From Halomarina salina (GTDB lineage: Archaea; Halobacteriota; Halobacteria; Halobacteriales; Haloarculaceae): a stretch of DNA of 64,000 nucleotides. The notes beneath the pieces were generated by a model. It worked only from the letters and a program-made list of their open reading frames with translations, was not told the DNA's origin and did no database searches. Of this stretch, positions 1-64,000 are shown in pieces. How positions within the stretch are numbered: the stretch's first letter is position 1; each line of letters opens with the position of its first letter. The stretch spans positions 124,001 to 188,000 of the forward strand of contig NZ_JALLGW010000002.1 in NCBI RefSeq assembly GCF_023074835.1. Reading direction: 5' to 3'. A program made the position numbers and the translations under genes.

Positions 1-863
1 GCCGTCAGCATCCCCTGGCCGAACACGCTGGGGTGGCCCGCACCGGTCGCGTACGGTTCGTCGTAGTGGACGGGGTTGAAGTCGCCGCTGGCCCCCGCGT
101 AGCGGACGAAGTGCTGGCGCGCGAACGGACCGACGCGCACCTCGGGACCGACGTCCCCCGCCGCGAGCGAACCGGGCGCACTCGGCTCGGGGACGGTCGG
201 CTCACCCCCCAGTCCGGCGTGTACCGGGAGGCCCACCAGGTCGTCGGCGGTCGCCCCGCCGTCCGTTCCCGACGGCGGACTGGGGTTCGCGAACCCGTCC
301 CCGTCCGTTGGATGGCCGCTGAACTGGCGCTCGGTGGTCTCGTCGGGGTCGTCGTCGGTCTCGACGGTGTCGTCGGACGCGTCACCCTCGGCTGCTGCGC
401 CCTCCGTCTCGATGGCCGTCGCGCGCTCCGTCAGGACGTGCTCGCCGTCTCCCGTCCGGTACTCGGTGGCGAACTCCGCGAACGTCATCGTCCCGCCGCG
501 CCGCCCGTCGCGCTGGTAGACGTCGGTCAGCGTGGTGTCGCCGTGGAGGTCGTCGCCGACGAGCAGCGGTCGGTCGTACTCGTAGCGCTGCTCGCCGTGG
601 AGGACGAACTTCGGGTCGAACCCCAGGTCGAACCGGTCGGTACGGTAGCGCGGGAAGGAACTCACCCGCGGGAACGTGAGCGGGGCTGGAATCGCCGGGA
701 AGCCCCGTTCCACGGCGACGTCCGACGAGCGGTAGAGCGGGTCGTCGTCGCCGACCGCGCGAGCGAACTCCTCGACCTTCCCCGCCTCGACGACGAAACC
801 TTCGACGGTGCGTCTCGTCTCCCCGACCGTCGATTCGAGGTCGGCGAGCGAGCGACCGGTCAC
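1..863 (-). CDS. MaoC-type double hot-dog dehydratase, C-terminus cut by window edge
   Basis: Reading the minus strand from a GTG at 863 gives an uninterrupted frame to base 1 without a stop, so the gene continues off the left edge. Residues 1-160 look like a FAS1-type/MaoC N-terminal hot-dog domain (ends of strands such as FDLGFDPKFVLHGEQRYEYD and RPLLVGDDLHG). An acidic Asp/Thr-rich linker follows, and then a second hot-dog with the MaoC hydratase signature Y-A-x-x-S-x-D-x-N-P-x-H (YAGASGDFNPVHYDEPYA), in which the Asp-His pair is catalytic in (R)-specific enoyl-CoA hydratases. It probably hydrates an enoyl-CoA or related thioester. The start is uncertain: an in-frame GTG lies about 27 bases further upstream. 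The next gene upstream (cupin protein) reads in the same direction, about 100 bases away. Confidence 0.85.
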   Translation of the reverse strand, partial: MTGRSLADLESTVGETRRTVEGFVVEAGKVEEFARAVGDDDPLYRSSDVAVERGFPAIPAPLTFPRVSSFPRYRTDRFDLGFDPKFVLHGEQRYEYDRPLLVGDDLHGDTTLTDVYQRDGRRGGTMTFAEFATEYRTGDGEHVLTERATAIETEGAAAEGDASDDTVETDDDPDETTERQFSGHPTDGDGFANPSPPSGTDGGATADDLVGLPVHAGLGGEPTVPEPSAPGSLAAGDVGPEVRVGPFARQHFVRYAGASGDFNPVHYDEPYATGAGHPSVFGQGMLT

Positions 864-965
864 CCAGCCCCCCGGCGGTCCGCCCACTGCTGCGTGAACA
901 CGAACACGGTAGCGAACCGACCGCCGCGGAGACGATTAATTGCTAGGTCACTGATTCCTCTCGCG

Positions 966-1625
966 CTACCACTCGCCCTCGACCGGCGGCGTCTCGAAGG
1001 CGGTCTCACAGTCCGAACAGCGAACGACGGTGCGTACCTCTTCGCCGCGCCGGAACCGCAGGTCGTCGCCGCCGCAGTCGGGGCACGCCGTGGGCGTCCG
1101 CGTCGTCTCACAGGCTGGACAGACGAACTGTGGCCCTCCGTCGTCGGTCACCAGTCGCATCTCGCCACGACCACAGTCGGGACACGTCGTGGGGAACCGC
1201 AGGTCGATGCTGTCACGCGGCGCGCCCACCGCGAGGACGTCGAGAGGCGACGTTCCAGCGTTCCGTCCGGACTGGAACTCGCCGGGCGCGAAGCGAATCG
1301 CCCCGCCCGCCTCGACGACGTGACCGTCCTCCTCTGCGTCGTCGTCGGAAGCGTCGTTCCCGTCAGAAGCGCCGTTCCCGTCGGATGCGTCGTTCTCGTC
1401 GGACACCGCCGGGAGCGTCTCGAAGGCGACCGTCCCGTCGAGCACGTAGAACACCTCCTCCTGGTCGGCGTGGGCGTGCAGGCCCGCGGGGAGTGACTCG
1501 CCGGGGGCGACGCGGTAGCGGGTGAGTGCGAGTCCGGTCGCCCCGAGGCGTTCGGCCAGTCGGTGGCGGTCGACACCCGCTTCCGCGGCGTCCGAAGCTA
1601 CGTCGTCGACCGTGACTCGCTCCAT
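966..1625 (-). CDS. cupin domain fused to two C-terminal zinc ribbons
   Basis: 219 residues. The cupin barrel occupies roughly residues 25-145, with the first metal motif visible as H50, H52 and Glu56/57 in a segment reading LHAHADQEEVFYVLDG. The C-terminal 70 residues carry four CxxC pairs (CPDC, CPAC, CPDC, CSDC), that is two zinc ribbons. The strand-turn of the cupin is interrupted by an Asp/Ser/Asn tandem repeat (see the repeat at 1344-1397). The ATG at 1625 is preferred over an upstream in-frame ATG because the protein then begins directly with the conserved domain. Substrate unknown. The mix of a small-molecule or metal-binding cupin with zinc ribbons is consistent with a sensor or a protein-interaction role, which is inference. 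Confidence 0.85.
   Translation of the reverse strand: MERVTVDDVASDAAEAGVDRHRLAERLGATGLALTRYRVAPGESLPAGLHAHADQEEVFYVLDGTVAFETLPAVSDENDASDGNGASDGNDASDDDAEEDGHVVEAGGAIRFAPGEFQSGRNAGTSPLDVLAVGAPRDSIDLRFPTTCPDCGRGEMRLVTDDGGPQFVCPACETTRTPTACPDCGGDDLRFRRGEEVRTVVRCSDCETAFETPPVEGEW
1344..1397. repeat. three 18-bp tandem repeats inside the cupin gene
   Basis: Three imperfect 18-base units (1344-1361, 1362-1379, 1380-1397) encode a reiterated Asp/Ala/Ser/Asp/Gly/Asn hexapeptide within the loop of the cupin domain. The unit length is a multiple of three, so copy-number change would lengthen or shorten the loop without shifting frame. Confidence 0.8.
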
Positions 1626-1676
1626 GCGACGACATCCGGCGCGTCCGGAGAAAGACGTTCGCCTCACCGCTCGCCC

Positions 1677-2456
1677 TCAGCCGACGTAGGACGCGAGCAG
1701 GTCCGTCGCGGTGTCGCCGAGTCGCTGCAGGTCGGACTCCACCTCGTGGAACTTCGGCTCCCAGTCCCCGGTCCCGAGGTAGTCGCTGACGACGAACATC
1801 GACCCCACCTCGACGCTCCGTGCCTCGGCGACAGCGAACACCGCCGCCGCCTCCATCTCCACGGTCAGGACGCCCTCCTCGGCGTAGCGCTCGACCTCCG
1901 CGACCGTCTCGCGGTAGATGGCGTCGATGGTCCACGAGGGGCCGACGTGGTACGACGCGGCGCGGTCGGTCAGCAGGCGTTCGGTCGCCTCGGTGAGCGA
2001 CTCGCTGGCGTGTGCGAACCGCGCCGACTCGACGTAGTGGTGGGAGGTGCCCTCGTCCCGGATGGCCCGGTCGCAGACCACGAACTCGCCCAGCTCGATG
2101 GTTTCGTCGAGGCTGCCCGCCATACCGACGGAGAGGAACGTCTCGACGCCGTCGGCGACGAGTTCGTCCATCAGCATGGCCGTCGTCGGCGCACCGATGC
2201 CGAACCCTCCGAGGACGCCGACGCGGCCGTCGTTCTCGTCGAACACGTAGAGGTCGCCGTAGTAGTGGTCGACGTGTGCGCCGTCGTACGTCTCGGTGAG
2301 GTACGCCATCAGTCGCCGACTGTAACAGAGGACGACGGCCGCCGGTGGGTCGACCGCCTCGGCGTCCTCGGTCTGCCGTCGGTGGTACTCGTTGTGGGCG
2401 TCCGGCGTGACGAACGCCTCTCCGAGGTGTTTGCCGGGGTGGTTGGGGAAGGGCAT
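1677..2456 (-). CDS. nucleoside phosphorylase (uridine/purine phosphorylase family)
   Basis: About 259 residues from the ATG at 2456 (an alternative ATG lies at 2468). Family landmarks in order: a Gly-rich nucleobase loop GGFGIGAPTTAMLMDEL, the phosphate/ribose loop SVGMAGSLDE, the ribose-binding VEMEAAAVFAVA and a C-terminal SDYL with the Asp expected to interact with the base. These define the PNP/UDP phosphorylase superfamily (phosphorolysis of nucleosides to base plus ribose-1-phosphate). In archaea such enzymes feed nucleotide salvage and AMP/pentose-phosphate routes. Base specificity cannot be read from the sequence. It lies about 50 bases upstream of the cupin gene on the same strand and diverges from the small membrane protein at 2593. 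Confidence 0.92.
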   Translation of the reverse strand: MPFPNHPGKHLGEAFVTPDAHNEYHRRQTEDAEAVDPPAAVVLCYSRRLMAYLTETYDGAHVDHYYGDLYVFDENDGRVGVLGGFGIGAPTTAMLMDELVADGVETFLSVGMAGSLDETIELGEFVVCDRAIRDEGTSHHYVESARFAHASESLTEATERLLTDRAASYHVGPSWTIDAIYRETVAEVERYAEEGVLTVEMEAAAVFAVAEARSVEVGSMFVVSDYLGTGDWEPKFHEVESDLQRLGDTATDLLASYVG

Positions 2457-2592
2457 TCGAGAGATCATCGGCGGCGGCGACAAGACGGTATCGGAGCGAC
2501 TCCCAGGCGACGCGACGCCGACCCGGACCCCTCTCGTCACAGGGTGAGAACGCCGCTACCGATTTATCACGGCCTGCTCCCTCGACCGCAGT

Positions 2593-2787
2593 ATGGCACG
2601 TGATCCGCTCCTCTCGACGGAGACGAAGATTACGCTCGTGTTCATGGCCGTCGGCCTGACGGCGTGGTACCTCGCGGGCGAGTTCGGCGACAGCAGCGAA
2701 CTGGAGTTCGTCGCGCTGTTCGGTCTCGGTATCGTGGCCCCGACCTTCGTCAACGAGGCCCGACGTCACATCGGGGACGGACGGTAG
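2593..2787 (+). CDS. small membrane protein (64 aa), unknown function
   Basis: ATG start, 64 residues. Two hydrophobic stretches (about residues 10-30 and 37-53) are separated by a short Gly/Asp/Ser/Glu loop, and the protein ends with a basic tail, so a two-helix hairpin in the membrane is likely. The codon pattern is typical of the neighbourhood. It lies 64 bases before another small membrane protein on the same strand. No family recognised with certainty. Confidence 0.75.
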   Translation: MARDPLLSTETKITLVFMAVGLTAWYLAGEFGDSSELEFVALFGLGIVAPTFVNEARRHIGDGR

Positions 2788-2851
2788 CGATTCCGACGGC
2801 CGACCCCGCGAGCGACGGTAGCCTTACACGCACAGAGGACACACCTGTAGT

Positions 2852-3181
2852 ATGAGCGAACGAACCAGCGAACGGACCCGGAGCAGCGACGAGGGCATCC
2901 GTGACCGGACGGCAGACCGTCTCGACTCCATGACCGGGATGGACCGGCCGGGACGGACGAGCGACAAGACCGACCGCGTGATGCGCCACGGCAAGTACGC
3001 GCTCGTCGCTCTGGCCATCGCGCTCGTATTCTCGTTCGCTGGCGGCATCATCGAACTGATACCCATCGTCGGTGGCCTCGTCGGCGGGCTGCTCGGCCTC
3101 GTCAGCGGACTGGCGTGGCTAGCGTTCATCGTCTTCGCCGTGCTGTTCGCCTACCCGCTCGTGAAGGCGATGCTGCGCTGA
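2852..3181 (+). CDS. small membrane protein with hydrophilic N-terminus
   Basis: 109 residues. Residues 1-47 are charged and rich in Arg, Ser, Thr and Asp (cytoplasmic, probably disordered). Residues 48-107 contain two long hydrophobic helices with a Gly-rich PIVGGLVGGLLGLVSG turn. The layout resembles haloarchaeal proteins of unknown function with a soluble head and a membrane hairpin. It converges on the regulator at 3368. Confidence 0.75.
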   Translation: MSERTSERTRSSDEGIRDRTADRLDSMTGMDRPGRTSDKTDRVMRHGKYALVALAIALVFSFAGGIIELIPIVGGLVGGLLGLVSGLAWLAFIVFAVLFAYPLVKAMLR

Positions 3182-3367
3182 GTCTCGGTCGGAGCGCGGT
3201 CTGTTCTCTTCCACCTCTACTCGCATCGTCGCTCGGTCCGTCTCACCCGCGAGTGCCCCGGCTACCGGTCGACCGGCGACCCTGATGCTGTAGGCGTCGA
3301 ACGCGGGGGCTCCCGATCGAACCCGGTTGCGTCGCTCCACTCTCTCCGACCGGCAGAAGAGGCGTCG

Positions 3368-3706
3368 TCAGAGTAGCTGGTCGAGTGCGGCCGGGTCCGG
3401 GGTGACGAACACACCGTCGTCGTCGTCGATGGTGACGAGGTCGGCGTCCGCCAGCACGGGGAGGTGACAGTGGTACAGCGAGACGAGCGTCCGGTCGAAC
3501 TGGTCCGACGGGTCGTCGTGGTCGGCACTACCCTCCGCGTCGACGACGCGCTCGGTCAGCCGGTCCAGTTCGACGCGCCCCTCGCACGACGCGAGGACGC
3601 GGAGGAGCGTGCGGCGGCGCGGGTCGGCGAACAACCGCCCCAGCGTCTCTTCTGTCTGCAGGTTCGGTTCGTCCGCGAACGGGGAAGTCGTGCTATGAGT
3701 TGACAT
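3368..3706 (-). CDS. DUF7344-type winged-helix regulator (soluble)
   Basis: 112 residues. The core runs: LFADPRRRTLLRVLASCEG (helix typical of 'halt domain' regulators), a DxLTERVVDAE segment, then the hallmark TLVSLYHCHLPVLADADLVTIDDD, equivalent to the 'LxHxHLPxLxxxGLVxxD' motif of haloarchaeal DUF7344 winged helices. There is no membrane segment. It probably binds DNA. Four genes of this type occur in the window (also 6964, 33283, 38322). The intergenic region before it (3707-3760) is short, so it may be cotranscribed with the minus-strand ORF that starts at 4081. Confidence 0.85.
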   Translation of the reverse strand: MSTHSTTSPFADEPNLQTEETLGRLFADPRRRTLLRVLASCEGRVELDRLTERVVDAEGSADHDDPSDQFDRTLVSLYHCHLPVLADADLVTIDDDDGVFVTPDPAALDQLL

Positions 3707-3760
3707 CGGTTGTCTCTTGGCCGAAGTAACACCGCCATCGGGGTTATGCGCTACACCTAA

Positions 3761-4081
3761 TCAGATAGGCAAAGTTATCGCGCTATACACTATCGAATCA
3801 AAGAAAGTGGCTGCGTCGTGCGGTTCTGCCTCTCGGGACGGCCCCTGTGCTGTCACACCCTCCAGGACGTACCCAGCGCGTGCAGCGTAGAAGGCGAGTG
3901 CCCGCGCGACTCCACGGACACCGTCGGAGTGTACCGCAGCGAGCGTCGTGATGTCCCGTCGGTATCGTGCGTCGGTCGTCGAGAGTCGGGGGGTCCCTGT
4001 TCCAGAGGGGACCGGAGAGGGACCACCCGAGCAGGGGAACCGCACCGCGACCCCTGCCTCTACCTCTCGCAAATACTCCAT
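3761..4081 (-). CDS. hypothetical protein (106 aa), leaderless
   Basis: The reading frame has no recognisable family, but the ATG at 4081 sits at the expected distance from a strong TATA box (see 4105-4110), which argues that it is translated from a leaderless mRNA. The protein has an N-terminal Glu-Tyr-Leu-Arg-Glu start, a Pro/Ser/Thr-rich segment and a more conserved-looking C-terminal half with an Ala/Tyr/Arg helix (GVARALAFYAARAGYVLEGV). It ends 54 bases before the regulator at 3706 on the same strand. Codon bias is weaker than in neighbours, so it could be spurious or horizontally acquired. Confidence 0.5.
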   Translation of the reverse strand: MEYLREVEAGVAVRFPCSGGPSPVPSGTGTPRLSTTDARYRRDITTLAAVHSDGVRGVARALAFYAARAGYVLEGVTAQGPSREAEPHDAATFFDSIVYSAITLPI

Positions 4082-4104
4082 ATTGAGAGTTTCTGTTTTT
4101 CGAA

Positions 4105-4110
4105 TATAAA
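4105..4110 (-). promoter_or_regulatory. TATA box for the gene starting at 4081
   Basis: On the minus strand the hexamer TTTATA is centred about 26-27 bases before the ATG at 4081, inside an AT-rich island. That is the canonical haloarchaeal box A position for a leaderless transcript. Confidence 0.65.
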
Positions 4111-4266
4111 TTCGGTGAGCGAGTCGTCGTGCGCTCCGGGGACACTGCCCCTGGGGCGGTAGTCGGCGAGTCTCGGTGAATCCCGCGCTCTCTCGGTGAA
4201 CTCGGGGGCGTCGGCGAGAGGAGTCGCTGATACCAGCCGGTCCAGTCGGTCGTCGGAGAGGGAGAG

Positions 4267-4755
4267 TCAGCTACGGAACTGGTTCTGGACCGCGGCCACC
4301 GCCTGCCGGATGACGGACGCGGGTCCGCGCGTCGTCTCGACCGGTGTGACCGGGTCGACGTCGCCCGTCCCGTCGCCGTCGGGTGCGATGGTCTGCGCGT
4401 CGTCCCCACGCTCGGCTGCTTCGGTCGCCCGGTCGGTCGCCGCCGGTGCGTCGAGCAACTGGTCTACGACGGCGTCGTAGAGGCAACCGGTGGTGAAGGT
4501 GTGTCCGCTGTCGTCGCCGACGAGGCTGTACCGTCCCTCGCGCGCGAGCGTGTCGCGGACGGTCGCCTCGTCCGTCGCGTCGAACCCCGTGGCGAGGGCG
4601 TGTTCACCGACGAACGTCGGCGTCTCGACGCGGACGTGGTCGGTCTTCACCGTCACGGACGGCGTCTCGTTACGCAACGCCTCGGCCGCGAGGGTGTCCG
4701 CAAGTTCATGTTTTCCCTCCGCACGGAGCTCGTGGAGGCGACTGGTCACTGCCAT
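4267..4755 (-). CDS. hypothetical haloarchaeal protein (162 aa)
   Basis: ATG at 4755. Acidic, with haloarchaeal codon usage. The N-terminus predicts a helix (SRLHELRAEGKHELADTLAAEAL), followed by a beta-rich middle containing TFVGEHALATGFDATDEATV and SLVGDDSGHTFTTGCLYDAVVDQLL. The C-terminal 50 residues are Thr/Asp/Gly-rich and end in a short amphipathic helix. No signal peptide or membrane helix is present. I do not recognise the family. It is transcribed away from tfb, with a 246-base region between the two starts. Confidence 0.7.
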   Translation of the reverse strand: MAVTSRLHELRAEGKHELADTLAAEALRNETPSVTVKTDHVRVETPTFVGEHALATGFDATDEATVRDTLAREGRYSLVGDDSGHTFTTGCLYDAVVDQLLDAPAATDRATEAAERGDDAQTIAPDGDGTGDVDPVTPVETTRGPASVIRQAVAAVQNQFRS

Positions 4756-4964
4756 GCGGACAGGTACGAATCGGACATAGTTCAGTCTTTGGGGCAGTCA
4801 CGCCGCCGGGTACGATTGTGTTTTATTACCACGGGCGGCGAACGCTCGGCACGTCTCTTCCACCGACGATGCCAGTGTACAGGCCGTCCTGACCCGGTAT
4901 CTGGCCATCGCGGGCGGTGCCACGGGCGACGAAAAGTCACTGTTAATGACAATTTATCGTGGCG

Positions 4965-4978
4965 AGGGCTTAAGCCCT
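4965..4978. promoter_or_regulatory. 14-bp perfect palindrome in the tfb promoter
   Basis: The sequence AGGGCTTAAGCCCT reads identically on both strands and lies 24 bases before the tfb ATG, just downstream of an AT-rich AATTTATC element (4951-4958). It could be an operator, or its CTTAAG core could itself act as box A. Both are inference. Confidence 0.55.
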
Positions 4979-5001
4979 TCAAATGTTCATAACGATATGA
5001 A

Positions 5002-5967
5002 ATGGAATATCCCACTCGTCAGCGCGAGCGTGAGCCCGAATCGGAGGCCGAGGAGCAGGCTGAGGGCACCGAAGGGGAGCGGGTGTGCGACGAGTGTGAG
5101 TCCGGTCAACTCGTCAAGTCCGACGACGGCCGCGAACTCGTCTGCGACGAGTGCGGTCTCATCGTCGAGGAGACGAACATCGACCCCGGTCCGGAGTGGC
5201 GGGCGTTCAACCACTCGGAGCGTCAGAACAAGTCGCGCGTGGGTGCGCCCACGACGCAGACGATGCACGACAAGGGACTCACCACCCAGATCGACTGGAA
5301 GAACAAGGACGCCTACGGTCGGTCGCTGTCCTCCGAGAAGCGCAGTCAGATGCACCGCCTGCGCAAGTGGCAGGAGCGCATCCGCACGAAGGACGCCGGC
5401 GAACGCAACCTCCAGTTCGCGCTCAGCGAGATCGACCGCATGGCCAGCGCACTCGGCGTCCCGAAGTCCGTCCGCGAGGTGGCGTCGGTCATCTACCGCC
5501 GCGCACTGAGCGAGGACCTCATCCGCGGGCGCTCCATCGAGGGCGTCGCCACCAGTGCGCTGTACGCCGCCTGTCGCAAGGAGGGCATCCCGCGCTCGCT
5601 CGAGGAGATCTCGGAGGTCTCGCGGGTCGAGCGCAAGGAGATCGGCCGCACCTATCGCTACATCTCCCAGGAACTCTCCCTGGAGATGGAGCCCGTCGAC
5701 CCCAAGAAGTACGTCCCCCGATTCTGTTCTGAACTGCAACTCTCCGAGGAGGTCCAGTCGAAGGCCAACGAGATCATCAACGTCACCACCGAGAAGGGCC
5801 TGCTGTCGGGCAAGTCCCCGACGGGCTACGCCGCCGCCGCCATCTACGCCGCTTCCCTGCTCTGCAACGAGAAGAAGACCCAGCGCGAAGTGGCTGGCGT
5901 CGCGCAGGTGACCGAGGTCACCATCCGCAACCGCTACCAGGAGCAGATCGAAGCGATGGGGATCTGA
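5002..5967 (+). CDS. tfb: transcription initiation factor IIB (TFB)
   Basis: 321 residues. TFB bridges TBP-TATA complexes and RNA polymerase. The N-terminal zinc ribbon is intact with C29, C32, C48 and C51, preceded by a Glu/Arg-rich 25-residue extension. The B-reader/B-linker region (about residues 70-110, containing the [16 protein letters not shown] segment) is canonical. Two cyclin repeats follow, roughly residues 125-205 and 220-305, the first with [19 protein letters not shown] and the second with [20 protein letters not shown]. The ATG at 5002 is chosen because it starts directly before the ribbon. Haloarchaea typically encode several TFBs with different promoter preferences; which paralogue this is cannot be said. 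Confidence 0.98.
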
Positions 5968-6023
5968 CCCGGCGAGACGACCGACTACAGACGACAAACG
6001 CGGCCAGCACGTTCTCCCGTACG

Positions 6024-6818
6024 CTACTCCAGCCCGAGTCCGTCGCTCATCGAGTTCCCCGGCTTCGGGACGCCCTTCACGGTCACCGTCTCGCCCGTCA
6101 TGAACGAGGCGGCGGGACTGACGAGGAACTGGACCACGTCGGCTATCTCCTCGGTGTGACCGATACGCCGGTCGGCCTGCTCGCGTGGGGGCATCTCCTC
6201 GCTGTCGATACCCAGCGTCTCGGCGACGCCGGGCGTCTGGATGAGCCCCGGCGCGACGCAGTTGACGCGGATACCGTCGTCGGCCCACTCGACGGCGAGC
6301 GTCTCGGTGAGTCGGATGATGGCCGCCTTCGCCGCGCCGTAGTGGCTCTCGCCGGGCGCAGCGTGCTGGCCGTTGACGCTGGAGAGGTTGACGACGTGGC
6401 CGCCGTCGTCCTCGCGCATCACCTCGCCCGCTACCTGCGTGCAGTGGACGGTCCCCGTGAGGTTGAGGTCGAGGATGGCGTTCCACCCGTTCGGCGAGAT
6501 GTCCTCGAACGGGGCGACGAACTCGCCGCCAGCGTTGTTGACCAGCACGTCCACGCCACCGAACTCCTCGACCGTCGCCTCGACGAACGCCTCGACCTGC
6601 GCTCGCTCGCGAACGTTACACTCGACGGCGAGGGCGCTCCCGGCGGCGTCCTCCTCTATCGCCTCCGCCACCGGGTCGACGCGCTCTTGCGCGCGCGAGC
6701 AGATGGCGACGTTCGCACCGCTGGCCGCGAGCGTCTCCGCGATTGCCTTCCCGATTCCCTGGCTCGCTCCCGTCACGATTGCCGTCTTCCCGGCGACGTC
6801 GTAGTCCGGTTCGTGCAT
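6024..6818 (-). CDS. short-chain dehydrogenase/reductase (SDR)
   Basis: 264 residues from the ATG at 6818. Classical SDR: cofactor loop TGASQGIG near residue 16, the NNAG motif (LVNNAGG), the catalytic Ser in VVNLSSVNG, and the catalytic YxxxK in SHYGAAKAA. The C-terminal MTGETVTVKGV replaces the more usual VDGG ending. It is close to 3-oxoacyl-ACP or 2,4-dienoyl-type reductases in overall pattern, but the substrate is unknown. It diverges from the DUF7344 regulator at 6964 across a 145-base region, so the regulator may control it. Confidence 0.93.
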   Translation of the reverse strand: MHEPDYDVAGKTAIVTGASQGIGKAIAETLAASGANVAICSRAQERVDPVAEAIEEDAAGSALAVECNVRERAQVEAFVEATVEEFGGVDVLVNNAGGEFVAPFEDISPNGWNAILDLNLTGTVHCTQVAGEVMREDDGGHVVNLSSVNGQHAAPGESHYGAAKAAIIRLTETLAVEWADDGIRVNCVAPGLIQTPGVAETLGIDSEEMPPREQADRRIGHTEEIADVVQFLVSPAASFMTGETVTVKGVPKPGNSMSDGLGLE

Positions 6819-6963
6819 AGATAACACGCGTTCCAGTTCGTGATAATCGTACCGACAGCGTCCGTTCCGAGAGACCACCGCGTCGCGGACGCTCACCGTC
6901 TCCCGTCGGGTACGGGCCGTATAGGTGCCACGTAATAATAGGCTGGCGTCCGGTGGCAGACGT

Positions 6964-7323
6964 ATGGGAATCGACGTACCGGAGTCGTGGGACCCGGACG
7001 ATCTCTCGGCGGACGAGGCGCTCGACCTCATGTCCCGGCCTCGCCGCCGGAACGTCGTCTACGCACTGCTCGAAGCGGACGACGAGACGCTCACCCGTGA
7101 CGAACTCGTGAACATCCTCGCGGCGGGTCGACGTGAGAAGGCTCCCGACGACGTCGAGGACCGCGTGTTGCGCACTATCGCCGAGTCCCTGGACCACAAC
7201 CACCTCCCGAAACTGGACGAGGTGGACGTCGTCGACTACGACCGCGAGTCGAACCACGTCGAACTCGGGTCGGCCGCCGAGGACGTGGCGCCGCTCCTCC
7301 GGTTCGTCCCCGAGGACGAGTGA
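6964..7323 (+). CDS. DUF7344-type winged-helix regulator (soluble)
   Basis: 119 residues from the ATG at 6964, which removes a non-conserved upstream extension. The domain is nearly the whole protein: LMSRPRRRNVVYALLEADDETLTRDELVNILA, then RVLRTIAESLDHNHLPKLDEVDVVDYDRESNHVEL, matching the HxHLPxLxxxxVVDYD core. It is probably a DNA-binding regulator or a partner of one. Divergent from the SDR at 6818 and convergent with the lipoprotein at 7387. Confidence 0.87.
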   Translation: MGIDVPESWDPDDLSADEALDLMSRPRRRNVVYALLEADDETLTRDELVNILAAGRREKAPDDVEDRVLRTIAESLDHNHLPKLDEVDVVDYDRESNHVELGSAAEDVAPLLRFVPEDE

Positions 7324-7386
7324 CCGCTCGCTGGGAGAACGGAGTCGGCCGCCAGGACGAGTGTCACGGGGTCGATTCGTGGACGC

Positions 7387-8136
7387 TTACTCCAGCAGGA
7401 CCGTGAACCCCCAGGAGTACGTCGTCGGGTCCTCGGTGGTCGCGGAGGTGGCCGCCCCCTCGGTGGCTGGTCGGACCTGGTAGGACGTCTCGAAGCGGTA
7501 CTCACCGACCGGGAGACACGCGTCCTCCCCGACGGCCCCGTAGAGGTCGAGCGCCTGTGTGGTGGTCTCCCCGGGGGCGAGCGTGGTCGTCCGGTACTCC
7601 TGTGTGACGGCGATACCGTCGGTGAGTCGCCAGCACCCGGCCTCGGCGGGATACTCCCGGTCCGCGTCCGAGGGGAGCAACAGCAGGTGCTTCTCGGTGT
7701 CGTGCCGGTACGCGAAGACGACGGCGCGACTCTCTCCGACGGCGAGCGGGTCCTCACCGGTGTTGGTGACGGAGACGCGGAGGCCGGGCGGAGCTTCCTC
7801 CGTCGCCGCCTCCCGGACGAGTTCGACCGCGTGCTCGACCGGTCCGTCCTGCTCGTCGGTGCGGACGATGGTGACGCCCGGACCGCCCGTTCCGCGGAGA
7901 CGCGTCCCGCCCGCGTCGCCGCTGTCGTTGTCCCCGTCGCCGGGGCCGCCACTGTCGTTCCCACCGGGGAGGGCGTCGGTCGTCGCGTTCCCTGTCGGTT
8001 CGGGTGTCGAGGTGTCCGTCGGCGCTGGTGTCGTCGACTCCTCTCCCGTCCCCGAGTCGGCGTCGCCGAGACAGCCGGCGAGTGAGAGGGTCGTCGCGAG
8101 GGCACAGCACTTCAGGACCGTCCGTCGGTTCGTCAT
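7387..8136 (-). CDS. Tat-exported lipoprotein, unknown function
   Basis: 249 residues. The signal begins MTNRRTVLK (twin Arg at 4-5), continues with a hydrophobic core and has a lipobox LAGC with the lipidated Cys at 22. Residues 25-90 are a Thr/Pro/Gly/Asp-rich spacer, typical of haloarchaeal surface lipoproteins. The C-terminal 150 residues are beta-rich (strand patterns around LRVSVTNTGEDPLAVGESRAV and GEYRFETSYQV), suggesting an Ig-like or beta-sandwich fold. It would be anchored outside the cell membrane. No catalytic motif seen. Confidence 0.88.
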   Translation of the reverse strand: MTNRRTVLKCCALATTLSLAGCLGDADSGTGEESTTPAPTDTSTPEPTGNATTDALPGGNDSGGPGDGDNDSGDAGGTRLRGTGGPGVTIVRTDEQDGPVEHAVELVREAATEEAPPGLRVSVTNTGEDPLAVGESRAVVFAYRHDTEKHLLLLPSDADREYPAEAGCWRLTDGIAVTQEYRTTTLAPGETTTQALDLYGAVGEDACLPVGEYRFETSYQVRPATEGAATSATTEDPTTYSWGFTVLLE

Positions 8137-8228
8137 CGTCTCTCGATAGGTGTCTCCGGGGATAACGACGCCGGAGCATCAAAACCCGGTTTGGTCCTTC
8201 ACGGGACCGGTCGGCGCCGAGACGGAGT

Positions 8229-8399
8229 TCAGCGCTCGGCGACCGGCCGACTCGCCTCCGCGACGTACGTCTCGTGGCCGACGCTGTCCCTGTGGCCCGC
8301 GGCCTCGACGTGGGCGATGAACGACGTCGTCCAGCAGGACGACCGGAATCCACACTCCCGACACCGTGCGCGGAACCCACCGTTGCTCGTACCTGGCAT
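8229..8399 (-). CDS. small zinc-finger-like protein (56 aa)
   Basis: From the ATG at 8399 the frame encodes 56 residues with CRECGFRSSCW followed about 10 residues later by a His (FIAHVEAAGH). This gives a C-x2-C ... H-x5-H pattern resembling the many one-finger proteins of haloarchaea. Too short for firm assignment. The codon bias and the conserved-looking finger support it as a real gene. It lies upstream of the lipoprotein gene on the same strand. Confidence 0.55.
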   Translation of the reverse strand: MPGTSNGGFRARCRECGFRSSCWTTSFIAHVEAAGHRDSVGHETYVAEASRPVAER

Positions 8400-8956
8400 C
8401 GTCACCACGCTACGGTCTCGACGTATCTTGTAACCGGGGACCTGCCGGAACGAAACTCCCACCTACCGGCCGACGGCACCCGGCCGAGCGTGCTCGGTTC
8501 GTGGTCGACCGACCGAGTCTCGGACTGACCACGATGCGACTCGGCGGTGTAGTAAGGGGAACGGCGTCCTCGAGGTCTGACCGACCCCGGTTGGACGCCG
8601 ACATGACAGGTACGACGTGGATGAGCGGTGACACCCCGAACCCCCACGTCACTCATCGCTACGGGTAATTGGGGCATAGTTATCCGGTGGCTGCCGGGGC
8701 TATGAAACAGTCTAACGTCGGATTACCGGTCGACCGCCGCCTCGCTCTCGCCGCGTCCTCGGAGGCCAGTCGACCGAACGCCACCGGTCGTACTCACCGC
8801 GTCCGGAGCGTCGGAACTCCCGTCGCCGTAGCTCTCGGACCCAGAGGAGGCAGTCGTGAGGGGTCACCGGTAGCCACGTCCCGACGCTCGACGGCCGAAA
8901 GGAGGGCCTACCGGTGGTCTTCGGGGAGAGAGGACGCCCCGTCTCCGTTCGGTGCG
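8400..8956. other. 557-base stretch without a convincing gene
   Basis: Several open frames cross this stretch on both strands, but their translations are Arg/Ser-rich and show no domain or codon bias. A possible ATG at 8704 opens into a frame that only mirrors the neighbours. No repeat, tRNA-like fold or clear terminator was noticed. Confidence 0.5.
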
Positions 8957-9139
8957 TTACTCCTCGACGCCCTCGATGCACGCGCGGAGTTCCTCGCAGA
9001 GTATCTCGGCGCGGAAACTCAACTGGTGACGGTCGTCCTCGGTGAGCGCGTCGCGGGCGGCCACGTTCTCGATGGCGGTCAGCAGGTCCTGTTCGCGTGC
9101 GGTGACGGCGTCGACGGTGGGTCGGTCTTGTGTGTCCAT
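8957..9139 (-). CDS. small acidic helical protein (60 aa)
   Basis: From the ATG at 9139: 60 residues, strongly acidic, with two predicted helices (ending VTAREQDLLTAIENVAARD and HQLSFRAEILCEELRACIE) joined by LTEDD. Haloarchaeal codon bias is good. The longer in-frame upstream extension is Arg/Ser-rich and not credible. No family recognised; it may be a small dimeric helical protein. Confidence 0.65.
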   Translation of the reverse strand: MDTQDRPTVDAVTAREQDLLTAIENVAARDALTEDDRHQLSFRAEILCEELRACIEGVEE

Positions 9140-9491
9140 ACACGTCCCTACCGTCCCGTCCCCAAGGGCGACTCCGGTACAGACGTTGAGCGAGCGACGC
9201 GACGCGGCTACAACGATAGCGCTGCCGGCACCGACAGTCACGGTCGTCGAACGGTCCGAGCGCGGAACCACAGCCGACGGCCGTCGTATTCGGCCGCGAG
9301 GACGCGTAGAACGCAGTATTCGGCGCGTCGGACCAGTCGGAGTCTCGAACTGACTGTCGGAGAAGCGCTTTTTGTATCGACGGTGTACGGTAGAGTATGC
9401 GCGCGCCAGGTCGTCGGTGGAGTCGGGCCAGTGTCGGGGGATGGGCCACCGCCGAGGCGGCCGCCGGGCGGGTTCCGTCGCGGTGGCGAGG
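9140..9491. other. 352-base intergenic region before the AI-2E transporter
   Basis: Divergent promoter region between the small acidic protein and the transporter at 9492. It includes a T-rich element (GCGCTTTTTGTATCG near 9365). No gene, repeat or structured RNA is evident. Confidence 0.45.
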
Positions 9492-10523
9492 ATGAGCCGT
9501 CTCCCCCGACCCACGGCGTCGACGGTGTTCCTCTGGGGCCTACTGGCGGTGTTCGGTGTCGTGACCGTCTGGCTGTTCCTCCCGTACCTCCAGTACGCCC
9601 TCCTCGCGGGGTTGCTGGGCTACGTCCTCTACCCGATCTCCAGCCGCCTGTCGCGGTATCTCGGCCGGACGCTCGGCGCGGCGCTCACCGTCGTCCTCGC
9701 GACCGTCGCCGTCGTCGCGCCCGTCGTGTTCATCGTCGGCATCGCGGTCCAGCAGGCGACGTCCATCCTCCAGGGCGTCACCGAGTCGATGGTCATCGAC
9801 GCGGGCGACGCACTGCTGGCGAGGCTGGGAGTCGGCGCCGACACGATGGACGTCGTCGACATGCTGGTGGCCTCGATGCAGAACGGGTCGCGCGGACTCG
9901 TCGGGAACGTCTTCACCGTCGTCGGGGCGACGGCGCAGTTCCTCATCGGCCTCGTCGTCTTCGTGTTCCTGTTCTACTACCTGCTGCGCGACGGCGACCG
10001 CCTCGTCGCCTGGACGCGGACGGTGTCGCCGCTCGAACGCGACGAGATGGACGACCTGCTCGAACGCTGTGACCGACTGCTGTGGGCGTCGCTGGTCGGC
10101 ACCGTCGTCGTCGCCGCGGTGCAGGCGGCGCTGACGGGCGTCGCGTTCGCCGCGCTGAACTTCAGCAACTCCGTCTTCTGGACGCTGGTGACGTTCCTGC
10201 TCTCCTTGCTCCCCGTCATCGGGGCGTCCGTCGTCTGGATTCCGGCGAGCATCTACCTCCTCGTCGTCGGCCGGACCATCGACGCAGTCGTGCTGTTCGT
10301 CGCGGGGACGTTCATCATCAGCGGGTCGGACAACCTCATCAGACCGTTCGTCGTCCAGCACAGCGCGCATCTCAACACCGGCCTCGTCGTCGTCGGCCTG
10401 TTCGGTGGCCTCGCCGTGTTCGGGTTCCTGGGACTGTTCATCGGACCCGTCGTCGTCGGGATGGCGAAACATCTCGCCGAGGTGGTCGCCAGACGTCACG
10501 GTGCGGACGCTCGCGGGCAGTGA
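9492..10523 (+). CDS. AI-2E family transporter (TqsA/PerM-like membrane protein)
   Basis: 343 residues from the ATG at 9492. The family pattern is N-terminal helices (FLWGLLAVFGVVTVWLFLPY, YALLAGLLGYVLYPI), a central large soluble segment at about residues 110-165, then hydrophobic helices with the characteristic FVFLFYYLLRDGDRL followed by LLPVIGASVVWIPASIYLL and a C-terminal GLFGGLAVFGFLGLFIGPVV. Family members include the autoinducer-2 exporter TqsA, Na+/H+ antiporter-like proteins and PerM. The transported substrate in archaea is unknown. The start is placed after a non-conserved Arg-rich extension. Confidence 0.93.
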   Translation: MSRLPRPTASTVFLWGLLAVFGVVTVWLFLPYLQYALLAGLLGYVLYPISSRLSRYLGRTLGAALTVVLATVAVVAPVVFIVGIAVQQATSILQGVTESMVIDAGDALLARLGVGADTMDVVDMLVASMQNGSRGLVGNVFTVVGATAQFLIGLVVFVFLFYYLLRDGDRLVAWTRTVSPLERDEMDDLLERCDRLLWASLVGTVVVAAVQAALTGVAFAALNFSNSVFWTLVTFLLSLLPVIGASVVWIPASIYLLVVGRTIDAVVLFVAGTFIISGSDNLIRPFVVQHSAHLNTGLVVVGLFGGLAVFGFLGLFIGPVVVGMAKHLAEVVARRHGADARGQ

Positions 10524-10637
10524 CCCGCGAGTATCCGAGCGTCGCCGCTGTGTCGTCGAGTGATACGAGAGCCCGGTTCGGAGTCGTCCGAGCGGTAGAG
10601 CGACGACGCTACGCGGTCGGCCCGACGGACGGACTGC

Positions 10638-10856
10638 TCAGTTCAACGCCTCGACCGGTTCGGCGAGGTCCTCCCGACTGTCGACCGGGCCGTTGACGAA
10701 CAGGCCGTGGCCGATGATGACGACGGCCAGCAGTCCGGCGGCGGTGACTGCGGTGGTCGTGGCGATGGCCGTGAGCGCGCCGACGACGGCCCCGCTGGCC
10801 ATGCTGAGAAACACGCCCAGCAACACCAGGTCGTAGTACTGCCACGTGTAGTCCAT
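10638..10856 (-). CDS. small two-helix membrane protein (72 aa)
   Basis: ATG at 10856 (MDYTWQYYDL). Two hydrophobic segments with Gly/Ala-rich faces (VLLGVFLSMASGAVVGALTA and VTAAGLLAVVIIGHGLFV) and a short acidic C-terminal tail. It resembles small haloarchaeal membrane proteins of unknown function. Its promoter region diverges from neuB. Confidence 0.75.
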   Translation of the reverse strand: MDYTWQYYDLVLLGVFLSMASGAVVGALTAIATTTAVTAAGLLAVVIIGHGLFVNGPVDSREDLAEPVEALN

Positions 10857-11059
10857 GCCTACCGTTAGCGTTCCGACACCAAAAACCACGGGGACAGGGC
10901 CACAGTACGTCGGTTCCGTCTCGGAGAACGCGCCCGGTGCGTGACCGTCGACGAAGCGAGCCGGTCGGAGACCGAACGTACTCGATTCCTGATTTTCTGC
11001 CCCATCGGGTCCGATACGGCCGAATCTACTAATGCGCCGACGCTCAGAGTGATAGTGAG

Positions 11060-12091
11060 ATGACGTGTTATGTCGTCGCCGAGGCGGGGGTCAACCACGA
11101 CGGCGACGTGAGTCAGGCGGAGCGACTCGTCGACGCCGCCGTCGCGGCGGGCGCGGACGCCGTGAAGTTCCAGACGTTCGTCGCGGACAGACTGGCCACC
11201 CCCGACGCCCCCAAGGCACCGTACCAGGAGGAGACGACCGGCGAGCAGTCCCAGTACGAGATGCTCCGCTCGCTCGAACTCCCGCGGTCGGCCCACGAGC
11301 GACTGCAGTCGTACTGTCGGGACCAGGGCATAGAGTTCCTCTCGACGCCGTTCGACGTCGAGAGCGCGACGCTGCTGGACGACCTGGACGTCCCACGGGT
11401 GAAACTCGGGTCGGGGGAACTCGACAACCATCCGCTCCTGCGGCACGTCGCACGGTTCGGGCGGCCGATGGTCGTCTCGACGGGGATGGGGACGATGGGA
11501 GAGGTCCACGACGCACTGGCCGCCATCCGGAACGCGAACCCCGACGTACCCGTGACGTTCCTCCACTGTACGACCGCCTACCCCGCCGCGCTGGACGAGG
11601 TGAACCTCCGGGCGATGGTGACGATGGCCGACGAACTCCCGACGCCGGTGGGCTACTCCGACCACACCACCCGAGTCGAGGTGCCCGCGCTGGCCGTCGC
11701 GGCGGGGGCGACGGTCGTCGAGAAGCACTTCACGCTCGACCGGACGCTCCCCGGCCCCGACCACCGCGCCTCGCTCGAACCCGACGAACTCGCGGCCGCG
11801 GTGTCGCTCGTCCGCGACGCCGAGACGGCCCTCGGGAGTCCCGAGAAGCGACCGACCGGGACAGAGCGCGAGAACCGGCCGGTCGTCCGCAAGAGCCTCC
11901 ACGCCGCCACGGACGTCGCTGCTGGCGAGCGGTTCACCGCCGACAACGTCTCCGTCACGCGTCCGGCCGACGGACTCCCGCCACGCACGTACGACGCCGT
12001 CCTCGGGGCGACGGCCAGCGTCGCACTCGACGCGGGGGCCGCCATCACCGATGCCGCCGTCGGGGAGTGGGACGGGGGTGAGCGCGGCTGA
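11060..12091 (+). CDS. neuB: N-acetylneuraminate/legionaminate-type synthase
   Basis: 343 residues. NeuB-family enzymes condense phosphoenolpyruvate with a six-carbon amino sugar (ManNAc or a di-N-acyl-dideoxy sugar) to give a nine-carbon nonulosonic acid. Visible motifs: EAGVNHDG at 8-15, KFQTF 36-40, KLGSGE 115-120, STGMGTMGEV 140-149, GYSDHT 198-203 and EKHFTLDRTLPGPDH 221-235, the last including the metal-binding His. The C-terminal 60 residues form an antifreeze/SAF-like domain (VVRKSLHAATDVAAGE). It is first in a plus-strand run with a transferase, ABC exporter, PIG-L deacetylase and neuC. Neu, Leg and Pse substrates cannot be separated from the sequence alone. Confidence 0.96.
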   Translation: MTCYVVAEAGVNHDGDVSQAERLVDAAVAAGADAVKFQTFVADRLATPDAPKAPYQEETTGEQSQYEMLRSLELPRSAHERLQSYCRDQGIEFLSTPFDVESATLLDDLDVPRVKLGSGELDNHPLLRHVARFGRPMVVSTGMGTMGEVHDALAAIRNANPDVPVTFLHCTTAYPAALDEVNLRAMVTMADELPTPVGYSDHTTRVEVPALAVAAGATVVEKHFTLDRTLPGPDHRASLEPDELAAAVSLVRDAETALGSPEKRPTGTERENRPVVRKSLHAATDVAAGERFTADNVSVTRPADGLPPRTYDAVLGATASVALDAGAAITDAAVGEWDGGERG

Positions 12092-12099
12092 CGACCTCG

Positions 12100-13512
12100 G
12101 TGTCGCGACCGACGACGTTCGACGACACCTACGAGGCGTTCCTCGCCCTCGAGGACGACCTGTGTCCCTTCGACGTGGTTCGTGACGGCGTCCGCGTCTG
12201 GGAACTCGTCCGGTTCGAGGTGTTCCGGCAGGTCGTCGCGGCGCAGGGGGAGTGGGGACAGCCACACACGAACGTCCAGCGGAGCGGCCGAGTCTACCTC
12301 GAACTCGCCTCGCTGGCGGCGAGGAACCTCGTCCGCCGCAACCCGTTTCTCGGCGGTCGCCACGACGTGCTGTTCTGGGGGCACCCGCGCCGGAAACGCC
12401 TCGACGACGGCTACTGGTGGGACGTCTACTGCGACCCCATCACAGACGGGCTGTCGCTCGACGCCCTCCACGTCGAACCGCCGCATCTGAACCGGCACTA
12501 CACGCCAGCGAAGACGGAGCGACTGCGCTACGTCGACGCCGTCGAGATACTCGGGCAGGCGGGCGAACTCGTCGGCGCGACGCTCGGCCGACCCTCGTTC
12601 GACGCGTTCGACGACGTGGAACGGTACCTCGGAGAGGAGTTCGACGCCGACGTCCGGGTCGCCGACCTCGCCCAGCGTCGCCTCGCGTACCGGCGGGCCG
12701 TCCGCCCGCTCTACCGCCGACTGCTCGCCAGCGTCGACCCGGAACTGGTCGTCGTCGTCGTCAGCTACGCGGGCCGAGAGCCGTTCGTCGAGGTGTGTCA
12801 CGAACTCGGCATCACCGTCGTCGAACTCCAGCACGGCGTCATCGACCGGTACCAGGCGGGCTACTCGTTCCCCGACTGGCGCACGAAGGAGACGTTCCCC
12901 GACTACCTGTTCACGTTCGGCGAGTTCTGGACCGACCAGGCCGACCTGCCCGTCCCCGACGACCACGTCTACGCCGTCGGCTACCCGCACCTCGAAGCGA
13001 GCGTCGAGCGGTACGCGTCGGTCGAGCGACGCGACCAGGTCGTGTTCGTCTCCACCGGCGAGGTGGGTCACACGCTCTCGAAGCAGGCCGTGTCGCTCCA
13101 CGAGCGTCCGGACCACGACTGGTCGGTCGCCTACAAACTCCACCCCGGCGAGTCCGACCGCTGGCGCGAGGAGTACCCGTGGCTCGTCGACTCGGGCGTC
13201 GAAGTGGTCGACGAGAGCGGGCGGCCGCTCCACCGCCTGTTCGCCGAGTCGCGCGCGCAGGTCGGCGTCTACTCGACGGCGCTCTACGAGGGCGTCCGGT
13301 TCGGCGTCGAGACCTACCTCGTCGACCTCCCCTGGATGCCGTCCCCACCGGGCCTCGACGGACTGGCGACGGTCGTCGAACCGGGTGACGACCTGGGGAC
13401 CGTCCTCGGGAGCGCCGACCCCGCCGCCGACACGACCCGGTTCTTCGAACCGAACCCGTTGTCGGCCGTTCGGCGAGCCATCGACGACGTCCTCGACCGA
13501 CCCGGGTACTGA
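12100..13512 (+). CDS. GT-B-like glycan transferase (capsule/polysialyltransferase-like)
   Basis: 470 residues with a GTG start 9 bases after neuB, so the two are probably cotranscribed and functionally linked. The N-terminal half looks novel (WELVRFEVFRQVV, DVLFWGHPRRKR). The C-terminal half has the landmarks of capsule-type GT-B enzymes and CDP-glycerol/polysialyl transferases: ELQHGVIDRYQAGYSFP, a donor-site HPGE in YKLHPGESDRW, and a terminal SRAQVGVYSTALYEGVRFG loop equivalent to the acidic/Ser-Thr substrate loop. Location next to neuB suggests that it transfers the CMP-activated nonulosonic acid; a phosphoglycerol-type transferase is the main alternative. No membrane helix, so it acts at the cytoplasmic face. 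Confidence 0.7.
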   Translation: MSRPTTFDDTYEAFLALEDDLCPFDVVRDGVRVWELVRFEVFRQVVAAQGEWGQPHTNVQRSGRVYLELASLAARNLVRRNPFLGGRHDVLFWGHPRRKRLDDGYWWDVYCDPITDGLSLDALHVEPPHLNRHYTPAKTERLRYVDAVEILGQAGELVGATLGRPSFDAFDDVERYLGEEFDADVRVADLAQRRLAYRRAVRPLYRRLLASVDPELVVVVVSYAGREPFVEVCHELGITVVELQHGVIDRYQAGYSFPDWRTKETFPDYLFTFGEFWTDQADLPVPDDHVYAVGYPHLEASVERYASVERRDQVVFVSTGEVGHTLSKQAVSLHERPDHDWSVAYKLHPGESDRWREEYPWLVDSGVEVVDESGRPLHRLFAESRAQVGVYSTALYEGVRFGVETYLVDLPWMPSPPGLDGLATVVEPGDDLGTVLGSADPAADTTRFFEPNPLSAVRRAIDDVLDRPGY

Positions 13513-13595
13513 CAGATTTCTGATGATGTCACGATATCTCCACCGTCGGCGAGCAGAGTATCACGTTGCAGTCGGTCGACTGGTGGGCCAATGCA

Positions 13596-13602
13596 TTTAA
13601 CC
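13596..13602 (+). promoter_or_regulatory. TATA-like box before the ABC exporter gene
   Basis: A TTTAACC element lies about 32 bases before the GTG at 13631, in a locally AT-rich gap of 118 bases. This suggests that the exporter, deacetylase and neuC can be transcribed separately from neuB. Confidence 0.5.
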
Positions 13603-13630
13603 TACTGACATGTGTATTCGCTGAGAAGAA

Positions 13631-15427
13631 GTGAGACCTCTGAACCTGTTCGACGGCCCGCGAGTGCGTTCGGTGCGGCTCATCGCCGCGTACAACCCGT
13701 TCCTGACGGGCCTCATCGTGCTGTTCGGCAGTGCGACGGCGCTGCTGGAGGGCGTCGGCGTGAGCCTGCTGGTCCCCATCATCGACGTCGCACAGGGGTC
13801 GACGCCGTCGGCCGAATCCGGTGGCGTCGTGGGCCTGTTCTTCGATGCGTACCGCTTCCTCGGCGTCCCGTTCACGCTGGAGTACATGATCCTCGGCGTC
13901 AGCGTGGCGATGACGCTGCGGTACCTGTCGAGTTTCGCCGTCGACTGGTCGCAGGGCTACCTCCAGACCAACTACATCCGCGACGTTCAGACGCGCACGT
14001 TCGAACACGCACTCGGGGCACGGGTCGGCTTCTTCGACCGGCGCGGATCCGACGAGGTGCTCAACGCGGCCATCACGCAGACGAAGTACGCGGGGTACGC
14101 CATCCGCGACCTGGTGTTCGTCTTCGAGCAACTGCTGCTCAGCCTCATCTACCTCGGCTTCGCGTTCTACATCTCGCCGTGGCTCACCCTCGTCGCCATC
14201 GTCACCATCGGGGGGTTGACGTACCTCGTCCGGAACGTCGTCGAACCGGGGTTCAGCGTCGGCGACCGGGTGGCCGACGCGAACGAACGCATCCAGACCA
14301 CCATCCAGAGCGGGACGCAGGGCATCCGCCCCGTGAAGCTGTTCGGCGTCGAGCGAGAGATGCGCGAGGAGTACCACGAGGCGGTCGACGCGTTCGCCGA
14401 GGCGAACGTGACGTACTACCGCAACGACTCGTTCGTCGGGAACATCCACCAGTTGCTGGTGGCGCTGACGGTGTTCGTCCTCGTCTTCCTCGCCCTGCGG
14501 TTCTCCTCGCTGACCTTCGCCGGACTGGCCGTCTTCCTCTTCGTGATGTTCCGACTGGCACCGCGCGTGAGCACGCTGAACCGCCGCATCTACACCATCG
14601 AGAGCGAACTGCCACACGTCGCCCGCACCGAGACGTTCATCGAGGAACTCGCGGCCAACGCGGAACCGACCGGCGGCACCGTCACGCCGCCCCAGCAGTT
14701 CCGGTCGGTCGTCTTCGACGACATCGAGTTCTCCTACCTCGACGACGAGACGGTGCTGGACGGCCTCTCGCTGGAGGTATGTAGCGGCGAGTTCGTCGCG
14801 CTCGTCGGCCAGTCCGGGTCGGGAAAGTCGACGGTCGTCTCCCTGTTGACCCGTCTCTACGACCCCGACGGCGGCGAGATACGGCTCGACGGGACGCCCA
14901 TCGAGGAGTTCGACGTGGACGCGTGGCGCTCGCGCATCGCCGTCGTCCGGCAGGACCCGTTCATGTTCGACGCGACCCTCCGGTACAACCTCACGCTGGG
15001 CCGACGCGACGCGACCGACGCCGACCTGGACCGGGTCAGCACCGTCGCGAAGGTCGACGAGTTCCTCACTGACCTGCCGGCAGGCTACGACACGCAGATC
15101 GGCGAGAACGGCGTCCAGCTGTCGGGGGGGCAGCGCCAGCGCGTCGCGCTGGCCCGTGCGCTGCTGAAGGATGCCGACATCCTCGTCCTCGACGAGGCGA
15201 CGAGCAACCTCGACTCCGACCTCGAACGCGAGGTCCAGCGCGCCATCGAGCGCATGGATGGCGACCACACCGTCGTCGCCATCGCCCACCGCCTCTCGAC
15301 GGTTCGGAACGCAGACTGCATCTACACCGTCGAGGACGGGCGCGTGGTCGAGTCCGGCTCTCACGAACAGCTCGTCACGCAGGAGGGGACGTACGCGCGC
15401 CTCTACGCGACGCAGGTAGGAGACTGA
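13631..15427 (+). CDS. ABC exporter, MsbA/PglK-like (fused membrane and ATPase domains)
   Basis: 598 residues, a half-transporter. The N-terminal ~320 residues contain six membrane helices and the coupling segment VREMREEYHEAVDAFAEANV. The ATPase domain carries Walker A GQSGSGKST (393-401), the signature LSGGQRQR (497-504), Walker B ILVLDEATSNLD and the H-loop AHRLST. This subfamily includes the lipid-A flippase MsbA and the lipid-linked oligosaccharide flippase PglK. In this context it probably flips a nonulosonic-acid-containing, lipid-linked glycan out of the cytoplasm. A second, unrelated flippase (44390) occurs in the window. GTG start. Confidence 0.92.
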   Translation: MRPLNLFDGPRVRSVRLIAAYNPFLTGLIVLFGSATALLEGVGVSLLVPIIDVAQGSTPSAESGGVVGLFFDAYRFLGVPFTLEYMILGVSVAMTLRYLSSFAVDWSQGYLQTNYIRDVQTRTFEHALGARVGFFDRRGSDEVLNAAITQTKYAGYAIRDLVFVFEQLLLSLIYLGFAFYISPWLTLVAIVTIGGLTYLVRNVVEPGFSVGDRVADANERIQTTIQSGTQGIRPVKLFGVEREMREEYHEAVDAFAEANVTYYRNDSFVGNIHQLLVALTVFVLVFLALRFSSLTFAGLAVFLFVMFRLAPRVSTLNRRIYTIESELPHVARTETFIEELAANAEPTGGTVTPPQQFRSVVFDDIEFSYLDDETVLDGLSLEVCSGEFVALVGQSGSGKSTVVSLLTRLYDPDGGEIRLDGTPIEEFDVDAWRSRIAVVRQDPFMFDATLRYNLTLGRRDATDADLDRVSTVAKVDEFLTDLPAGYDTQIGENGVQLSGGQRQRVALARALLKDADILVLDEATSNLDSDLEREVQRAIERMDGDHTVVAIAHRLSTVRNADCIYTVEDGRVVESGSHEQLVTQEGTYARLYATQVGD

Positions 15428-15432
15428 CAGCC

Positions 15433-16143
15433 ATGGACAGCGATACCCACACAGGAGGAGCGAAACAGAGCGGAGACGACACCGTCCTCTGTATCGGTGC
15501 ACACCCGGACGACGAGGTGCTCGGGGCGGGCGGGACGCTCGCGGCACACGCCGCGCAGGGCGACGAGGTGCACGTCCTCGTCGTCACGGAGGGCTCGACC
15601 GCGCAGTACGACGACCCGTCGATGGTCGAGCAGAAACGCGAGGAGGCGCGGGCCTGCGCGGACCGCCTCGGGGTCGGAGAGGTCCACTTCGGCGATCTAC
15701 CGGACATGCGCCTCGACGACGTGCCCCACGTCGAGGTGAACGCCGTCGTCGAGTCCGTCGTCGAGCGCGTCGAACCCACGGTCGTCTACACGCACGCCAG
15801 ACAGGAGGTGAACCGCGACCACCGCGCCGTCTACGACTCGACGGTCGTCGCCACCAGACCGGGCAGCGGCGTCGAACGGGTCCTCGCCTACGAGACGCCC
15901 TCCTCGACGGACTGGGTCGGTGGCGGGGCCGACCAGTTCGAACCGACGCTGTTCGTCGACGTCACCGACCACCTCGACGCAAAGGTGGCCGCCTTCGCGG
16001 AGTACGAGTCCGAGACGCGGGCGTTCCCGCACCCGCGGTCCGAGGAGAGCCTCCGCGCTCGCGCGAGGACGCGCGGTGCGGCCGCGGGCGTCGCCGCTGC
16101 GGAGGCGTTCTGTCTCGTCAGGGAGGTGCGCGAGACGCCGTGA
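15433..16143 (+). CDS. PIG-L/LmbE-family N-deacetylase
   Basis: 236 residues. Zinc-dependent de-N-acetylase family, with the metal motif HPDDEVLGAGGTLA near residue 24 and the second metal His within HARQEVNRDHRAVYD. Known members deacetylate GlcNAc-phosphatidylinositol, GlcNAc-Ins and related sugars. It starts 5 bases after the ABC exporter and its stop overlaps the neuC start (GTGA), so it is in the same operon. It may remove an N-acetyl group so that another acyl group (for example formyl) can be added. Confidence 0.92.
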   Translation: MDSDTHTGGAKQSGDDTVLCIGAHPDDEVLGAGGTLAAHAAQGDEVHVLVVTEGSTAQYDDPSMVEQKREEARACADRLGVGEVHFGDLPDMRLDDVPHVEVNAVVESVVERVEPTVVYTHARQEVNRDHRAVYDSTVVATRPGSGVERVLAYETPSSTDWVGGGADQFEPTLFVDVTDHLDAKVAAFAEYESETRAFPHPRSEESLRARARTRGAAAGVAAAEAFCLVREVRETP

Positions 16144-17321
16144 GCGAGTCGAGCGAATCGAGCGAGTCGGGCGAGTCGAGACGCGTCGTCGTCGTCACCG
16201 GGACGCGCGCGGAGTACGGGCTGCTCTCGTCGTCGATGCGGGCCATCGAGGACCGCGACGACCTGACGCTCGACGTGGTCGCGACGGGGATGCACCTCTC
16301 GCCGCAGTACGGCCACACCGTCGACGACATCCGGGCCGACGGGTTCGCTATCGCCCGCGAGGTCCACTCGCTCGTCGACGGCGACACGGGGACGGCGATG
16401 GCGAAGTCCCTCGGCGTCTGCGTCGCGGGGATGGCCGACGCGCTGTCGAGCCTCGACCCGGACGTCGTCCTCGTGCTCGGCGACCGGGGCGAGGCGTTCG
16501 CCGCGGGCGTCGCCGCCGCCCACGCGAACGTCCCCGTCGCGCACGTCCACGGCGGCGACTCGATGGCGGGAGCCATCGTCGACGACAGCATCCGCCACGC
16601 GCTGACGAAGTTCGCCCACCTCCACTTCCCCGTCACCGACCGCTCGGCCGAGCGCATCCGCCGACTCGGCGAAGAGCCGTGGCGAATCACGACCGTCGGC
16701 GCACCCGGTCTGGACGCCGTCCTCGCGGGGGAGTACGACGACTCGACGACCGTCCGCGACCGGTACGACCTGCCCGACGACCGGTCGCTGGCGCTCGTCG
16801 TCCAGCACCCGCTCACGTCCGCACCCGAACAGGCGGGCGAGCAGCTGGCCGCGACGCTCGACGCGGTGGGGAATCTCGACGACGTCGACCCGGTCGTCGT
16901 CTACCCGAACGCCGACGCGGGCGGGCGTCGGATGAACGCCGAAATAGAGTCCCGTGAACACCTCAAGGCGTTCCGGAGCCTCCCGCGCGAGGCGTATCTC
17001 GGGCTGATGGCGGCCGCCGACGTGCTGGTCGGCAACTCCTCCAGCGGTGTCATCGAGGCCGCGTCGCTCGACCTGCCGGTGGTCGACGTCGGCCCGCGTC
17101 AGGAGGGCCGCGAGCGCGCCGACCACACGCTCCGGGTCCCACACGACCGCGCGGCGATTCGCGAGGCGGTCGAGCGCTGTCTCACCGACGACGGCTTCCG
17201 CCAGCGGGTCGCCGACTGCGAGAACCCTTACGACCACGGCGGCGCGGGGGCGGCCATCGCCGAGCGACTGGCGACGGTCGACCTGGACGGGCGACTGCTC
17301 CGCAAGCGTCTGACGTACTGA
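16140..17321 (+). CDS. neuC: UDP-N-acetylglucosamine 2-epimerase, hydrolysing (NeuC type)
   Basis: 393 residues. NeuC-type enzymes convert UDP-GlcNAc (or UDP-diNAc-bacillosamine in LegG) to the free ManNAc-type sugar that NeuB uses. Motifs: VTGTRAEYGLL 19-29, LGDRGEAFAAGVAAAHANVPVAHVHGGD in the middle, HPLTSAPEQAGEQL, and GNSSSGVIEAASL in the nucleotide site. The first 13 residues are a Ser-Glu repeat encoded by four 9-base units. The GTG start overlaps the stop of the PIG-L gene. Together with neuB (11060) and neuA (22950) it completes the core route. Confidence 0.94.
   Translation: MSESSESSESGESRRVVVVTGTRAEYGLLSSSMRAIEDRDDLTLDVVATGMHLSPQYGHTVDDIRADGFAIAREVHSLVDGDTGTAMAKSLGVCVAGMADALSSLDPDVVLVLGDRGEAFAAGVAAAHANVPVAHVHGGDSMAGAIVDDSIRHALTKFAHLHFPVTDRSAERIRRLGEEPWRITTVGAPGLDAVLAGEYDDSTTVRDRYDLPDDRSLALVVQHPLTSAPEQAGEQLAATLDAVGNLDDVDPVVVYPNADAGGRRMNAEIESREHLKAFRSLPREAYLGLMAAADVLVGNSSSGVIEAASLDLPVVDVGPRQEGRERADHTLRVPHDRAAIREAVERCLTDDGFRQRVADCENPYDHGGAGAAIAERLATVDLDGRLLRKRLTY
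16143..16178. repeat. four 9-bp tandem repeats at the start of neuC
   Basis: Units of the form GAGCGAGTC, repeated about four times (third and fourth with one-base changes), encode the Ser-Glu-Ser repeats at the N-terminus of neuC. In-frame, so copy-number changes would not abolish translation. Confidence 0.7.
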
Positions 17322-17355
17322 CGACTGCGTGGTCGCTCTCCGGGACTGCCACTTC

Positions 17356-19290
17356 TCACCGGTAGCCCAGTCGCCGGAGTCGGGCCGCCGTCTCCTGAGA
17401 CGGCGTCGGGGAGGCACCTCGCTCTTCCTCCCAACGGTCCACGACGGGCGTCGAGCGGGCGAACTCGCGAGCGACGGCGAGCAGTTCGGCGCGGTACGCG
17501 TCCGACGGGCTCACTTGCTGGACCTCGTGAGGGTGCTGTCTGACCTCGGCGAGTCGGTAGTACTCCTCCGCGACGGGGCCGGCGTCGACCTGCTCGGCGG
17601 TCGGTCGCCTCGGGAAGTCGCCCTCGAAGGTGAAGATTGCCTTCAGCCTCTCGTCCTCGACGGCGACGTTGTAGCAGTCGGGGGAGATGCGCTCGGTGAC
17701 GCGCGGCCCGGAGGGCGGGTCGTCGTGCCACGCCCGCCCCTGGCACTGCGCTGGGGGGTCGACGCCGAGTTCGCGCGCCACAGTGGGGAGCACGTCGAGG
17801 TGGTCGACGGGGTCCTGCGGCGACAACGACGAGTCCGCGGGGGGCTTGACCGCGAGGAACGGTCGGACGTTCGCGTCGCCGAGACTCGTGTGGAGGTAGA
17901 ACCCTCGCTCGCCGAACTCCTCGCCGTGGTCGCCCGTGACGATGACGAGCGCGTCGTCGAACCGGTCGAGGCGCTTCAGTCCCTCGACGAGACGGGTCAC
18001 CTGCTCGGCAGTGTAGTCGACCGCCTGCGCGTAGTAGCCCTGGAGGATTTTGACCGTCTCCTGGCTGACCGGGAGGTCGGACCGTAGCTGTTCGAGGTAC
18101 CCCCGGTCGGGGTCGTCGGCCACCTCTGCGATGGTCCGGTGGTACGCCTCGATGGCCCCGAACTCCACGTCGCCGACGTCGTAGCGGTCCAGCGGCGGCA
18201 GGTACGGGAAGTGCGGGTCGAACAGGTGGACGAAGTAGAACGCGCGGTCCTGTCCCGCCCGTCGGTCCGTCGCCATCCAGTCGAGCACCCGGTCGACGGT
18301 GGTCGCGGCGTCGACGGGACGCCCCACCCAGTCGGACATGTCGTCGAACCGGAAGCGGTGGAACCCCCGGCCGAACCCGGACTCGGGGAGCACGCGCGTG
18401 TGACTAACGGCCGCCGAGCAGCGGTAGTGGTGGTCCGCGAGGAACTCCGGGAGGGTGACGAGGTCCGGGTGTATCTGCGAGTCGCGGTTCTCGTCCAGCC
18501 AGCCGACGTAGCCGTGGTCGCCCGGATGGACGCCGGTGAACAGCGAACCGTGAGCGGGCGCGGTCCAGAACCCCTGCGTCCGCGGTTCGTCCGGAACGAA
18601 CGCGTCGTCGCCCAGTGCGTCGAGGAGCGCCCCGCACTGCTCGCGCGCGTCGAACCGGAGCGTGTCCACCGACACGAGGAGGACGAGCGGGCCGTCCGCG
18701 TCGGTACCGAGCGAGGGGTGGGTCAGGGAGACCGACCGACGCGGTTCGAAGTCGCGCTCCGAGAGGCGGTCGTACGCGCGGGTGGCGACCGTCGCGAATC
18801 GGTTCCGTCGGGTCGTCGACTCGACGGTCAGCAGGCCAGCCGTCGCGGGTGAGTCCAGCCGGAACGAGACCGGAATCTCCGCCTCGCCGTCGAACCGCTC
18901 CCGGTCGAGGTCGGCGAACCGCTGGACGTGGGTCTCGGTGCCGTCGCTCGTCTCGAACTGTCCGACGACCCGCACGTCGCGGGCGAGTTTCCCGTTCAGG
19001 AGCGAGCAGTCGACGCGCTCGAACGGCGTCCGCGACTCGACCCGCACGCGCGGCGGCCCGTCACGGTCGAGCACCGAGTAGTACCGCGAGTCGTCCCTGA
19101 CGTGCCGGACGATGGTCGCGGTGGCTGGCTCCGTCACCCACGTCGGCGTCTCCTGCTCGCCGACGACGAGCGTTCCGTCGACGGCGACCCGCCAGAGCGG
19201 TTCGACGACGGGGAGCGCACGCCCGAGGACTCGGCCCGCCCGACGTTCGACGCCGTCCACCACGTCGGCCCGCGAGGGGAGAGAGCGCAT
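17356..19290 (-). CDS. alkaline-phosphatase-superfamily enzyme (sulfatase-like)
   Basis: 644 residues from the ATG at 19290. About 180 N-terminal residues precede the catalytic domain. The metal-binding VSVDTLRFDA is followed by TQGFWTAPAHGSLFTGVHP; the catalytic residue is Thr rather than the Cys/Ser that is converted to formylglycine, so a phosphotransferase/phosphodiesterase (as in LtaS, EptA) is as likely as a sulfatase. Later motifs: FYFVHLFDPHFPY and IVTGDHGEEFGERG. No membrane segment or signal is evident. The tail ends LRRLGYR. It lies between neuC and a formyltransferase, convergent with neuC. Confidence 0.85.
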   Translation of the reverse strand: MRSLPSRADVVDGVERRAGRVLGRALPVVEPLWRVAVDGTLVVGEQETPTWVTEPATATIVRHVRDDSRYYSVLDRDGPPRVRVESRTPFERVDCSLLNGKLARDVRVVGQFETSDGTETHVQRFADLDRERFDGEAEIPVSFRLDSPATAGLLTVESTTRRNRFATVATRAYDRLSERDFEPRRSVSLTHPSLGTDADGPLVLLVSVDTLRFDAREQCGALLDALGDDAFVPDEPRTQGFWTAPAHGSLFTGVHPGDHGYVGWLDENRDSQIHPDLVTLPEFLADHHYRCSAAVSHTRVLPESGFGRGFHRFRFDDMSDWVGRPVDAATTVDRVLDWMATDRRAGQDRAFYFVHLFDPHFPYLPPLDRYDVGDVEFGAIEAYHRTIAEVADDPDRGYLEQLRSDLPVSQETVKILQGYYAQAVDYTAEQVTRLVEGLKRLDRFDDALVIVTGDHGEEFGERGFYLHTSLGDANVRPFLAVKPPADSSLSPQDPVDHLDVLPTVARELGVDPPAQCQGRAWHDDPPSGPRVTERISPDCYNVAVEDERLKAIFTFEGDFPRRPTAEQVDAGPVAEEYYRLAEVRQHPHEVQQVSPSDAYRAELLAVAREFARSTPVVDRWEEERGASPTPSQETAARLRRLGYR

Positions 19291-19316
19291 CGGTCGTCCG
19301 ACTCGCAAAACGTGTC

Positions 19317-19323
19317 AATAATA
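19317..19323 (-). promoter_or_regulatory. TATA box for the sulfatase-like gene
   Basis: On the minus strand TATTATT is centred 30 bases before the ATG at 19290, consistent with a near-leaderless transcript. The region (19291-19428) also has to contain the promoter of the divergent formyltransferase. Confidence 0.55.
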
Positions 19324-19428
19324 CTTGTCGAAGCGAACGTGAGCGTCACGAGTAGGTGCCCGTTTCGCCGGGTCGGTAGACCGTCGTCGGCAGCCATTTG
19401 CAATGTGCCTCGTCGTCCATCGTGAGGC

Positions 19429-20373
19429 ATGCGCGTCGTCTTCGTCACCCACAACGACCTCGGTCTGGCGTGTCTGGAGGAACTGGTCGCCCTCGGTGCG
19501 GACGTTCGCGGTATCTTCACACGCCCACAGCAGCCGAGAATCAGCGACCAGACCGACCTTTCGGCGTTCGCGACGGCCCACGACGTCCCGCTCCACGAGA
19601 CGGACGACGTGAACGCCGAGTCGGTCCGCGAGCGCATCGCGGGGTACGACCCGGACCTGCTGTTCGTCGTCGGGTGGTCGCGCCTCGTCGACCCGGCGGT
19701 GTTCGACCTGGCGACCGTGGCGGCGCTCGGCATGCACCCGGCACCGCTCCCGCGCGGTCGGGGACGCGCACCCATCGCCTGGAGCCTCGTCACGGGTCTC
19801 GACGAGACCGCCCTCTCCTGTTTCCACCTCGTCGCCGAAGCGGACGCGGGGGACCTCGTCGGACAGGTGCCCATCGACATCGCGGTCGAGGACGACGCCG
19901 CTTCGCTGTACGGGAAGGTCGTCGCGGCGGGCCGGGAACTGATTCGGGAGTACTACCCGCGCTTCGAGGCGGGCGAGGTGCCCCGCGACCCACAGGACGA
20001 CGACGCGGCCACCTGGTGGCCGAAGCGCGTTCCACGGCACGGCCTGGTCGACTGGACACGCCCACCGCGCGAGGTGTACGACTGGATTCGCGGGCAGACC
20101 CACCCGTACCCCGGCGCGTTCTCGTCGCTGAACGGTCACGAGGTGCGGTTCTGGGCCGCGAACCCGCCGAGCGGGGCGCGCGCGTTCTGCGAACCGGGCG
20201 AACTGCTGTCCGTCGAAGGCGACGCGCTCCGGGTCGGTACGTGGGAGGGGCGTCTCGACCTGACGCGCGTCGGCGTCGACGGTGAGGAGATACCTGCGAG
20301 TGCGCTCCTCGACTTCGAGTGGGCGTCGCTCGACGACCGGTTCGTGAACGCGCGTGACTACCTCGCGGAGTGA
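19429..20373 (+). CDS. formyltransferase, methionyl-tRNA/ArnA-like sugar N-formyltransferase (long form)
   Basis: 314 residues. The N-terminal Rossmann domain begins MRVVFVTHNDLGLACLEELV. The 10-formyl-tetrahydrofolate loop reads GMHPAPLPRGRGRAPIAW, where the usual Asn-x-His has become Gly-x-His while the His and RG are kept; the catalytic Asp is in EADAGDLVGQ. A C-terminal FMT-like domain is recognisable (VDWTRPPREVYDWIRGQTHP). Haloarchaea do not formylate initiator tRNA, so a sugar substrate is more likely. The genes flanking it belong to nonulosonic acid metabolism. It is convergent with the shorter formyltransferase at 20410. Confidence 0.88.
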   Translation: MRVVFVTHNDLGLACLEELVALGADVRGIFTRPQQPRISDQTDLSAFATAHDVPLHETDDVNAESVRERIAGYDPDLLFVVGWSRLVDPAVFDLATVAALGMHPAPLPRGRGRAPIAWSLVTGLDETALSCFHLVAEADAGDLVGQVPIDIAVEDDAASLYGKVVAAGRELIREYYPRFEAGEVPRDPQDDDAATWWPKRVPRHGLVDWTRPPREVYDWIRGQTHPYPGAFSSLNGHEVRFWAANPPSGARAFCEPGELLSVEGDALRVGTWEGRLDLTRVGVDGEEIPASALLDFEWASLDDRFVNARDYLAE

Positions 20374-20409
20374 GAAGCAGGGACGGAGATTGGAGACGAA
20401 CGCACCCGC

Positions 20410-21171
20410 TCAGTACGACGAGAGTCGCCCGAGGTCCTCCGAGTCAGCATCGTCCTCGTGGGTGAGCGAGACCTCGACGTAGTACGTCTCGCCGTCGACG
20501 TCGACGTGGGCGTTGTCGAACGGCGGGAAGGTCAGGGCGCGCAGGCGGTCGAGCAGGTCGCGGACCGGCAGTTCCTCGTCGGGGTCGAGTTCGCAGAGGT
20601 CGACGAACTCGCGTTTGACGTGCGTCGTCGCGAGCGCGTCGTCCTGCTCGCGGACCTCGACGGCCCCCTCCTCGACGCTCGGCCACGTCTCGACGAACAG
20701 GTCGTACGCGGCGCGTTCGAGGCGCTCGTAGAGGTCCTTTCCGGTGTCGTCGAACCGCGTCTCCACCTCGCGGGTGGCGACGATGGGGCCAGTGTCGACG
20801 CCGTCGTCCATGTAGTGCAGGGTCACCCCGGCTGGCAGGCCCTCGACGATGCTCCAGACGTTCGGGTTGTAGCCGCGCGCGTACGGGAGCAGTCCGGGGT
20901 GGAGGTTGAGACAGCCACGGTCGGGAACCGCCAGTACCTCCGGCGGGACGACGTGGGTGAACCCGCAGGCGACGACGAACTCCGGGTCGAGGCGCTCGAC
21001 GAGCGACAGCTGGTCGGCCTCGGTCAGCATCGCCAGCACGTCCACCGAGTCGCGGTCACAGAGCCAGTCGTACACCTCCAGCCCGACGTTGTTCGCGCCG
21101 AGGAAGACGACCGTCCGGCGGCCGGCCCGTTCGACCGACGTGGCGTCCGCGGTGAGGACGTCGTCGCTCAT
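20410..21171 (-). CDS. sugar N-formyltransferase, short WlaRD/FdtF-like form
   Basis: 253 residues. The catalytic triad is intact: N89, H91 (LNLHPGLLPYARGYNP) and D126 in MDDGVDTGPIV. The C-terminus has the short beta hairpin ending LRALTFPPFDNAHVDVDGE, like dTDP-amino-sugar N-formyltransferases, rather than the FMT C-domain. It probably transfers a formyl group from 10-formyl-tetrahydrofolate to an amino sugar or amino-nonulosonate. The ATG at 21171 overlaps the stop of the Gfo/Idh gene (ATGA), so it ends the neuA operon. Confidence 0.9.
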   Translation of the reverse strand: MSDDVLTADATSVERAGRRTVVFLGANNVGLEVYDWLCDRDSVDVLAMLTEADQLSLVERLDPEFVVACGFTHVVPPEVLAVPDRGCLNLHPGLLPYARGYNPNVWSIVEGLPAGVTLHYMDDGVDTGPIVATREVETRFDDTGKDLYERLERAAYDLFVETWPSVEEGAVEVREQDDALATTHVKREFVDLCELDPDEELPVRDLLDRLRALTFPPFDNAHVDVDGETYYVEVSLTHEDDADSEDLGRLSSY

Positions 21172-22145
21172 ATCCCGAGGTCCGCGAGGGCGACCGGTTC
21201 GCCCGTCTCGCGGGCGCGGCGGCCCGCTATCAGGGTGCGCATCACGTCGAGCGTGTCCTCGGGGTCGACCACCGGGTCGCCGGTGTGGACGGTGTGGAGG
21301 AACGCCCAGAGCGTCCGGCGGAACGCGGTGAAGTTGTCCCGGAGTTCGTGCGTCGAGTGACCGCCGTCGCCGTAGAACCCCACGTCGAAGACGAACGGGC
21401 CGTCGCCCAGCGCGTCCACCTCGACGAGCGTCCCGCCGTCGAGTTCGACCGCGAAGGCGTCGTGGGGCACGTCGAACGGCGAGACGCGAACCGGCCGCTG
21501 GTCGAGGACGCCGAAGACGGCGTCCAGCATGTGGACGCCGTAGTGCTCCCAGTCGTTGACGACCGTTCCGCGCGCGACGCGCACCTCGCCGCTCTCGGCT
21601 AGGGTGGCCCGCGGGTCGTCGAGTTCGCGCGCGAACCGCATCCCCGAACAGGAGACGAGCCGTCCCGATTCGAGGTGCGGGCGGAACCGGTCGAGTTCTC
21701 CGGCGTCGAGCGCGAGCGGCTTGTCCACGAAGACGGGCGTCCCGTCCTCCAGGAACGGCAGGGCCATCTCGGCGTGACGCTCGTAATCGTCGCGCAGGAG
21801 CAGGAGGGCGTCCACCTCGCCGTGGAGTTCCTCCAGCGAGTCGACGGGGGTCGGAACGCGCGCCGCGGCACAGAGGCGGTCGGTCTCGGCGCGGTCCTGG
21901 GTCCACGCGTGGGTGACGTGTACGCCCTCGAAGCCGAACTCTGCGGGCGACTTCTCGCGCAGGTAGTCGTGGATGCCGTCCCACTCCGACTCCGCGAACC
22001 CCGCGTCGGAGTAGCCGTTGACGATGGACGCGAACGAGTAGGGGTGGCCGTTGCCGGGCGTCGTGCCGACGACGCCGAGCGAGAGGTCGGCGGCACTCGA
22101 CTCCGCCTCGACCCGGATACCGTCGTCGCGGACGACGCTCACCAT
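21168..22145 (-). CDS. Gfo/Idh/MocA-family oxidoreductase of nonulosonic acid type
   Basis: 325 residues from the ATG at 22145 (a GTG at 22142 would give a GTGA overlap with the SDR stop). The nucleotide-binding segment is atypical, GVVGTTPGNGHPYSFASIVNGYSD, followed by VHVTHAWTQD; this variant is common in flagellin or nonulosonic acid clusters. The lysine region is FVDKPLALDAGELDRF. NAD(P)-dependent oxidation or reduction of a sugar or acid is expected. Part of a tight operon with neuA. Confidence 0.88.
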   Translation of the reverse strand: MVSVVRDDGIRVEAESSAADLSLGVVGTTPGNGHPYSFASIVNGYSDAGFAESEWDGIHDYLREKSPAEFGFEGVHVTHAWTQDRAETDRLCAAARVPTPVDSLEELHGEVDALLLLRDDYERHAEMALPFLEDGTPVFVDKPLALDAGELDRFRPHLESGRLVSCSGMRFARELDDPRATLAESGEVRVARGTVVNDWEHYGVHMLDAVFGVLDQRPVRVSPFDVPHDAFAVELDGGTLVEVDALGDGPFVFDVGFYGDGGHSTHELRDNFTAFRRTLWAFLHTVHTGDPVVDPEDTLDVMRTLIAGRRARETGEPVALADLGI

Positions 22146-22957
22146 ACCGTCCACCCGCCGTCGAGGACGACGTTCTGCCCGGTCATCCACTTGCTCGCGT
22201 CCGAGGCGAGGTAGACGATCAGGCCCTTCAGGTCGGTGTCGTCGCCCATCCGCCCGAGCATGGTTCGCTCCTCGTAGTTCGGGACGAACGTCTCGGTGTA
22301 CCCCTCGACGTCCTCCATCGCCTCGCTGTAGAACCCGCCGGGGCTGATGGCGTTCACCCGGATGCGCTCCTGGTGGAGGTACGACGCCAGCCAGCGCGTG
22401 AACTGGATGAGGCCCGCCTTCGCGGCCCCGTAGGTGGGCGGATTGTTGATGCCCGTGTCGCCGTAGACGCGCTGGTCCGGCGGGACGACGCCGTAGTGGC
22501 TCCCGACGTTGACGATGCTCGGCGCGTCGCTCTCCCGGATTTCCGGCAGCGCGGCCTGCGTCGTGACGAACGCCTGCGTGAGCGTGCCTTCGAGCGTCTC
22601 GGCCCACTCCTCCTTCGTCAACTCCTCGAACGACCGCCCGTAACCAGTCGCGTGGTACGCGTTGTTGACGAGGATGTCGATGCCACCGAAGACGTCCACG
22701 GTGGTCTCGACCAGTTCCTCGACGGAGTCCTCGTCGGTCACGTCGGCGGCCACGGGGAGCGCCTCGCCGTACTGCGAGGAGAGTTCGCGCGCCTTCGCCT
22801 CGCAGTCCTCGTACGTGCGCGAAGTGACGACGACGTTCGCGCCCGCCTCCGCCAGCGCGTCACAGAGCTGCGACCCGAGCTGTCCGGGACCGCCGGTGAC
22901 GACCGCCGTCCGACCCGTCAGGTCGAACAGGTCCCAGACGGTCGGCGGCTCACTCAT
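22139..22957 (-). CDS. SDR dehydrogenase, PtmA-like (nonulosonic acid modification)
   Basis: 272 residues. Cofactor loop TGGPGQLGS; catalytic Ser in VNVGSHYG and YxxxK in TYGAAKAG; ending MTGQNVVLDGGWTVW. The stretch VVPPDQRVYGDTGINNPPTY and the tail are characteristic of PtmA/FlmA-type flagellin-modification dehydrogenases that accompany CMP-nonulosonate synthetases in bacteria. It overlaps neuA by 8 bases, so the products are probably made together. The reaction is unknown; it may reduce or oxidise a nonulosonate carbon. Confidence 0.9.
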   Translation of the reverse strand: MSEPPTVWDLFDLTGRTAVVTGGPGQLGSQLCDALAEAGANVVVTSRTYEDCEAKARELSSQYGEALPVAADVTDEDSVEELVETTVDVFGGIDILVNNAYHATGYGRSFEELTKEEWAETLEGTLTQAFVTTQAALPEIRESDAPSIVNVGSHYGVVPPDQRVYGDTGINNPPTYGAAKAGLIQFTRWLASYLHQERIRVNAISPGGFYSEAMEDVEGYTETFVPNYEERTMLGRMGDDTDLKGLIVYLASDASKWMTGQNVVLDGGWTVW

Positions 22958-23657
22958 GGACGCCCTCCGCGAGCAGTGCCTCGGCGACGGCGAAGTCCAG
23001 TTCGGTGTCGAGGTCGACGCTCCGCTCCCGCGGCAGCAGGACCGCGCCGGGGCGCTCGAACAGCAGCGAACTGCCCGCCTTCGGCAGGGCGTCCCTCTCG
23101 AACGCGTACACCGCGCCGGTCAGTTCGTACGACTCTGGGAGCGACTGTCGGGGCTGCCACGGGTCCGCGCCGGTGAGGAACGGGGTGGGGTCGCCGTCGT
23201 CGTCGAACCGCCACGCCCGGTGGGGGTTGAGTCCCGCCTCGGTGAACGTCGCCACAGAGTCGCAGTCGCTACTGACGAGGCGGTCGAGACACTGCTGGAC
23301 GTCGCCCGGCGTGCGCAGCGGGCAGGTCGGTTCGAGCATCACGACGACGTCGGCCGTCTCGCCCTCGTCTCGCAACTCGCCGAGGACGTGCCTGAGCGCG
23401 TCGGCGACGAGCGCGTCGTCGGTCGCCAGGTCCGCGGGACGCTCGACGACCTCCGCGCCGTGGTCGCGGGCGACGGCCGCGATGCTCGGATCGTCGGTCG
23501 TGACGACCGTCCGGTCTATCTCGGGCGTCGCCTCGGCCGCGTCGATGGGCCACGCGACGAGCGGTCTGTCCCCCAGTCGTCGCAGGTTCTTGTTCGGGAC
23601 CGTCGTGCTCCCCCCGCGTGCCGGGACGACGGCGACGACCCGTCGGTTGTCAATCAT
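22950..23657 (-). CDS. neuA: CMP-nonulosonic acid (acylneuraminate) cytidylyltransferase
   Basis: 235 residues. NeuA-type: activates a nonulosonic acid with CTP. N-terminal pyrophosphorylase loop VVAVVPARGGSTTVPNKNLR, then LVAWPIDAAE, TTDDPSIAAVARDHG, VVMLEPTCPLRTPGDVQQCL and an acidic active-site region with DLDTELDFAVAE. Shorter than the bifunctional NeuA forms. ATG at 23657 follows a 131-base gap, so a promoter for neuA-SDR-Gfo/Idh-formyltransferase is likely there (the region includes AATAGCTGTAGCTC). Confidence 0.95.
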   Translation of the reverse strand: MIDNRRVVAVVPARGGSTTVPNKNLRRLGDRPLVAWPIDAAEATPEIDRTVVTTDDPSIAAVARDHGAEVVERPADLATDDALVADALRHVLGELRDEGETADVVVMLEPTCPLRTPGDVQQCLDRLVSSDCDSVATFTEAGLNPHRAWRFDDDGDPTPFLTGADPWQPRQSLPESYELTGAVYAFERDALPKAGSSLLFERPGAVLLPRERSVDLDTELDFAVAEALLAEGVHE

Positions 23658-23788
23658 CTGAATCGAGCGAGTGTTGCGACGCGGGGCGCATAAGTAGCAG
23701 TCGCGAAATAGCTGTAGCTCAGCCCTTACAGACCGTCTGACGGCGGTTTATCTCTCCGAAGGCGTGGCGAACTGGGTCGCCCCGTCCC

Positions 23789-24613
23789 TCAGCAGATGGT
23801 CCATCCGCCGTCGACCCGGAGGTCGTGGCCGGTGACGTACGCCGAGGCGTCCGACAGGAGGTAGACGACCGCTCCGACGAGGTCCTCGGGGCGGGCCATC
23901 CGACCGAGCGGGGTCCGGCGCTCGTACTCCTCGACGAACGTGGGGTGTTGTTCGTCGAAGACGCCGCCGGGGCTGACGGTGTTGACCCGGACGCCGTCCC
24001 GTCCGAGGTACGACGCCACGTACCGGGTGAGGTTGCGGACGCCGCCCTTGATGGCCGCGTACTCGACGGGACTCGTCATCTCGGTGCCCTCGTAGACGGA
24101 GAAGTCGGGAGCCTGCACGCCGTACGTCGAGCCGAAGTTGACGACGCTCCCGCCGCCCGCCTCGCGCATGACGAGCGACGCGCGGTGCGTGACGAGGAAG
24201 TAGCTGTTCAGGTGCAGGTCGACGTTCTCGCGCCAGTCGGCGTACGTCACGTCCTCGTAGCGCCGCCCGTAGTTCGCGTTGCGCGGGTACGAGCAGTTGA
24301 CCAGACCGTCGAGACCGCCGTGCTCCGCGACGACGGTCTCGAACAGCGACTCGACCGACGCCTCGTCGGTCACGTCCGTCTCGACGAACGCCCCGTCCAC
24401 GTCCTCGGCGACCGCCCGACCGCGTTCCGGGGCCGCGTCGGCGACGACGACGGTGGCACCCTGCTCGGCGATGCCCGCAGAGAGCGCCGTCCCGATGAGT
24501 CCCGCGCCGCCCGCGACGACCACGGTCCGACCGGTCAGGTCGAACAGGCCCCTCTCGTCGGCGTCCGAGTCGCGCGACTCGCGGGATTCGGAGCGCGACG
24601 GCATCTCAGTCAC
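23789..24613 (-). CDS. SDR dehydrogenase, second PtmA-like paralogue
   Basis: 274 residues. A Ser/Arg/Glu/Asp-rich N-terminal tail of about 20 residues precedes the Rossmann core AGGAGLIGTALSAGIAE. Catalytic Ser in VNFGSTYGV, YxxxK in EYAAIKGGV, and the PtmA-type ending VTGHDLRVDGGWTIC. It shares the APDFSVYEGTEMTSP segment with the SDR at 22139 in the same position. The start overlaps the upstream methyltransferase by 8 bases; an ATG 9 bases later is also possible. Confidence 0.9.
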   Translation of the reverse strand: MTEMPSRSESRESRDSDADERGLFDLTGRTVVVAGGAGLIGTALSAGIAEQGATVVVADAAPERGRAVAEDVDGAFVETDVTDEASVESLFETVVAEHGGLDGLVNCSYPRNANYGRRYEDVTYADWRENVDLHLNSYFLVTHRASLVMREAGGGSVVNFGSTYGVQAPDFSVYEGTEMTSPVEYAAIKGGVRNLTRYVASYLGRDGVRVNTVSPGGVFDEQHPTFVEEYERRTPLGRMARPEDLVGAVVYLLSDASAYVTGHDLRVDGGWTIC

Positions 24614-25610
24614 ACCGCGCCACGACGACCACGTAGTCGCTTCGCTCGTCCTCGTCGACGACTCCCTGGAACTCGTTCAGGTGGTCCATGAGGTAGTCGT
24701 ACAGGTCGGTGTCGCCGAACCCGTCGAGTTCGAGGCGGAGGTGGGTGAGGAACTCGTAGACGTCGAGGCCGAAGTGCCAGGTAGCGACGCCCTCGAACCC
24801 TGCGGCCTCGAACATGCGCTCGATGGACTCGCCGGTGAACTGGTGGAGACCGACGGGCGGGATGGAGTGTCGGAGCGCCCGGTCGGGGAACGCTCGATGC
24901 ACGAGCGACGAGACGGAGTCGTAGTGACCGTCGCCGACCGCGACGAACCCGTCGTCCCGCAGGAGGTGGCGGACGTGCCGCAGTTGGCTGACCGGGTCCG
25001 GCGTCAGCACGAGGATGCCGAACAGCGAGGCGACGTCGAACGAGCCCGCTGGCTGGTCGGCGGCGTAGGCGTCGAGCGACTGCTGGTGGAGGTCGATGCC
25101 GAGCGTCTCTCGGGCGGCGCGCACGCAGTCCTCACTCGGTTCCAGGCCCTCGGCGTCCCAGCCACGCTCTCGGAGGTAGTCGACTGACTCGCCCATCCCA
25201 CAGCCCACGTCGAGCCAGCGGCCGTCCGTGCGGTCGACGTGGTCGAGCACGAAGTCGAACTTCGGTTCGGTGATGTGCTCGCGCCGGTACGCTCGCTGGC
25301 GCTCGTCGGTGTAGAGGTCCGCGAGGTCCTCGTTCTCCTCGAAGTAGTCGAGGAGCGCCGCTTCGGTCGGTCGCTCCGTCAGGTAGACGTGCGTACAGTC
25401 GGCGCACTGCGCGTAGTCGTAGCCGAACATCGTCCGGACGACGGTGCGCTCGTCGGCGTCGCAGACCGGACACGCGTCGGCGGCGACGCTCTCCCGTTCG
25501 CGGAACGCCGCGGCGCGCTCGCGGTTGGCGTCCACGCCGCGCTCCAGGTCTGCGAGGTCCCGTTGCTTGAACTGTCTCGGGTCGACTGGTTTCCCGTGGC
25601 GTCTCTCCAT
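24606..25610 (-). CDS. SAM-dependent methyltransferase with N-terminal zinc finger
   Basis: 334 residues. Residues 47-72 carry C47, C50, C69 and C72, a zinc knuckle as found in C-methyltransferases of the sugar type. The class I Rossmann motif WLDVGCGMGESVDYLRERG is followed by GLEPSEDCVRAA. The C-terminal half has FGILVLTPDPVSQLRHVRHLL. The zinc-finger plus Rossmann form suggests methylation of a nucleotide-sugar or glycan intermediate. It opens the minus-strand run of 24606-23789, with the deacetylase gene separate (25763). Confidence 0.88.
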   Translation of the reverse strand: MERRHGKPVDPRQFKQRDLADLERGVDANRERAAAFRERESVAADACPVCDADERTVVRTMFGYDYAQCADCTHVYLTERPTEAALLDYFEENEDLADLYTDERQRAYRREHITEPKFDFVLDHVDRTDGRWLDVGCGMGESVDYLRERGWDAEGLEPSEDCVRAARETLGIDLHQQSLDAYAADQPAGSFDVASLFGILVLTPDPVSQLRHVRHLLRDDGFVAVGDGHYDSVSSLVHRAFPDRALRHSIPPVGLHQFTGESIERMFEAAGFEGVATWHFGLDVYEFLTHLRLELDGFGDTDLYDYLMDHLNEFQGVVDEDERSDYVVVVARCD

Positions 25611-25762
25611 CGCTCCTCACCACCAGCGCGCGACGTAAGGTTAGGAACTGCTACGACGAGAGCGGAGAGCGGTCGGGCGTCGAGAGCGTCACCGGGGGAT
25701 GGCGTACACCGGTCGGAAGTCCGAGGAAAGCGTCTGAGAGCCGGTTAGCGGCGGTGTAAGCG

Positions 25763-26731
25763 TCACTCGCCCGAGACCGACACGTCGAACGACGCGTCGC
25801 CGTGGGGGAACTCGTTGCAGTCCTGGCGGGGAAGCGCGAACGGCCGGTCCCGTACGTCGTCACCGTCGAAAGCCCCCGAGACGGTCGTGAACGCCACGTC
25901 GCAGTCGGCGTCTGCGAGCAGTTCCTCCGTCGCGTCCGTGAACGTCTCCGGACCGCCGTAGGGGTACGCGAACGGGCGCACGTCGAGCGGTCCGACCACC
26001 TCCTCCAGTCGGTCGAACGAGTCGCGTATCTCCCGGCGCTGGGCGGCGACCGAGAGCCGTGAGAGGACCGGGTGCGTGACGGTGTGCGCGCCGACGACCA
26101 TCCCGGCGTCGTCGAGGTCCCGCAGTCCCGTCTCGGAGAGGTAGTACGCGTCCGCGCTCGGCGTCGTCGCGCCGAGACGCGACTCGACCGCGTCGAGCAG
26201 TCCGGGAACCGATTCGGGGGGCAGTTCGAAGTTGACCAGCCGCTTGACCGCGGCCGCGTGGGCGGCAGGGTCGTCCTCCACGTCACGCACAGCGTCGGAC
26301 CGGTACGTGTCCGTAGAACCACCTCCGTCGGCGGCGACGCCCCGCTCGTCCATCGTCGCCAGCAGCGCCTCGCGGACCCGGTCCGTCGGGTGCGACCCGA
26401 GCAGTGAGTGGACCCGGTGGACGGGGAGGACCTGGCCGTCGAGCGGCCCGGTCGAGACGAAGAAGACGCCGCACAGCCCCCGTCGCCGGAGTTCCGGGAA
26501 CACCCACTCGTGGTGATCGAGGAGGCCGTCGTCGAACGTCAGGACGAGGCCGTCGTCCGGCGGTGGGGCGTCGCCCCGGAGGACCGCGAGGAGTCGGGTA
26601 CGGTCGAGGACGTCGAACGCTCGCTCCAGGCGGTCGAGTTGACGTCTGAAATCTGATAGTTCGAGTCGATAGTAGCCGTTCGGCGGACGGTCCGCGACCG
26701 GCCTGACGTAGTGGTACATCACTGCTCTCAT
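25763..26731 (-). CDS. NodB-type polysaccharide deacetylase
   Basis: 322 residues. NodB homology: LTFDDGLLDHHEW (catalytic Asp and first metal Asp), GAHTVTHPVLSRLS with the two metal His residues, and FAYPYGGPETF. The N-terminal 60 residues contain MYHYVRPVADRPPNGYY. No signal or membrane segment was found, so it is cytoplasmic or the substrate is an intermediate. Probably removes acetyl from an amino sugar or polysaccharide. It diverges from the aminotransferase at 26921 across a 189-base gap. Confidence 0.9.
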   Translation of the reverse strand: MRAVMYHYVRPVADRPPNGYYRLELSDFRRQLDRLERAFDVLDRTRLLAVLRGDAPPPDDGLVLTFDDGLLDHHEWVFPELRRRGLCGVFFVSTGPLDGQVLPVHRVHSLLGSHPTDRVREALLATMDERGVAADGGGSTDTYRSDAVRDVEDDPAAHAAAVKRLVNFELPPESVPGLLDAVESRLGATTPSADAYYLSETGLRDLDDAGMVVGAHTVTHPVLSRLSVAAQRREIRDSFDRLEEVVGPLDVRPFAYPYGGPETFTDATEELLADADCDVAFTTVSGAFDGDDVRDRPFALPRQDCNEFPHGDASFDVSVSGE

Positions 26732-26815
26732 CGCTTTACCGTACTCGTACGCGTCTCTGTGGGGATAAGTACCGGCGACGTTATCGGGGGCCGACCGGCT
26801 ATCGTTTCGTGAAAC

Positions 26816-26824
26816 GGAGGTGAT
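26816..26824 (+). promoter_or_regulatory. orphan strong Shine-Dalgarno-like GGAGGTGAT
   Basis: The nonamer GGAGGTGAT is exactly complementary to the archaeal 16S rRNA 3' end, but no start codon lies within 15 bases. It sits in the 189-base divergent gap, about 96 bases before the aminotransferase ATG. It might be a chance match, or part of a leader. The preceding CGTTTCGTGAAACG is a 6-bp-arm inverted repeat. Confidence 0.35.
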
Positions 26825-26920
26825 AAATTCTCATTTCAACGGCCCTGTTCCCGGCGGAAATGTATCATCTGGCCATAACTAAACGTTCGATTGCCGACGG
26901 ACAGAGGCACGTGATAGAAG

Positions 26921-28066
26921 ATGGGTGAGACCATTCCACTGTTCCGGATCGACACCGACGAGGAGGACGTAGCGAACGCGACGGCCTCGATTCGCCGGGG
27001 GAGCCACTGGGCGAACGGCCCCTTCGTCGAGGCGTTCGAAGAGCGTATCACCGACTACCTCGGCGTCGACCACGCCGTCGCGGTGAACTCGGGGACCAGT
27101 GCGCTCGTGACGGCCCTCGTCGCCCACGACGTCGGTCCGGGCGACGAGGTGGTCGTCCCCTCGTTCACGTTCATCGCCACCGCGAACGCGGTTCGACTGA
27201 CCGGTGCGACGCCCGTCTTCGCGGATATCGAACCCGACACCTACGGTCTCGACCCTTCCTCCGTGCGCGACTGCGTCGGCCCCGACACCGCCGCCGTCCT
27301 GCCGGTCCACCCCTACGGCGGGGCGTGCCGCATCGAGGAACTCGCCGCGCTGGCCGACGAGGAGGACCTCCTGCTCGTCGAGGACGCCGCAGAGGCGCTC
27401 GGCGCGGACGCGGACGGCGACCTCCTCGGAACCGTCGGCGACTCCGCCGCGCTGAGCTTCTGTCAGAACAAGGTGGCGACGACCGGTGAGGGCGGGGCCG
27501 TCGTCACCGACGACGAGGAGGTGGCGCGACGCGCTCGACTCTACCGGTCGCACGGACGCGCGTCCGATCGCTACTTCGACTCCGCGCGGACCGGCCGGTA
27601 CGTCTCGCTCGGGGCGAACCTGCGGATGGCGGACGTGGTGGCGGCCATCGGCTGCTCCCAGCTGGACCGTATCGAGGAGCTCGTCGCCCGCCGTCGTGAG
27701 GCCGCTACACGACTGAACCGCGGGTTCGAGGGCGTCGAGGGCGTCCGTCCCCACTCGTCGCCGACCGGTCGCCACGTCTACCAGCTGTACACCGTCGAAC
27801 TCCCGCGCGGCGTCGACCGCGAGGCGGTCGTCTCCCGACTGGCCGAGCGCGACATCGCGTCGAAGGTGTACTGGGACCCGCCGGTCCACCGGACGGAGTA
27901 CTACCTCCGCGAGCACGACGACCCGCGGACGCCCTTGCGGGTGACCGAGGACGTGTCGAGTCGCGTCCTCACGCTCCCGATGTTCCCGGGGCTGACCGAA
28001 GCGGAGACCGACCGCATCGTCGCCGCCGTGGACGCCGCGGTCACCGAGCAACGGCGGGTGGCCTGA
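26921..28066 (+). CDS. DegT/DnrJ/EryC1 sugar aminotransferase
   Basis: 381 residues. PLP-dependent transamination of a keto-nucleotide-sugar. Motifs: SGTSALVTALVAHDVGPGDEVVVPSF-type N-domain, VEDAAEALGA, the PLP lysine in SFCQNKVATTGEGGAVV, and HVYQLYTVELPRGVDRE. LegC, PseC and PglE are all of this family. The following CBS-epimerase gene starts 2 bases after its stop, so they are in one operon. Substrate position (C4 or other) cannot be fixed from the sequence. Confidence 0.93.
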   Translation: MGETIPLFRIDTDEEDVANATASIRRGSHWANGPFVEAFEERITDYLGVDHAVAVNSGTSALVTALVAHDVGPGDEVVVPSFTFIATANAVRLTGATPVFADIEPDTYGLDPSSVRDCVGPDTAAVLPVHPYGGACRIEELAALADEEDLLLVEDAAEALGADADGDLLGTVGDSAALSFCQNKVATTGEGGAVVTDDEEVARRARLYRSHGRASDRYFDSARTGRYVSLGANLRMADVVAAIGCSQLDRIEELVARRREAATRLNRGFEGVEGVRPHSSPTGRHVYQLYTVELPRGVDREAVVSRLAERDIASKVYWDPPVHRTEYYLREHDDPRTPLRVTEDVSSRVLTLPMFPGLTEAETDRIVAAVDAAVTEQRRVA

Positions 28067-28068
28067 CG

Positions 28069-29490
28069 ATGGAGGGAACGGCTCGACGCGACGTGCTCGT
28101 CCACCGAGGCACGTCGCTGGAGGAGGCGATGTGCAGCATCGACCGGTCGGGACTCGGACTGCTCGTGGTCGTCGACGACGGCGACCGACTCGTCGGGACG
28201 GTCACGGACGGGGACATCCGCCGGGGCATCCTCGACGGCGTGAGCCTCGACGCACCCGTCGAGCAGGTGACGAACGACGACCCCGTGGCCGTCCGTGACT
28301 CGTGGGACCCAGGCGACGTCGCTCGCCGGTTCAGTCCCGAACGGCTCGAACGCGCTGCCCCGGAACACCGCCGCCTGGTCGTCCCCGTCGTGGACGCGGA
28401 CGGGGGGGTGACGGACGTGCGCTTCCTCACGGAGGGCGGGGAGGGCGTCGGCCCGACGCGCCCCTCGAACGGGAGCGTCGACACGGTGCTCGTCATCGGC
28501 GGTGCCGGGTACGTCGGGTCCGTGCTCTGTGGCCAACTGCTCGAACGGGGCTACACGGTGCGGGTGCTCGACCCGTTGCTGTTCGGCGACGAGAGCATCG
28601 CCGCGTACCGGGACCACGAGCGGTTCACGCTCGTCGAGGGCGACATGCGCTCCATCGAGACGGTGATGACCGCCATCGAGGGCGTCGACGCGGTGGTCCA
28701 CCTCGGTGGACTGGTCGGCGACCCGGCCTCCAGCCTCGACCCCTCGCGGACGCTCGCGCTGAACCTCCACGCCGTGAAACTGGTCGCGGACGTCTGCAAG
28801 TACCACCAGATAAACCGGTTCCTGTTCGCCTCGACGTGTAGCGTCTACGGCCGGAGCGAACACGACGACCTGCTCACCGAGGAGGACCCGCTCAATCCGG
28901 TGTCGCTGTACGCCCGGACGAAGATCGAGTCCGAACGCGCACTGCTGGAGATGAACGGAAACTTCGCGCCGACGGTCCTCCGCATGGCGACGGTGTACGG
29001 CCTCTCGCCGCGGATGCGCTTCGACCTCGTGGTGAACATCCTGAACGCGAAAGCGCGCACGGAGGGCGTCGTCCCCGTCTTCGGCGGCGACCAGTACCGC
29101 CCCAACGTCCACGTCGCGGACGCTGCCCGCGCGTACGTCGACTGTCTCGAAGCGCCCATCGAGGCGGTCGAACACGAGGTGTTCAACGTCGGGTCGAACG
29201 AGCAGAACTACCGCATCGAAGAGGTGGGGCGCATCGTCGCCGACGGCGTCCCCGGCGCGACGCTCGACGTCGACCACAGCAAGGAGGACGACCGGAGCTA
29301 CCGGGTCGACTTCTCGAAGATACGCGACGTGCTCGGCTACGAGACCGAACACACCATCCAGAGCGCCTGCGAGGAGATCGGCAGGGCGTTCGAACGCGGC
29401 GAGTTCGACGACTACACCGACTCGCGCTACAGCAACTACAAGACGGCCGTCGAGGAGTCGGAGGCCGAACCGGAGGCGCACGCCGACTGA
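28069..29490 (+). CDS. fusion of two CBS domains with an NAD-dependent epimerase/reductase
   Basis: 473 residues. Residues 1-125 form a CBS pair (SLEEAMCSIDRSGLGLLVVVDDGDRLVG then TVTDGDIRRGIL and VPVVDADGGVTDVRFLTE). The rest is an extended SDR of the NDP-sugar epimerase type: VIGGAGYVGSVLC, HLGGLVGDPASS, ASTCSVYGRS and the catalytic YARTKIESE (YxxxK). It lacks the Asp-Glu signature of 4,6-dehydratases, so it is more likely an epimerase or reductase. In bacterial legionaminic clusters a CBS pair is fused to a nucleotidyltransferase (PtmE); the fusion here is to an epimerase. Start 2 bases after the aminotransferase. Confidence 0.9.
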   Translation: MEGTARRDVLVHRGTSLEEAMCSIDRSGLGLLVVVDDGDRLVGTVTDGDIRRGILDGVSLDAPVEQVTNDDPVAVRDSWDPGDVARRFSPERLERAAPEHRRLVVPVVDADGGVTDVRFLTEGGEGVGPTRPSNGSVDTVLVIGGAGYVGSVLCGQLLERGYTVRVLDPLLFGDESIAAYRDHERFTLVEGDMRSIETVMTAIEGVDAVVHLGGLVGDPASSLDPSRTLALNLHAVKLVADVCKYHQINRFLFASTCSVYGRSEHDDLLTEEDPLNPVSLYARTKIESERALLEMNGNFAPTVLRMATVYGLSPRMRFDLVVNILNAKARTEGVVPVFGGDQYRPNVHVADAARAYVDCLEAPIEAVEHEVFNVGSNEQNYRIEEVGRIVADGVPGATLDVDHSKEDDRSYRVDFSKIRDVLGYETEHTIQSACEEIGRAFERGEFDDYTDSRYSNYKTAVEESEAEPEAHAD

Positions 29491-29535
29491 CGCTCCGGCG
29501 GCGGTCGCCGTCGTCTCGGCGGGAATCGCGCGAAC

Positions 29536-29946
29536 TCAGTCGCGCCAGTAGACGACGACGGCCGCGACGACGTACGCGCAGGCGACGGTCACGAACTGCG
29601 GGACCGGGTCGCTCCCCGACAGTTCGATTCCCGAGAGGAGCACGGCGAAGAGCCCCAGCACCCCGAGGGCGAGCGCCGACGCCGCGAGGGCGAACACGAA
29701 ATCGCCCAGGCGGCCGAGCGACCAGTCGCCCGCGACGAACGGGTACGAACCACCGAGTGCGACGCACCCCACCAGCAGCGACACCTGCGACTCGGTCAGC
29801 GGCGTCCCGGCGACGGCGTTCGCTACGCCCGCTAGCGGCCAGCAGACCAGCCACAGACCGAAGGCAGCTAGCAGGACGTCGACCGTCGCCCCCAGCGTCG
29901 AGACCGACTCGCGCTCGCGGTCCTGCTCGTGGCTCGTCCGTTCCAT
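29536..29946 (-). CDS. four-helix membrane protein, unknown function
   Basis: 136 residues from the ATG at 29946. A hydrophilic start (MERTSHEQDRERES) is followed by about four hydrophobic segments: VDVLLAAFGLWLVCWPLAGVANAV, SQVSLLVGCVALGGSYPFV, VFALAASALALGVLGLFAVLL and FVTVACAYVVAAVVVYW. It diverges from the Zn/Cd ATPase, and both share a 169-base promoter region with a central inverted repeat, so it may belong to metal homeostasis. I do not recognise the family. Confidence 0.75.
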   Translation of the reverse strand: MERTSHEQDRERESVSTLGATVDVLLAAFGLWLVCWPLAGVANAVAGTPLTESQVSLLVGCVALGGSYPFVAGDWSLGRLGDFVFALAASALALGVLGLFAVLLSGIELSGSDPVPQFVTVACAYVVAAVVVYWRD

Positions 29947-29970
29947 GCGTTGACAGTCGGTTCATCGACG

Positions 29971-29976
29971 TAATAA
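29971..29976 (-). promoter_or_regulatory. TATA box for the gene starting at 29946
   Basis: On the minus strand TTATTA is centred about 27 bases before the ATG at 29946, the expected box A spacing for a leaderless mRNA. Confidence 0.55.
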
Positions 29977-30020
29977 CGGTTCGGGGCGAGACCGCCGTCC
30001 GGCAGGGGGCCGCCCGCGAT

Positions 30021-30049
30021 TTAACAACACAGTCGCGATAGGTTGTTAA
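30021..30049. promoter_or_regulatory. inverted repeat (TTAACAAC-N13-GTTGTTAA) between divergent metal genes
   Basis: Two perfect 8-base arms (30021-30028 and 30042-30049), separated by 13 bases, put the arm centres 21 bp apart, two helical turns, as expected for a dimeric regulator. It lies near the middle between the two divergent TATA boxes (29971-29976 and 30086-30091). An ArsR/SmtB- or MerR-like sensor would be a natural candidate, but no such gene is adjacent. Confidence 0.6.
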
Positions 30050-30085
30050 GAACCATGCAGAGAGCCGGGCTCGATAACAGCCGAA

Positions 30086-30091
30086 TTAATA
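30086..30091 (+). promoter_or_regulatory. TATA box for the P1B ATPase gene
   Basis: TTAATA is centred about 27 bases before the ATG at 30116, again the leaderless spacing. Confidence 0.6.
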
Positions 30092-30115
30092 AGCGGCAGT
30101 CGACTACGTTCGACT

Positions 30116-32839
<2,724 letters not shown>

Positions 32840-33185
32840 TCACCCGGCGTCGCCGACTGTCGTCGCGGCGGCGACGGTCACCGTGTGGAACCCCTCCGCG
32901 TACCGGACCGTTTCGGAGGGAGCGTCACGGAATATCGGCTATTAACCCGAACAGTCGCCGCGCGTCGAGAGTCAACTATCCGGAACGGAGAATCGTGTAG
33001 TTACGATAACACCTCGGAGAGTCGTCACACCGTCGAATCGACGTTTCCGCTATCGGTCGAGTTTCGGAGGCGTCGATTCCGAACGCTGGAAGCGTCATTC
33101 CGGCTGTATCGTCACCCTTGCCGAGCCTTCCCGCCCCGTAAGTTGCAGATACTTATGTCACTCCGATTTCACTAGAGAGCACGGC
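32840..33185. other. 346-base stretch without a convincing gene
   Basis: A less GC-rich region downstream of the ATPase. One open frame of 96 codons lies on the plus strand, but it has no domain and poor codon bias. The 3' end contains a likely box A (33152-33157) for the small ORF at 33186. No other structure noticed. Confidence 0.5.
33152..33157 (+). promoter_or_regulatory. box A-like element before the small ORF at 33186
   Basis: CTTATG is centred about 31 bases before the ATG at 33186 in an AT-rich patch; this would place the transcript start a few bases before that ATG, not at 33283. Confidence 0.4.
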
Positions 33186-33290
33186 ATGATCGGACACTCG
33201 TCGGAGCGGACGACACCACTGTACAGTCACGTCGACAACGAGGGCGAACGGGGTCACGTGGGACAACTCGTCGGGGGAGACGATGAGTGA
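33186..33290 (+). CDS. 34-residue small ORF overlapping the DUF7344 membrane gene
   Basis: ATG at 33186, 34 codons, stop at 33288-33290. The product begins Met-Ile-Gly-His-Ser-Ser-Glu and is hydrophilic, rich in Gly, His, Glu and Asp. Its stop overlaps the ATG at 33283 by 8 bases in a different frame, and a box A-like element sits at the right distance upstream. It could be a translation-coupled leader peptide or a small protein. Short length keeps the call tentative. Confidence 0.4.
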   Translation: MIGHSSERTTPLYSHVDNEGERGHVGQLVGGDDE

Positions 33291-33891
33291 GGTCTCCGAC
33301 GTCGACGCCGAACGGGAGCTCCCCCGCGTGGGGTCCCGGACGGCGACGGCGTTGTCCACCGCGAAGGTCGTGAGCGACGACGGGGCGTCGGAGACGGCCC
33401 CGCCACCGCAGTCGGCCGTCTTCTCCATCCTGAAGAACAGCAGGCGTCGGCACGTCCTGAAGTTCCTCCTCGAGGAGCAGCGACGCGTCTCGCTGGCGGA
33501 ACTCGCCGTCCACATCGCGGCTCACGAGAACGACATCCCGACCGGCGCGGTGACGTCCGCCCAGCGCAAGCGCGTCTACGTCTCGCTCTACCAGTCACAC
33601 CTGCCGAAACTGGACGAGGTCGGGGCCGTCGACTACAACGACGCTCGCAAGTACGCCACCGCCGACGAGCACCTCGACGCGTTCAGGCCGTACCTGCACG
33701 ACGACCCCGACGACCACCACTGGAGCCGGTGGTACCTCGGCCTCGGCCTCGTCGGTGTCGCCGGGGCGACGGCGGGGTACCTCGGAAACGTCCGGTCGGC
33801 ACTGTTCGCCGACGGACTCCTCTTGGTGCTCGCCGTCGGCTTCCTCACCGTCGCGCTCTACCAGTCGTACCACGCATTCGAAGGAGCGTAA
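33283..33891 (+). CDS. DUF7344 winged helix with C-terminal membrane segments
   Basis: 202 residues. A variable 45-residue start, then the domain: VFSILKNSRRRHVLKFLLEEQRRVSLAELAVHIAA, SAQRKRVYVSLYQSHLPKLDEVGAVDYN. Two hydrophobic helices (WYLGLGLVGVAGATAGYLG and FADGLLLVLAVGFLTVALY) follow near residues 148-192. A membrane-tethered DNA-binding or protein-binding regulator is the best reading. It lies upstream of the minus-strand diacetamido-uronate operon (convergent with it); the similar gene at 38322 lies on the other side. Confidence 0.85.
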   Translation: MSEVSDVDAERELPRVGSRTATALSTAKVVSDDGASETAPPPQSAVFSILKNSRRRHVLKFLLEEQRRVSLAELAVHIAAHENDIPTGAVTSAQRKRVYVSLYQSHLPKLDEVGAVDYNDARKYATADEHLDAFRPYLHDDPDDHHWSRWYLGLGLVGVAGATAGYLGNVRSALFADGLLLVLAVGFLTVALYQSYHAFEGA

Positions 33892-34010
33892 TCGGAGCGA
33901 ACCGGGAGACCGAACCCACCCACACCGTTCTTCACCGCGTCAGATGCTCGCCGCGCCAGTTACCCACTGGCCAGTGGTTCAGTTCGCCAGTCACTCACTT
34001 CGCGAGTGGC

Positions 34011-35369
34011 TCAGTTCGGACCGCGGCCGACGACGTAGCAGTCGTGGCGGTCCGGCAGGTCCACCAGGGCGTCGCGACCGTCGACACACACCAGCGAGTC
34101 GTACGACTCCCAGTCGAGGTCCCCGAACTCGGGGTGGTTCGTGACGAGGACGGCCGCGTCGAGGTCGGTCCGTTCGAGTTCCTCGATGGGCGTCAACGGG
34201 TAGTCCGCGCTCGCCCCGTCGAGCACCGGGTCGACGACGAGGATGCGCGCACCACGCGAACTGAGGTCCTCGACGAGGGGTATCGCCGGGGAAGCGCGCG
34301 TCTCCGCGACTCCCGGCCGGTAGGCGAGACCGAGCACCGCGACCGTCGCGTCCTCGATGGCCGTTCCACGGGCCTGGAGGCCGTCCACGACCGTCTCGGC
34401 GAGGAACCTCGGCATCGAGTCGTTGACGTCCCGCGCCGCCCGTGAGAGCGGCATCTCCCCGCTCACGCGGTCGAAGACGAAGTACGGGTAGTAGGGGATG
34501 CAGTGCCCGCCGACGCCCGCCCCCGGCGTGTGGATGTCGCAGTACGGCTGGGTGTTGGCGACGCTGATGGCCTCGACCACGTCGACGTCCAGGTCGTCGC
34601 GCACCAGCGCCAGTTCGTTCGCGAGCGCGATGTTCACGTCGCGGTAGAGGCCCTCGAACACCTTCACGCACTCCGCGGTCGTCGTGTCGCTGACGCGGAT
34701 GACCTCGTTGTCGACGAGCTCGTCGTAGACGAGCGCCGCCGCACGCGTACTCTCCTCGTCGACGCCGCCGACGACCTTGGGGTACGACCCCCGGATGTCG
34801 CGCAAGGCGCGCCCGCTGGCAGTGCGCTCGGGGCAGAACGCGACCCCGAACTCGTCGGGGTCGAGTCCGCTCGCCGCCGCGAGCGTCGGTTCGACGAGGT
34901 CCCGGCACGTCCCCGGCGGGACCGTCGACTCGACGACGAAGAGGTCCCCCGGCGAGAGCCCGTGAGCCACGCTCTCGACGACGGCTTCGAGCGCCGCGAG
35001 GTCCGGGCGCCGCTCTTCGGTCAGCGTCGTCGGGACGATGGCGACGTGGAGTCTCGCGGCCTCGGCGGCCTCGGACGGGTCGTTGACCGCCTGGAGACTG
35101 CCGTCGGCGGTCACCACCGAGACGAGGTCGGCGAGGCCGGGTTCGCCCGTGACGTGCGTCCCGCCGGCGTTGACGGTCTCGACGACCTGTTCGTCGATGT
35201 CGACGCCCGTCACGTTCCCGGTCAGTTCGGCGTAGACGGCGGCGAGCGGGAGTCCCATCTTCCCGAGACCGTAGACGGCGACCGGGACGCGACCGCTCGT
35301 CAGCGCTCGACGCTGTCGGTCCGCGGGAGCGTCGGTCCCGTAGAGGCCGACCACCTCACTGGACCTCAT
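34011..35369 (-). CDS. nucleotide-sugar 6-dehydrogenase (UDP-GlcNAc/UDP-ManNAc dehydrogenase type)
   Basis: 452 residues from the ATG at 35369, which overlaps the upstream stop (ATGA). UDP-glucose/GDP-mannose dehydrogenase family: cofactor loop YGLGKMGLPLAAVYAE, VVESTVPPGT, PERTASGRALRDIRG, the helix ECVKVFEGLYRDVNIALANELALV, and the catalytic Cys in GVGGHCIPYYPYFVF. In this operon it probably oxidises UDP-GlcNAc to UDP-GlcNAc-uronate (WbpA step), although WecC-type UDP-ManNAc dehydrogenase is an alternative. Confidence 0.9.
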   Translation of the reverse strand: MRSSEVVGLYGTDAPADRQRRALTSGRVPVAVYGLGKMGLPLAAVYAELTGNVTGVDIDEQVVETVNAGGTHVTGEPGLADLVSVVTADGSLQAVNDPSEAAEAARLHVAIVPTTLTEERRPDLAALEAVVESVAHGLSPGDLFVVESTVPPGTCRDLVEPTLAAASGLDPDEFGVAFCPERTASGRALRDIRGSYPKVVGGVDEESTRAAALVYDELVDNEVIRVSDTTTAECVKVFEGLYRDVNIALANELALVRDDLDVDVVEAISVANTQPYCDIHTPGAGVGGHCIPYYPYFVFDRVSGEMPLSRAARDVNDSMPRFLAETVVDGLQARGTAIEDATVAVLGLAYRPGVAETRASPAIPLVEDLSSRGARILVVDPVLDGASADYPLTPIEELERTDLDAAVLVTNHPEFGDLDWESYDSLVCVDGRDALVDLPDRHDCYVVGRGPN

Positions 35370-36340
35370 CCCGACACCTCCTCGGCGAGCGCTTCGACCA
35401 GCGCCGCCCGCTCGACGCGCTGGGCGAGTTCGACCGCCCGGAGACCGTCGGTCCCGTCGACGAGCGGTAGAGTTCCGGCCGCGACGGTCTCGACGAACGA
35501 CTCCAGTTCGCGTCGGAGTGGGTCGGCCTGCTGGACGCTGGGCCGCTCGACGACGCCGTCGCACTGGTAGAGACGGTGGCCGTTCATGCTCTCCTGCAGG
35601 CCCGAGGAGGTCCGGTGGACCTCGACGGACTGGTCGATGCAGTCGGCGAGCAGACAGCCCGACTCCGTGACCACCTCGATGGTCCGCTCCTCGCGCTGGG
35701 TGACGCGGCTGGCGGTCATGTCGGCGACGACGCCGTCCTCGAACCGCAGCGCAGCGGTCGCGTGCTGTCCGTTGGCCGTCGAGACGCTCGTCAGGTCGTC
35801 GAGCGGCGCGTCGACCATTGAGAGCACGATGTCGATGTCGTGGATCATCAGGTCGAGCGCGACGCTGTCGGTGAGCTGTCGGTCGACACCCGGCCCGACC
35901 CGGCGCGTGCTGAACGCGATGACGTCGAGGTGCGAGGCGATGTCGGCGAGCGTCTGGACGGCGGGGTTGAACCGCTCGACGTGACCGACCTGCAGCGTCA
36001 GCCCCGTCGCCTCGCTCCGTTCGACGAGCGCCCGGCCGCGGTCGAGGTCGTCGACGAACGGTTTCTCGACGAGGACGTGGACGCCGGCGTCGAAGCAGTC
36101 GTCGATGAGGTCGGCGTGGTGCTGGGTCGGGACGGCTATCGAGACGGCGTCGACGCTGTCGAGCAGGCCCTCGACGGACCGGGCCTCCGTGTCGAACTCG
36201 CGTGCGGTCTGGACGGCGCGCTTCTGGTCGCGGTCCGCGACGCCGACGAGGTCGACGTTCGGCAGTTCACTGTACTGTCGGGCGTGGTTCCACCCCATGT
36301 AACCGACGCCGATGACGCCGGTTCGAGTGGTCTCGGTCAT
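35366..36340 (-). CDS. wbpB: Gfo/Idh/MocA oxidoreductase, WbpB/WlbA-like
   Basis: 324 residues. NAD site GVIGVGYMGWNHARQYSELP, then EKPFVDDLDRGRAL with the catalytic Lys, and DSVALDLMIHDIDIVLSM. Homologues oxidise UDP-GlcNAc-uronate at C3 to give the keto sugar for transamination. The order dehydrogenase, oxidoreductase, aminotransferase and acetyltransferase matches the WbpA/B/E/D set. Overlaps both neighbours by 4 bases. Confidence 0.85.
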   Translation of the reverse strand: MTETTRTGVIGVGYMGWNHARQYSELPNVDLVGVADRDQKRAVQTAREFDTEARSVEGLLDSVDAVSIAVPTQHHADLIDDCFDAGVHVLVEKPFVDDLDRGRALVERSEATGLTLQVGHVERFNPAVQTLADIASHLDVIAFSTRRVGPGVDRQLTDSVALDLMIHDIDIVLSMVDAPLDDLTSVSTANGQHATAALRFEDGVVADMTASRVTQREERTIEVVTESGCLLADCIDQSVEVHRTSSGLQESMNGHRLYQCDGVVERPSVQQADPLRRELESFVETVAAGTLPLVDGTDGLRAVELAQRVERAALVEALAEEVSG

Positions 36341-37425
36341 TGTTGGTGGGTCTCGTAGTCGAGTACTGCGGTCGCGATGCGGTCGACGTCCGCGTCCGAC
36401 AGTCCGGGGTGGACCGGGAGCGAGAGGACGTGGTCCGCGAGGTGCTCCGTGATGGGAGCGCTGTGGTCGACGTGGTGGTACGCTGGCTGCTCGTGGATGG
36501 GCGTCGGGTAGTACACCGCCGAGTCGACGCCCGCCTCCGCGAGGTGGTCGGCGAGGCCTGTCCGGTCGTCCGACCGGACCGTGTACTGGTGGTAGGCGTG
36601 GTCGAACCCCGGCGGGGTGGACGGCGTGAGGATCGAGCTATCGGCGAGCGCCTCGTCGAGGCGCGCCGCGTTCGCCCGGCGGATGTCCACCAGCGTCGGG
36701 AGGCGGTCGAGCTGGACGCGGCCGATAGCGGCCGCGAGACTCGTCATCCGGAAGTTGTGGCCGACCTCGACGTGCTCGTACCCCTCGGACGACCGGCCGT
36801 GGTTGACGTACCGGGCGGCTCGGTCCGCCACGGTCTGGCGGTCGGTGACGACCATGCCGCCCTCGCCCGTGGTCATGTTCTTCGTCGGGTAGAACGAGAA
36901 ACAGGCGACGTCGCCGAACGACCCGACGGGGTCGCCGTCGTAGCGTGCGCCGTGCGCCTGTGCGGCGTCCTCGACGAGGGGGACGTCGTACTCGTCGGCG
37001 AGTCGGCGGAGCGGCCCCACGTCGCTCGGCAGGCCGTAGAGGTGGACCGTGAGGATGGCGTCGACGGATGGTCCCGTCTCCAGCCGGTGTTCGACGGCCG
37101 TCGGGTCGAGGTTGTACGTCTCCGGGTCGACGTCGGCGAACACCGGCGTCGCACCGACCAGCCGAATCGCGTTGGCGCTGGCGACGAACGAGAACGGCGT
37201 CGTCAGGACGTAGTCGCCCGGCCCGATGCCGAGCGCGTGGAGGGCGGTGTGGAGCGCGGTCGTCCCGTTCGACGTGGCGACGCCGTGTTCGACGCCACAG
37301 AACTCGCTGAACTCCTCCTCGAACGTCCGGACCTCGGGGCCGTCGGCGAGGCGGCCCGACTCCAGGACGTCCCTGACGCGGGCGACCTCCTCCGGCCCGA
37401 CCGACGGGTCTGCGATGTCGATCAT
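36337..37425 (-). CDS. wbpE: DegT/DnrJ/EryC1 aminotransferase, WbpE/WlbC-like
   Basis: 362 residues. PLP-type: TSNGTTALHTALHALGIGPGDYV, VEDAAQAHGARYDG, the Schiff-base Lys in FYPTKNMTTGEGGMVVT, and YHQYTVRSDDRTG. In the WbpE role it would aminate the 3-keto group of the uronic acid. ATG at 37425; a 4-base overlap with the acetyltransferase gene's stop. Confidence 0.87.
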   Translation of the reverse strand: MIDIADPSVGPEEVARVRDVLESGRLADGPEVRTFEEEFSEFCGVEHGVATSNGTTALHTALHALGIGPGDYVLTTPFSFVASANAIRLVGATPVFADVDPETYNLDPTAVEHRLETGPSVDAILTVHLYGLPSDVGPLRRLADEYDVPLVEDAAQAHGARYDGDPVGSFGDVACFSFYPTKNMTTGEGGMVVTDRQTVADRAARYVNHGRSSEGYEHVEVGHNFRMTSLAAAIGRVQLDRLPTLVDIRRANAARLDEALADSSILTPSTPPGFDHAYHQYTVRSDDRTGLADHLAEAGVDSAVYYPTPIHEQPAYHHVDHSAPITEHLADHVLSLPVHPGLSDADVDRIATAVLDYETHQQ

Positions 37426-38141
37426 CCGAGCCTGTTCTCCGTTCCGAACCCGTCGGGGAGTGGGCGGACCTCGCCGGGGGCACCGACGACGAGCGACCCG
37501 GGCGGCACGTCGCGGGTGACGACGGCACCGGCGGCGACGAACGCTCCCTCCCCGACGGTGATACCCGGCAGGACGGTCGCGTTGGCGCCGATGGAGACGT
37601 CGTCTTCCAGCGTCGGCCCGACGAGTTCGACCTCCTCCCTGATGGGGTACGGGTCGTTCGTGAACACCGCACCGGGACCGACGAACACCCGGTCGCCGAG
37701 CGTGGAGTTCCGCGGGATGTAGACGCCCGTCTGGAGGCTGACGTTCGAGCCGACCGTCGAGTCGCCGTCGACGACCGCGTTCGTCCCGACGAGCACGCCG
37801 TCGCCGATGTCTGTCTCCTCCCGGACGAGCGCGTTGTGACCGGTCGTGAAGTCGTCACCGGCCGCCACGTCGGTGTAAATCACGCTCCCGCTCCGGACGG
37901 TCGCGCCGTCCCCGAGTCGGGCGGGGTCCGTCCAGCCGTCGTACGGATGGCCGACGGTCGCCGATGCTGCTATCGTACACCCGCGGCCGATGACGCGTTT
38001 CGTCAGGTGGTCATCACAGGATCCGAGCCAGTTCGCTTCCGCCCGGTCGTCGTGGCTCGACTGCTCCGCGGCCGCATCGTCGTGTCGGTTCTCACTCATG
38101 GTTGGTCTCATCCCCAGACTCGCGGAGATGTTCGGATGCAT
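37422..38141 (-). CDS. wbpD: left-handed beta-helix N-acetyltransferase, WbpD/WlbB-like
   Basis: 239 residues. Hexapeptide repeats from about residue 50 on (IGRGCTIAASATVG, LGDGATVRSGSVIY, IGDGVLVGTNAVV, VGSNVSLQTGVYI, VFVGPGAVFTND), including DVSIGANATVLPGITVGEG near the C-terminus. WbpD acetylates the 3-amino group of UDP-GlcNAc3NA. Starts at 38111 and 38099 are also in frame. A TTACAA element about 20 bases before the ATG at 38141 favours the longest form. It is first in the operon. Confidence 0.87.
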   Translation of the reverse strand: MHPNISASLGMRPTMSENRHDDAAAEQSSHDDRAEANWLGSCDDHLTKRVIGRGCTIAASATVGHPYDGWTDPARLGDGATVRSGSVIYTDVAAGDDFTTGHNALVREETDIGDGVLVGTNAVVDGDSTVGSNVSLQTGVYIPRNSTLGDRVFVGPGAVFTNDPYPIREEVELVGPTLEDDVSIGANATVLPGITVGEGAFVAAGAVVTRDVPPGSLVVGAPGEVRPLPDGFGTENRLG

Positions 38142-38290
38142 GATGGCAAACCGTCAGGATTGTAATTCCGTACCTGTCAGACACACAACATTGTTTCCAG
38201 CAGATGGAGCGATATGGGACTCTTGAGCCGGTTTCTCGTCCAGATGCCGACGTGTATAGGGCCCCGTTTCAGTCGGAAAATAGACGAGTA

Positions 38291-38297
38291 ACTAATA
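38291..38297 (+). promoter_or_regulatory. TATA box for the DUF7344 gene at 38322
   Basis: ACTAATA is centred about 28 bases before the ATG at 38322, the expected leaderless spacing. This supports the ATG at 38322 over the GTG at 38307. Confidence 0.55.
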
Positions 38298-38321
38298 CCC
38301 ACTTGCGTGACATATCTCCCG

Positions 38322-38873
38322 ATGTTGCGTTCACGACTATCCACACGCGACGGCGGGACCGACGGGGAGGAACACGCGGCGGGCGTGACCGAACACGAGA
38401 TGTTCACCACGCTCAGCAACGCGCGGCGACTCTCGGTACTCCGGTATCTCGTCGACGCCGACGAACCGACCGACCTCGGGACGCTCGTCGAGTCCGTCGC
38501 GTCCGCGGAGTTCGGGGTGCCGGTCGCGGACCTCGAACGGAAACAGGAGCGGCGCATCTACGTCGCGCTCCACCAGAACCACCTGCCGTATCTGGAGGAG
38601 ATCGGGCTCGTCGAGTGGGACCGAAGTCGCGGCATCATCTCCCTCCGGGGCGGCGAGACGGTCGAACAGTACCTCGGCGCGACCGACGCGCGGTCCGGTC
38701 GGTCGTACGGTCCCCCGCTCGCGCTCTCGATGTGCTCGCTGGGCCTCGTCGCGGGCTACCTGATGGAGTTCACCGGCGGGCTCGCCGTCTCCTCGCTGGG
38801 CGCGCTGACGGCGGTCACCGCGGCCGTGTTACTGTCGGCAGGTGCGGTCTGGACCACCGAACGACCGCACTGA
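38322..38873 (+). CDS. DUF7344 winged helix with C-terminal membrane segments
   Basis: 183 residues. The domain reads EMFTTLSNARRLSVLRYLVDADEPTDL, then ERRIYVALHQNHLPYLEEIGLVEWD (HxNHLPxLxxxGLVxWD core), followed by two membrane helices from about residue 130 to 178 (LALSMCSLGLVAGYLMEFTG and LGALTAVTAAVLLSAGAVW). It diverges from the acetyltransferase gene at 38141, and the start is chosen from box A spacing. Likely a membrane-tethered regulator paired in position with 33283. Confidence 0.85.
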   Translation: MLRSRLSTRDGGTDGEEHAAGVTEHEMFTTLSNARRLSVLRYLVDADEPTDLGTLVESVASAEFGVPVADLERKQERRIYVALHQNHLPYLEEIGLVEWDRSRGIISLRGGETVEQYLGATDARSGRSYGPPLALSMCSLGLVAGYLMEFTGGLAVSSLGALTAVTAAVLLSAGAVWTTERPH

Positions 38874-38991
38874 GTCGCCGAGTACGTAACGAGACCGGTA
38901 GACCCACGACTGACATCGCTCCACCTGCGAACACAGCACTACAGCAGAGCTACCGGTACGAGTTCGGCGACCACGCGAGGGTACCGATGCG

Positions 38992-40170
38992 TCACTGCAC
39001 GGCAGTCTCGTGCGCGGACGCGACGTCGGCACAGGCGGCGAGCAGGCGTTCCGCCGTCGCTCGCCAGGTGAACGACTCGGCGACGGCCCGGCCCGCCTGA
39101 CCCAGTTCCCGCCGCAGTTCGGGGGACGAGACGACGGTGTCGAGCCGAGCCGCGAGTCGCTCGACGTCTCCCGGCGGGACGAGCAGCGCCGACTCGCCGT
39201 CGGTGGCGTACTGCCGGACACCCGGCAGGTCGCTCGTGACCACCGGCGTGCCGCAGGCCATCGCTTCGAGGTTCACCATGCCGAACGTCTCGTTGTGCGT
39301 CGGCAGGCAGAGGACGTCCGCCGCGCGGTAGTACCCGGGCAGGTCGGCGTGCGACACCTCCCCCGCGAACGTCACGCTGTCCTCGATACCGAGCGCGCGC
39401 GCTGCCTCGGCGACCCGCTCCTCGTTCCCCCGACCGACCAGCACGAGTTCGGCCGCCGTCGACAGCGAGGCGAACGCGCGCACCAGGTCGAACACCCCTT
39501 TAGCCTCGGTGAGCAGGCCGACGAACAGGACGACCACCTCGTCGCGCTCGAACGCGGGCGCGACCGACGGCGAGAACGTCTCGACGTCGACGCCGGGGTA
39601 CGCGACGCCGTCGACCTCGACGCCGAGTTCGCTCGCGAGCGTCCGCGCGTTGACCCTCGAGTTGGCGACGGTCGCGGCCGGTCTCGACAGTCGACCGACG
39701 AGGTTCCCGCCCGCGCCCGCCCCGTCGAACGAGTGGTAGACCCGGACGACCGGCACGTCGAGGCGGTTGGTCAGCAGGAGCGTGTCGATGGCGTCGTGGG
39801 TGAGGAGGACGTCGACCTCCTCCTCGACGCGTTCGAGCGTCCCGTCTCCCCACGCGTCGAGGAAGAACGCGACCGACTCCGCGACGGACCAGGAGGCGAC
39901 CCGCTCGGAGAGGTCGACGGTGGCGGCTCCCGCCCGGCTCCGTGACGTCTCGCGGGGGACGGTCACCAGGTCCGCGTCGGATGTCGCGAGCGCGCGCGCC
40001 GGGTCGCCGTCACGAGTGACGAGCGTCGTCGGCCGGAGCGCCGCGAGTTCCGGCACCGACTCCTGGACGAACACGACGACCCCACCCGAACTCCGGACGC
40101 CGGCAGCGGGGTGGTACACCCCGACCGTGAACTCGTCGTCGACGCTCCCGGCCGTCGCGCTCCGTGTCAT
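38992..40170 (-). CDS. GT4-family glycosyltransferase
   Basis: 392 residues. GT-B fold: the N-terminal half includes TVGVYHPAAGVRSSGGVVVF and HSFDGAGAGGN. The C-terminal half has VVLFVGLLTEAKGVFDLV, VGRGNEERVAEAARALG and the donor motif PTHNETFGMVNLEAMACGTPVV (E-x7-E). Cytoplasmic. It transfers a hexose or hexosamine from a nucleotide sugar to a lipid-linked acceptor; specificity not readable. It stands alone, downstream of a DUF7344 gene in convergent orientation. Confidence 0.9.
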   Translation of the reverse strand: MTRSATAGSVDDEFTVGVYHPAAGVRSSGGVVVFVQESVPELAALRPTTLVTRDGDPARALATSDADLVTVPRETSRSRAGAATVDLSERVASWSVAESVAFFLDAWGDGTLERVEEEVDVLLTHDAIDTLLLTNRLDVPVVRVYHSFDGAGAGGNLVGRLSRPAATVANSRVNARTLASELGVEVDGVAYPGVDVETFSPSVAPAFERDEVVVLFVGLLTEAKGVFDLVRAFASLSTAAELVLVGRGNEERVAEAARALGIEDSVTFAGEVSHADLPGYYRAADVLCLPTHNETFGMVNLEAMACGTPVVTSDLPGVRQYATDGESALLVPPGDVERLAARLDTVVSSPELRRELGQAGRAVAESFTWRATAERLLAACADVASAHETAVQ

Positions 40171-40330
40171 GGCCCTCCCTCGCCCCGACGGGAGTTCGTA
40201 ACGACCCTCCTACAGGAGCCACGGCACGTGCGGTCGGTCGGGGAGCGAGAGGGAGACCGAAGGAGGGAGAGTCGGCGGGGAATCCGTTGTCGGAACTACG
40301 TGGAGTGCAGGGACGAGACGCCGAGGAACC

Positions 40331-42175
40331 TCAGTCGGCGAGTTCGGAGGGGTCGACCTCGTCGCCGTCGAGCGTGACGCTCGCGCCGCGGGAGACGTCT
40401 ATCGACGTCACCTCACCGGTGAACTCGTAGCTGTCGACGCCGCCCGCGACGAGTCCGCGCGCGGTGGAGCCGTCGATGGAGTCCTCGCTGTCCTTCGTCG
40501 CACTGTTGGCGGCGCTCTTCGAGAGGTCGCCGCTCACGGTGAAGGAGTAGTTCGCCGGCTGCCACCACTCGTCGCCGTGGACGCTGAGGACGTGCGACTC
40601 GGTGGACGCGTCGTCGTCCTCCAGGTCTGCGTCGTCGGATGCATCCTCCTCGCCGTCGTCGCTCTCGTCGCTCTGCTCGTCGTCCGACTCGTCCGCCCCG
40701 GAGTCGGACTCCGACGACTGCGCGTCGTCGGGGTAGCTCGACGGGTCGAGCGACTCGCCGTTGCGCGTCACGGTCGCCTCGTCGTCGAGCGAGAACGCCG
40801 TGAGGTCGCCGGTGAACTCGTAGCTGTCGACGCCACCGTTGACCGTCCCCTCGGCGGTCGTCTCCGAGACGTCGTCGTCGGAGTCGATGGTCGCGTCGTT
40901 GGCGGTCGTCCGTTCGAGCGAGCCACCGACGCTGAACGCGTACTCCGCGTGCCCGGAGTCGCCCGCGATGGAGAGCGTCTCGACGGCCTCGCTCCCGGCA
41001 CCGCCGTCGTCGTCGTCCTCGGGGTCCTCGCCGCTCGCTTCGCCGGAACGTCCCGAGTCGCTGCCGCGGTCGTCTCCGGAACCGCTGGAGTCGCCGTCGT
41101 TGCCGTCGTTGCCGTCGCTGCCGCCGGTCTCGCCACCGCTGCCGCCCGAGCCACCCGACCCGCCGCTGTCGTCGCCGGCGGTCGCACCGGCGGCCTCCTC
41201 CGCCGACGTGGGGACCGGACCGGGGACGGACGAGTCGGGGCTACTCCCGACGTTGCTCCCGATCTGGACGTTGTCTCCGCGCACGTCGCCCCGGACCTGC
41301 GAGTCCGCGACGTCGAGTACGGTGAGGTCGCCGTACGTGCCGTGGGTGCCCGAGACGAGCGCGCTGGCCGCGCCGTTCGTGTTCGAGTCGGTGATGTCGA
41401 TGTCGCAGTCCCGGACCGTGATGGTCTGGGAGGGGTCGCCGTAGCCCGTGTAGATGCCACGGGAGTTGACGACGCCGCTGTCGCCGCTCGACGTCGACGG
41501 GTGGGGCGGCACGTCGCCGCTGTTGACGAAGGTGCACCCGAGCACCTCCGTCCCGCCGGAGGCGATGCGCAGGTGCGCGATGTTGTTGTTCTCGAAGTGG
41601 CACGTGTCGAACGTGTAGCTACCGCCGCCGCCGTCCGTCTTGCCCGGTCCGCTGAGGCGGCCCGCGCCGGCGGCGTAGACGGCGTTGCCCGTCCAGCGGG
41701 CGACGTGGCAGTTCCGGAACGTGACGTGGCCGCTGTGGCCCGCCGACGAGCCGATGGCACCCTTCCGGACGCCGTCGTCGTGCCCGTCCCCGAGGTAGAA
41801 GTTCTCCACGAGACCGTTCCCCTCCGCGGAGAGCACGTTCGAGTACCCCCCGGAGTCGGACCCCACGTCGAACGACCCCTTCACGCCGACGTTGCGGATG
41901 GTCCAGTCGTCGCCGCTCGCGCTGAAGTGGACGTCCGCGCCGGACGCGCTCGCGTCGACGAGCAGGTTCTCCAGCGTCTCGCCACTGCCGACCGAGTACG
42001 AGCGCTCTTCGCCGCTCGACAGGGTGACCGTCTCGTACTCCGCCGCGCTCGCGGTGTCCGTCATCGTCTCGAGTGCCCCCAGCGACGCCACGGCGGCGCC
42101 GACCGTCTTCAGATAGCCGCGCCGAGGTAGTGTCGTTTGCTTGTCTCTTCCATCACTTTCCGCTCGTCGTGACAT
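40331..42175 (-). CDS. Tat-exported right-handed beta-helix protein with two C-terminal modules
   Basis: 614 residues. Tat signal LPRRGYLK at 17-24 and a hydrophobic core; likely cleavage after TASA. Residues about 45-330 form a right-handed parallel beta-helix with Asn-rich turns (FENNNIAHLRIASGG, GVVNSRGIYTGYG). A Gly/Ser/Asp linker (about 330-400) leads to two copies of an 80-residue beta module (each ending in VDSYEFTG plus a short hairpin), separated by an acidic linker. The helix resembles polysaccharide lyases and hydrolases, but no catalytic set is recognised. Paralogous to 49085. Confidence 0.88.
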   Translation of the reverse strand: MSRRAESDGRDKQTTLPRRGYLKTVGAAVASLGALETMTDTASAAEYETVTLSSGEERSYSVGSGETLENLLVDASASGADVHFSASGDDWTIRNVGVKGSFDVGSDSGGYSNVLSAEGNGLVENFYLGDGHDDGVRKGAIGSSAGHSGHVTFRNCHVARWTGNAVYAAGAGRLSGPGKTDGGGGSYTFDTCHFENNNIAHLRIASGGTEVLGCTFVNSGDVPPHPSTSSGDSGVVNSRGIYTGYGDPSQTITVRDCDIDITDSNTNGAASALVSGTHGTYGDLTVLDVADSQVRGDVRGDNVQIGSNVGSSPDSSVPGPVPTSAEEAAGATAGDDSGGSGGSGGSGGETGGSDGNDGNDGDSSGSGDDRGSDSGRSGEASGEDPEDDDDGGAGSEAVETLSIAGDSGHAEYAFSVGGSLERTTANDATIDSDDDVSETTAEGTVNGGVDSYEFTGDLTAFSLDDEATVTRNGESLDPSSYPDDAQSSESDSGADESDDEQSDESDDGEEDASDDADLEDDDASTESHVLSVHGDEWWQPANYSFTVSGDLSKSAANSATKDSEDSIDGSTARGLVAGGVDSYEFTGEVTSIDVSRGASVTLDGDEVDPSELAD

Positions 42176-42193
42176 AGCAGAACGGAAGCTGCC

Positions 42194-42201
42194 AATAAAA
42201 T
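42194..42201 (-). promoter_or_regulatory. TATA box for the beta-helix gene
   Basis: On the minus strand ATTTTATT is centred about 22-24 bases before the ATG at 42175, in an AT-rich patch. Near-leaderless. Confidence 0.5.
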
Positions 42202-42491
42202 CAGAGTTATTGCTATTTTGTCATCAACTGCTGGCCATTTGGTTACCAGATTCGAACGTGTCGGGCGATTAATGGAATTATTCAATCATTTCAGCATATC
42301 GAACGATGAACGTCGAGTCGGGACGGCGAAGAACGGTCGGCCTACAGCCCCATCGTTCGCCGTGAGACACCGATTCTGCGGTGGCGCGGGAGCCGGGACG
42401 ATCCATCGCTCCGCGGTCGGCAGTCGCTCCGCGAACCCCGTTCCTGACCGGTGGACCACGTAAACGAACCACGGGAGTCGCGTAGCCCCGT

Positions 42492-42501
42492 AATTACAAT
42501 T
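42492..42501 (+). promoter_or_regulatory. box A-like element before the asparagine-synthase-like gene
   Basis: AATTACAAT is about 30 bases before the ATG at 42527. It is followed by the inverted repeat ATTCG-N4-CGAAT. Confidence 0.45.
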
Positions 42502-42526
42502 CGACGACGAATCGTCCCCCCGCTGA

Positions 42527-44311
42527 ATGCCCGGAACTAGCCTGCTCCGCGGAGCGGTCCCGGCGGAGACGGAGTCGCTCTTCGAGAGCCTCCACTTCTC
42601 CGCGGAGTACGAGACGCGACGACGGTGGTCACGCGACGGAACGTTGCTGGCGACGACCGGCTACCCCACCTACCCGACGACGGGGTACGAGTTCGACGAC
42701 GCGCGGGTCGTCCTGGAGGGACGACTGTACGACGTCGAAGCGCCCGAGCGGGCGCTTCGGTCACTGGTCGACGCCCTCCTCGACGGCGACCGCGACGCCG
42801 TCACCGACTGGGTGCTCGACAGAGACGGCGACTTCCTCGTCACCGTCCACGACGAGGCGCGCGACGCCGTCTACCTCCTCAACGACACGTTCGCCCGGCT
42901 GCCGACGTACTACGCGACGCTGGGCGACACCGTCGTCGTCTCCCGGGAACTGAAGTTCGTCCGCGAGGTCGCCGCCCGACGCGGGGCGGCGCTGGAACTC
43001 GACTCCCTGGCCGTCGCCCAGCAGCTCCTGTTCGGCTACTGCCTCGGCCAGCGGACCGTGTTCGACGGCGTCACCTGCCTCCCCGCCGGGAGCCTCCTCA
43101 CGCTCGCCGACGGCGACGTCCGGGTCGAACGCCTCTACGAGTACGACTTCGAGGAGACGGCACACGCCGATCGGAGCGTCGAGGAGAACGCGACCGAACT
43201 CGCCGACCGGTTCCTCGCCGCCTGTGAACGGCGTGCGAGCGACGACGCGACGGACGTCCTCTCGTTGAGCGGCGGCCTCGACTCCCGGGCGGTCGGCGGG
43301 GCGTTCACCGCCCTCGACCTGCCGTACGTCACGGCGACGTTCGACAACTCCGACGAGGGCGAGAGCGACGACGCGCGCGTCGCGCGGGCCATCGCCGAGC
43401 GACTCGACGTCCCCTGGACCCGCTACTCGACGAGCGCCACCGACCGCCATCGAGAACGCCTCGTCGAGGCGAAGCAGGGGATGAACTACCTCGGGATGGC
43501 GTTCATCCTCGACTTCTTCGACCAGTTGCGCGAGGACCACGGCGCGATGCAGTACGTGACGGGCGACGGCGGCGACAAGATTCTCGTCGACCTGACGCCC
43601 GCGAAGACCCTCGGCAGTCGCGAGGCGCTCGTGGAGTACGTCGTCGACTCGAACGCGCAGTTCTCGCTCGACAGGGCGGCGGACATCGCGAACGTCTCCG
43701 CCAGCGACCTGCGCGACTCCATCGAGGAGCGACTCGACGCCTACCCGGAGTCGACGACCGCCCAGCAGTACGTCCACTTCCTCGTCTACGAGCGGGGCAT
43801 CAACTACCTCAACCACGGCGAGGACCGCAACCGGTACTTCTTCTGGAGCGTCTCGCCGTTCTACTCGCGGCCCGTCTTCGCGTACGCGATGGGTTGTCCG
43901 GACGGACAGAAGGGCGGCCGCCGCCTCTACCGGGCGTTCATCGAACGGTTCGCCCCCGACCTCGTCGACCTCGAGTACCCGAACTTCGGCGCGCCCATTA
44001 CGAGCGTCGAGTACCGCCTGAAACAGACCGCGTTCGATCTGCTGTCGCGGTACCCCGCGCTCCGCGAGTCGCTGCTCGACCGCGAGAAGATCGACGCCGA
44101 CCGCAATCTGGAGGTGCTCTCGATGATCCACGCGCACCTCCTGCAGAGCGACGTCACGCCGCTGTCGCGACGGGCGTGCATCGAGGTGACGACGAAGCCC
44201 GCGGCCTACCGGCGCACCCAGTTGCTCGAACTCCTCACGGTGCTCGCCCTGCGGAGCGACCTCGAATCGGAGCGGGAAGCGAAGCGTTCGGCCGTCTCGC
44301 CGCGGGACTGA
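42527..44311 (+). CDS. asparagine synthase-like ATP-dependent amide/amine ligase
   Basis: 594 residues. The C-terminal domain has the PP-loop SGGLDSR at 248-254 that binds ATP, and later TGDGGDKILVD. The N-terminal Ntn-like region (about 1-210) is recognisable as the glutaminase fold (DFLVTVHDEARDAVYLLND, PAGSLLTLADG), but the protein begins Met-Pro-Gly-Thr and has no Cys2 nucleophile, so glutamine hydrolysis is not expected. Such degenerate enzymes occur in polysaccharide loci with unknown acceptors. It is followed by the flippase gene. Confidence 0.88.
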   Translation: MPGTSLLRGAVPAETESLFESLHFSAEYETRRRWSRDGTLLATTGYPTYPTTGYEFDDARVVLEGRLYDVEAPERALRSLVDALLDGDRDAVTDWVLDRDGDFLVTVHDEARDAVYLLNDTFARLPTYYATLGDTVVVSRELKFVREVAARRGAALELDSLAVAQQLLFGYCLGQRTVFDGVTCLPAGSLLTLADGDVRVERLYEYDFEETAHADRSVEENATELADRFLAACERRASDDATDVLSLSGGLDSRAVGGAFTALDLPYVTATFDNSDEGESDDARVARAIAERLDVPWTRYSTSATDRHRERLVEAKQGMNYLGMAFILDFFDQLREDHGAMQYVTGDGGDKILVDLTPAKTLGSREALVEYVVDSNAQFSLDRAADIANVSASDLRDSIEERLDAYPESTTAQQYVHFLVYERGINYLNHGEDRNRYFFWSVSPFYSRPVFAYAMGCPDGQKGGRRLYRAFIERFAPDLVDLEYPNFGAPITSVEYRLKQTAFDLLSRYPALRESLLDREKIDADRNLEVLSMIHAHLLQSDVTPLSRRACIEVTTKPAAYRRTQLLELLTVLALRSDLESEREAKRSAVSPRD

Positions 44312-44389
44312 CGATGGTCGGACCCGTGCGAACACGACCGGTCGAGAACAGCTCCGTCGAGAGTCGCCCCGTCGAGAACCGCGCCGCGT

Positions 44390-45973
44390 GTGGGTGTGAA
44401 TGAGCCGGAATCGTCCAGTTCGGAGGGAGCGATGAGCGACCGGGACGCCGAACTGTCGTCGCTGCTCTCCAGCGCCTCGCTCGTCGTCGTCGGGACGGTG
44501 CTCGGAGCCATCGCCAAGATGGTCGAACGCATCATCATCGGGCGGTCGCTCTCGCTCGACGCCTACGGGGAGGTGAGCATCGGCCTCGCTATCCTCACCA
44601 TGGCGACGACGCTCTCCGTCCTGGGGTTCAGCCAGGGTATCCCCCGGTTCATGTCGCGGTACGACGACACGCCCGCCAAACGGGGCGTCTGGGTGACCGG
44701 CTTCGTCGTCACGCTCGGAGCCGCCGTCGTCGTCGCCGGGGCGCTGTTCGCGGCGGCGGGGACGCTCACGCAGTACCTCGGGGGGACCGACTCCGTCTGG
44801 CTCCTCCAGCTGTTCTTCCTCAGCATCCCGCTGACCGTCGGCCTCCGGGTCGGCATCGGCGGGTTGCAGGGGTTCGAGAACACGCGCTACCGCACGGTGG
44901 TGCAGGACGTCCTCCACCCGCTCTCGCGTATCGCCCTGCTCGTCGGCTTCCTCTGGGCGGGGTACGGGACCGTGGCGGCGGGGTACGCGTACCTCGTCGC
45001 CGCCGGCCTGGCGTTCGTCGTCTCCCACCTGCTGTTGAACCGCCTGCTCCCGCTGCGGGGGTCGTTCGTCACCCGCCCGCGCGAACTGCTCCGGTTCTCG
45101 CTCCCGCTGGTCGTCTCGGGGTTCCTCGCCATCCTGCTGTCCCAGACGGACACCGTCATGCTCGGCTACTTCCGCCCCTCCAGCGAGGTGGCGCTGTACA
45201 ACGCCGCCTACCCCATCGCCATCGGTCTCGGCACGCTGCTCGGCGCGTTCAACTTCCTCTACCTCCCGGTCGCCTCCCGCCTCGACGCGCAGGACGAGCG
45301 CTCGGAGGTCGAGGCCATCTACGCCGTGACGACGAAGTGGGCCTTCTTCCTCACGTTCCCGGCGTTCCTGACGTTCGCCGTCTACTCGGGCGACGTGCTC
45401 GCCATCTTCTTCGGCGAGCGCTACCGCGACGCCGGACCGGCGCTGACCATCCTCACGGTCGGCTACTTCTCGAACGCGCTGTTCGGCCAGAACCTGCGGA
45501 CCATCTCGGCGCTCGGCGACACCGGCTACCTCATGCTCATCAACGGCGTCGCGTACGCCATCAACGTCGTCGCCAACCTGGTGCTCATCCCGCAGTACGG
45601 GTTCGTCGGCGCGTCGGTCGCCTCCGCGGCGTCGTATACGGCGATGAACGTCGCGGCGAACGTCATCCTCTGGCGGCAGTTCCGTATCCACCCCTTCTCG
45701 CGGTGGTCGGTGCGGACGTTCGCCTCGCTCACGCTGGTCGGACCGCCGGTCGCACTCGCAGTCGACCCCTGGGTGTCGCTCTCGCTGCTCACGCTGGTGC
45801 CGTTCCTCGCCGCCGTGGGCATCGCGTCCATCGTCGTGGCGGCACTGGCCGGTGGCCTCCAGTCAGAGGACCGCGTCGTCGTCAGGTACGTCGAGCGCTA
45901 CGTCGGCCTGCGCGTTCCGCTCATCCGTCGGTACATCCCGTCGGAGTCCGACGACACCTCCCTCCTGTCCTGA
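44390..45973 (+). CDS. Wzx/MATE-like polysaccharide flippase
   Basis: 527 residues with a GTG start (an ATG at 44432 is also in frame). About 13-14 membrane segments in the MOP/Wzx arrangement: AKMVERIIIGRSLSLDAYGEVSIGLAILTM, GFSQGIPRFMSRYD, LSQTDTVMLGYFRPSSEVALYNAAYPIA, and a late ALTILTVGYFSNALFGQNLRTISALG. It should flip lipid-linked glycan units to the outer face. It is a separate class from the ABC exporter at 13631. Confidence 0.92.
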   Translation: MGVNEPESSSSEGAMSDRDAELSSLLSSASLVVVGTVLGAIAKMVERIIIGRSLSLDAYGEVSIGLAILTMATTLSVLGFSQGIPRFMSRYDDTPAKRGVWVTGFVVTLGAAVVVAGALFAAAGTLTQYLGGTDSVWLLQLFFLSIPLTVGLRVGIGGLQGFENTRYRTVVQDVLHPLSRIALLVGFLWAGYGTVAAGYAYLVAAGLAFVVSHLLLNRLLPLRGSFVTRPRELLRFSLPLVVSGFLAILLSQTDTVMLGYFRPSSEVALYNAAYPIAIGLGTLLGAFNFLYLPVASRLDAQDERSEVEAIYAVTTKWAFFLTFPAFLTFAVYSGDVLAIFFGERYRDAGPALTILTVGYFSNALFGQNLRTISALGDTGYLMLINGVAYAINVVANLVLIPQYGFVGASVASAASYTAMNVAANVILWRQFRIHPFSRWSVRTFASLTLVGPPVALAVDPWVSLSLLTLVPFLAAVGIASIVVAALAGGLQSEDRVVVRYVERYVGLRVPLIRRYIPSESDDTSLLS

Positions 45974-46070
45974 GCGCCGTGACCGACGCGTCGCTGACCC
46001 GCTCCGGCGGGTGGTCGACGTCGTCCGCGGAGACAGCGTCGTCAGAAAGACGCCGCGTCGAGGACGGCAG

Positions 46071-47024
46071 CTACGCGGTGTAGGGGTTGGCCTGGGGCGT
46101 GGCCCGGTCGGAGACCGTCGACTCGAAGATAGAACGGAGCTGGTCGGTGGCGTGCTGTGCGCTCAGCTCCTCGACCGCACCCCGACCGTTCGACCTGGTA
46201 TCGGCCTCGAGAACTGCCGCGAGTTCGTCCGTCAGTTCGTCGTCCGTCCGACAGACCGCCGAAGGAGTGACGCCGCGCAGTCGCTCGGCGACGTCGCCGA
46301 CGTCCGTCGAGACGATGGGGACGTTGCACGCCAGCGCCTCCTTGATGGTGTTGGGCGAGCCCTCGCTCGTCGAGGTGACGAGCAGCGAGTCGGCGGCGTT
46401 CATGTACGTCGGCACCTCCTCGTGGTCGACGCCGGTGACGGCGTGGAGGACGACGGGCCGCTCGAAGCGGTCGTCGACGGCGGCCACGACCCGCTCCGCC
46501 CGCGGGTAGTCCTTCACCGGACGGTCCGGGTTGTACGGGAACAGCACGTGGTACGCTCTCGGGTCCCACCCGACCACCTCCTGCGCCTCGCGCTGTGACT
46601 GTGGCGCGAACTGGTCCAGGTCGACGCCGTGGGGAATCACGAAGCAGTCCTGGTCGAGGGCGTCGGCCATCTCCTCGCTCATCACGACGACGGCGTCGCA
46701 GTAGCGGGCACAGAAGCGACTCACTGAACCGTACTTGCCCAGCAGGTCGGACCCCCACAGCGAGAGGACGACCGGCAGCTTCGGCTGGGCGAGGGCGAGC
46801 GGTGCGGTCAGCCCGTAGTTCGCGTGGACGAGGTCGTACGACCCGAACGAACGCCGGAGCAGTTCGGGGTACAGCCCCAGGTAGTCGGTCACCGAGCGTG
46901 TGCCGCCGTCCGTCGGGTTCGGTGGGCTGATCGTGGTGACTTCGATACCGGACTGCCGGAGCAGTTCCACCTGCTTCTGGTAGAACGACGCCCGCTCGGT
47001 CGTGACGAGACTCAGAACCTTCAT
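46071..47024 (-). CDS. GT4-family glycosyltransferase
   Basis: 317 residues. N-terminal MKVLSLVTTERASFYQKQVELL, then DLVHANYGLTAPLAL. The C-terminal half has VLFPYNPDRPVKDYPRA, LHAVTGVDHEEVPTYMNAAD, and TSEGSPNTIKEALACNVPIV (E-x7-E). Shorter than usual GT4 but complete. Cytoplasmic. It converges on the flippase gene. Confidence 0.9.
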   Translation of the reverse strand: MKVLSLVTTERASFYQKQVELLRQSGIEVTTISPPNPTDGGTRSVTDYLGLYPELLRRSFGSYDLVHANYGLTAPLALAQPKLPVVLSLWGSDLLGKYGSVSRFCARYCDAVVVMSEEMADALDQDCFVIPHGVDLDQFAPQSQREAQEVVGWDPRAYHVLFPYNPDRPVKDYPRAERVVAAVDDRFERPVVLHAVTGVDHEEVPTYMNAADSLLVTSTSEGSPNTIKEALACNVPIVSTDVGDVAERLRGVTPSAVCRTDDELTDELAAVLEADTRSNGRGAVEELSAQHATDQLRSIFESTVSDRATPQANPYTA

Positions 47025-47054
47025 CGTCGTCCGTCCTGACAGAGGGACGATGCT

Positions 47055-47060
47055 TTGTAA
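47055..47060 (-). promoter_or_regulatory. box A-like element before the GT4 gene at 47024
   Basis: On the minus strand TTACAA is centred about 33 bases before the ATG at 47024. Confidence 0.4.
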
Positions 47061-47235
47061 TGTCCGGTCTATCCTACAGTCAGTCGAACGGGACCCGACG
47101 CGCGTACTCCCGGCAGATCAGCGGCCCCCACGAGGAGCCGTGGGGAGCGGCCTACAGCGGTCCGCCGAGGGGAGTGTCACGGCGGGCGACGGTATCGTCG
47201 GTCAGACAGGTGTGAGACCGAGGGGGAGCGGGTCG

Positions 47236-47535
47236 CTAGCAGAGGTTCTCCGACTGAATCGTCGACCACGTCAGGGTCCCTCTGTCGGTGATACCGTAGA
47301 CGCGACCCTTCCGCTGTTCCTCCGAGACGAGCAGTTCGACGAGGTGCCGTCGTCTCAGTTGCTGTATCGCACGCGAGATGTGCGCCAGTCGGAAGTCCGA
47401 CCGGTCCGCTATCCGCGTCGGCGTGAGTGGCCCCTCGTCGAGGCGACCCAGCACTGCGATCCGATATCGTGAACTAATCACGTAGCTGATGAGGTCCCAG
47501 TCCGAACCATCACATTTCTGTCGTTTACTCACCAT
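47236..47535 (-). CDS. winged-helix transcriptional regulator (MarR/ArsR-like)
   Basis: 99 residues. Reading SDWDLISYVISSRYRIAVLGRLDEGPLTP then RIADRSDFRLAHISRAIQQLRRRHLVELLVSEE, with a beta wing RKGRVYGITDRG. This is the compact haloarchaeal wHTH form often found beside surface-glycan genes. It probably binds a site in the AT-rich region upstream (see the palindrome at 47615-47626). Confidence 0.85.
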   Translation of the reverse strand: MVSKRQKCDGSDWDLISYVISSRYRIAVLGRLDEGPLTPTRIADRSDFRLAHISRAIQQLRRRHLVELLVSEEQRKGRVYGITDRGTLTWSTIQSENLC

Positions 47536-47614
47536 TCTGTCTGTCTATCTCTCCAACACGGTGGCACTGGTAAATGGGTTCCGAATGTTTATGCTGAGCT
47601 TAAAAAAGTGGATA

Positions 47615-47626
47615 ATTTCTAGAAAT
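47615..47626. promoter_or_regulatory. 12-bp perfect palindrome ATTTCTAGAAAT
   Basis: Perfect palindrome, 80 bases before the start of the wHTH regulator, in an AT-rich patch. A plausible operator for that regulator. Confidence 0.45.
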
Positions 47627-47984
47627 AGAGGAGTAGTTAAAACATACAGGTCATTCACCCGCGCCGTACTGTGGTTCTCCTGTCAGCGAATCCGTCCGAC
47701 GAGAACGGCTAGGTGGACGTCCACTGCTGTAGTGTTCGAATTCTATCATAGTTAGAAGACGGGAGTATGAGACGAATTAACACACTCTGGTGGGCGGTCG
47801 TGTCACCTCCCGATATGGCACAGGTTCGACAGGTACAGCGGTCGCGATTCGTCCCGTTTCGGACCGGTCAGTACGAACCGGGCGAGAGCGACTATCTCGA
47901 CACGACTCCGTGACACGTAGCTTAGCAAACGCTGGGCTACTGGGTGTCCCCCGTCTGAACACGACGCATTACAACATGTAATCC

Positions 47985-48000
47985 GGTCGAGGACTCGACC
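47985..48000. other. short hairpin before the DUF1616 gene
   Basis: Arms GGTCGA (47985-47990) and TCGACC (47995-48000) are complementary with a 4-base loop, and lie 17 bases before the GTG at 48017. It could be a leader structure or an operator. Confidence 0.35.
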
Positions 48001-48016
48001 GAACGGGTTGATTTCA

Positions 48017-49063
48017 GTGGCAGACAAACAAACACAGAACGAACGTAGCGTCCGAACGAACGTCGCCCTCTCGACCGTCGACCAGTTCGTCGACGTGGTC
48101 GCCATCCTCCTCTTCCTCGTCGTCCTGCAGGCGGCGATTCGCTCGGTCGAACCGACCGGACTGTTCGGCCTCGGTGGGCCACTGCGCGTCGCCGTCACCC
48201 TCGTCGCGTTGCTGTTCCTTCCGGGGTACGCCCTGACGACGGTGCTGTTCCCCACGCACCCCCGACACGGTCACGAGGACCGCCTGTGGATATCGCCGAC
48301 GTTCGAGGGTCGACTACCCGACGCCCCGGCGCTCGGCGAGCGACTCCTCCTCTCGTTCGGACTGAGCCTCGCGGTCGTCCCCCTCGCGGGGATGGGCCTC
48401 TCGGTGCTGTCGCTGGGGTACGACCCCCAGACCGTCGGCAACGCGACGACGCTGCTCGTCGTGCTCCCGCTCCTGCTCGGGACCATCCGACGCCTCCAGA
48501 TGCCCGAGGAGCGGCGCTACCTCGTCTCCCTGCAGTACACGCTCCGGCAGGTGGGCGGGGGGCTGCGCGGCACGACCCGTGCGGACACGCTCTCCAACGT
48601 GGCCGTCGTGCTCGGCGTCGTCGCCGTCGTCGTCGTCTCCGCGCTCGCCATCACGGCTCCCCAGAGCGGGGCCGGCTACACCGACTTCTCACTGCTCTCC
48701 GAGAACGGGCAGGGGGAGTTCGTCGCCGACGACTACCCCGCCGAGTTCGTCGCGGGGGAGAGCCAGGCACTCACCTTCCGGGTCGCCGACACCGACCCGG
48801 GCGAGACGAGCTACGAGGTGGTCGTGGTCCTCGAACGAGTGGACGATAACGGTGGCGTCACCGAGCGCGCCGAACTCGACCGCTATCGACACACCGTCGA
48901 CGACGGGCCGTGGGTGCGTCAGCACAGCGTGACGCCGAGTATGACCGGCGACGACCTGCGACTGACCTACCTCCTCTACGACGGCGAGGCCCCGTCGAAC
49001 CCGAAGCAGGCGAACGCGGACCAGTCGCTGTACGTCTGGGTGTCCGTCTCGAACGGTAACTGA
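48017..49063 (+). CDS. DUF1616 membrane protein
   Basis: 348 residues from the GTG at 48017 (a TTG at 48008 is in frame). Four to five membrane segments: VDVVAILLFLVVLQAAIRSV, VAVTLVALLFLPGYALTTVLF, LLLSFGLSLAVVPLAGMGL, TLLVVLPLLLGTI and VAVVLGVVAVVVVSALAI. An extracytoplasmic beta-rich C-terminal domain follows (GESQALTFRVADTDPGETSYEVVVVLERV). DUF1616 proteins are frequent beside archaeal glycosylation or S-layer genes; function unknown. Confidence 0.88.
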   Translation: MADKQTQNERSVRTNVALSTVDQFVDVVAILLFLVVLQAAIRSVEPTGLFGLGGPLRVAVTLVALLFLPGYALTTVLFPTHPRHGHEDRLWISPTFEGRLPDAPALGERLLLSFGLSLAVVPLAGMGLSVLSLGYDPQTVGNATTLLVVLPLLLGTIRRLQMPEERRYLVSLQYTLRQVGGGLRGTTRADTLSNVAVVLGVVAVVVVSALAITAPQSGAGYTDFSLLSENGQGEFVADDYPAEFVAGESQALTFRVADTDPGETSYEVVVVLERVDDNGGVTERAELDRYRHTVDDGPWVRQHSVTPSMTGDDLRLTYLLYDGEAPSNPKQANADQSLYVWVSVSNGN

Positions 49064-49084
49064 ACGGTCCCTCCGTCGGTGCGG

Positions 49085-50383
49085 TCACTCGGACGAACCG
49101 ACGCCCCGAACCGTCGAGTCCTCTTCCAGCACGAACCGCTGTCCGGTGACGTCGACGTCCACGTCACGGACGGCGTTGTCCCTCGACCGCCGGAAGAGGA
49201 ACCCGTCCCGGTCCTCGCCGCGCTGCGTGACGGTCACGCCGCTGAACCGGGAGCCGTCGCGGTCCGTGACGCTGATGGCGACGTCACCGGACGCGTCGCC
49301 GGCGACGACACACTCCTCGCAGCGGAACGTCGCGTCGCCGTCCACCCCGTCGGAGAGCGAGACGTCGATGGCTCGCAGGTCCGCGTCGACCCTGACGTCG
49401 GTCCCCCGGACGGTCGCCGCTCCGGTGTGGCCGCCCAGGACGATAGCCCCGTCGCCGTTGGCCGGCGGAGCCAGGAGAATCGTGCAGTCCTCGACGAGCA
49501 TGTCGCCGCCGCCGTGGAGCCAGACGCCCCGAGAGTTGACGACGCCGTCCGAGGTGGGCGGGATGTCGTCGTCGACGACCACCGTCGCGTTCCGGACGTA
49601 GCTCCCGGTGCTCCCGAGGCGGACGTTGGCGATGTTGTTGTTCCGGAACTCGCCGCCCTCGACCTTGACGACGCCGTCTCCGCCGCCGGGGACGCTGGGT
49701 GGCGAGCCGTACAGACCGTTCCCCTTGAACCCCTCGAACCGGCAGTCCCGGACGATCAGCTCCCCGGCGTGTCGTTTCGCGACGAGCATCCCGCCGGACT
49801 CCGGACTGCCGTCCCTCGCGGTCAGTCGCTCGACGACGCCGCTGCCCTCGGGGTTGCGCATCTCGAAGACGAACAGCCCCGTCGCGGCGTTGACGCCGAC
49901 CACCTCGACGTCCCGACAGACGAACTCGTCGTCGCCGAGTATCTGGACGCGGCCGCCGTACCCGTCGCCCCTGATGTCGACGGTGAACCCTTCGACGTGT
50001 AGCTGGCTCCCGATGAGCGAGAGCAGGTACTCCTCGTCCTCCTCGACGGGGTCGGCAGGAATCAGCGTCGCGTCGTTCCCGACGAGCGCGAGGTCCGAGA
50101 CGTCCTCCAGGAGAATCGACCCCTCGACGACGTACTCACCGGGGGGAAAGTACAGCAGTGTCCCGTCCTCGGCGTCGCGGACGATGCCGTCTATCGCGGT
50201 CACGTCCCGCTCTTCTCGGACGGCCTCGACGTCGACGCGCTGGGAGACGTTCGCGGTCACGTCGACGTCCCGGATGCGGTCACGTTCTCGCGTCGAGTCG
50301 AACAGCCCGGAACACCCGGCGAGGGTGGAGACGGCGGCGACGCCCCCGGCACGCAGCAGGCGTCGCCGGGACGCGTTCGTCAT
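49085..50383 (-). CDS. Tat-exported beta-helix lipoprotein
   Basis: 432 residues. Signal MTNASRRRLLRAGGVAAVSTLAGCSG (twin Arg, lipobox LAGC). The body is a right-handed beta-helix with many Asn/Gly turns: FRNNNIANVRLGSTGSY, GVVNSRGVWLHGGGD, DCTILLAPPANGDG. It shares motif order with 40331. It should be lipid-anchored outside the cell. Its stop is 21 bases from the convergent DUF1616 gene and its start overlaps the downstream membrane gene by 4 bases. Confidence 0.9.
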   Translation of the reverse strand: MTNASRRRLLRAGGVAAVSTLAGCSGLFDSTRERDRIRDVDVTANVSQRVDVEAVREERDVTAIDGIVRDAEDGTLLYFPPGEYVVEGSILLEDVSDLALVGNDATLIPADPVEEDEEYLLSLIGSQLHVEGFTVDIRGDGYGGRVQILGDDEFVCRDVEVVGVNAATGLFVFEMRNPEGSGVVERLTARDGSPESGGMLVAKRHAGELIVRDCRFEGFKGNGLYGSPPSVPGGGDGVVKVEGGEFRNNNIANVRLGSTGSYVRNATVVVDDDIPPTSDGVVNSRGVWLHGGGDMLVEDCTILLAPPANGDGAIVLGGHTGAATVRGTDVRVDADLRAIDVSLSDGVDGDATFRCEECVVAGDASGDVAISVTDRDGSRFSGVTVTQRGEDRDGFLFRRSRDNAVRDVDVDVTGQRFVLEEDSTVRGVGSSE

Positions 50384-52308
50384 GGCATCGCGGCCCTCGG
50401 CACGCCGACGGAGCGACCGCCTGCCGACCGGTGGTGGCGTTCCGCCCGGTCGGACGCCTCGGAGACGGGCCGGTCCCTGACGAGGTACGTCGCGAGGTCG
50501 CCGTTCGAGTAGACGCGGTTCACGCCGGGGTGCTCCTCCAGTCGTTCGAACCCGTCGACGGTGTACCGCAGTCCCCCCCAGAGGTCGCGTTCACGCTGGA
50601 CGTCGCCCGTCGTCACGACCAGGTACTGGTCCTCCTGGTAGTAGGCCGCGTACGCACCGCTGTTGAAGACGTCCGGCGTCACCCCCTCGCCGACCGTCGG
50701 GGACTCGCCCGTCGTCCGCCCGACGGTGCCGTACAGCGCGTCGATGGCCCGGTCGGGGCCGCCGCGAACGCCGAGGTACGGGTGGTCGGCACCGTGGTCG
50801 AACGAGTACGCGTAGCCCTCGAGTTCGGCCTCGCTCACCCCCTCGGTCGGCTGGAACATGTACGGCGAGGGGTAGAGCACGGCGGCCGACAGGACGAGCG
50901 CCACAGCCAGACCGACGCCCAGACCGGCGGTGACGGTGCGCGTCGAGTAGCGGTTCGAGAGGTACGACGCGCCGCGCACGATGGCGACGGCCCCGAGGAT
51001 GGTGACGAGCATGACGATGAACCCGATCTGGCGGTAGTGCTGTCGGGTCACCCCCGAGAGGAAGTAGAGGAGGAACAGCGCGCCGAGCGGGACGCCCGCG
51101 AGCGTGAGGTACTGGACGAACGACTCGCCGGCGCTGTCGGTCGAGCGCCAGCCGCGGAAGCTGACGAGCGCGAGGGCGGCGGCCAGCACGACGTAGACGA
51201 ACGTCACGAGGAACAGCTTCAGGAACAGCTCCTCGATGCTGCCGCCGACCTGCGCGAGCGAGGTGCTCTGGTGGGTGACGGTGCCGCCGGCGTCGCCCTC
51301 TCCGGACAGGACCTGCCCGACGACGGCCTCCACCGCGCCCGTCGCCCGGACGTGGCGCGGCAGCCAGAACAGCACGAGCGCCCCGAACAGGAGCGTCTGT
51401 GCGTACGGCGGGTTGACGTGGAACCCGCGCTCGTGGTCGACCCGCCGGAGGACGGCCGTGACGAACGCGACGGTGAGGAACACCAGCAGCAGGCTGACGG
51501 CCTGCTGCGGGTGGACGAACAGGAACGAGGTGGTGGCGAGCACCAGCGGCACCCCCCACGCGCTCGCCCGCCCCCACAGCGGTCGGTCGGCGACGGGGAG
51601 CCGGAGGTACCGGAACAGCAGGTACAGGACGAACGGGGCGAACAGGATGGCCTGCGTCGTCGGGTGGGCCATCAGGTGGACGCTGACGTTGTTGATGGGG
51701 AGTAACAGCAGCGCGCTGAACAGGCCGACCGGGACAGCCCAGCGCAGGTCGGTGAACTGGCGCATGCAGAGGGGGACGAAGACGAACGGCACCAGCGCGT
51801 AGGCGAACACCATCAGCAGGATGGCCCGCCGGGCCGAGATGCCGGCGGCCTCGCCGAGGAACACCGCGAGCAGGTGGGTCGCGGGGTACATGAACCCGAG
51901 CGGGTCGAGTCGGCCCGCGACCATGTCCTTCACCCAGCCGAGGTGGGTGAGCGAGTCGCCCGCGCCGAAGAAGTAGTACCCCCGGACGAGCGGGAGGCCG
52001 ACGAGCGCCGCCCCGCTCACCACGCCGAGTCCGAGCGCAGTCGCCCGTATCCACGACGGAACGGTTGGGAGCAACGAGAGGACCAGCGCGACGAGTAACG
52101 AGAACGCCAGCGCCGCCCAGAACGCGAGCGGCGTCGCCGCGTAGATGGAGAGTTCGGAGCCTTCGGCGGGGTGGCGATACGCCGCCAGGATGCCACCGGC
52201 GAGGACGAAGAAGCCCAGGGCAAGGGCGAGTTTCGCCAGCAGCGCCGTGTCGCGGTCGGTCGTCCAGTTCGTCAGTCCGTGTCGGATGGAAGTAGCGTGT
52301 GTCGTCAT
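50380..52308 (-). CDS. polytopic membrane protein, GT-C glycosyltransferase-like
   Basis: 642 residues. About 12-13 membrane helices up to residue ~490, then a soluble domain of about 130 residues. An early loop reads GYYFFGAGDSLTHLGWVKDMVAG, with an Asp in the position of the catalytic Asp of GT-C enzymes, and MYPATHLLAVFLG follows. This fits a lipid-sugar-dependent transferase facing the outside, but could also be a polymerase (Wzy-type). Its start is 16 bases after the type I phosphodiesterase gene stop, so the two and the beta-helix lipoprotein form one transcript. Confidence 0.8.
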   Translation of the reverse strand: MTTHATSIRHGLTNWTTDRDTALLAKLALALGFFVLAGGILAAYRHPAEGSELSIYAATPLAFWAALAFSLLVALVLSLLPTVPSWIRATALGLGVVSGAALVGLPLVRGYYFFGAGDSLTHLGWVKDMVAGRLDPLGFMYPATHLLAVFLGEAAGISARRAILLMVFAYALVPFVFVPLCMRQFTDLRWAVPVGLFSALLLLPINNVSVHLMAHPTTQAILFAPFVLYLLFRYLRLPVADRPLWGRASAWGVPLVLATTSFLFVHPQQAVSLLLVFLTVAFVTAVLRRVDHERGFHVNPPYAQTLLFGALVLFWLPRHVRATGAVEAVVGQVLSGEGDAGGTVTHQSTSLAQVGGSIEELFLKLFLVTFVYVVLAAALALVSFRGWRSTDSAGESFVQYLTLAGVPLGALFLLYFLSGVTRQHYRQIGFIVMLVTILGAVAIVRGASYLSNRYSTRTVTAGLGVGLAVALVLSAAVLYPSPYMFQPTEGVSEAELEGYAYSFDHGADHPYLGVRGGPDRAIDALYGTVGRTTGESPTVGEGVTPDVFNSGAYAAYYQEDQYLVVTTGDVQRERDLWGGLRYTVDGFERLEEHPGVNRVYSNGDLATYLVRDRPVSEASDRAERHHRSAGGRSVGVPRAAMP

Positions 52309-52323
52309 AACTAGGTGGTGGCG

Positions 52324-53958
52324 TCAGTCGACGTAGCCGAGGCCGCGGAGGCGCTCCTCGACGTCGTCGAACTCGTCGGAGTCGGTCTCGTGCGCGTCGT
52401 CCGCGTCGTCCCCCGCGGCGACGGCTTGCCGGTCGGTCTCGTCGCGGACGCGCGGTGACCGCTCGGCCGGTGGGGTCTCGGGGGCGAACAGCTCCGAGAG
52501 GACGCGGCCGTCGGTCCGCTCGGGAATCGCCTCGCCGACGCTGTGCAACAGGGTGGGAGCGACGTCGACCACCGACGCGTCCCGCGGCGTGCTCCCGGCC
52601 TCGACGTGCGGTCCCCAGGCCATGAACAGACCCTCGGGGCGGTGGTTCGCGACCACCTTCGTCGAGTCGCCGAACACGCCGTCGGCGAGGCGCGTGCTCA
52701 CCGTGTACTCGCCGCGGGGCTGGACGGTGAGGTCCGGGGAGTCCGGGTCGTCGGGGAACACCTCCGCGCCGTCGTAGACGTCGAGCACCGGGTCGTCGGA
52801 CCCCGGTGCGGTGAGGTCGGCGAGGAGCGTCTTCACCGACTCCTTCACCGCCTCCACCTCCGCGGGCGGGACGATGCCGTCGTCGAACCGGCGGGTGTCG
52901 TTGACGTAGACGCTCCCGAGGCCGTGGAGGAACGCCTTCGTCTCGCCGTAGTCGACGTCGTAGAGGCCGTGGCTCCCCGGCATCTGCTTCGCCACCGAGT
53001 CGACCACGCCGCGCGGGAGTCTCTTCGCCAGTGCGTGGACGTCGAGTCCGGTCGACGACGCGGTGTCGAGCACCCGTTCGCGCGTGATGCCGAACGACGA
53101 GAGCAGCGACTGACTGCTGGATTGGGACCGTTTCGTGAGGAGGCCCGCGTCGGCCAGCACCCGATTGACGAACACCGTCTTCGACACCGGGCCGAAGCCG
53201 TGGTCGGAGACGACGAACAGGGTGCTGTCGCGCTCCTCGCAGTACGCCATCACCTCGCCCAGGACGTCGTCGAGGTAGCGGTAGTGCTCCAGCAACGCCT
53301 CGTCGTCCCAGACGCGGTGCTGGAGGCGGTCGGGTTCGGTGTAGACGAAGAAGAAGAGTCGCCAGTCCTCCCGCTCCATCAGCAGTCGCATCAGTTCGCG
53401 GCGCGTCCGGACGAGCGAGTCGAGGTCCTCGCGGAGTCGCTCGTCCGCGTCGGCGTACTCGGTCCAGTTCAGTTCGATGCGGTAGTCCTCGATGCGGTCG
53501 AGGAGCGTCTCCCGGAACTCGGGCGGGTGCGTGAACGTCTCGTCGACGCTCGGCGTCATCATCCCGGAGACCATCGTCCCGTCGACGTCCCCCGGCGGGT
53601 ACGTCATCGGGACGTTCCCGACGACGGCCGGCGAGAGGACGTCCCAGAGCGCCGGCCCCACGAGGTCGGTCCGGTTGTACGCTCGCTTCGAGTGGTTCGA
53701 CCGGAGTTTGTAGAACTCGTAGAGTCCGTGACTGTCCGGCGAGGTTCCGGTGGCGATGGACGGCCACGCGACGGGCGTGTTCGCCGGTTTCGAACTCTCC
53801 AGCGCTCCCGACGCCCCCTCGTCGACGAGACGCTGGAAGTTCGGAAGCTCTCCCGCGTCGGTCCACCGTTCGACGAGGTACCACGGCACGCCGTCGAGGC
53901 CGAGGACGAAGGCCCGCGACGGCACGCCCTCCTCCCCCTCGCGTCGTCCATCGCTCAT
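52324..53958 (-). CDS. type I phosphodiesterase/nucleotide pyrophosphatase-like enzyme
   Basis: 544 residues from the ATG at 53958. Alkaline-phosphatase superfamily: metal Asp in VLGLDGVPWYLVERW, the nucleophile Thr in PANTPVAWPSIATGTSPDSHG, FFFVYTEPDRLQHRVWDDE, and FVVSDHGFGPV. No signal is seen. The C-terminus ends LRGLGYVD like the sulfatase-like enzyme at 17356. Likely hydrolyses or transfers a phospho-group on a glycolipid or nucleotide sugar. It heads a three-gene minus-strand run. Confidence 0.88.
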   Translation of the reverse strand: MSDGRREGEEGVPSRAFVLGLDGVPWYLVERWTDAGELPNFQRLVDEGASGALESSKPANTPVAWPSIATGTSPDSHGLYEFYKLRSNHSKRAYNRTDLVGPALWDVLSPAVVGNVPMTYPPGDVDGTMVSGMMTPSVDETFTHPPEFRETLLDRIEDYRIELNWTEYADADERLREDLDSLVRTRRELMRLLMEREDWRLFFFVYTEPDRLQHRVWDDEALLEHYRYLDDVLGEVMAYCEERDSTLFVVSDHGFGPVSKTVFVNRVLADAGLLTKRSQSSSQSLLSSFGITRERVLDTASSTGLDVHALAKRLPRGVVDSVAKQMPGSHGLYDVDYGETKAFLHGLGSVYVNDTRRFDDGIVPPAEVEAVKESVKTLLADLTAPGSDDPVLDVYDGAEVFPDDPDSPDLTVQPRGEYTVSTRLADGVFGDSTKVVANHRPEGLFMAWGPHVEAGSTPRDASVVDVAPTLLHSVGEAIPERTDGRVLSELFAPETPPAERSPRVRDETDRQAVAAGDDADDAHETDSDEFDDVEERLRGLGYVD

Positions 53959-54706
53959 GCGCCGGCCCTCGCGGCAACCGGGATTCGACACCGACTACGT
54001 CTCTCTGGTCCAGTCATCGTTTCGTGCATGTCTGAATCGCCTCGTAGCTGTCCCGACGAGCGGTCGGACGGGGCTTTGTTAGCCACGTGTTGACAGGTTC
54101 CCGACATTTACTCGGAAGCCCGGACTGTCCGTGGGGGCGACCCTTCACCGCGACCGCTACGTCCGGACGGGGAGCGCGTGCGTGTGACGAGACTACCGTC
54201 GGCACCGTCGATGCGACTCGCCCAGTTCGGCCTTCTCGCGGCCGTTCGGACCGGTTGCCCTCGAACCCGTCAGCCGAAACACGTCGTGGGTGGGCGACGG
54301 AGTACGTAGTAAATCGAGCAGTGACGCGGAGTACGGTCGGATTTCACCAGCGGGGCCAGGCCTCTCGACCCTCGAAGTGCCGGAAACGGACCGACCGACT
54401 CCGGTCACCCGCAACACCCCGGACACGCTCTCCCACGGCAGTCGAGCGGGTCCGACTGTGGCAGTCGACCGACCAGCGCGGAGCCGATGCACGCTCCACA
54501 TTACTTACCACCGAACCGTCATATCGACGGCCGACACAGCCGTCCCGGTCGACCGACCGATGCGCCGCCGAGGGCGTGGTCGGGGGTCGAACCACTCCGA
54601 CACTCATGATGCCGAATCCAACTCACACCGCGTTCGAGGACCGAATCGAGCCACAGCTCCACCCCGCCACCGTCCGTCGGGTTCCGCTTCGGGACGGCGA
54701 GGGGCG
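53959..54706. other. 748-base divergent intergenic region
   Basis: Between the phosphodiesterase gene and the GT2 gene. Open frames exist on both strands, but are Arg/Thr/Pro-rich and lack domains. Near 54505 there is an AT-richer patch (CACATTACTTACC). No tRNA, repeat or obvious small RNA was noted. Confidence 0.5.
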
Positions 54707-55681
54707 ATGACGCTGTACGAGAAGTCCATCGGCGTCGTCGTCCCGGCGTACAACGAGGAGCAGTTCGTCGGGGGCGTCGTCGAGACGATGCCGCCGTTCG
54801 TCGACCGGATCTACGTCGTCGACGACCGCTCGACCGACGACACCTGGTCGGTCGTCACCGACTACGCCGACCCGGAGGCGATAACGGTCGGTCGGACCGA
54901 CGAGTCGACGCCGCCGGACGTCGGGCGCGTCGTCCCGATTCGTCACGAGGAGAACCGCGGGGTCGGCGGGGCCATCAAGACGGGCTACAAACGCGCGCTC
55001 GCAGACCGGATGGACGTCACCGTCGTGATGGGCGGCGACGGTCAGATGGACCCGGACTACCTGACGGACCTCGTCAACCCCATCGTCAGCGGCTACGCCG
55101 AGTACACGAAGGCGAACCGGCTCTACTCGTCGGGTCACAGCGAGGGGATGTCGCGCTGGCGTCTGTTCGGCAACCAGCTGCTGTCGGGGCTCACCCGTAT
55201 CACGAGCGGCTACTGGCGGCTCTCGGACCCGCAGAACGGCTACACCGCCATCTCGCTGCCCGCGCTGGAGACGGTCGACGTCGACTCGATGTACGAGTAT
55301 TACGGCTACTGCAACGACCTGCTCGTGAAGCTGAACGTCCACGGGATGCGAGTCGCCGACGTCCCGGTGCCCGCGGTGTACGGCGACGAGGAGAGCAGCA
55401 TCACCTACCCGCAGTACATCGTTCGCGTCTCGTGGATGCTGTTCCGCAACTTCGTCTGGCGCCTGCGCGTCAAGTACGTCCAGGACCAGTTCCACCCGCT
55501 CGTCGTCTGCTACGGACTGGGTGGACTACTGGTGCTCCAGAGCCTCCTGTTCGTCCTCGCAACCGTCCCGTGGCAGGCCACGTCGCTGCTGTTGAGCGTC
55601 GTCGGCCTCGTGCTGGTCGGTCTGGCGATGGAACTCGACAAGCGGGCGAACCGGAACCTGGAGGTGACCATCAATGCGTGA
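54707..55681 (+). CDS. GT2 glycosyltransferase (DPM1/AglJ-like) with two membrane helices
   Basis: 324 residues from the ATG at 54707. GT-A core: VVVPAYNEEQFVGGVVETM, YVVDDRSTDDTW, ENRGVGGAIKTGYKRALAD, and the metal motif VMGGDGQMDPDYL. WRLSDPQNGYTAIS marks the acceptor side. C-terminal helices: LVVCYGLGGLLVLQSLLFVLA and SLLLSVVGLVLVGLAME. It probably makes a dolichol-phosphate sugar or starts a lipid-linked glycan. First of a plus-strand run. Confidence 0.92.
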   Translation: MTLYEKSIGVVVPAYNEEQFVGGVVETMPPFVDRIYVVDDRSTDDTWSVVTDYADPEAITVGRTDESTPPDVGRVVPIRHEENRGVGGAIKTGYKRALADRMDVTVVMGGDGQMDPDYLTDLVNPIVSGYAEYTKANRLYSSGHSEGMSRWRLFGNQLLSGLTRITSGYWRLSDPQNGYTAISLPALETVDVDSMYEYYGYCNDLLVKLNVHGMRVADVPVPAVYGDEESSITYPQYIVRVSWMLFRNFVWRLRVKYVQDQFHPLVVCYGLGGLLVLQSLLFVLATVPWQATSLLLSVVGLVLVGLAMELDKRANRNLEVTINA

Positions 55682-56852
55682 GTCGTTCCGGGCACGGCGC
55701 GGCCCGGCGACCATGGACGATGCGCCGTCGCCGGACCGGCGACGGGCGTCCGCGTCCACGACCGCACACAGACGAGAGGCAGGTCGCCGACGGGGGACCG
55801 ACCCGGTTCGGGTCCTGTTCGACGTGGGGCACCCGGCGCACGTCCACCTGTTCCGTCACGCTATCGACGCACTCGAGGCGCGAGGCCACCGGACGCTCGT
55901 CACCTCGCGGGACAAGGAGTGCACGCAGGAACTGCTCCACGCCTACGGCATCGACCACCGACCGCTCTCGACGATGGGGGACGGCGCGCTCGGCATCGCC
56001 CGCGAGTGGCTGACGCGAGAACGCCGCCTGCTCGGCGTCGCGCGCCGGTTCGACCCCGACGTGGTCGTCGGCGTCCTGAACCCGGCGGTGGCGCACGTCT
56101 CCTCGGTGCTCGACTGCCGGAGCGTCGTCTACAACGATAGCGAGGCGTCGCGTGTCGCCGGATGGCTCACCCACCCGTTCGCGGACGTCGTCTGCACGCC
56201 GTCGGGGTTCGGCCGCTCGCTCGGCGAGAAGCAGGTCCGCTACGACGGCTACCACGAACTCGCGTACCTCCACCCCAACCGGTTCGACCCGGACGAGGTG
56301 GACCTGGAGGCCTACGGGGTCGACCCGAACGAACCGTACTCCGTCGTCCGGTTCGTCTCGTGGGGGGCCCACCACGACGTCGCCCACCACGGCCTCTCGC
56401 CGGAGGCCAAGCGGACGCTCGTCGGCCGCCTCCGCGAACACGGTGAGGTGTACGTCACCAGCGAGTCGCCGCTGCCGCCGGCGTTCCGTCGGCACCGTCT
56501 CCCCGTCCCGCCCGACGCCCTCCACCACCTCCTCGCGGGGGCGGACCTCTACGTCGGCGACTCGGGGACCGTCGCCACCGAGGCCGCCCTGCTCGGCACG
56601 CCAGCGGTGCGGGCGAGTTCGTACGCCGGGAGCGCCGACGACATGAGCAACTTCCGCGAACTCCAGAACCGGTACGGCCTGCTCTACTCGACGGCCGACG
56701 AGGACGACGCACTCGACACGGTCGATCGGTTCCTCGACGACCCGGAGACGCGAGCGAGGTGGCAGCGCCGACGGACGAGACTGCTCGCCGAGAAGGTCGA
56801 CGTGACCGAACACATGGTGAGTCTGGTCGTCGACGAGGGGTGTCGGTCGTGA
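55674..56852 (+). CDS. DUF354 family protein (GT-B-like)
   Basis: 392 residues, starting 8 bases before the stop of the GT2 gene. A disordered 40-residue Arg/Ala-rich start precedes VRVLFDVGHPAHVHLFRHAID, with later VVYNDSEASRVAGWLTHPFADVV and HHLLAGADLYVGDSGTVATEAALLG. DUF354 proteins have the UDP-GlcNAc 2-epimerase/GT-B fold and occur in archaeal and bacterial glycan loci. The activity is unknown. Later starts are possible. Confidence 0.88.
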   Translation: MRESFRARRGPATMDDAPSPDRRRASASTTAHRREAGRRRGTDPVRVLFDVGHPAHVHLFRHAIDALEARGHRTLVTSRDKECTQELLHAYGIDHRPLSTMGDGALGIAREWLTRERRLLGVARRFDPDVVVGVLNPAVAHVSSVLDCRSVVYNDSEASRVAGWLTHPFADVVCTPSGFGRSLGEKQVRYDGYHELAYLHPNRFDPDEVDLEAYGVDPNEPYSVVRFVSWGAHHDVAHHGLSPEAKRTLVGRLREHGEVYVTSESPLPPAFRRHRLPVPPDALHHLLAGADLYVGDSGTVATEAALLGTPAVRASSYAGSADDMSNFRELQNRYGLLYSTADEDDALDTVDRFLDDPETRARWQRRRTRLLAEKVDVTEHMVSLVVDEGCRS

Positions 56853-57832
56853 CGGACGCCCCGAACCGAGGTGACGGCGAGCAGAATCTGGGCGAGCCGA
56901 GCGGTCTCGACGACCTGGACGACTACACGTTCGCGCTCTGTCTCACCCACGACGTCGACCGGCTCACCGAGGGCTACCGCGGCCTCTACTACGCCCTCCG
57001 GAATCGCGACCCGTCCCGGCTCCGCACCCTCCACCCGCAACGCGAGAGCTACTGGCAGTTCGACACCATCGTGGACCTCGAAGCGTCGCTCGGCGTCCGG
57101 TCGTCGTTCAACGTCCTCGTCGAGAAGGACCTGTTCGCGGAGCTCCCGCCCCGCGAGTGGGTGAAGCCGCGCAACTGGCTGCTCTACCGCGGGCGCTACG
57201 ACGTTCAATCACCTGCCGTCGCCGACACCGTCCGCCAGCTCGACGCCGGCGGCTGGGAGGTCGGGCTCCACGGCTCGTACGACTCCTACCGGGACACCGA
57301 CCGCCTGCGCTACGAGAAGGGGGTCGTGGAGTCGGTCGTCGACCACGAGATACGGGGCGGTCGCCAGCACTACCTCAACCTCGACGTCCCGGAGACGTGG
57401 CACCGTCACGCCGACGTCGGCCTCGGCTACGACACGACGCTCGGTGCCAGCCAGTCGTACGGGTTCGACCACGGCTACGGCGTCCGTCGACCGTTCGACG
57501 ACTTCCTCGTCTTCCCGCTGACGCTGATGGACATCGCGCTGCCGGACGTCTCGAACAACCCCGAACGCGCCTGGCGGGAGTGCGAACGCCTGCTGGCGGA
57601 GGCCCGCGACAACGGCGCGGTGATGACCGTCGACTGGCACCAGCGCTGTTTCAGCGAGACGGCGTTCCCGTACTACGGCCGACTCTACCGCGCACTGGTC
57701 GAACGCGCCCTGGAGATGGGCGCGTGGGTCGGTCCGCCGGGGGACCTGTACGAGTACCTGCAGGAGGATGCGGAGACGCTGGAGCGACTGACGACGACCG
57801 AGGACGGCCCCTCCCCGTCCCTGCAGTCGTGA
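56849..57832 (+). CDS. polysaccharide deacetylase-like protein
   Basis: 327 residues from the GTG at 56849 (GTGA overlap with the previous stop). Metal motif CLTHDVDRLTEGYRG and, later, GLHGSYDSYRD (His of the metal site); VMTVDWHQRCFSETAFPYYG near the end. Fits the group found in exosortase-linked EPS loci. No membrane segment or signal, so it acts in the cytoplasm or on a lipid-linked sugar. Confidence 0.87.
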   Translation: MTDAPNRGDGEQNLGEPSGLDDLDDYTFALCLTHDVDRLTEGYRGLYYALRNRDPSRLRTLHPQRESYWQFDTIVDLEASLGVRSSFNVLVEKDLFAELPPREWVKPRNWLLYRGRYDVQSPAVADTVRQLDAGGWEVGLHGSYDSYRDTDRLRYEKGVVESVVDHEIRGGRQHYLNLDVPETWHRHADVGLGYDTTLGASQSYGFDHGYGVRRPFDDFLVFPLTLMDIALPDVSNNPERAWRECERLLAEARDNGAVMTVDWHQRCFSETAFPYYGRLYRALVERALEMGAWVGPPGDLYEYLQEDAETLERLTTTEDGPSPSLQS

Positions 57833-57937
57833 AACGGTGTCGGACCAGTTTCTCGACGCGCTGCCGACCGTAGCCCCCGATTTCTGGCTGTAGCCTCACC
57901 ACTACAATGCGACCGTTGGGACACTCTGTTGACAGCT

Positions 57938-58987
57938 ATGGACGTCAGCACCATCTCGGTCGACGAGTGGGAGGAGGAGGTCCCGGACGGGGGCGTCAGC
58001 GTCTTCCACCGGCCCGAGACGCTCCGCGTCGTCGACCGCCACGTAGACGGTGACCTGCGACTGTTCGTCGGCCACAAGGGAGACCGGCTGGTGGGGATGC
58101 TCCCCGTCTACCGGCGCGAGCACCCAGTCGGGTCGGTCGCGGTGTCCCCGCCGCCCGGCCTCGGCATCCCGCACCAGGGACCGATGCTGCTCCCGGCGAG
58201 TCCCAAACAGCGCAAGCGCGAGCGACTCAACCGGACGTTCACAGAGGCGGTCGTCGACGGACTCGACGACGACGCCCCGTTCTCGCTGCTGCGCGTCGTC
58301 TGCCTCCCCGAACACGCCGACCCGCGACCGTTCCGGTGGCACGGGTTCGACGTGGCGACGCAGTTCACCTACCGCCTCGACCTCGACGGAGTCACGACCG
58401 ACGAGGTGCGAAGCGGGTTCAGTCGGAGCCTGCGACGCGAGATAGACGACGCCGCGGAGAAGCCCATCACCGTCCAGACCGAGGGCGTCAACGGCGCGCG
58501 CTGCGTCTACGAGGACTGCGTCGAGCGGTACGCCGAACAGGGGCGGGAGTACTCCCTGCCGTGGCGGTTCGTCAGGGACCTGGTCGTCGAACTCCGCGAC
58601 CGGGCGCAGGTCTACGTCGCCCGCGGTCCGGACGACGAGTACCTGGGCGGAATCGTCGCCCTCTACGGCGACGACACCGCGTACTTCTGGCAGGGCGGCG
58701 TCCGCCACACCTACGACGGCGCGACGACGAACAGCCTCCTCCACTGGGAGATACTGCAGGACCTCGTCGACCACGACACGGTCGAGCAGTACGACCTCTT
58801 CGGCGCGAACACGGCGCGGCTCTGCGAGTACAAGTCGAAGTTCGGCGGGCGACTGGTACCCTACTACCGGGTCGAGTCCAGCGGGCCGGGCATGGCGCTC
58901 GCGAAGTCCGCCTACAGCCTCGCTGGCCGACTCGGGTCGGTGACGAACGGCGGGTCGCAGGGGCGGGCGTCGAGCGAGTCCGACTGA
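57938..58987 (+). CDS. FemAB/GNAT-like aminoacyl or acyl transferase
   Basis: 349 residues from the ATG at 57938. Two GNAT-like halves. Motifs: GDRLVGMLPVYRRE, VSPPPGLGIPHQGPM, and the C-terminal QYDLFGANTARLCEYKSKFGGRLVPYY, typical of FemAB-related proteins in EPS loci (lipid II-type glycyltransferase fold). The donor (aminoacyl-tRNA or acyl-CoA) is not readable. It could acylate the glycan. TGATG junction with the next gene. Confidence 0.85.
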   Translation: MDVSTISVDEWEEEVPDGGVSVFHRPETLRVVDRHVDGDLRLFVGHKGDRLVGMLPVYRREHPVGSVAVSPPPGLGIPHQGPMLLPASPKQRKRERLNRTFTEAVVDGLDDDAPFSLLRVVCLPEHADPRPFRWHGFDVATQFTYRLDLDGVTTDEVRSGFSRSLRREIDDAAEKPITVQTEGVNGARCVYEDCVERYAEQGREYSLPWRFVRDLVVELRDRAQVYVARGPDDEYLGGIVALYGDDTAYFWQGGVRHTYDGATTNSLLHWEILQDLVDHDTVEQYDLFGANTARLCEYKSKFGGRLVPYYRVESSGPGMALAKSAYSLAGRLGSVTNGGSQGRASSESD

Positions 58988-59805
58988 TGCAGGCGACCGA
59001 ACGCCTCTGGCACGCGAGTCGCCGCCTCGGCGTCGACGCCGTGGTGTCGTGGCTCTACTGGCAGGCGAAACTGGCCGCCGGGCGCTGGCGGCACCACACC
59101 AGCGTCGGCGACGCGACGGCCACCTTCAGGACGACGACGAAGACCGAGTACCTCCGGGCGGCGACGCTGCTGGGCGAACGGGAGGTCGTCGAGGCGTTCG
59201 TCGCGGGCCTCGACGGCACGGAGACCGTCTGGGACGTGGGTGCCTGCGTGGGGACGTACGCTTGCCTCGCGGCCGACCGCCTCGCGAACGGCCACGTCGT
59301 CGCGTTCGAGCCGGAACCGACGAACCGGGCGCGACTGGTCGCGAACCTCGACGCGAACGCACCCGAGACGCGCTGGACGGTCGAAGCCGCCGCGCTGACC
59401 GACCGCGACGGGACGGTCACGCTCCGGCGCGGCCCCGTCGAACCGGGGAGCGGCCACCACTACCTCGCACCGAGTGAGCCGACCAGGACGGGAGCGACCG
59501 ACAGGACGAGCGTCAGTGTTCCCGGCCGCCGCGGCGACACGCTCGTCGGGTCGGGAACGCCACCGCCCGACGTGCTAAAGCTGGACGTACAGGGCGCGGA
59601 ACTCGACGTGCTCCGGGGGCTGGGGAACGTCCTCGACGGCGTCGAACGCATCTACGCCGAACTCCACGTCGAGAAGTCCGCGCGGTACGAAACGTCGGCC
59701 GACGCGGTCGAGTCGTTCCTCGAAGACAGCGGGTTCGCCCTCACCCGGTTCGGTCCGCCGGACTACAATCGGGCGGGCGTCTACCACGTCGTCGCCCGAC
59801 GGTGA
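58987..59805 (+). CDS. FkbM-family methyltransferase
   Basis: 272 residues from the ATG at 58987. FkbM family: VWDVGACVGTYACLAADRLA (SAM loop), HVVAFEPEPTNRARLVANL, DVLKLDVQGAELDVLRGL and YAELHVEKSAR. It starts on the stop of the FemAB gene (1-base overlap). It probably O-methylates a sugar hydroxyl of the glycan. Confidence 0.93.
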   Translation: MQATERLWHASRRLGVDAVVSWLYWQAKLAAGRWRHHTSVGDATATFRTTTKTEYLRAATLLGEREVVEAFVAGLDGTETVWDVGACVGTYACLAADRLANGHVVAFEPEPTNRARLVANLDANAPETRWTVEAAALTDRDGTVTLRRGPVEPGSGHHYLAPSEPTRTGATDRTSVSVPGRRGDTLVGSGTPPPDVLKLDVQGAELDVLRGLGNVLDGVERIYAELHVEKSARYETSADAVESFLEDSGFALTRFGPPDYNRAGVYHVVARR

Positions 59806-59928
59806 GCGTCGCGGGAGCGTCACCGACCGGGACCGGTGTACGACGGCGTTTCGGACGGCGAAACTGACGACTGCGGGGTGCAACCACCGGTCGCCTTTTT
59901 CCAGCGGTGGGGGCAACCCCTTCGCCAG

Positions 59929-61143
59929 ATGGGAACACCGCCACAGTCCTCCGTACTCGTGCTGGACAGTCAGGCACAGAACTCGCTCGCGCTGAGCAGG
60001 ACGCTCGCCAAGAAGGGTGTGAGCGTCACTGCGGGAGGGAACACGCGATACCTCCCGGGGATGCTCTCGAAGTTCACCGACGCGTCGTACGTCCACCCGA
60101 ACGAACGCGCGGACCAGGCCGCGTTCGTCGACGACCTGTACGACCACCTCCAGCGCCACGACTACGACGGCGTGTTCGCAGTGACCGACCTCGTGACGAC
60201 GGTGCTGGCCCGTCACAAGGCACGACTGTCGGAGACGGGGACGCCCATCGGCGTCGAAGACTGGGAGACGCACCTCGACGCGAACGACAAGGGCCGACTG
60301 TTCGAGGCCGCCGAGGACGTCGACGTGCCGACACCGGCGACGTGGGCACCCGACTCGGTCGACGACGTCGACCGAGTCGCCGAGGAGCGAACGACGGCGG
60401 TCGTCGTCAAACCCCGACGGACGACGACCCACACGGGCGACCGGGGACACTCCAGTCGGCTCTCGGGGTCGAACTACGTCGGGGTCGACGAGGACCTTGT
60501 CGAGCGGTACCGCCACCTCGTCGGCGACAGCGAGGCGTTCGAGGCCCACCCGCCGCTCGTTCAGGAGTACGTCGACGGCGTGGAGACGATGGCGACGGTC
60601 GGACTGGCCCACGACGGCGACCTCCTCACCCACTTCCAGCACGAGAAGTACCGCGTCTACCCGCCCTCCGGCGGCATCGGCGCGGTCCGGCGCGGGACCT
60701 GGGAACCGCGGATGCGACGCTACACGGAGCGCGTCGTCGAGATGCTCGGCTGGACGGGACCGCTCCACGTCGAGTGGATGAAGACGGCCGACGGGGACTT
60801 CTACCTCCTCGAAGTGAACGGACGGTACTGGGGGTCGCTCGCGCTGACCATCAACAGCGGCGTCGACGTGCCGTGGTACCACCTCCAGCAACTCCGCGGC
60901 GAGACGCCCGAGATACCGCCAGACGTCGGCTATCGCACCGACGTCCGCCAGCGAAAGCTGTTCTACACGGACCTGCTCTGGCTCCGGGAGAACTTCCGGG
61001 AGGGGCGCTACTCGGCGCTCTTCCCCTTCCTTGCTTCCTTCTTCACGACCCGCGAGGAGTTCCTGTCGCTCTCCGACCCGCTCCCCCTGCTGGGCGTCCT
61101 GCCGCGAACGCGGAACGTGCTGGGCGGCGGGAGCGTCCGCTGA
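59929..61143 (+). CDS. ATP-grasp ligase
   Basis: 404 residues from the ATG at 59929. ATP-grasp fold of the carbamoyl-phosphate synthase type: VLVLDSQAQNSLALSRTLAKKG (pre-ATP-grasp domain), HLDANDKGRLFEAA, AVVVKPRRT and the metal-binding FYLLEVNGRYWGSLAL (E-x-N-x-R). It forms an amide, ester or thioester between a carboxylate and an amine or hydroxyl. In this run the partner may be an amino acid added to a glycan. Gap of 123 bases before it. Confidence 0.9.
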   Translation: MGTPPQSSVLVLDSQAQNSLALSRTLAKKGVSVTAGGNTRYLPGMLSKFTDASYVHPNERADQAAFVDDLYDHLQRHDYDGVFAVTDLVTTVLARHKARLSETGTPIGVEDWETHLDANDKGRLFEAAEDVDVPTPATWAPDSVDDVDRVAEERTTAVVVKPRRTTTHTGDRGHSSRLSGSNYVGVDEDLVERYRHLVGDSEAFEAHPPLVQEYVDGVETMATVGLAHDGDLLTHFQHEKYRVYPPSGGIGAVRRGTWEPRMRRYTERVVEMLGWTGPLHVEWMKTADGDFYLLEVNGRYWGSLALTINSGVDVPWYHLQQLRGETPEIPPDVGYRTDVRQRKLFYTDLLWLRENFREGRYSALFPFLASFFTTREEFLSLSDPLPLLGVLPRTRNVLGGGSVR

Positions 61144-61364
61144 GGTCGGATGGCCACGTCTCGACTCCCGCCGTGGCCCGTTCGGCCGAGAAGCGAGTCG
61201 ATAACCGTCGGTTCAGCCCGCCGGAGAGCGCCGTCTCCGACCCCGGTACGGGTAACCGCTCCGCTACCGACGCCGACTCCACGACGCTACGGGGGACGAT
61301 TGCTCCACGGGCCGCCGCCGAGCAGGAAACGATGTACCTCTCTACCGTGACTATCTAAAAAGAG

Positions 61365-61377
61365 AGATTAACAATCT
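61365..61377 (+). promoter_or_regulatory. box A with inverted repeat before the anchored deacetylase
   Basis: AGATT-AAC-AATCT (5-base arms, 3-base spacer) is centred 30 bases before the ATG at 61401, overlapping an ATTAACAA box A. A regulator binding there would cover the promoter. Confidence 0.5.
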
Positions 61378-61400
61378 GTCAGTAGATTCATCCATACCGT

Positions 61401-62537
61401 ATGCAACGCGAGCGGTCATCTCGTGGGGGGAGCGACGACACCAGCCCCAGCTGGGGGAACTGGTCGACGAGTCGGGCGGTTGCGTGGACGCTGGTCGGCA
61501 GCGTCCTCGTCCTCGCGCTCGCCGGGTTCGCCACCGGCGTCCTGGTGATGCCCGGTGGGGCCGACGGCGGGGGCGTGGGCGACGCCAGCGGCCCGACCGG
61601 TGGCGGGGTGGTCGGTGACGTGACGACCACCGCACCGACGACCGACGGGTCTCGGTCCGGCGGCGGGGCCGCGGGCGACGGGACCGACGGCGGCGCGGCG
61701 ACCGAGTCGCCCGCGACGACCGCCGAGGAGCCGAAGACCTGGACCGAGTACGACGGTATCGTCGTCTTCCGGAACGACGACATCCAGCCGTACTACCGGA
61801 GCGAGACGATGCGCGCCGTCGACCAGACGTTCGTCGACGAGGGCGTCCCCGTCACCCTCGGGGTCATCCCGCAGGTGAACGGCGAACACAGCATCACCGA
61901 GAGCGACGTCTGCACGTACCTCCGCGAGCGAGCGCGCGAGAACCCCGACATCTTCGAGTTCTCGCTCCACGGCTACACGCACGAGAAACGTACCGACTTC
62001 CACGGCGGGAGCGAGTTCGGCGGCCTCGACCCGACGACGCAGCGCGAGTTCGTCGAGGACGGCACGCGGACGCTGACCGACTGCGTCGGCGAGCGGCCGA
62101 CGACGTTCGTCCCGCCGATGGACTCCTACGACGAGGCGACGGTCGACGCCCTCAGCGCGGAAGGTTACACCACCGTCTCCGGCGCAGGCTGGTTCACCGC
62201 CGACTACTACGGCACCTCGGAGGTGTTCCAGCAGGGCGGCCTCGTCCACGTCCCCAACGACGGCGGGTTCGTCGCCAACTGGACGACCGGGGAGTTCCAC
62301 GACCCCGCGACGCTCGAACAGCGCTTCGACTGGGCCATCGAGGACGAGGGGCTCTACGTGCAGATGCTCCACTACCAGGACTTCGACACGCCCGAGCGCC
62401 TCGAACAGCTCCGCGAGTTCCTCCAGTACGTGAAGGGCTACGGCGACGTCCGCTTCATGACGGTCGGCGAACTCGGCCAGCACGTCGCCGACGGGACGGC
62501 CCGACAGACCGACGACGGCTGGGAAGTGTACGAGTGA
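61401..62537 (+). CDS. membrane-anchored polysaccharide deacetylase-like protein
   Basis: 378 residues. A single N-terminal helix (about 27-50, AWTLVGSVLVLALAGFATGVL) is followed by a Gly/Thr-rich spacer to about residue 112 and a NodB/DUF2334-like domain: VVFRNDDIQPYYRSETM, EFSLHGYTHEKRTDFHGG, TTFVPPMDSYDEATVDAL and LYVQMLHYQDFDTPERL. It sits outside the cell membrane and may deacetylate surface polysaccharide. Start supported by the box A at 61365. Confidence 0.9.
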   Translation: MQRERSSRGGSDDTSPSWGNWSTSRAVAWTLVGSVLVLALAGFATGVLVMPGGADGGGVGDASGPTGGGVVGDVTTTAPTTDGSRSGGGAAGDGTDGGAATESPATTAEEPKTWTEYDGIVVFRNDDIQPYYRSETMRAVDQTFVDEGVPVTLGVIPQVNGEHSITESDVCTYLRERARENPDIFEFSLHGYTHEKRTDFHGGSEFGGLDPTTQREFVEDGTRTLTDCVGERPTTFVPPMDSYDEATVDALSAEGYTTVSGAGWFTADYYGTSEVFQQGGLVHVPNDGGFVANWTTGEFHDPATLEQRFDWAIEDEGLYVQMLHYQDFDTPERLEQLREFLQYVKGYGDVRFMTVGELGQHVADGTARQTDDGWEVYE

Positions 62538-62759
62538 GCAGCCGCGGTCGACCCTCGCTGCGATAGCCAGTCTCTCTTCTCGACCCCGAATCGACCCCGA
62601 CCCGAAGCCGTGAGCGGACGCGCTCGCCCGCGGCTCCGGGTCCGGGAGCGGCTGATGCGCCACCTCGCTCCGCTGGTCCACCGAAGACCCCGCGACCCCC
62701 GGAGACACCACACAACACTACCGAAGAGGGTTATCCCCGTCGGAGACCTACTCCTTCGG

Positions 62760-63677
62760 ATGGCGACGATACGGACGAATGGCGTCGAGACGTACTACGA
62801 GCGACGGGGGAGCGGCCCCGCCGTCGTCTTCGTCCACGGGGCGATCGTCGACGCCCGTCAGTGGGCACCGCAACTCGACGCGCTGAGCGACGAGTACACG
62901 ACCGTCGCGTACGACGTCCGGGGACACGGTCGGACCGGTGGCTCCCCTCGAAACTCGTACTCCATCGACCTGTTCGCCGACGACCTGGCGGCGCTCGTCG
63001 ACGGGCTGGGACTCGACCGACCCGTCGTCTGTGGGCTCTCGATGGGCGGCTGTATCGCCCAGGCGTACGCGACGCGATACCCCGAGGCGCTATCGGGCCT
63101 CGTCCTCGCGGACACGTTCACGCCCGAGGTGCTCTCCCGTGGCGACTGGCTCCAGCGGTCCGTCGCGTTGCGGGCCACCGTCCCGCCGGTCCGGCTGCTG
63201 GGCTACGAGCGCGTCGAGCGGGCGATGGTGTGGCTCCAGGAACGGTTCCAGCGGGGCGTCAGCGGCGACTACGAGAACGTCCGGCGACTCCGTGACGAGG
63301 GACCGACGATGACGGCCGACGAGTTCGCGAAGGTCGTCCGCGCCGTCGCGTCGTTCGACGAGGCCGTCGTCGACCTCCGTGCCATCACCGTACCGACGCT
63401 AGTCCTGTACGGCGAGAACGAGACGGCGACCGTCCGGCAGCACGCCGAGCGACTGGGCGAGGAACTCCCGGACGTCCGCGTTCGAGTAGTTCCGGAGGCG
63501 GGCCACGTGTCGAACCTCGACGCACCCGACTTCTTCACCGACGCGTTGCGAGCGTTCCTCGCGGGGGACGTCCGCTCGAACGACCACCCGAACGAGAACG
63601 AGGAGGGCCAGCGTGACGAGACCGACGGAGAAGCGGTGGAGGGTGAAACCGCGACCGGCGCGGGCGGAGACGAGTAG
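62760..63677 (+). CDS. alpha/beta hydrolase
   Basis: 305 residues from the ATG at 62760. Fold signatures: VVFVHGAIVDARQWAPQL (oxyanion HG), VVCGLSMGGCIAQAYA (nucleophile Ser), TLVLYGENE (Asp/Glu region) and PEAGHVSNLDAP (catalytic His). Very acidic C-terminal tail. The substrate is unknown; it could be an esterase, peroxidase or lactonase. A GGTTATCCCC element about 32 bases upstream may be box A. Confidence 0.93.
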   Translation: MATIRTNGVETYYERRGSGPAVVFVHGAIVDARQWAPQLDALSDEYTTVAYDVRGHGRTGGSPRNSYSIDLFADDLAALVDGLGLDRPVVCGLSMGGCIAQAYATRYPEALSGLVLADTFTPEVLSRGDWLQRSVALRATVPPVRLLGYERVERAMVWLQERFQRGVSGDYENVRRLRDEGPTMTADEFAKVVRAVASFDEAVVDLRAITVPTLVLYGENETATVRQHAERLGEELPDVRVRVVPEAGHVSNLDAPDFFTDALRAFLAGDVRSNDHPNENEEGQRDETDGEAVEGETATGAGGDE

Positions 63678-63751
63678 CGCGAGGACTGAACGGTGAGAAG
63701 CGGCGGAGTCAGCGACGGTGCGAATCGGGCCAGCGTCGTCGGGTACGGGAC

Positions 63752-64000
63752 TCAGGCGCGGTCGGCGGTCTGGTCCTGTGCCATGCGCTTCACGCTCGCC
63801 CAGTCCCGGTCGGTGTCAGAGAGCGTGTAGACGGCGCTCATCGCGATGACCACCGCCTGGAACAGCGGGTAGGCGACGACCAGCGGGAGGGCGTACGGGA
63901 CGAGGCGGAGGCTCTCGCCTTCGAGGCGGAGCGCCAGCACCGTCACCAGGCTGCCGACGAACGCGAAGAACGCGAGCATCCCGGCGATCTCGCTCCCGTT
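63752..64000 (-). CDS. C-terminal part of a membrane protein, cut by window edge
   Basis: The frame is open to the right edge, so the start is outside. The visible 82 residues have two to three membrane helices (GMLAFFAFVGSLVTVLAL, LVPYALPLVVAYPLFQAVVIAMSAVYTL), then a charged tail SDTDRDWASVKRMAQDQTADRA. The ending resembles a processive GT2 enzyme (membrane helices followed by a W-containing tail), but the assignment is tentative. Confidence 0.6.
   Translation of the reverse strand, partial: NGSEIAGMLAFFAFVGSLVTVLALRLEGESLRLVPYALPLVVAYPLFQAVVIAMSAVYTLSDTDRDWASVKRMAQDQTADRA

Follow-up and report, generated by a model that had tools for sequence, protein, structure and literature searches.

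What reaction does an enzyme catalyse when a CBS pair is joined to an extended SDR domain, and what does the CBS pair contribute? The question is raised by a gene of Halomarina salina that lies within an analysed stretch of 64,000 nucleotides (hereafter, the window). An earlier note, made from the letters alone, had read the gene as a nucleotide-gated epimerase paired with a DegT aminotransferase close to neuBCA genes.

Fusion of a CBS pair with an extended SDR

The joining of the two domains is confirmed by the reading frame, Pfam and AlphaFold2. The gene is a single uninterrupted frame running from ATG to TGA, without internal stops, and its parts are as follows.

28069..29490 (+): CBS-SDR fusion gene, 473 aa (ORF, Pfam, AlphaFold2)
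28087..28431 (+): CBS pair, residues 7-121 (Pfam CBS match over CBS1, model of the isolated domain, PDB CBS matches)
28195..28215 (+): GTVTDGD, residues 43-49, the CBS nucleotide-site motif GxxTxxD, kept in NulO-associated relatives and with its Asp lost in Natrialbaceae
28441..28479 (+): low-confidence linker, residues 125-137 (pLDDT dip in the AlphaFold2 model)
28480..29412 (+): extended SDR domain, Cj1427-like, residues 138-448 (Pfam, phmmer, profile and fold matches)
28498..28518 (+): GGAGYVG, Rossmann NAD motif, residues 144-150 (alignments of relatives)
28831..28851 (+): STCSVYG, residues 255-261, catalytic Ser/Thr position, with Cys-Ser at the dehydratase acid positions (alignment)
28909..28923 (+): YARTK, residues 281-285, the YxxxK catalytic pair, Y281 and K285 being invariant in alignments
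29005..29037 (+): SPRMRFDLVVN, residues 313-323, family signature common to Cj1427 (sequence comparison)

Pfam recognises CBS1 alone (PF00571, residues 7-55, 38 bits versus a cut-off of 24) and the epimerase family (PF01370, residues 140-375, 148 bits). The full-length AlphaFold2 model, built with 38 relatives as input, contains two confident domains (mean pLDDT 88.8, pTM 0.87), with residues 131-133 below 50. Folded alone, residues 1-128 (pLDDT 85) match many CBS pairs in the PDB, with Z up to 13.6, so that the two-repeat CBS pair fold is present in the N-terminal part. The GxxTxxD motif is found in CBS1, and CBS2 has no clear counterpart. The hallmarks of extended SDRs, namely, GxxGxxG, the Ser/Thr of STCSVYG and YxxxK, are present and conserved. 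No NTP-transferase domain of the PtmE type was found in the 473-aa fusion with Pfam and NCBIfam. Searches returned no RNA families and no bacterial promoter or terminator patterns, such patterns being ill-suited to archaea.

A frameshift or assembly error joining two genes, raised in the earlier note as a possible source of the fusion, is ruled out, because relatives in independent assemblies and on a finished RefSeq-annotated plasmid carry the same architecture. The fusion is thus real. Two genomes of the same genus encode it at 77-79% identity, and 12 of the 293 Halobacteriales genomes have it. When 84,980 species were scanned, full-length fusions turned up in archaea (Halomarina, Natrialbaceae, Thermoplasmata, Desulfurococcales, several DPANN lineages and Helarchaeota) and in bacteria (Dehalococcoidales, Omnitrophota, Bacteroidetes, Acidobacteria, Gemmatimonadetes, Aminicenantes, Zixibacteria and Patescibacteria), which rejects the idea of an oddity confined to haloarchaea. 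Our sample comprises about 49 loci from many archaeal and bacterial phyla plus one IMG/VR contig. Within phyla the distribution is sparse: 5 of 237 genomes in the Omnitrophota sample and, at a strict threshold, 6 of 236 in the phylum of the Woesearchaeota locus and 1 of 287 in that of the Yanofskybacteria locus. RefSeq labels such genes 'SDR family oxidoreductase' or 'NAD-dependent epimerase/dehydratase', and we found no paper on a CBS-epimerase or CBS-SDR fusion in the open-licence literature. The earlier note did not count the fusion among standard architectures; the genome scan reveals a widespread clade rather than a one-off.

A tree of the SDR part only, with 112 rows, was built by a quick IQ-TREE search with SH-aLRT support values; its midpoint root serves the drawing alone. 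The CBS label changes 3 times for 49 rows, against a mean of 36.6 when shuffled; the CBS form is essentially one clade in this tree, consistent with one main origin. The exceptions are a long-branch outlier (L268) and an unfused member within the CBS group (L132). Haloarchaeal fusions form one clade (17 rows, support 99), in which those of Natrialbaceae are nested (13 rows, support 100). Members of the larger SDR family outside the CBS clade carry either a membrane domain or no added domain, and the membrane-domain form requires 2 label changes. These membrane-domain relatives, exemplified by proteins of Herpetosiphon (L086) and Meiothermus (L098), have the SDR family and the DegT partner in common with the fusion and differ from it in that an N-terminal hydrophobic domain replaces the CBS pair and NeuB neighbours are absent.

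Several other architectures were encountered. In loci L077-L131 (Chloroflexi, Planctomycetes, Meiothermus and others), members of this SDR family, again with a DegT partner, have several predicted membrane helices in an N-terminal domain; in the Herpetosiphon protein Pfam recognises the SDR part only. A Zixibacteria MAG (L096:4230-6032) encodes a 600-aa chain combining predicted membrane helices, a CBS pair and an SDR. The IMG/VR contig, classed as viral (IMGVR_UViG_3300030616_000506, L135, 144,545 bp), encodes at 163-8345 NeuC-like, PIG-L, formyltransferase, PseA-like, DegT, CBS-SDR and Polysacc_synt_2 proteins, with NeuB elsewhere in the same record.

Chemistry of the SDR and its DegT partner

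The best match to the SDR domain is Cj1427, the GDP-D-glycero-D-manno-heptose C4-dehydrogenase of Campylobacter jejuni (PDB 6vo6/6vo8), by phmmer (5.6e-45), by profile (261.6 bits versus 166.5 for the next match) and by fold (Foldseek, as well as VIA-align with Z 39.3 and an rmsd of 1.6 over 301 residues), at an identity of only ~30%. Both proteins have the SPRMR-DL-VN signature and lack the dehydratase acids. By contrast, Cj1427 has no CBS pair and belongs to a heptose capsule pathway with epimerases and reductases, not with DegT and NeuBCA. Cj1427 oxidises C4 of GDP-heptose, was purified with tightly bound NADH and was run with alpha-ketoglutarate (PMC10680097). The next-best solved relative of the SDR domain is a UDP-GlcNAc C4-epimerase (6wjb/6wj9, Z ~36).

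The acid residues of dehydratases have a catalytic role established from RmlB, in which the motif is TDE. LegB, the NDP-GlcNAc 4,6-dehydratase (TIGR04180), is likewise an extended SDR and occupies the same slot beside aminotransferase, acetyltransferase, NeuC, NeuB and NeuA; unlike LegB, the fusion has a CBS pair and no catalytic acid. Residues C257, S258, V259, Y260 and G261 are invariant in 38 fusions, placing Cys-Ser after the Ser/Thr, whereas a near-genuine LegB in the same alignment has STSEVFG. LegB membership of the SDR is rejected on these residues and on the score (76 bits versus a cut-off of 475). The GalE model of UDP-glucose 4-epimerases (TIGR01179) also scores well below its cut-off (121.7 versus 262.3 bits). 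Since Cj1427 is nearest, the dehydratase acids are absent and the LegB and GalE scores are far too low, the most likely reaction is an oxidation at C4 that may or may not be reversed. With ~30% identity to Cj1427 and a structurally close UDP-GlcNAc C4-epimerase, the SDR could also be a reversible epimerase.

Immediately upstream, on the same strand, lies the partner gene.

26921..28066 (+): DegT-type aminotransferase (PF01041, 374 bits), ending 2 nt upstream of the CBS-SDR gene

The pairing that the earlier note had seen here is confirmed and is near-constant in relatives. DegT is found within 8 kb at 44 of 49 CBS loci, 34 of 45 membrane-domain loci and 14 of 20 unfused loci; at 33, 30 and 12 loci, respectively, it shares the strand of the SDR gene and is no more than 300 bp away. 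Natural fusions of the two enzymes without CBS occur in both orders, SDR-DegT (L271:3355-5529 and L280:6587-8767) and DegT-SDR (L277:5623-7806). That DegT receives its keto substrate from the SDR is indicated most strongly by this adjacency and by the fusions in both orders. Glutamate-dependent DegT enzymes release alpha-ketoglutarate, which would, we infer, close the redox loop of the SDR.

These observations bear on the proposal of the earlier note that the SDR is an epimerase. In that reading, the CBS pair gates an SDR that epimerises an NDP-HexNAc at C4 or reduces it, and DegT acts on another substrate. The protein is indeed an extended SDR with an intact S/T-Y-K set, and a C4-epimerase is its second-best relative. 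However, Cj1427 scores clearly above epimerases in the profile comparison, and the near-constant DegT adjacency and the DegT-SDR fusions point to a keto intermediate passed to DegT, which makes the epimerase quite improbable. With Cj1427 nearest and the C4-epimerase second, formation of a 4-keto sugar for use by DegT is a better fit than simple epimerisation.

Nonulosonic acid loci and a candidate pathway

The following genes elsewhere in the window are relevant to nonulosonic acid (NulO) synthesis.

11060..12091 (+): NeuB-type NulO synthase (TIGR03569, 433 bits, above the cut-off of 399.65)
15433..16143 (+): PIG-L type deacetylase (PF02585, 106 bits)
16140..17321 (+): NeuC-type UDP-GlcNAc 2-epimerase (TIGR03568, 393 bits, above the cut-off of 235.9)
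19429..20373 (+): second formyltransferase (PF00551 and PF02911)
20410..21180 (-): N-formyltransferase with an amino-sugar N-formyltransferase C-terminal domain (PF00551 and PF18216; start inferred from the neighbouring gene)
22950..23657 (-): NeuA-like CMP-NulO synthetase (above the PF02348 cut-off; best NCBIfam match PseF, 126 bits versus 205.7)
23789..24613 (-): classical SDR, PtmA-like (NF050062 FlagModPtmA, 170 bits, below the cut-off of 350)

NeuB, NeuC and a NeuA-like gene are thus all present, as the earlier note had it, but they lie at distances of 4-16 kb and do not form part of the two-gene unit of DegT and CBS-SDR. Either of the two formyltransferases could provide the acylation step in the window, and the product of 20410..21180 possibly acylates the new amino group; Halorubrum is known to have a formylated legionaminic acid (PMC6137143).

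Three further observations concern the window. A 470-aa protein without a Pfam match at E 1e-4 is encoded between NeuB and an ABC exporter-like gene (12100-13512, +). Directly past the CBS-SDR gene, a P-type heavy-metal ATPase-like gene (30116-32839, +) appears, from its ORF, to be unrelated to the sugar genes. A second sugar operon (34011-38141, -) includes nucleotide-sugar dehydrogenase-like, Gfo/Idh-like, DegT and hexapeptide acetyltransferase genes, DegT being identified by Pfam and the others read from ORFs.

Conserved neighbours, a check proposed in the earlier note, do exist: besides the near-constant DegT, the NulO association recurs across phyla. NeuB lies within 8 kb at 18 of 49 CBS loci, versus 0 of 45 membrane-domain and 3 of 20 unfused loci (3 of 65 non-CBS loci; Fisher p 1.4e-5, uncorrected for relatedness). 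The order NeuB-NeuC-hexapeptide acetyltransferase-DegT-CBS-SDR is shared by loci of Thermoplasmata (L057), Dehalococcoidales (L064) and Yanofskybacteria (L101), and closely similar orders occur in other loci. Two of the acetyltransferases, those of L064 and L074, score above the NeuD/PglB/VioB cut-off. Judged from gene order and sequence matches, this recurrent arrangement is the layout of a legionaminic acid pathway with the CBS-SDR in the place of LegB. A dehydratase search with the LegB and PseB models recovered no LegB over cut-off in any of the 18 CBS-SDR genomes; the nearest candidate (G311, 471.9 versus 475) is probably a real LegB, and PseB is present in one genome (G312). CBS loci without NulO genes nearby are found in Acidobacteriota, Gemmatimonadota and Natrialbaceae. 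The Dehalococcoidales MAG also encodes a 584-aa protein in which a NeuB domain is joined to a CTP-transferase (L064:1321-3072, a NeuB-NeuA fusion), with a separate NeuB adjoining.

The same layout could be read as that of an ordinary legionaminic acid pathway, in which the SDR is a divergent 4,6-dehydratase replacing LegB and the CBS pair is regulatory. Its position beside a LegC-like DegT, LegH/NeuD-like acetyltransferases, NeuC and NeuB and the lack of LegB over cut-off in these genomes agree with such a role; moreover, haloarchaeal legionaminic acid is known, and Halorubrum sp. PV6 has a 'LegB' assigned by BLAST (PMC6137143). Against it stand the low LegB score, the invariant Cys-Ser at the acid positions and the non-dehydrating C4-dehydrogenase as nearest relative, and we consider this reading unlikely.

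We infer instead that the fusion is a CBS-regulated member of the Cj1427 kind of SDR recruited into NulO loci. To the proposal that such an NAD-dependent C4 oxidoreductase and DegT together replace LegB, with the CBS pair tuning the step by nucleotide binding, we assign about an even chance. The substrate of the SDR would be an NDP-sugar, most likely NDP-GlcNAc, to be oxidised at C4 with no loss of water, and the adjoining DegT would aminate the 4-keto product with glutamate. The released alpha-ketoglutarate would re-oxidise the SDR-bound NADH, as in Cj1427. Acylation by an acetyltransferase or formyltransferase, followed by NeuC, NeuB and NeuA, would then yield a CMP-nonulosonic acid. The CBS pair would bind a nucleotide, possibly the end product CMP-NulO, and tune this early step. 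With the DegT and CBS-SDR unit in place of the LegB dehydratase, the product is predicted to be a 7-amino(acyl) NulO in which the 9-hydroxyl is kept.

Relatives and decay of the CBS pair

Five CBS parts were scanned against NCBIfam, and each matches best the CBS pair of KpsF/GutQ arabinose-5-phosphate isomerases. Among the closest CBS pairs in the PDB are 4o9k, itself such a pair, 3k2v and 3fna; the ligand of 4o9k is probably CMP-Kdo. KpsF/GutQ/KdsD also act early in a CMP-ulosonate (Kdo) pathway, but their catalytic domain is a SIS isomerase and their CBS pair is C-terminal. This closest relationship makes feedback sensing of CMP-NulO a reasonable candidate role. PtmE, the CBS-nucleotidyltransferase of the GDP-legionaminic route, is likewise an enzyme acting early in sugar-nucleotide synthesis that carries a CBS pair, but it is a nucleotidyltransferase and not an SDR. 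A related case is the 679-aa chain of L303:814-2850, in which a CBS pair stands between an HddC-like guanylyltransferase and an HddA-like heptose kinase.

The motif GxxTDGDIRR is kept in NulO-associated copies across distant archaeal and bacterial phyla. Within haloarchaea, GxxTxxD is intact in the Halomarina fusion and decayed in Natrialbaceae, where the Asp is replaced and CBS2 is partly deleted while the SDR stays conserved. The earlier note would have taken its idea as refuted if the fusion proved common outside sugar loci. This is partly so: in Natrialbaceae the DegT and CBS-SDR pair lies outside NulO loci, with the CBS part decayed. NeuB is absent from 12 of 13 Natrialbaceae genomes (8 of 8 and 4 of 5; the exception is L062). 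In Halobacteriales as a whole NeuB is encoded by 49 of 293 genomes, including all 4 haloarchaeal genomes with an intact CBS motif. Among 40 genomes compared, 23 have both NeuB and the CBS acid, 13 neither, 3 the acid without NeuB and 1 NeuB without the acid. The informative independent transitions number only two, and both go the expected way; the correlation is therefore one good natural experiment and no statistical proof.

Could the CBS pair be structural or vestigial, with the SDR working as proposed and no nucleotide sensing? Compared with the SDR part, the CBS part has diverged at roughly double the rate, and faster still in Natrialbaceae (distance ratio 3.1 versus 2.15), which, with the Natrialbaceae losses and the motif-less CBS2, would fit such a role. 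Retention of GxxTDGDIRR across distant phyla in NulO-associated copies argues against it and renders it improbable. Nucleotide gating by the CBS pair stays a putative function.

The earlier interpretation is thereby upheld for the CBS pair on an extended SDR, the DegT pairing and the NulO locus, and revised for the simple epimerase and the one-off fusion. The broadest form of the hypothesis is tentative, and we regard it as possible though doubtful: an undescribed archaeal and bacterial NulO route, in which a CBS-gated C4-dehydrogenase and DegT replace LegB to give 7-amino, 9-hydroxyl NulOs and the CBS pair senses CMP-NulO, as the KdsD-type CBS pair may sense CMP-Kdo. If true, it would predict a sugar structure that can be checked by mass spectrometry and offer a first handle on the regulation of early steps in CMP-ulosonate pathways. 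Natrialbaceae, with DegT and SDR kept, the CBS site decayed and NeuB mostly absent, are a natural comparison for what the CBS pair senses. The CBS-SDR and DegT may constitute a self-regulated alternative step in the synthesis of sialic-acid-like sugars, in which a widespread, unannotated class of enzymes would gain its place.
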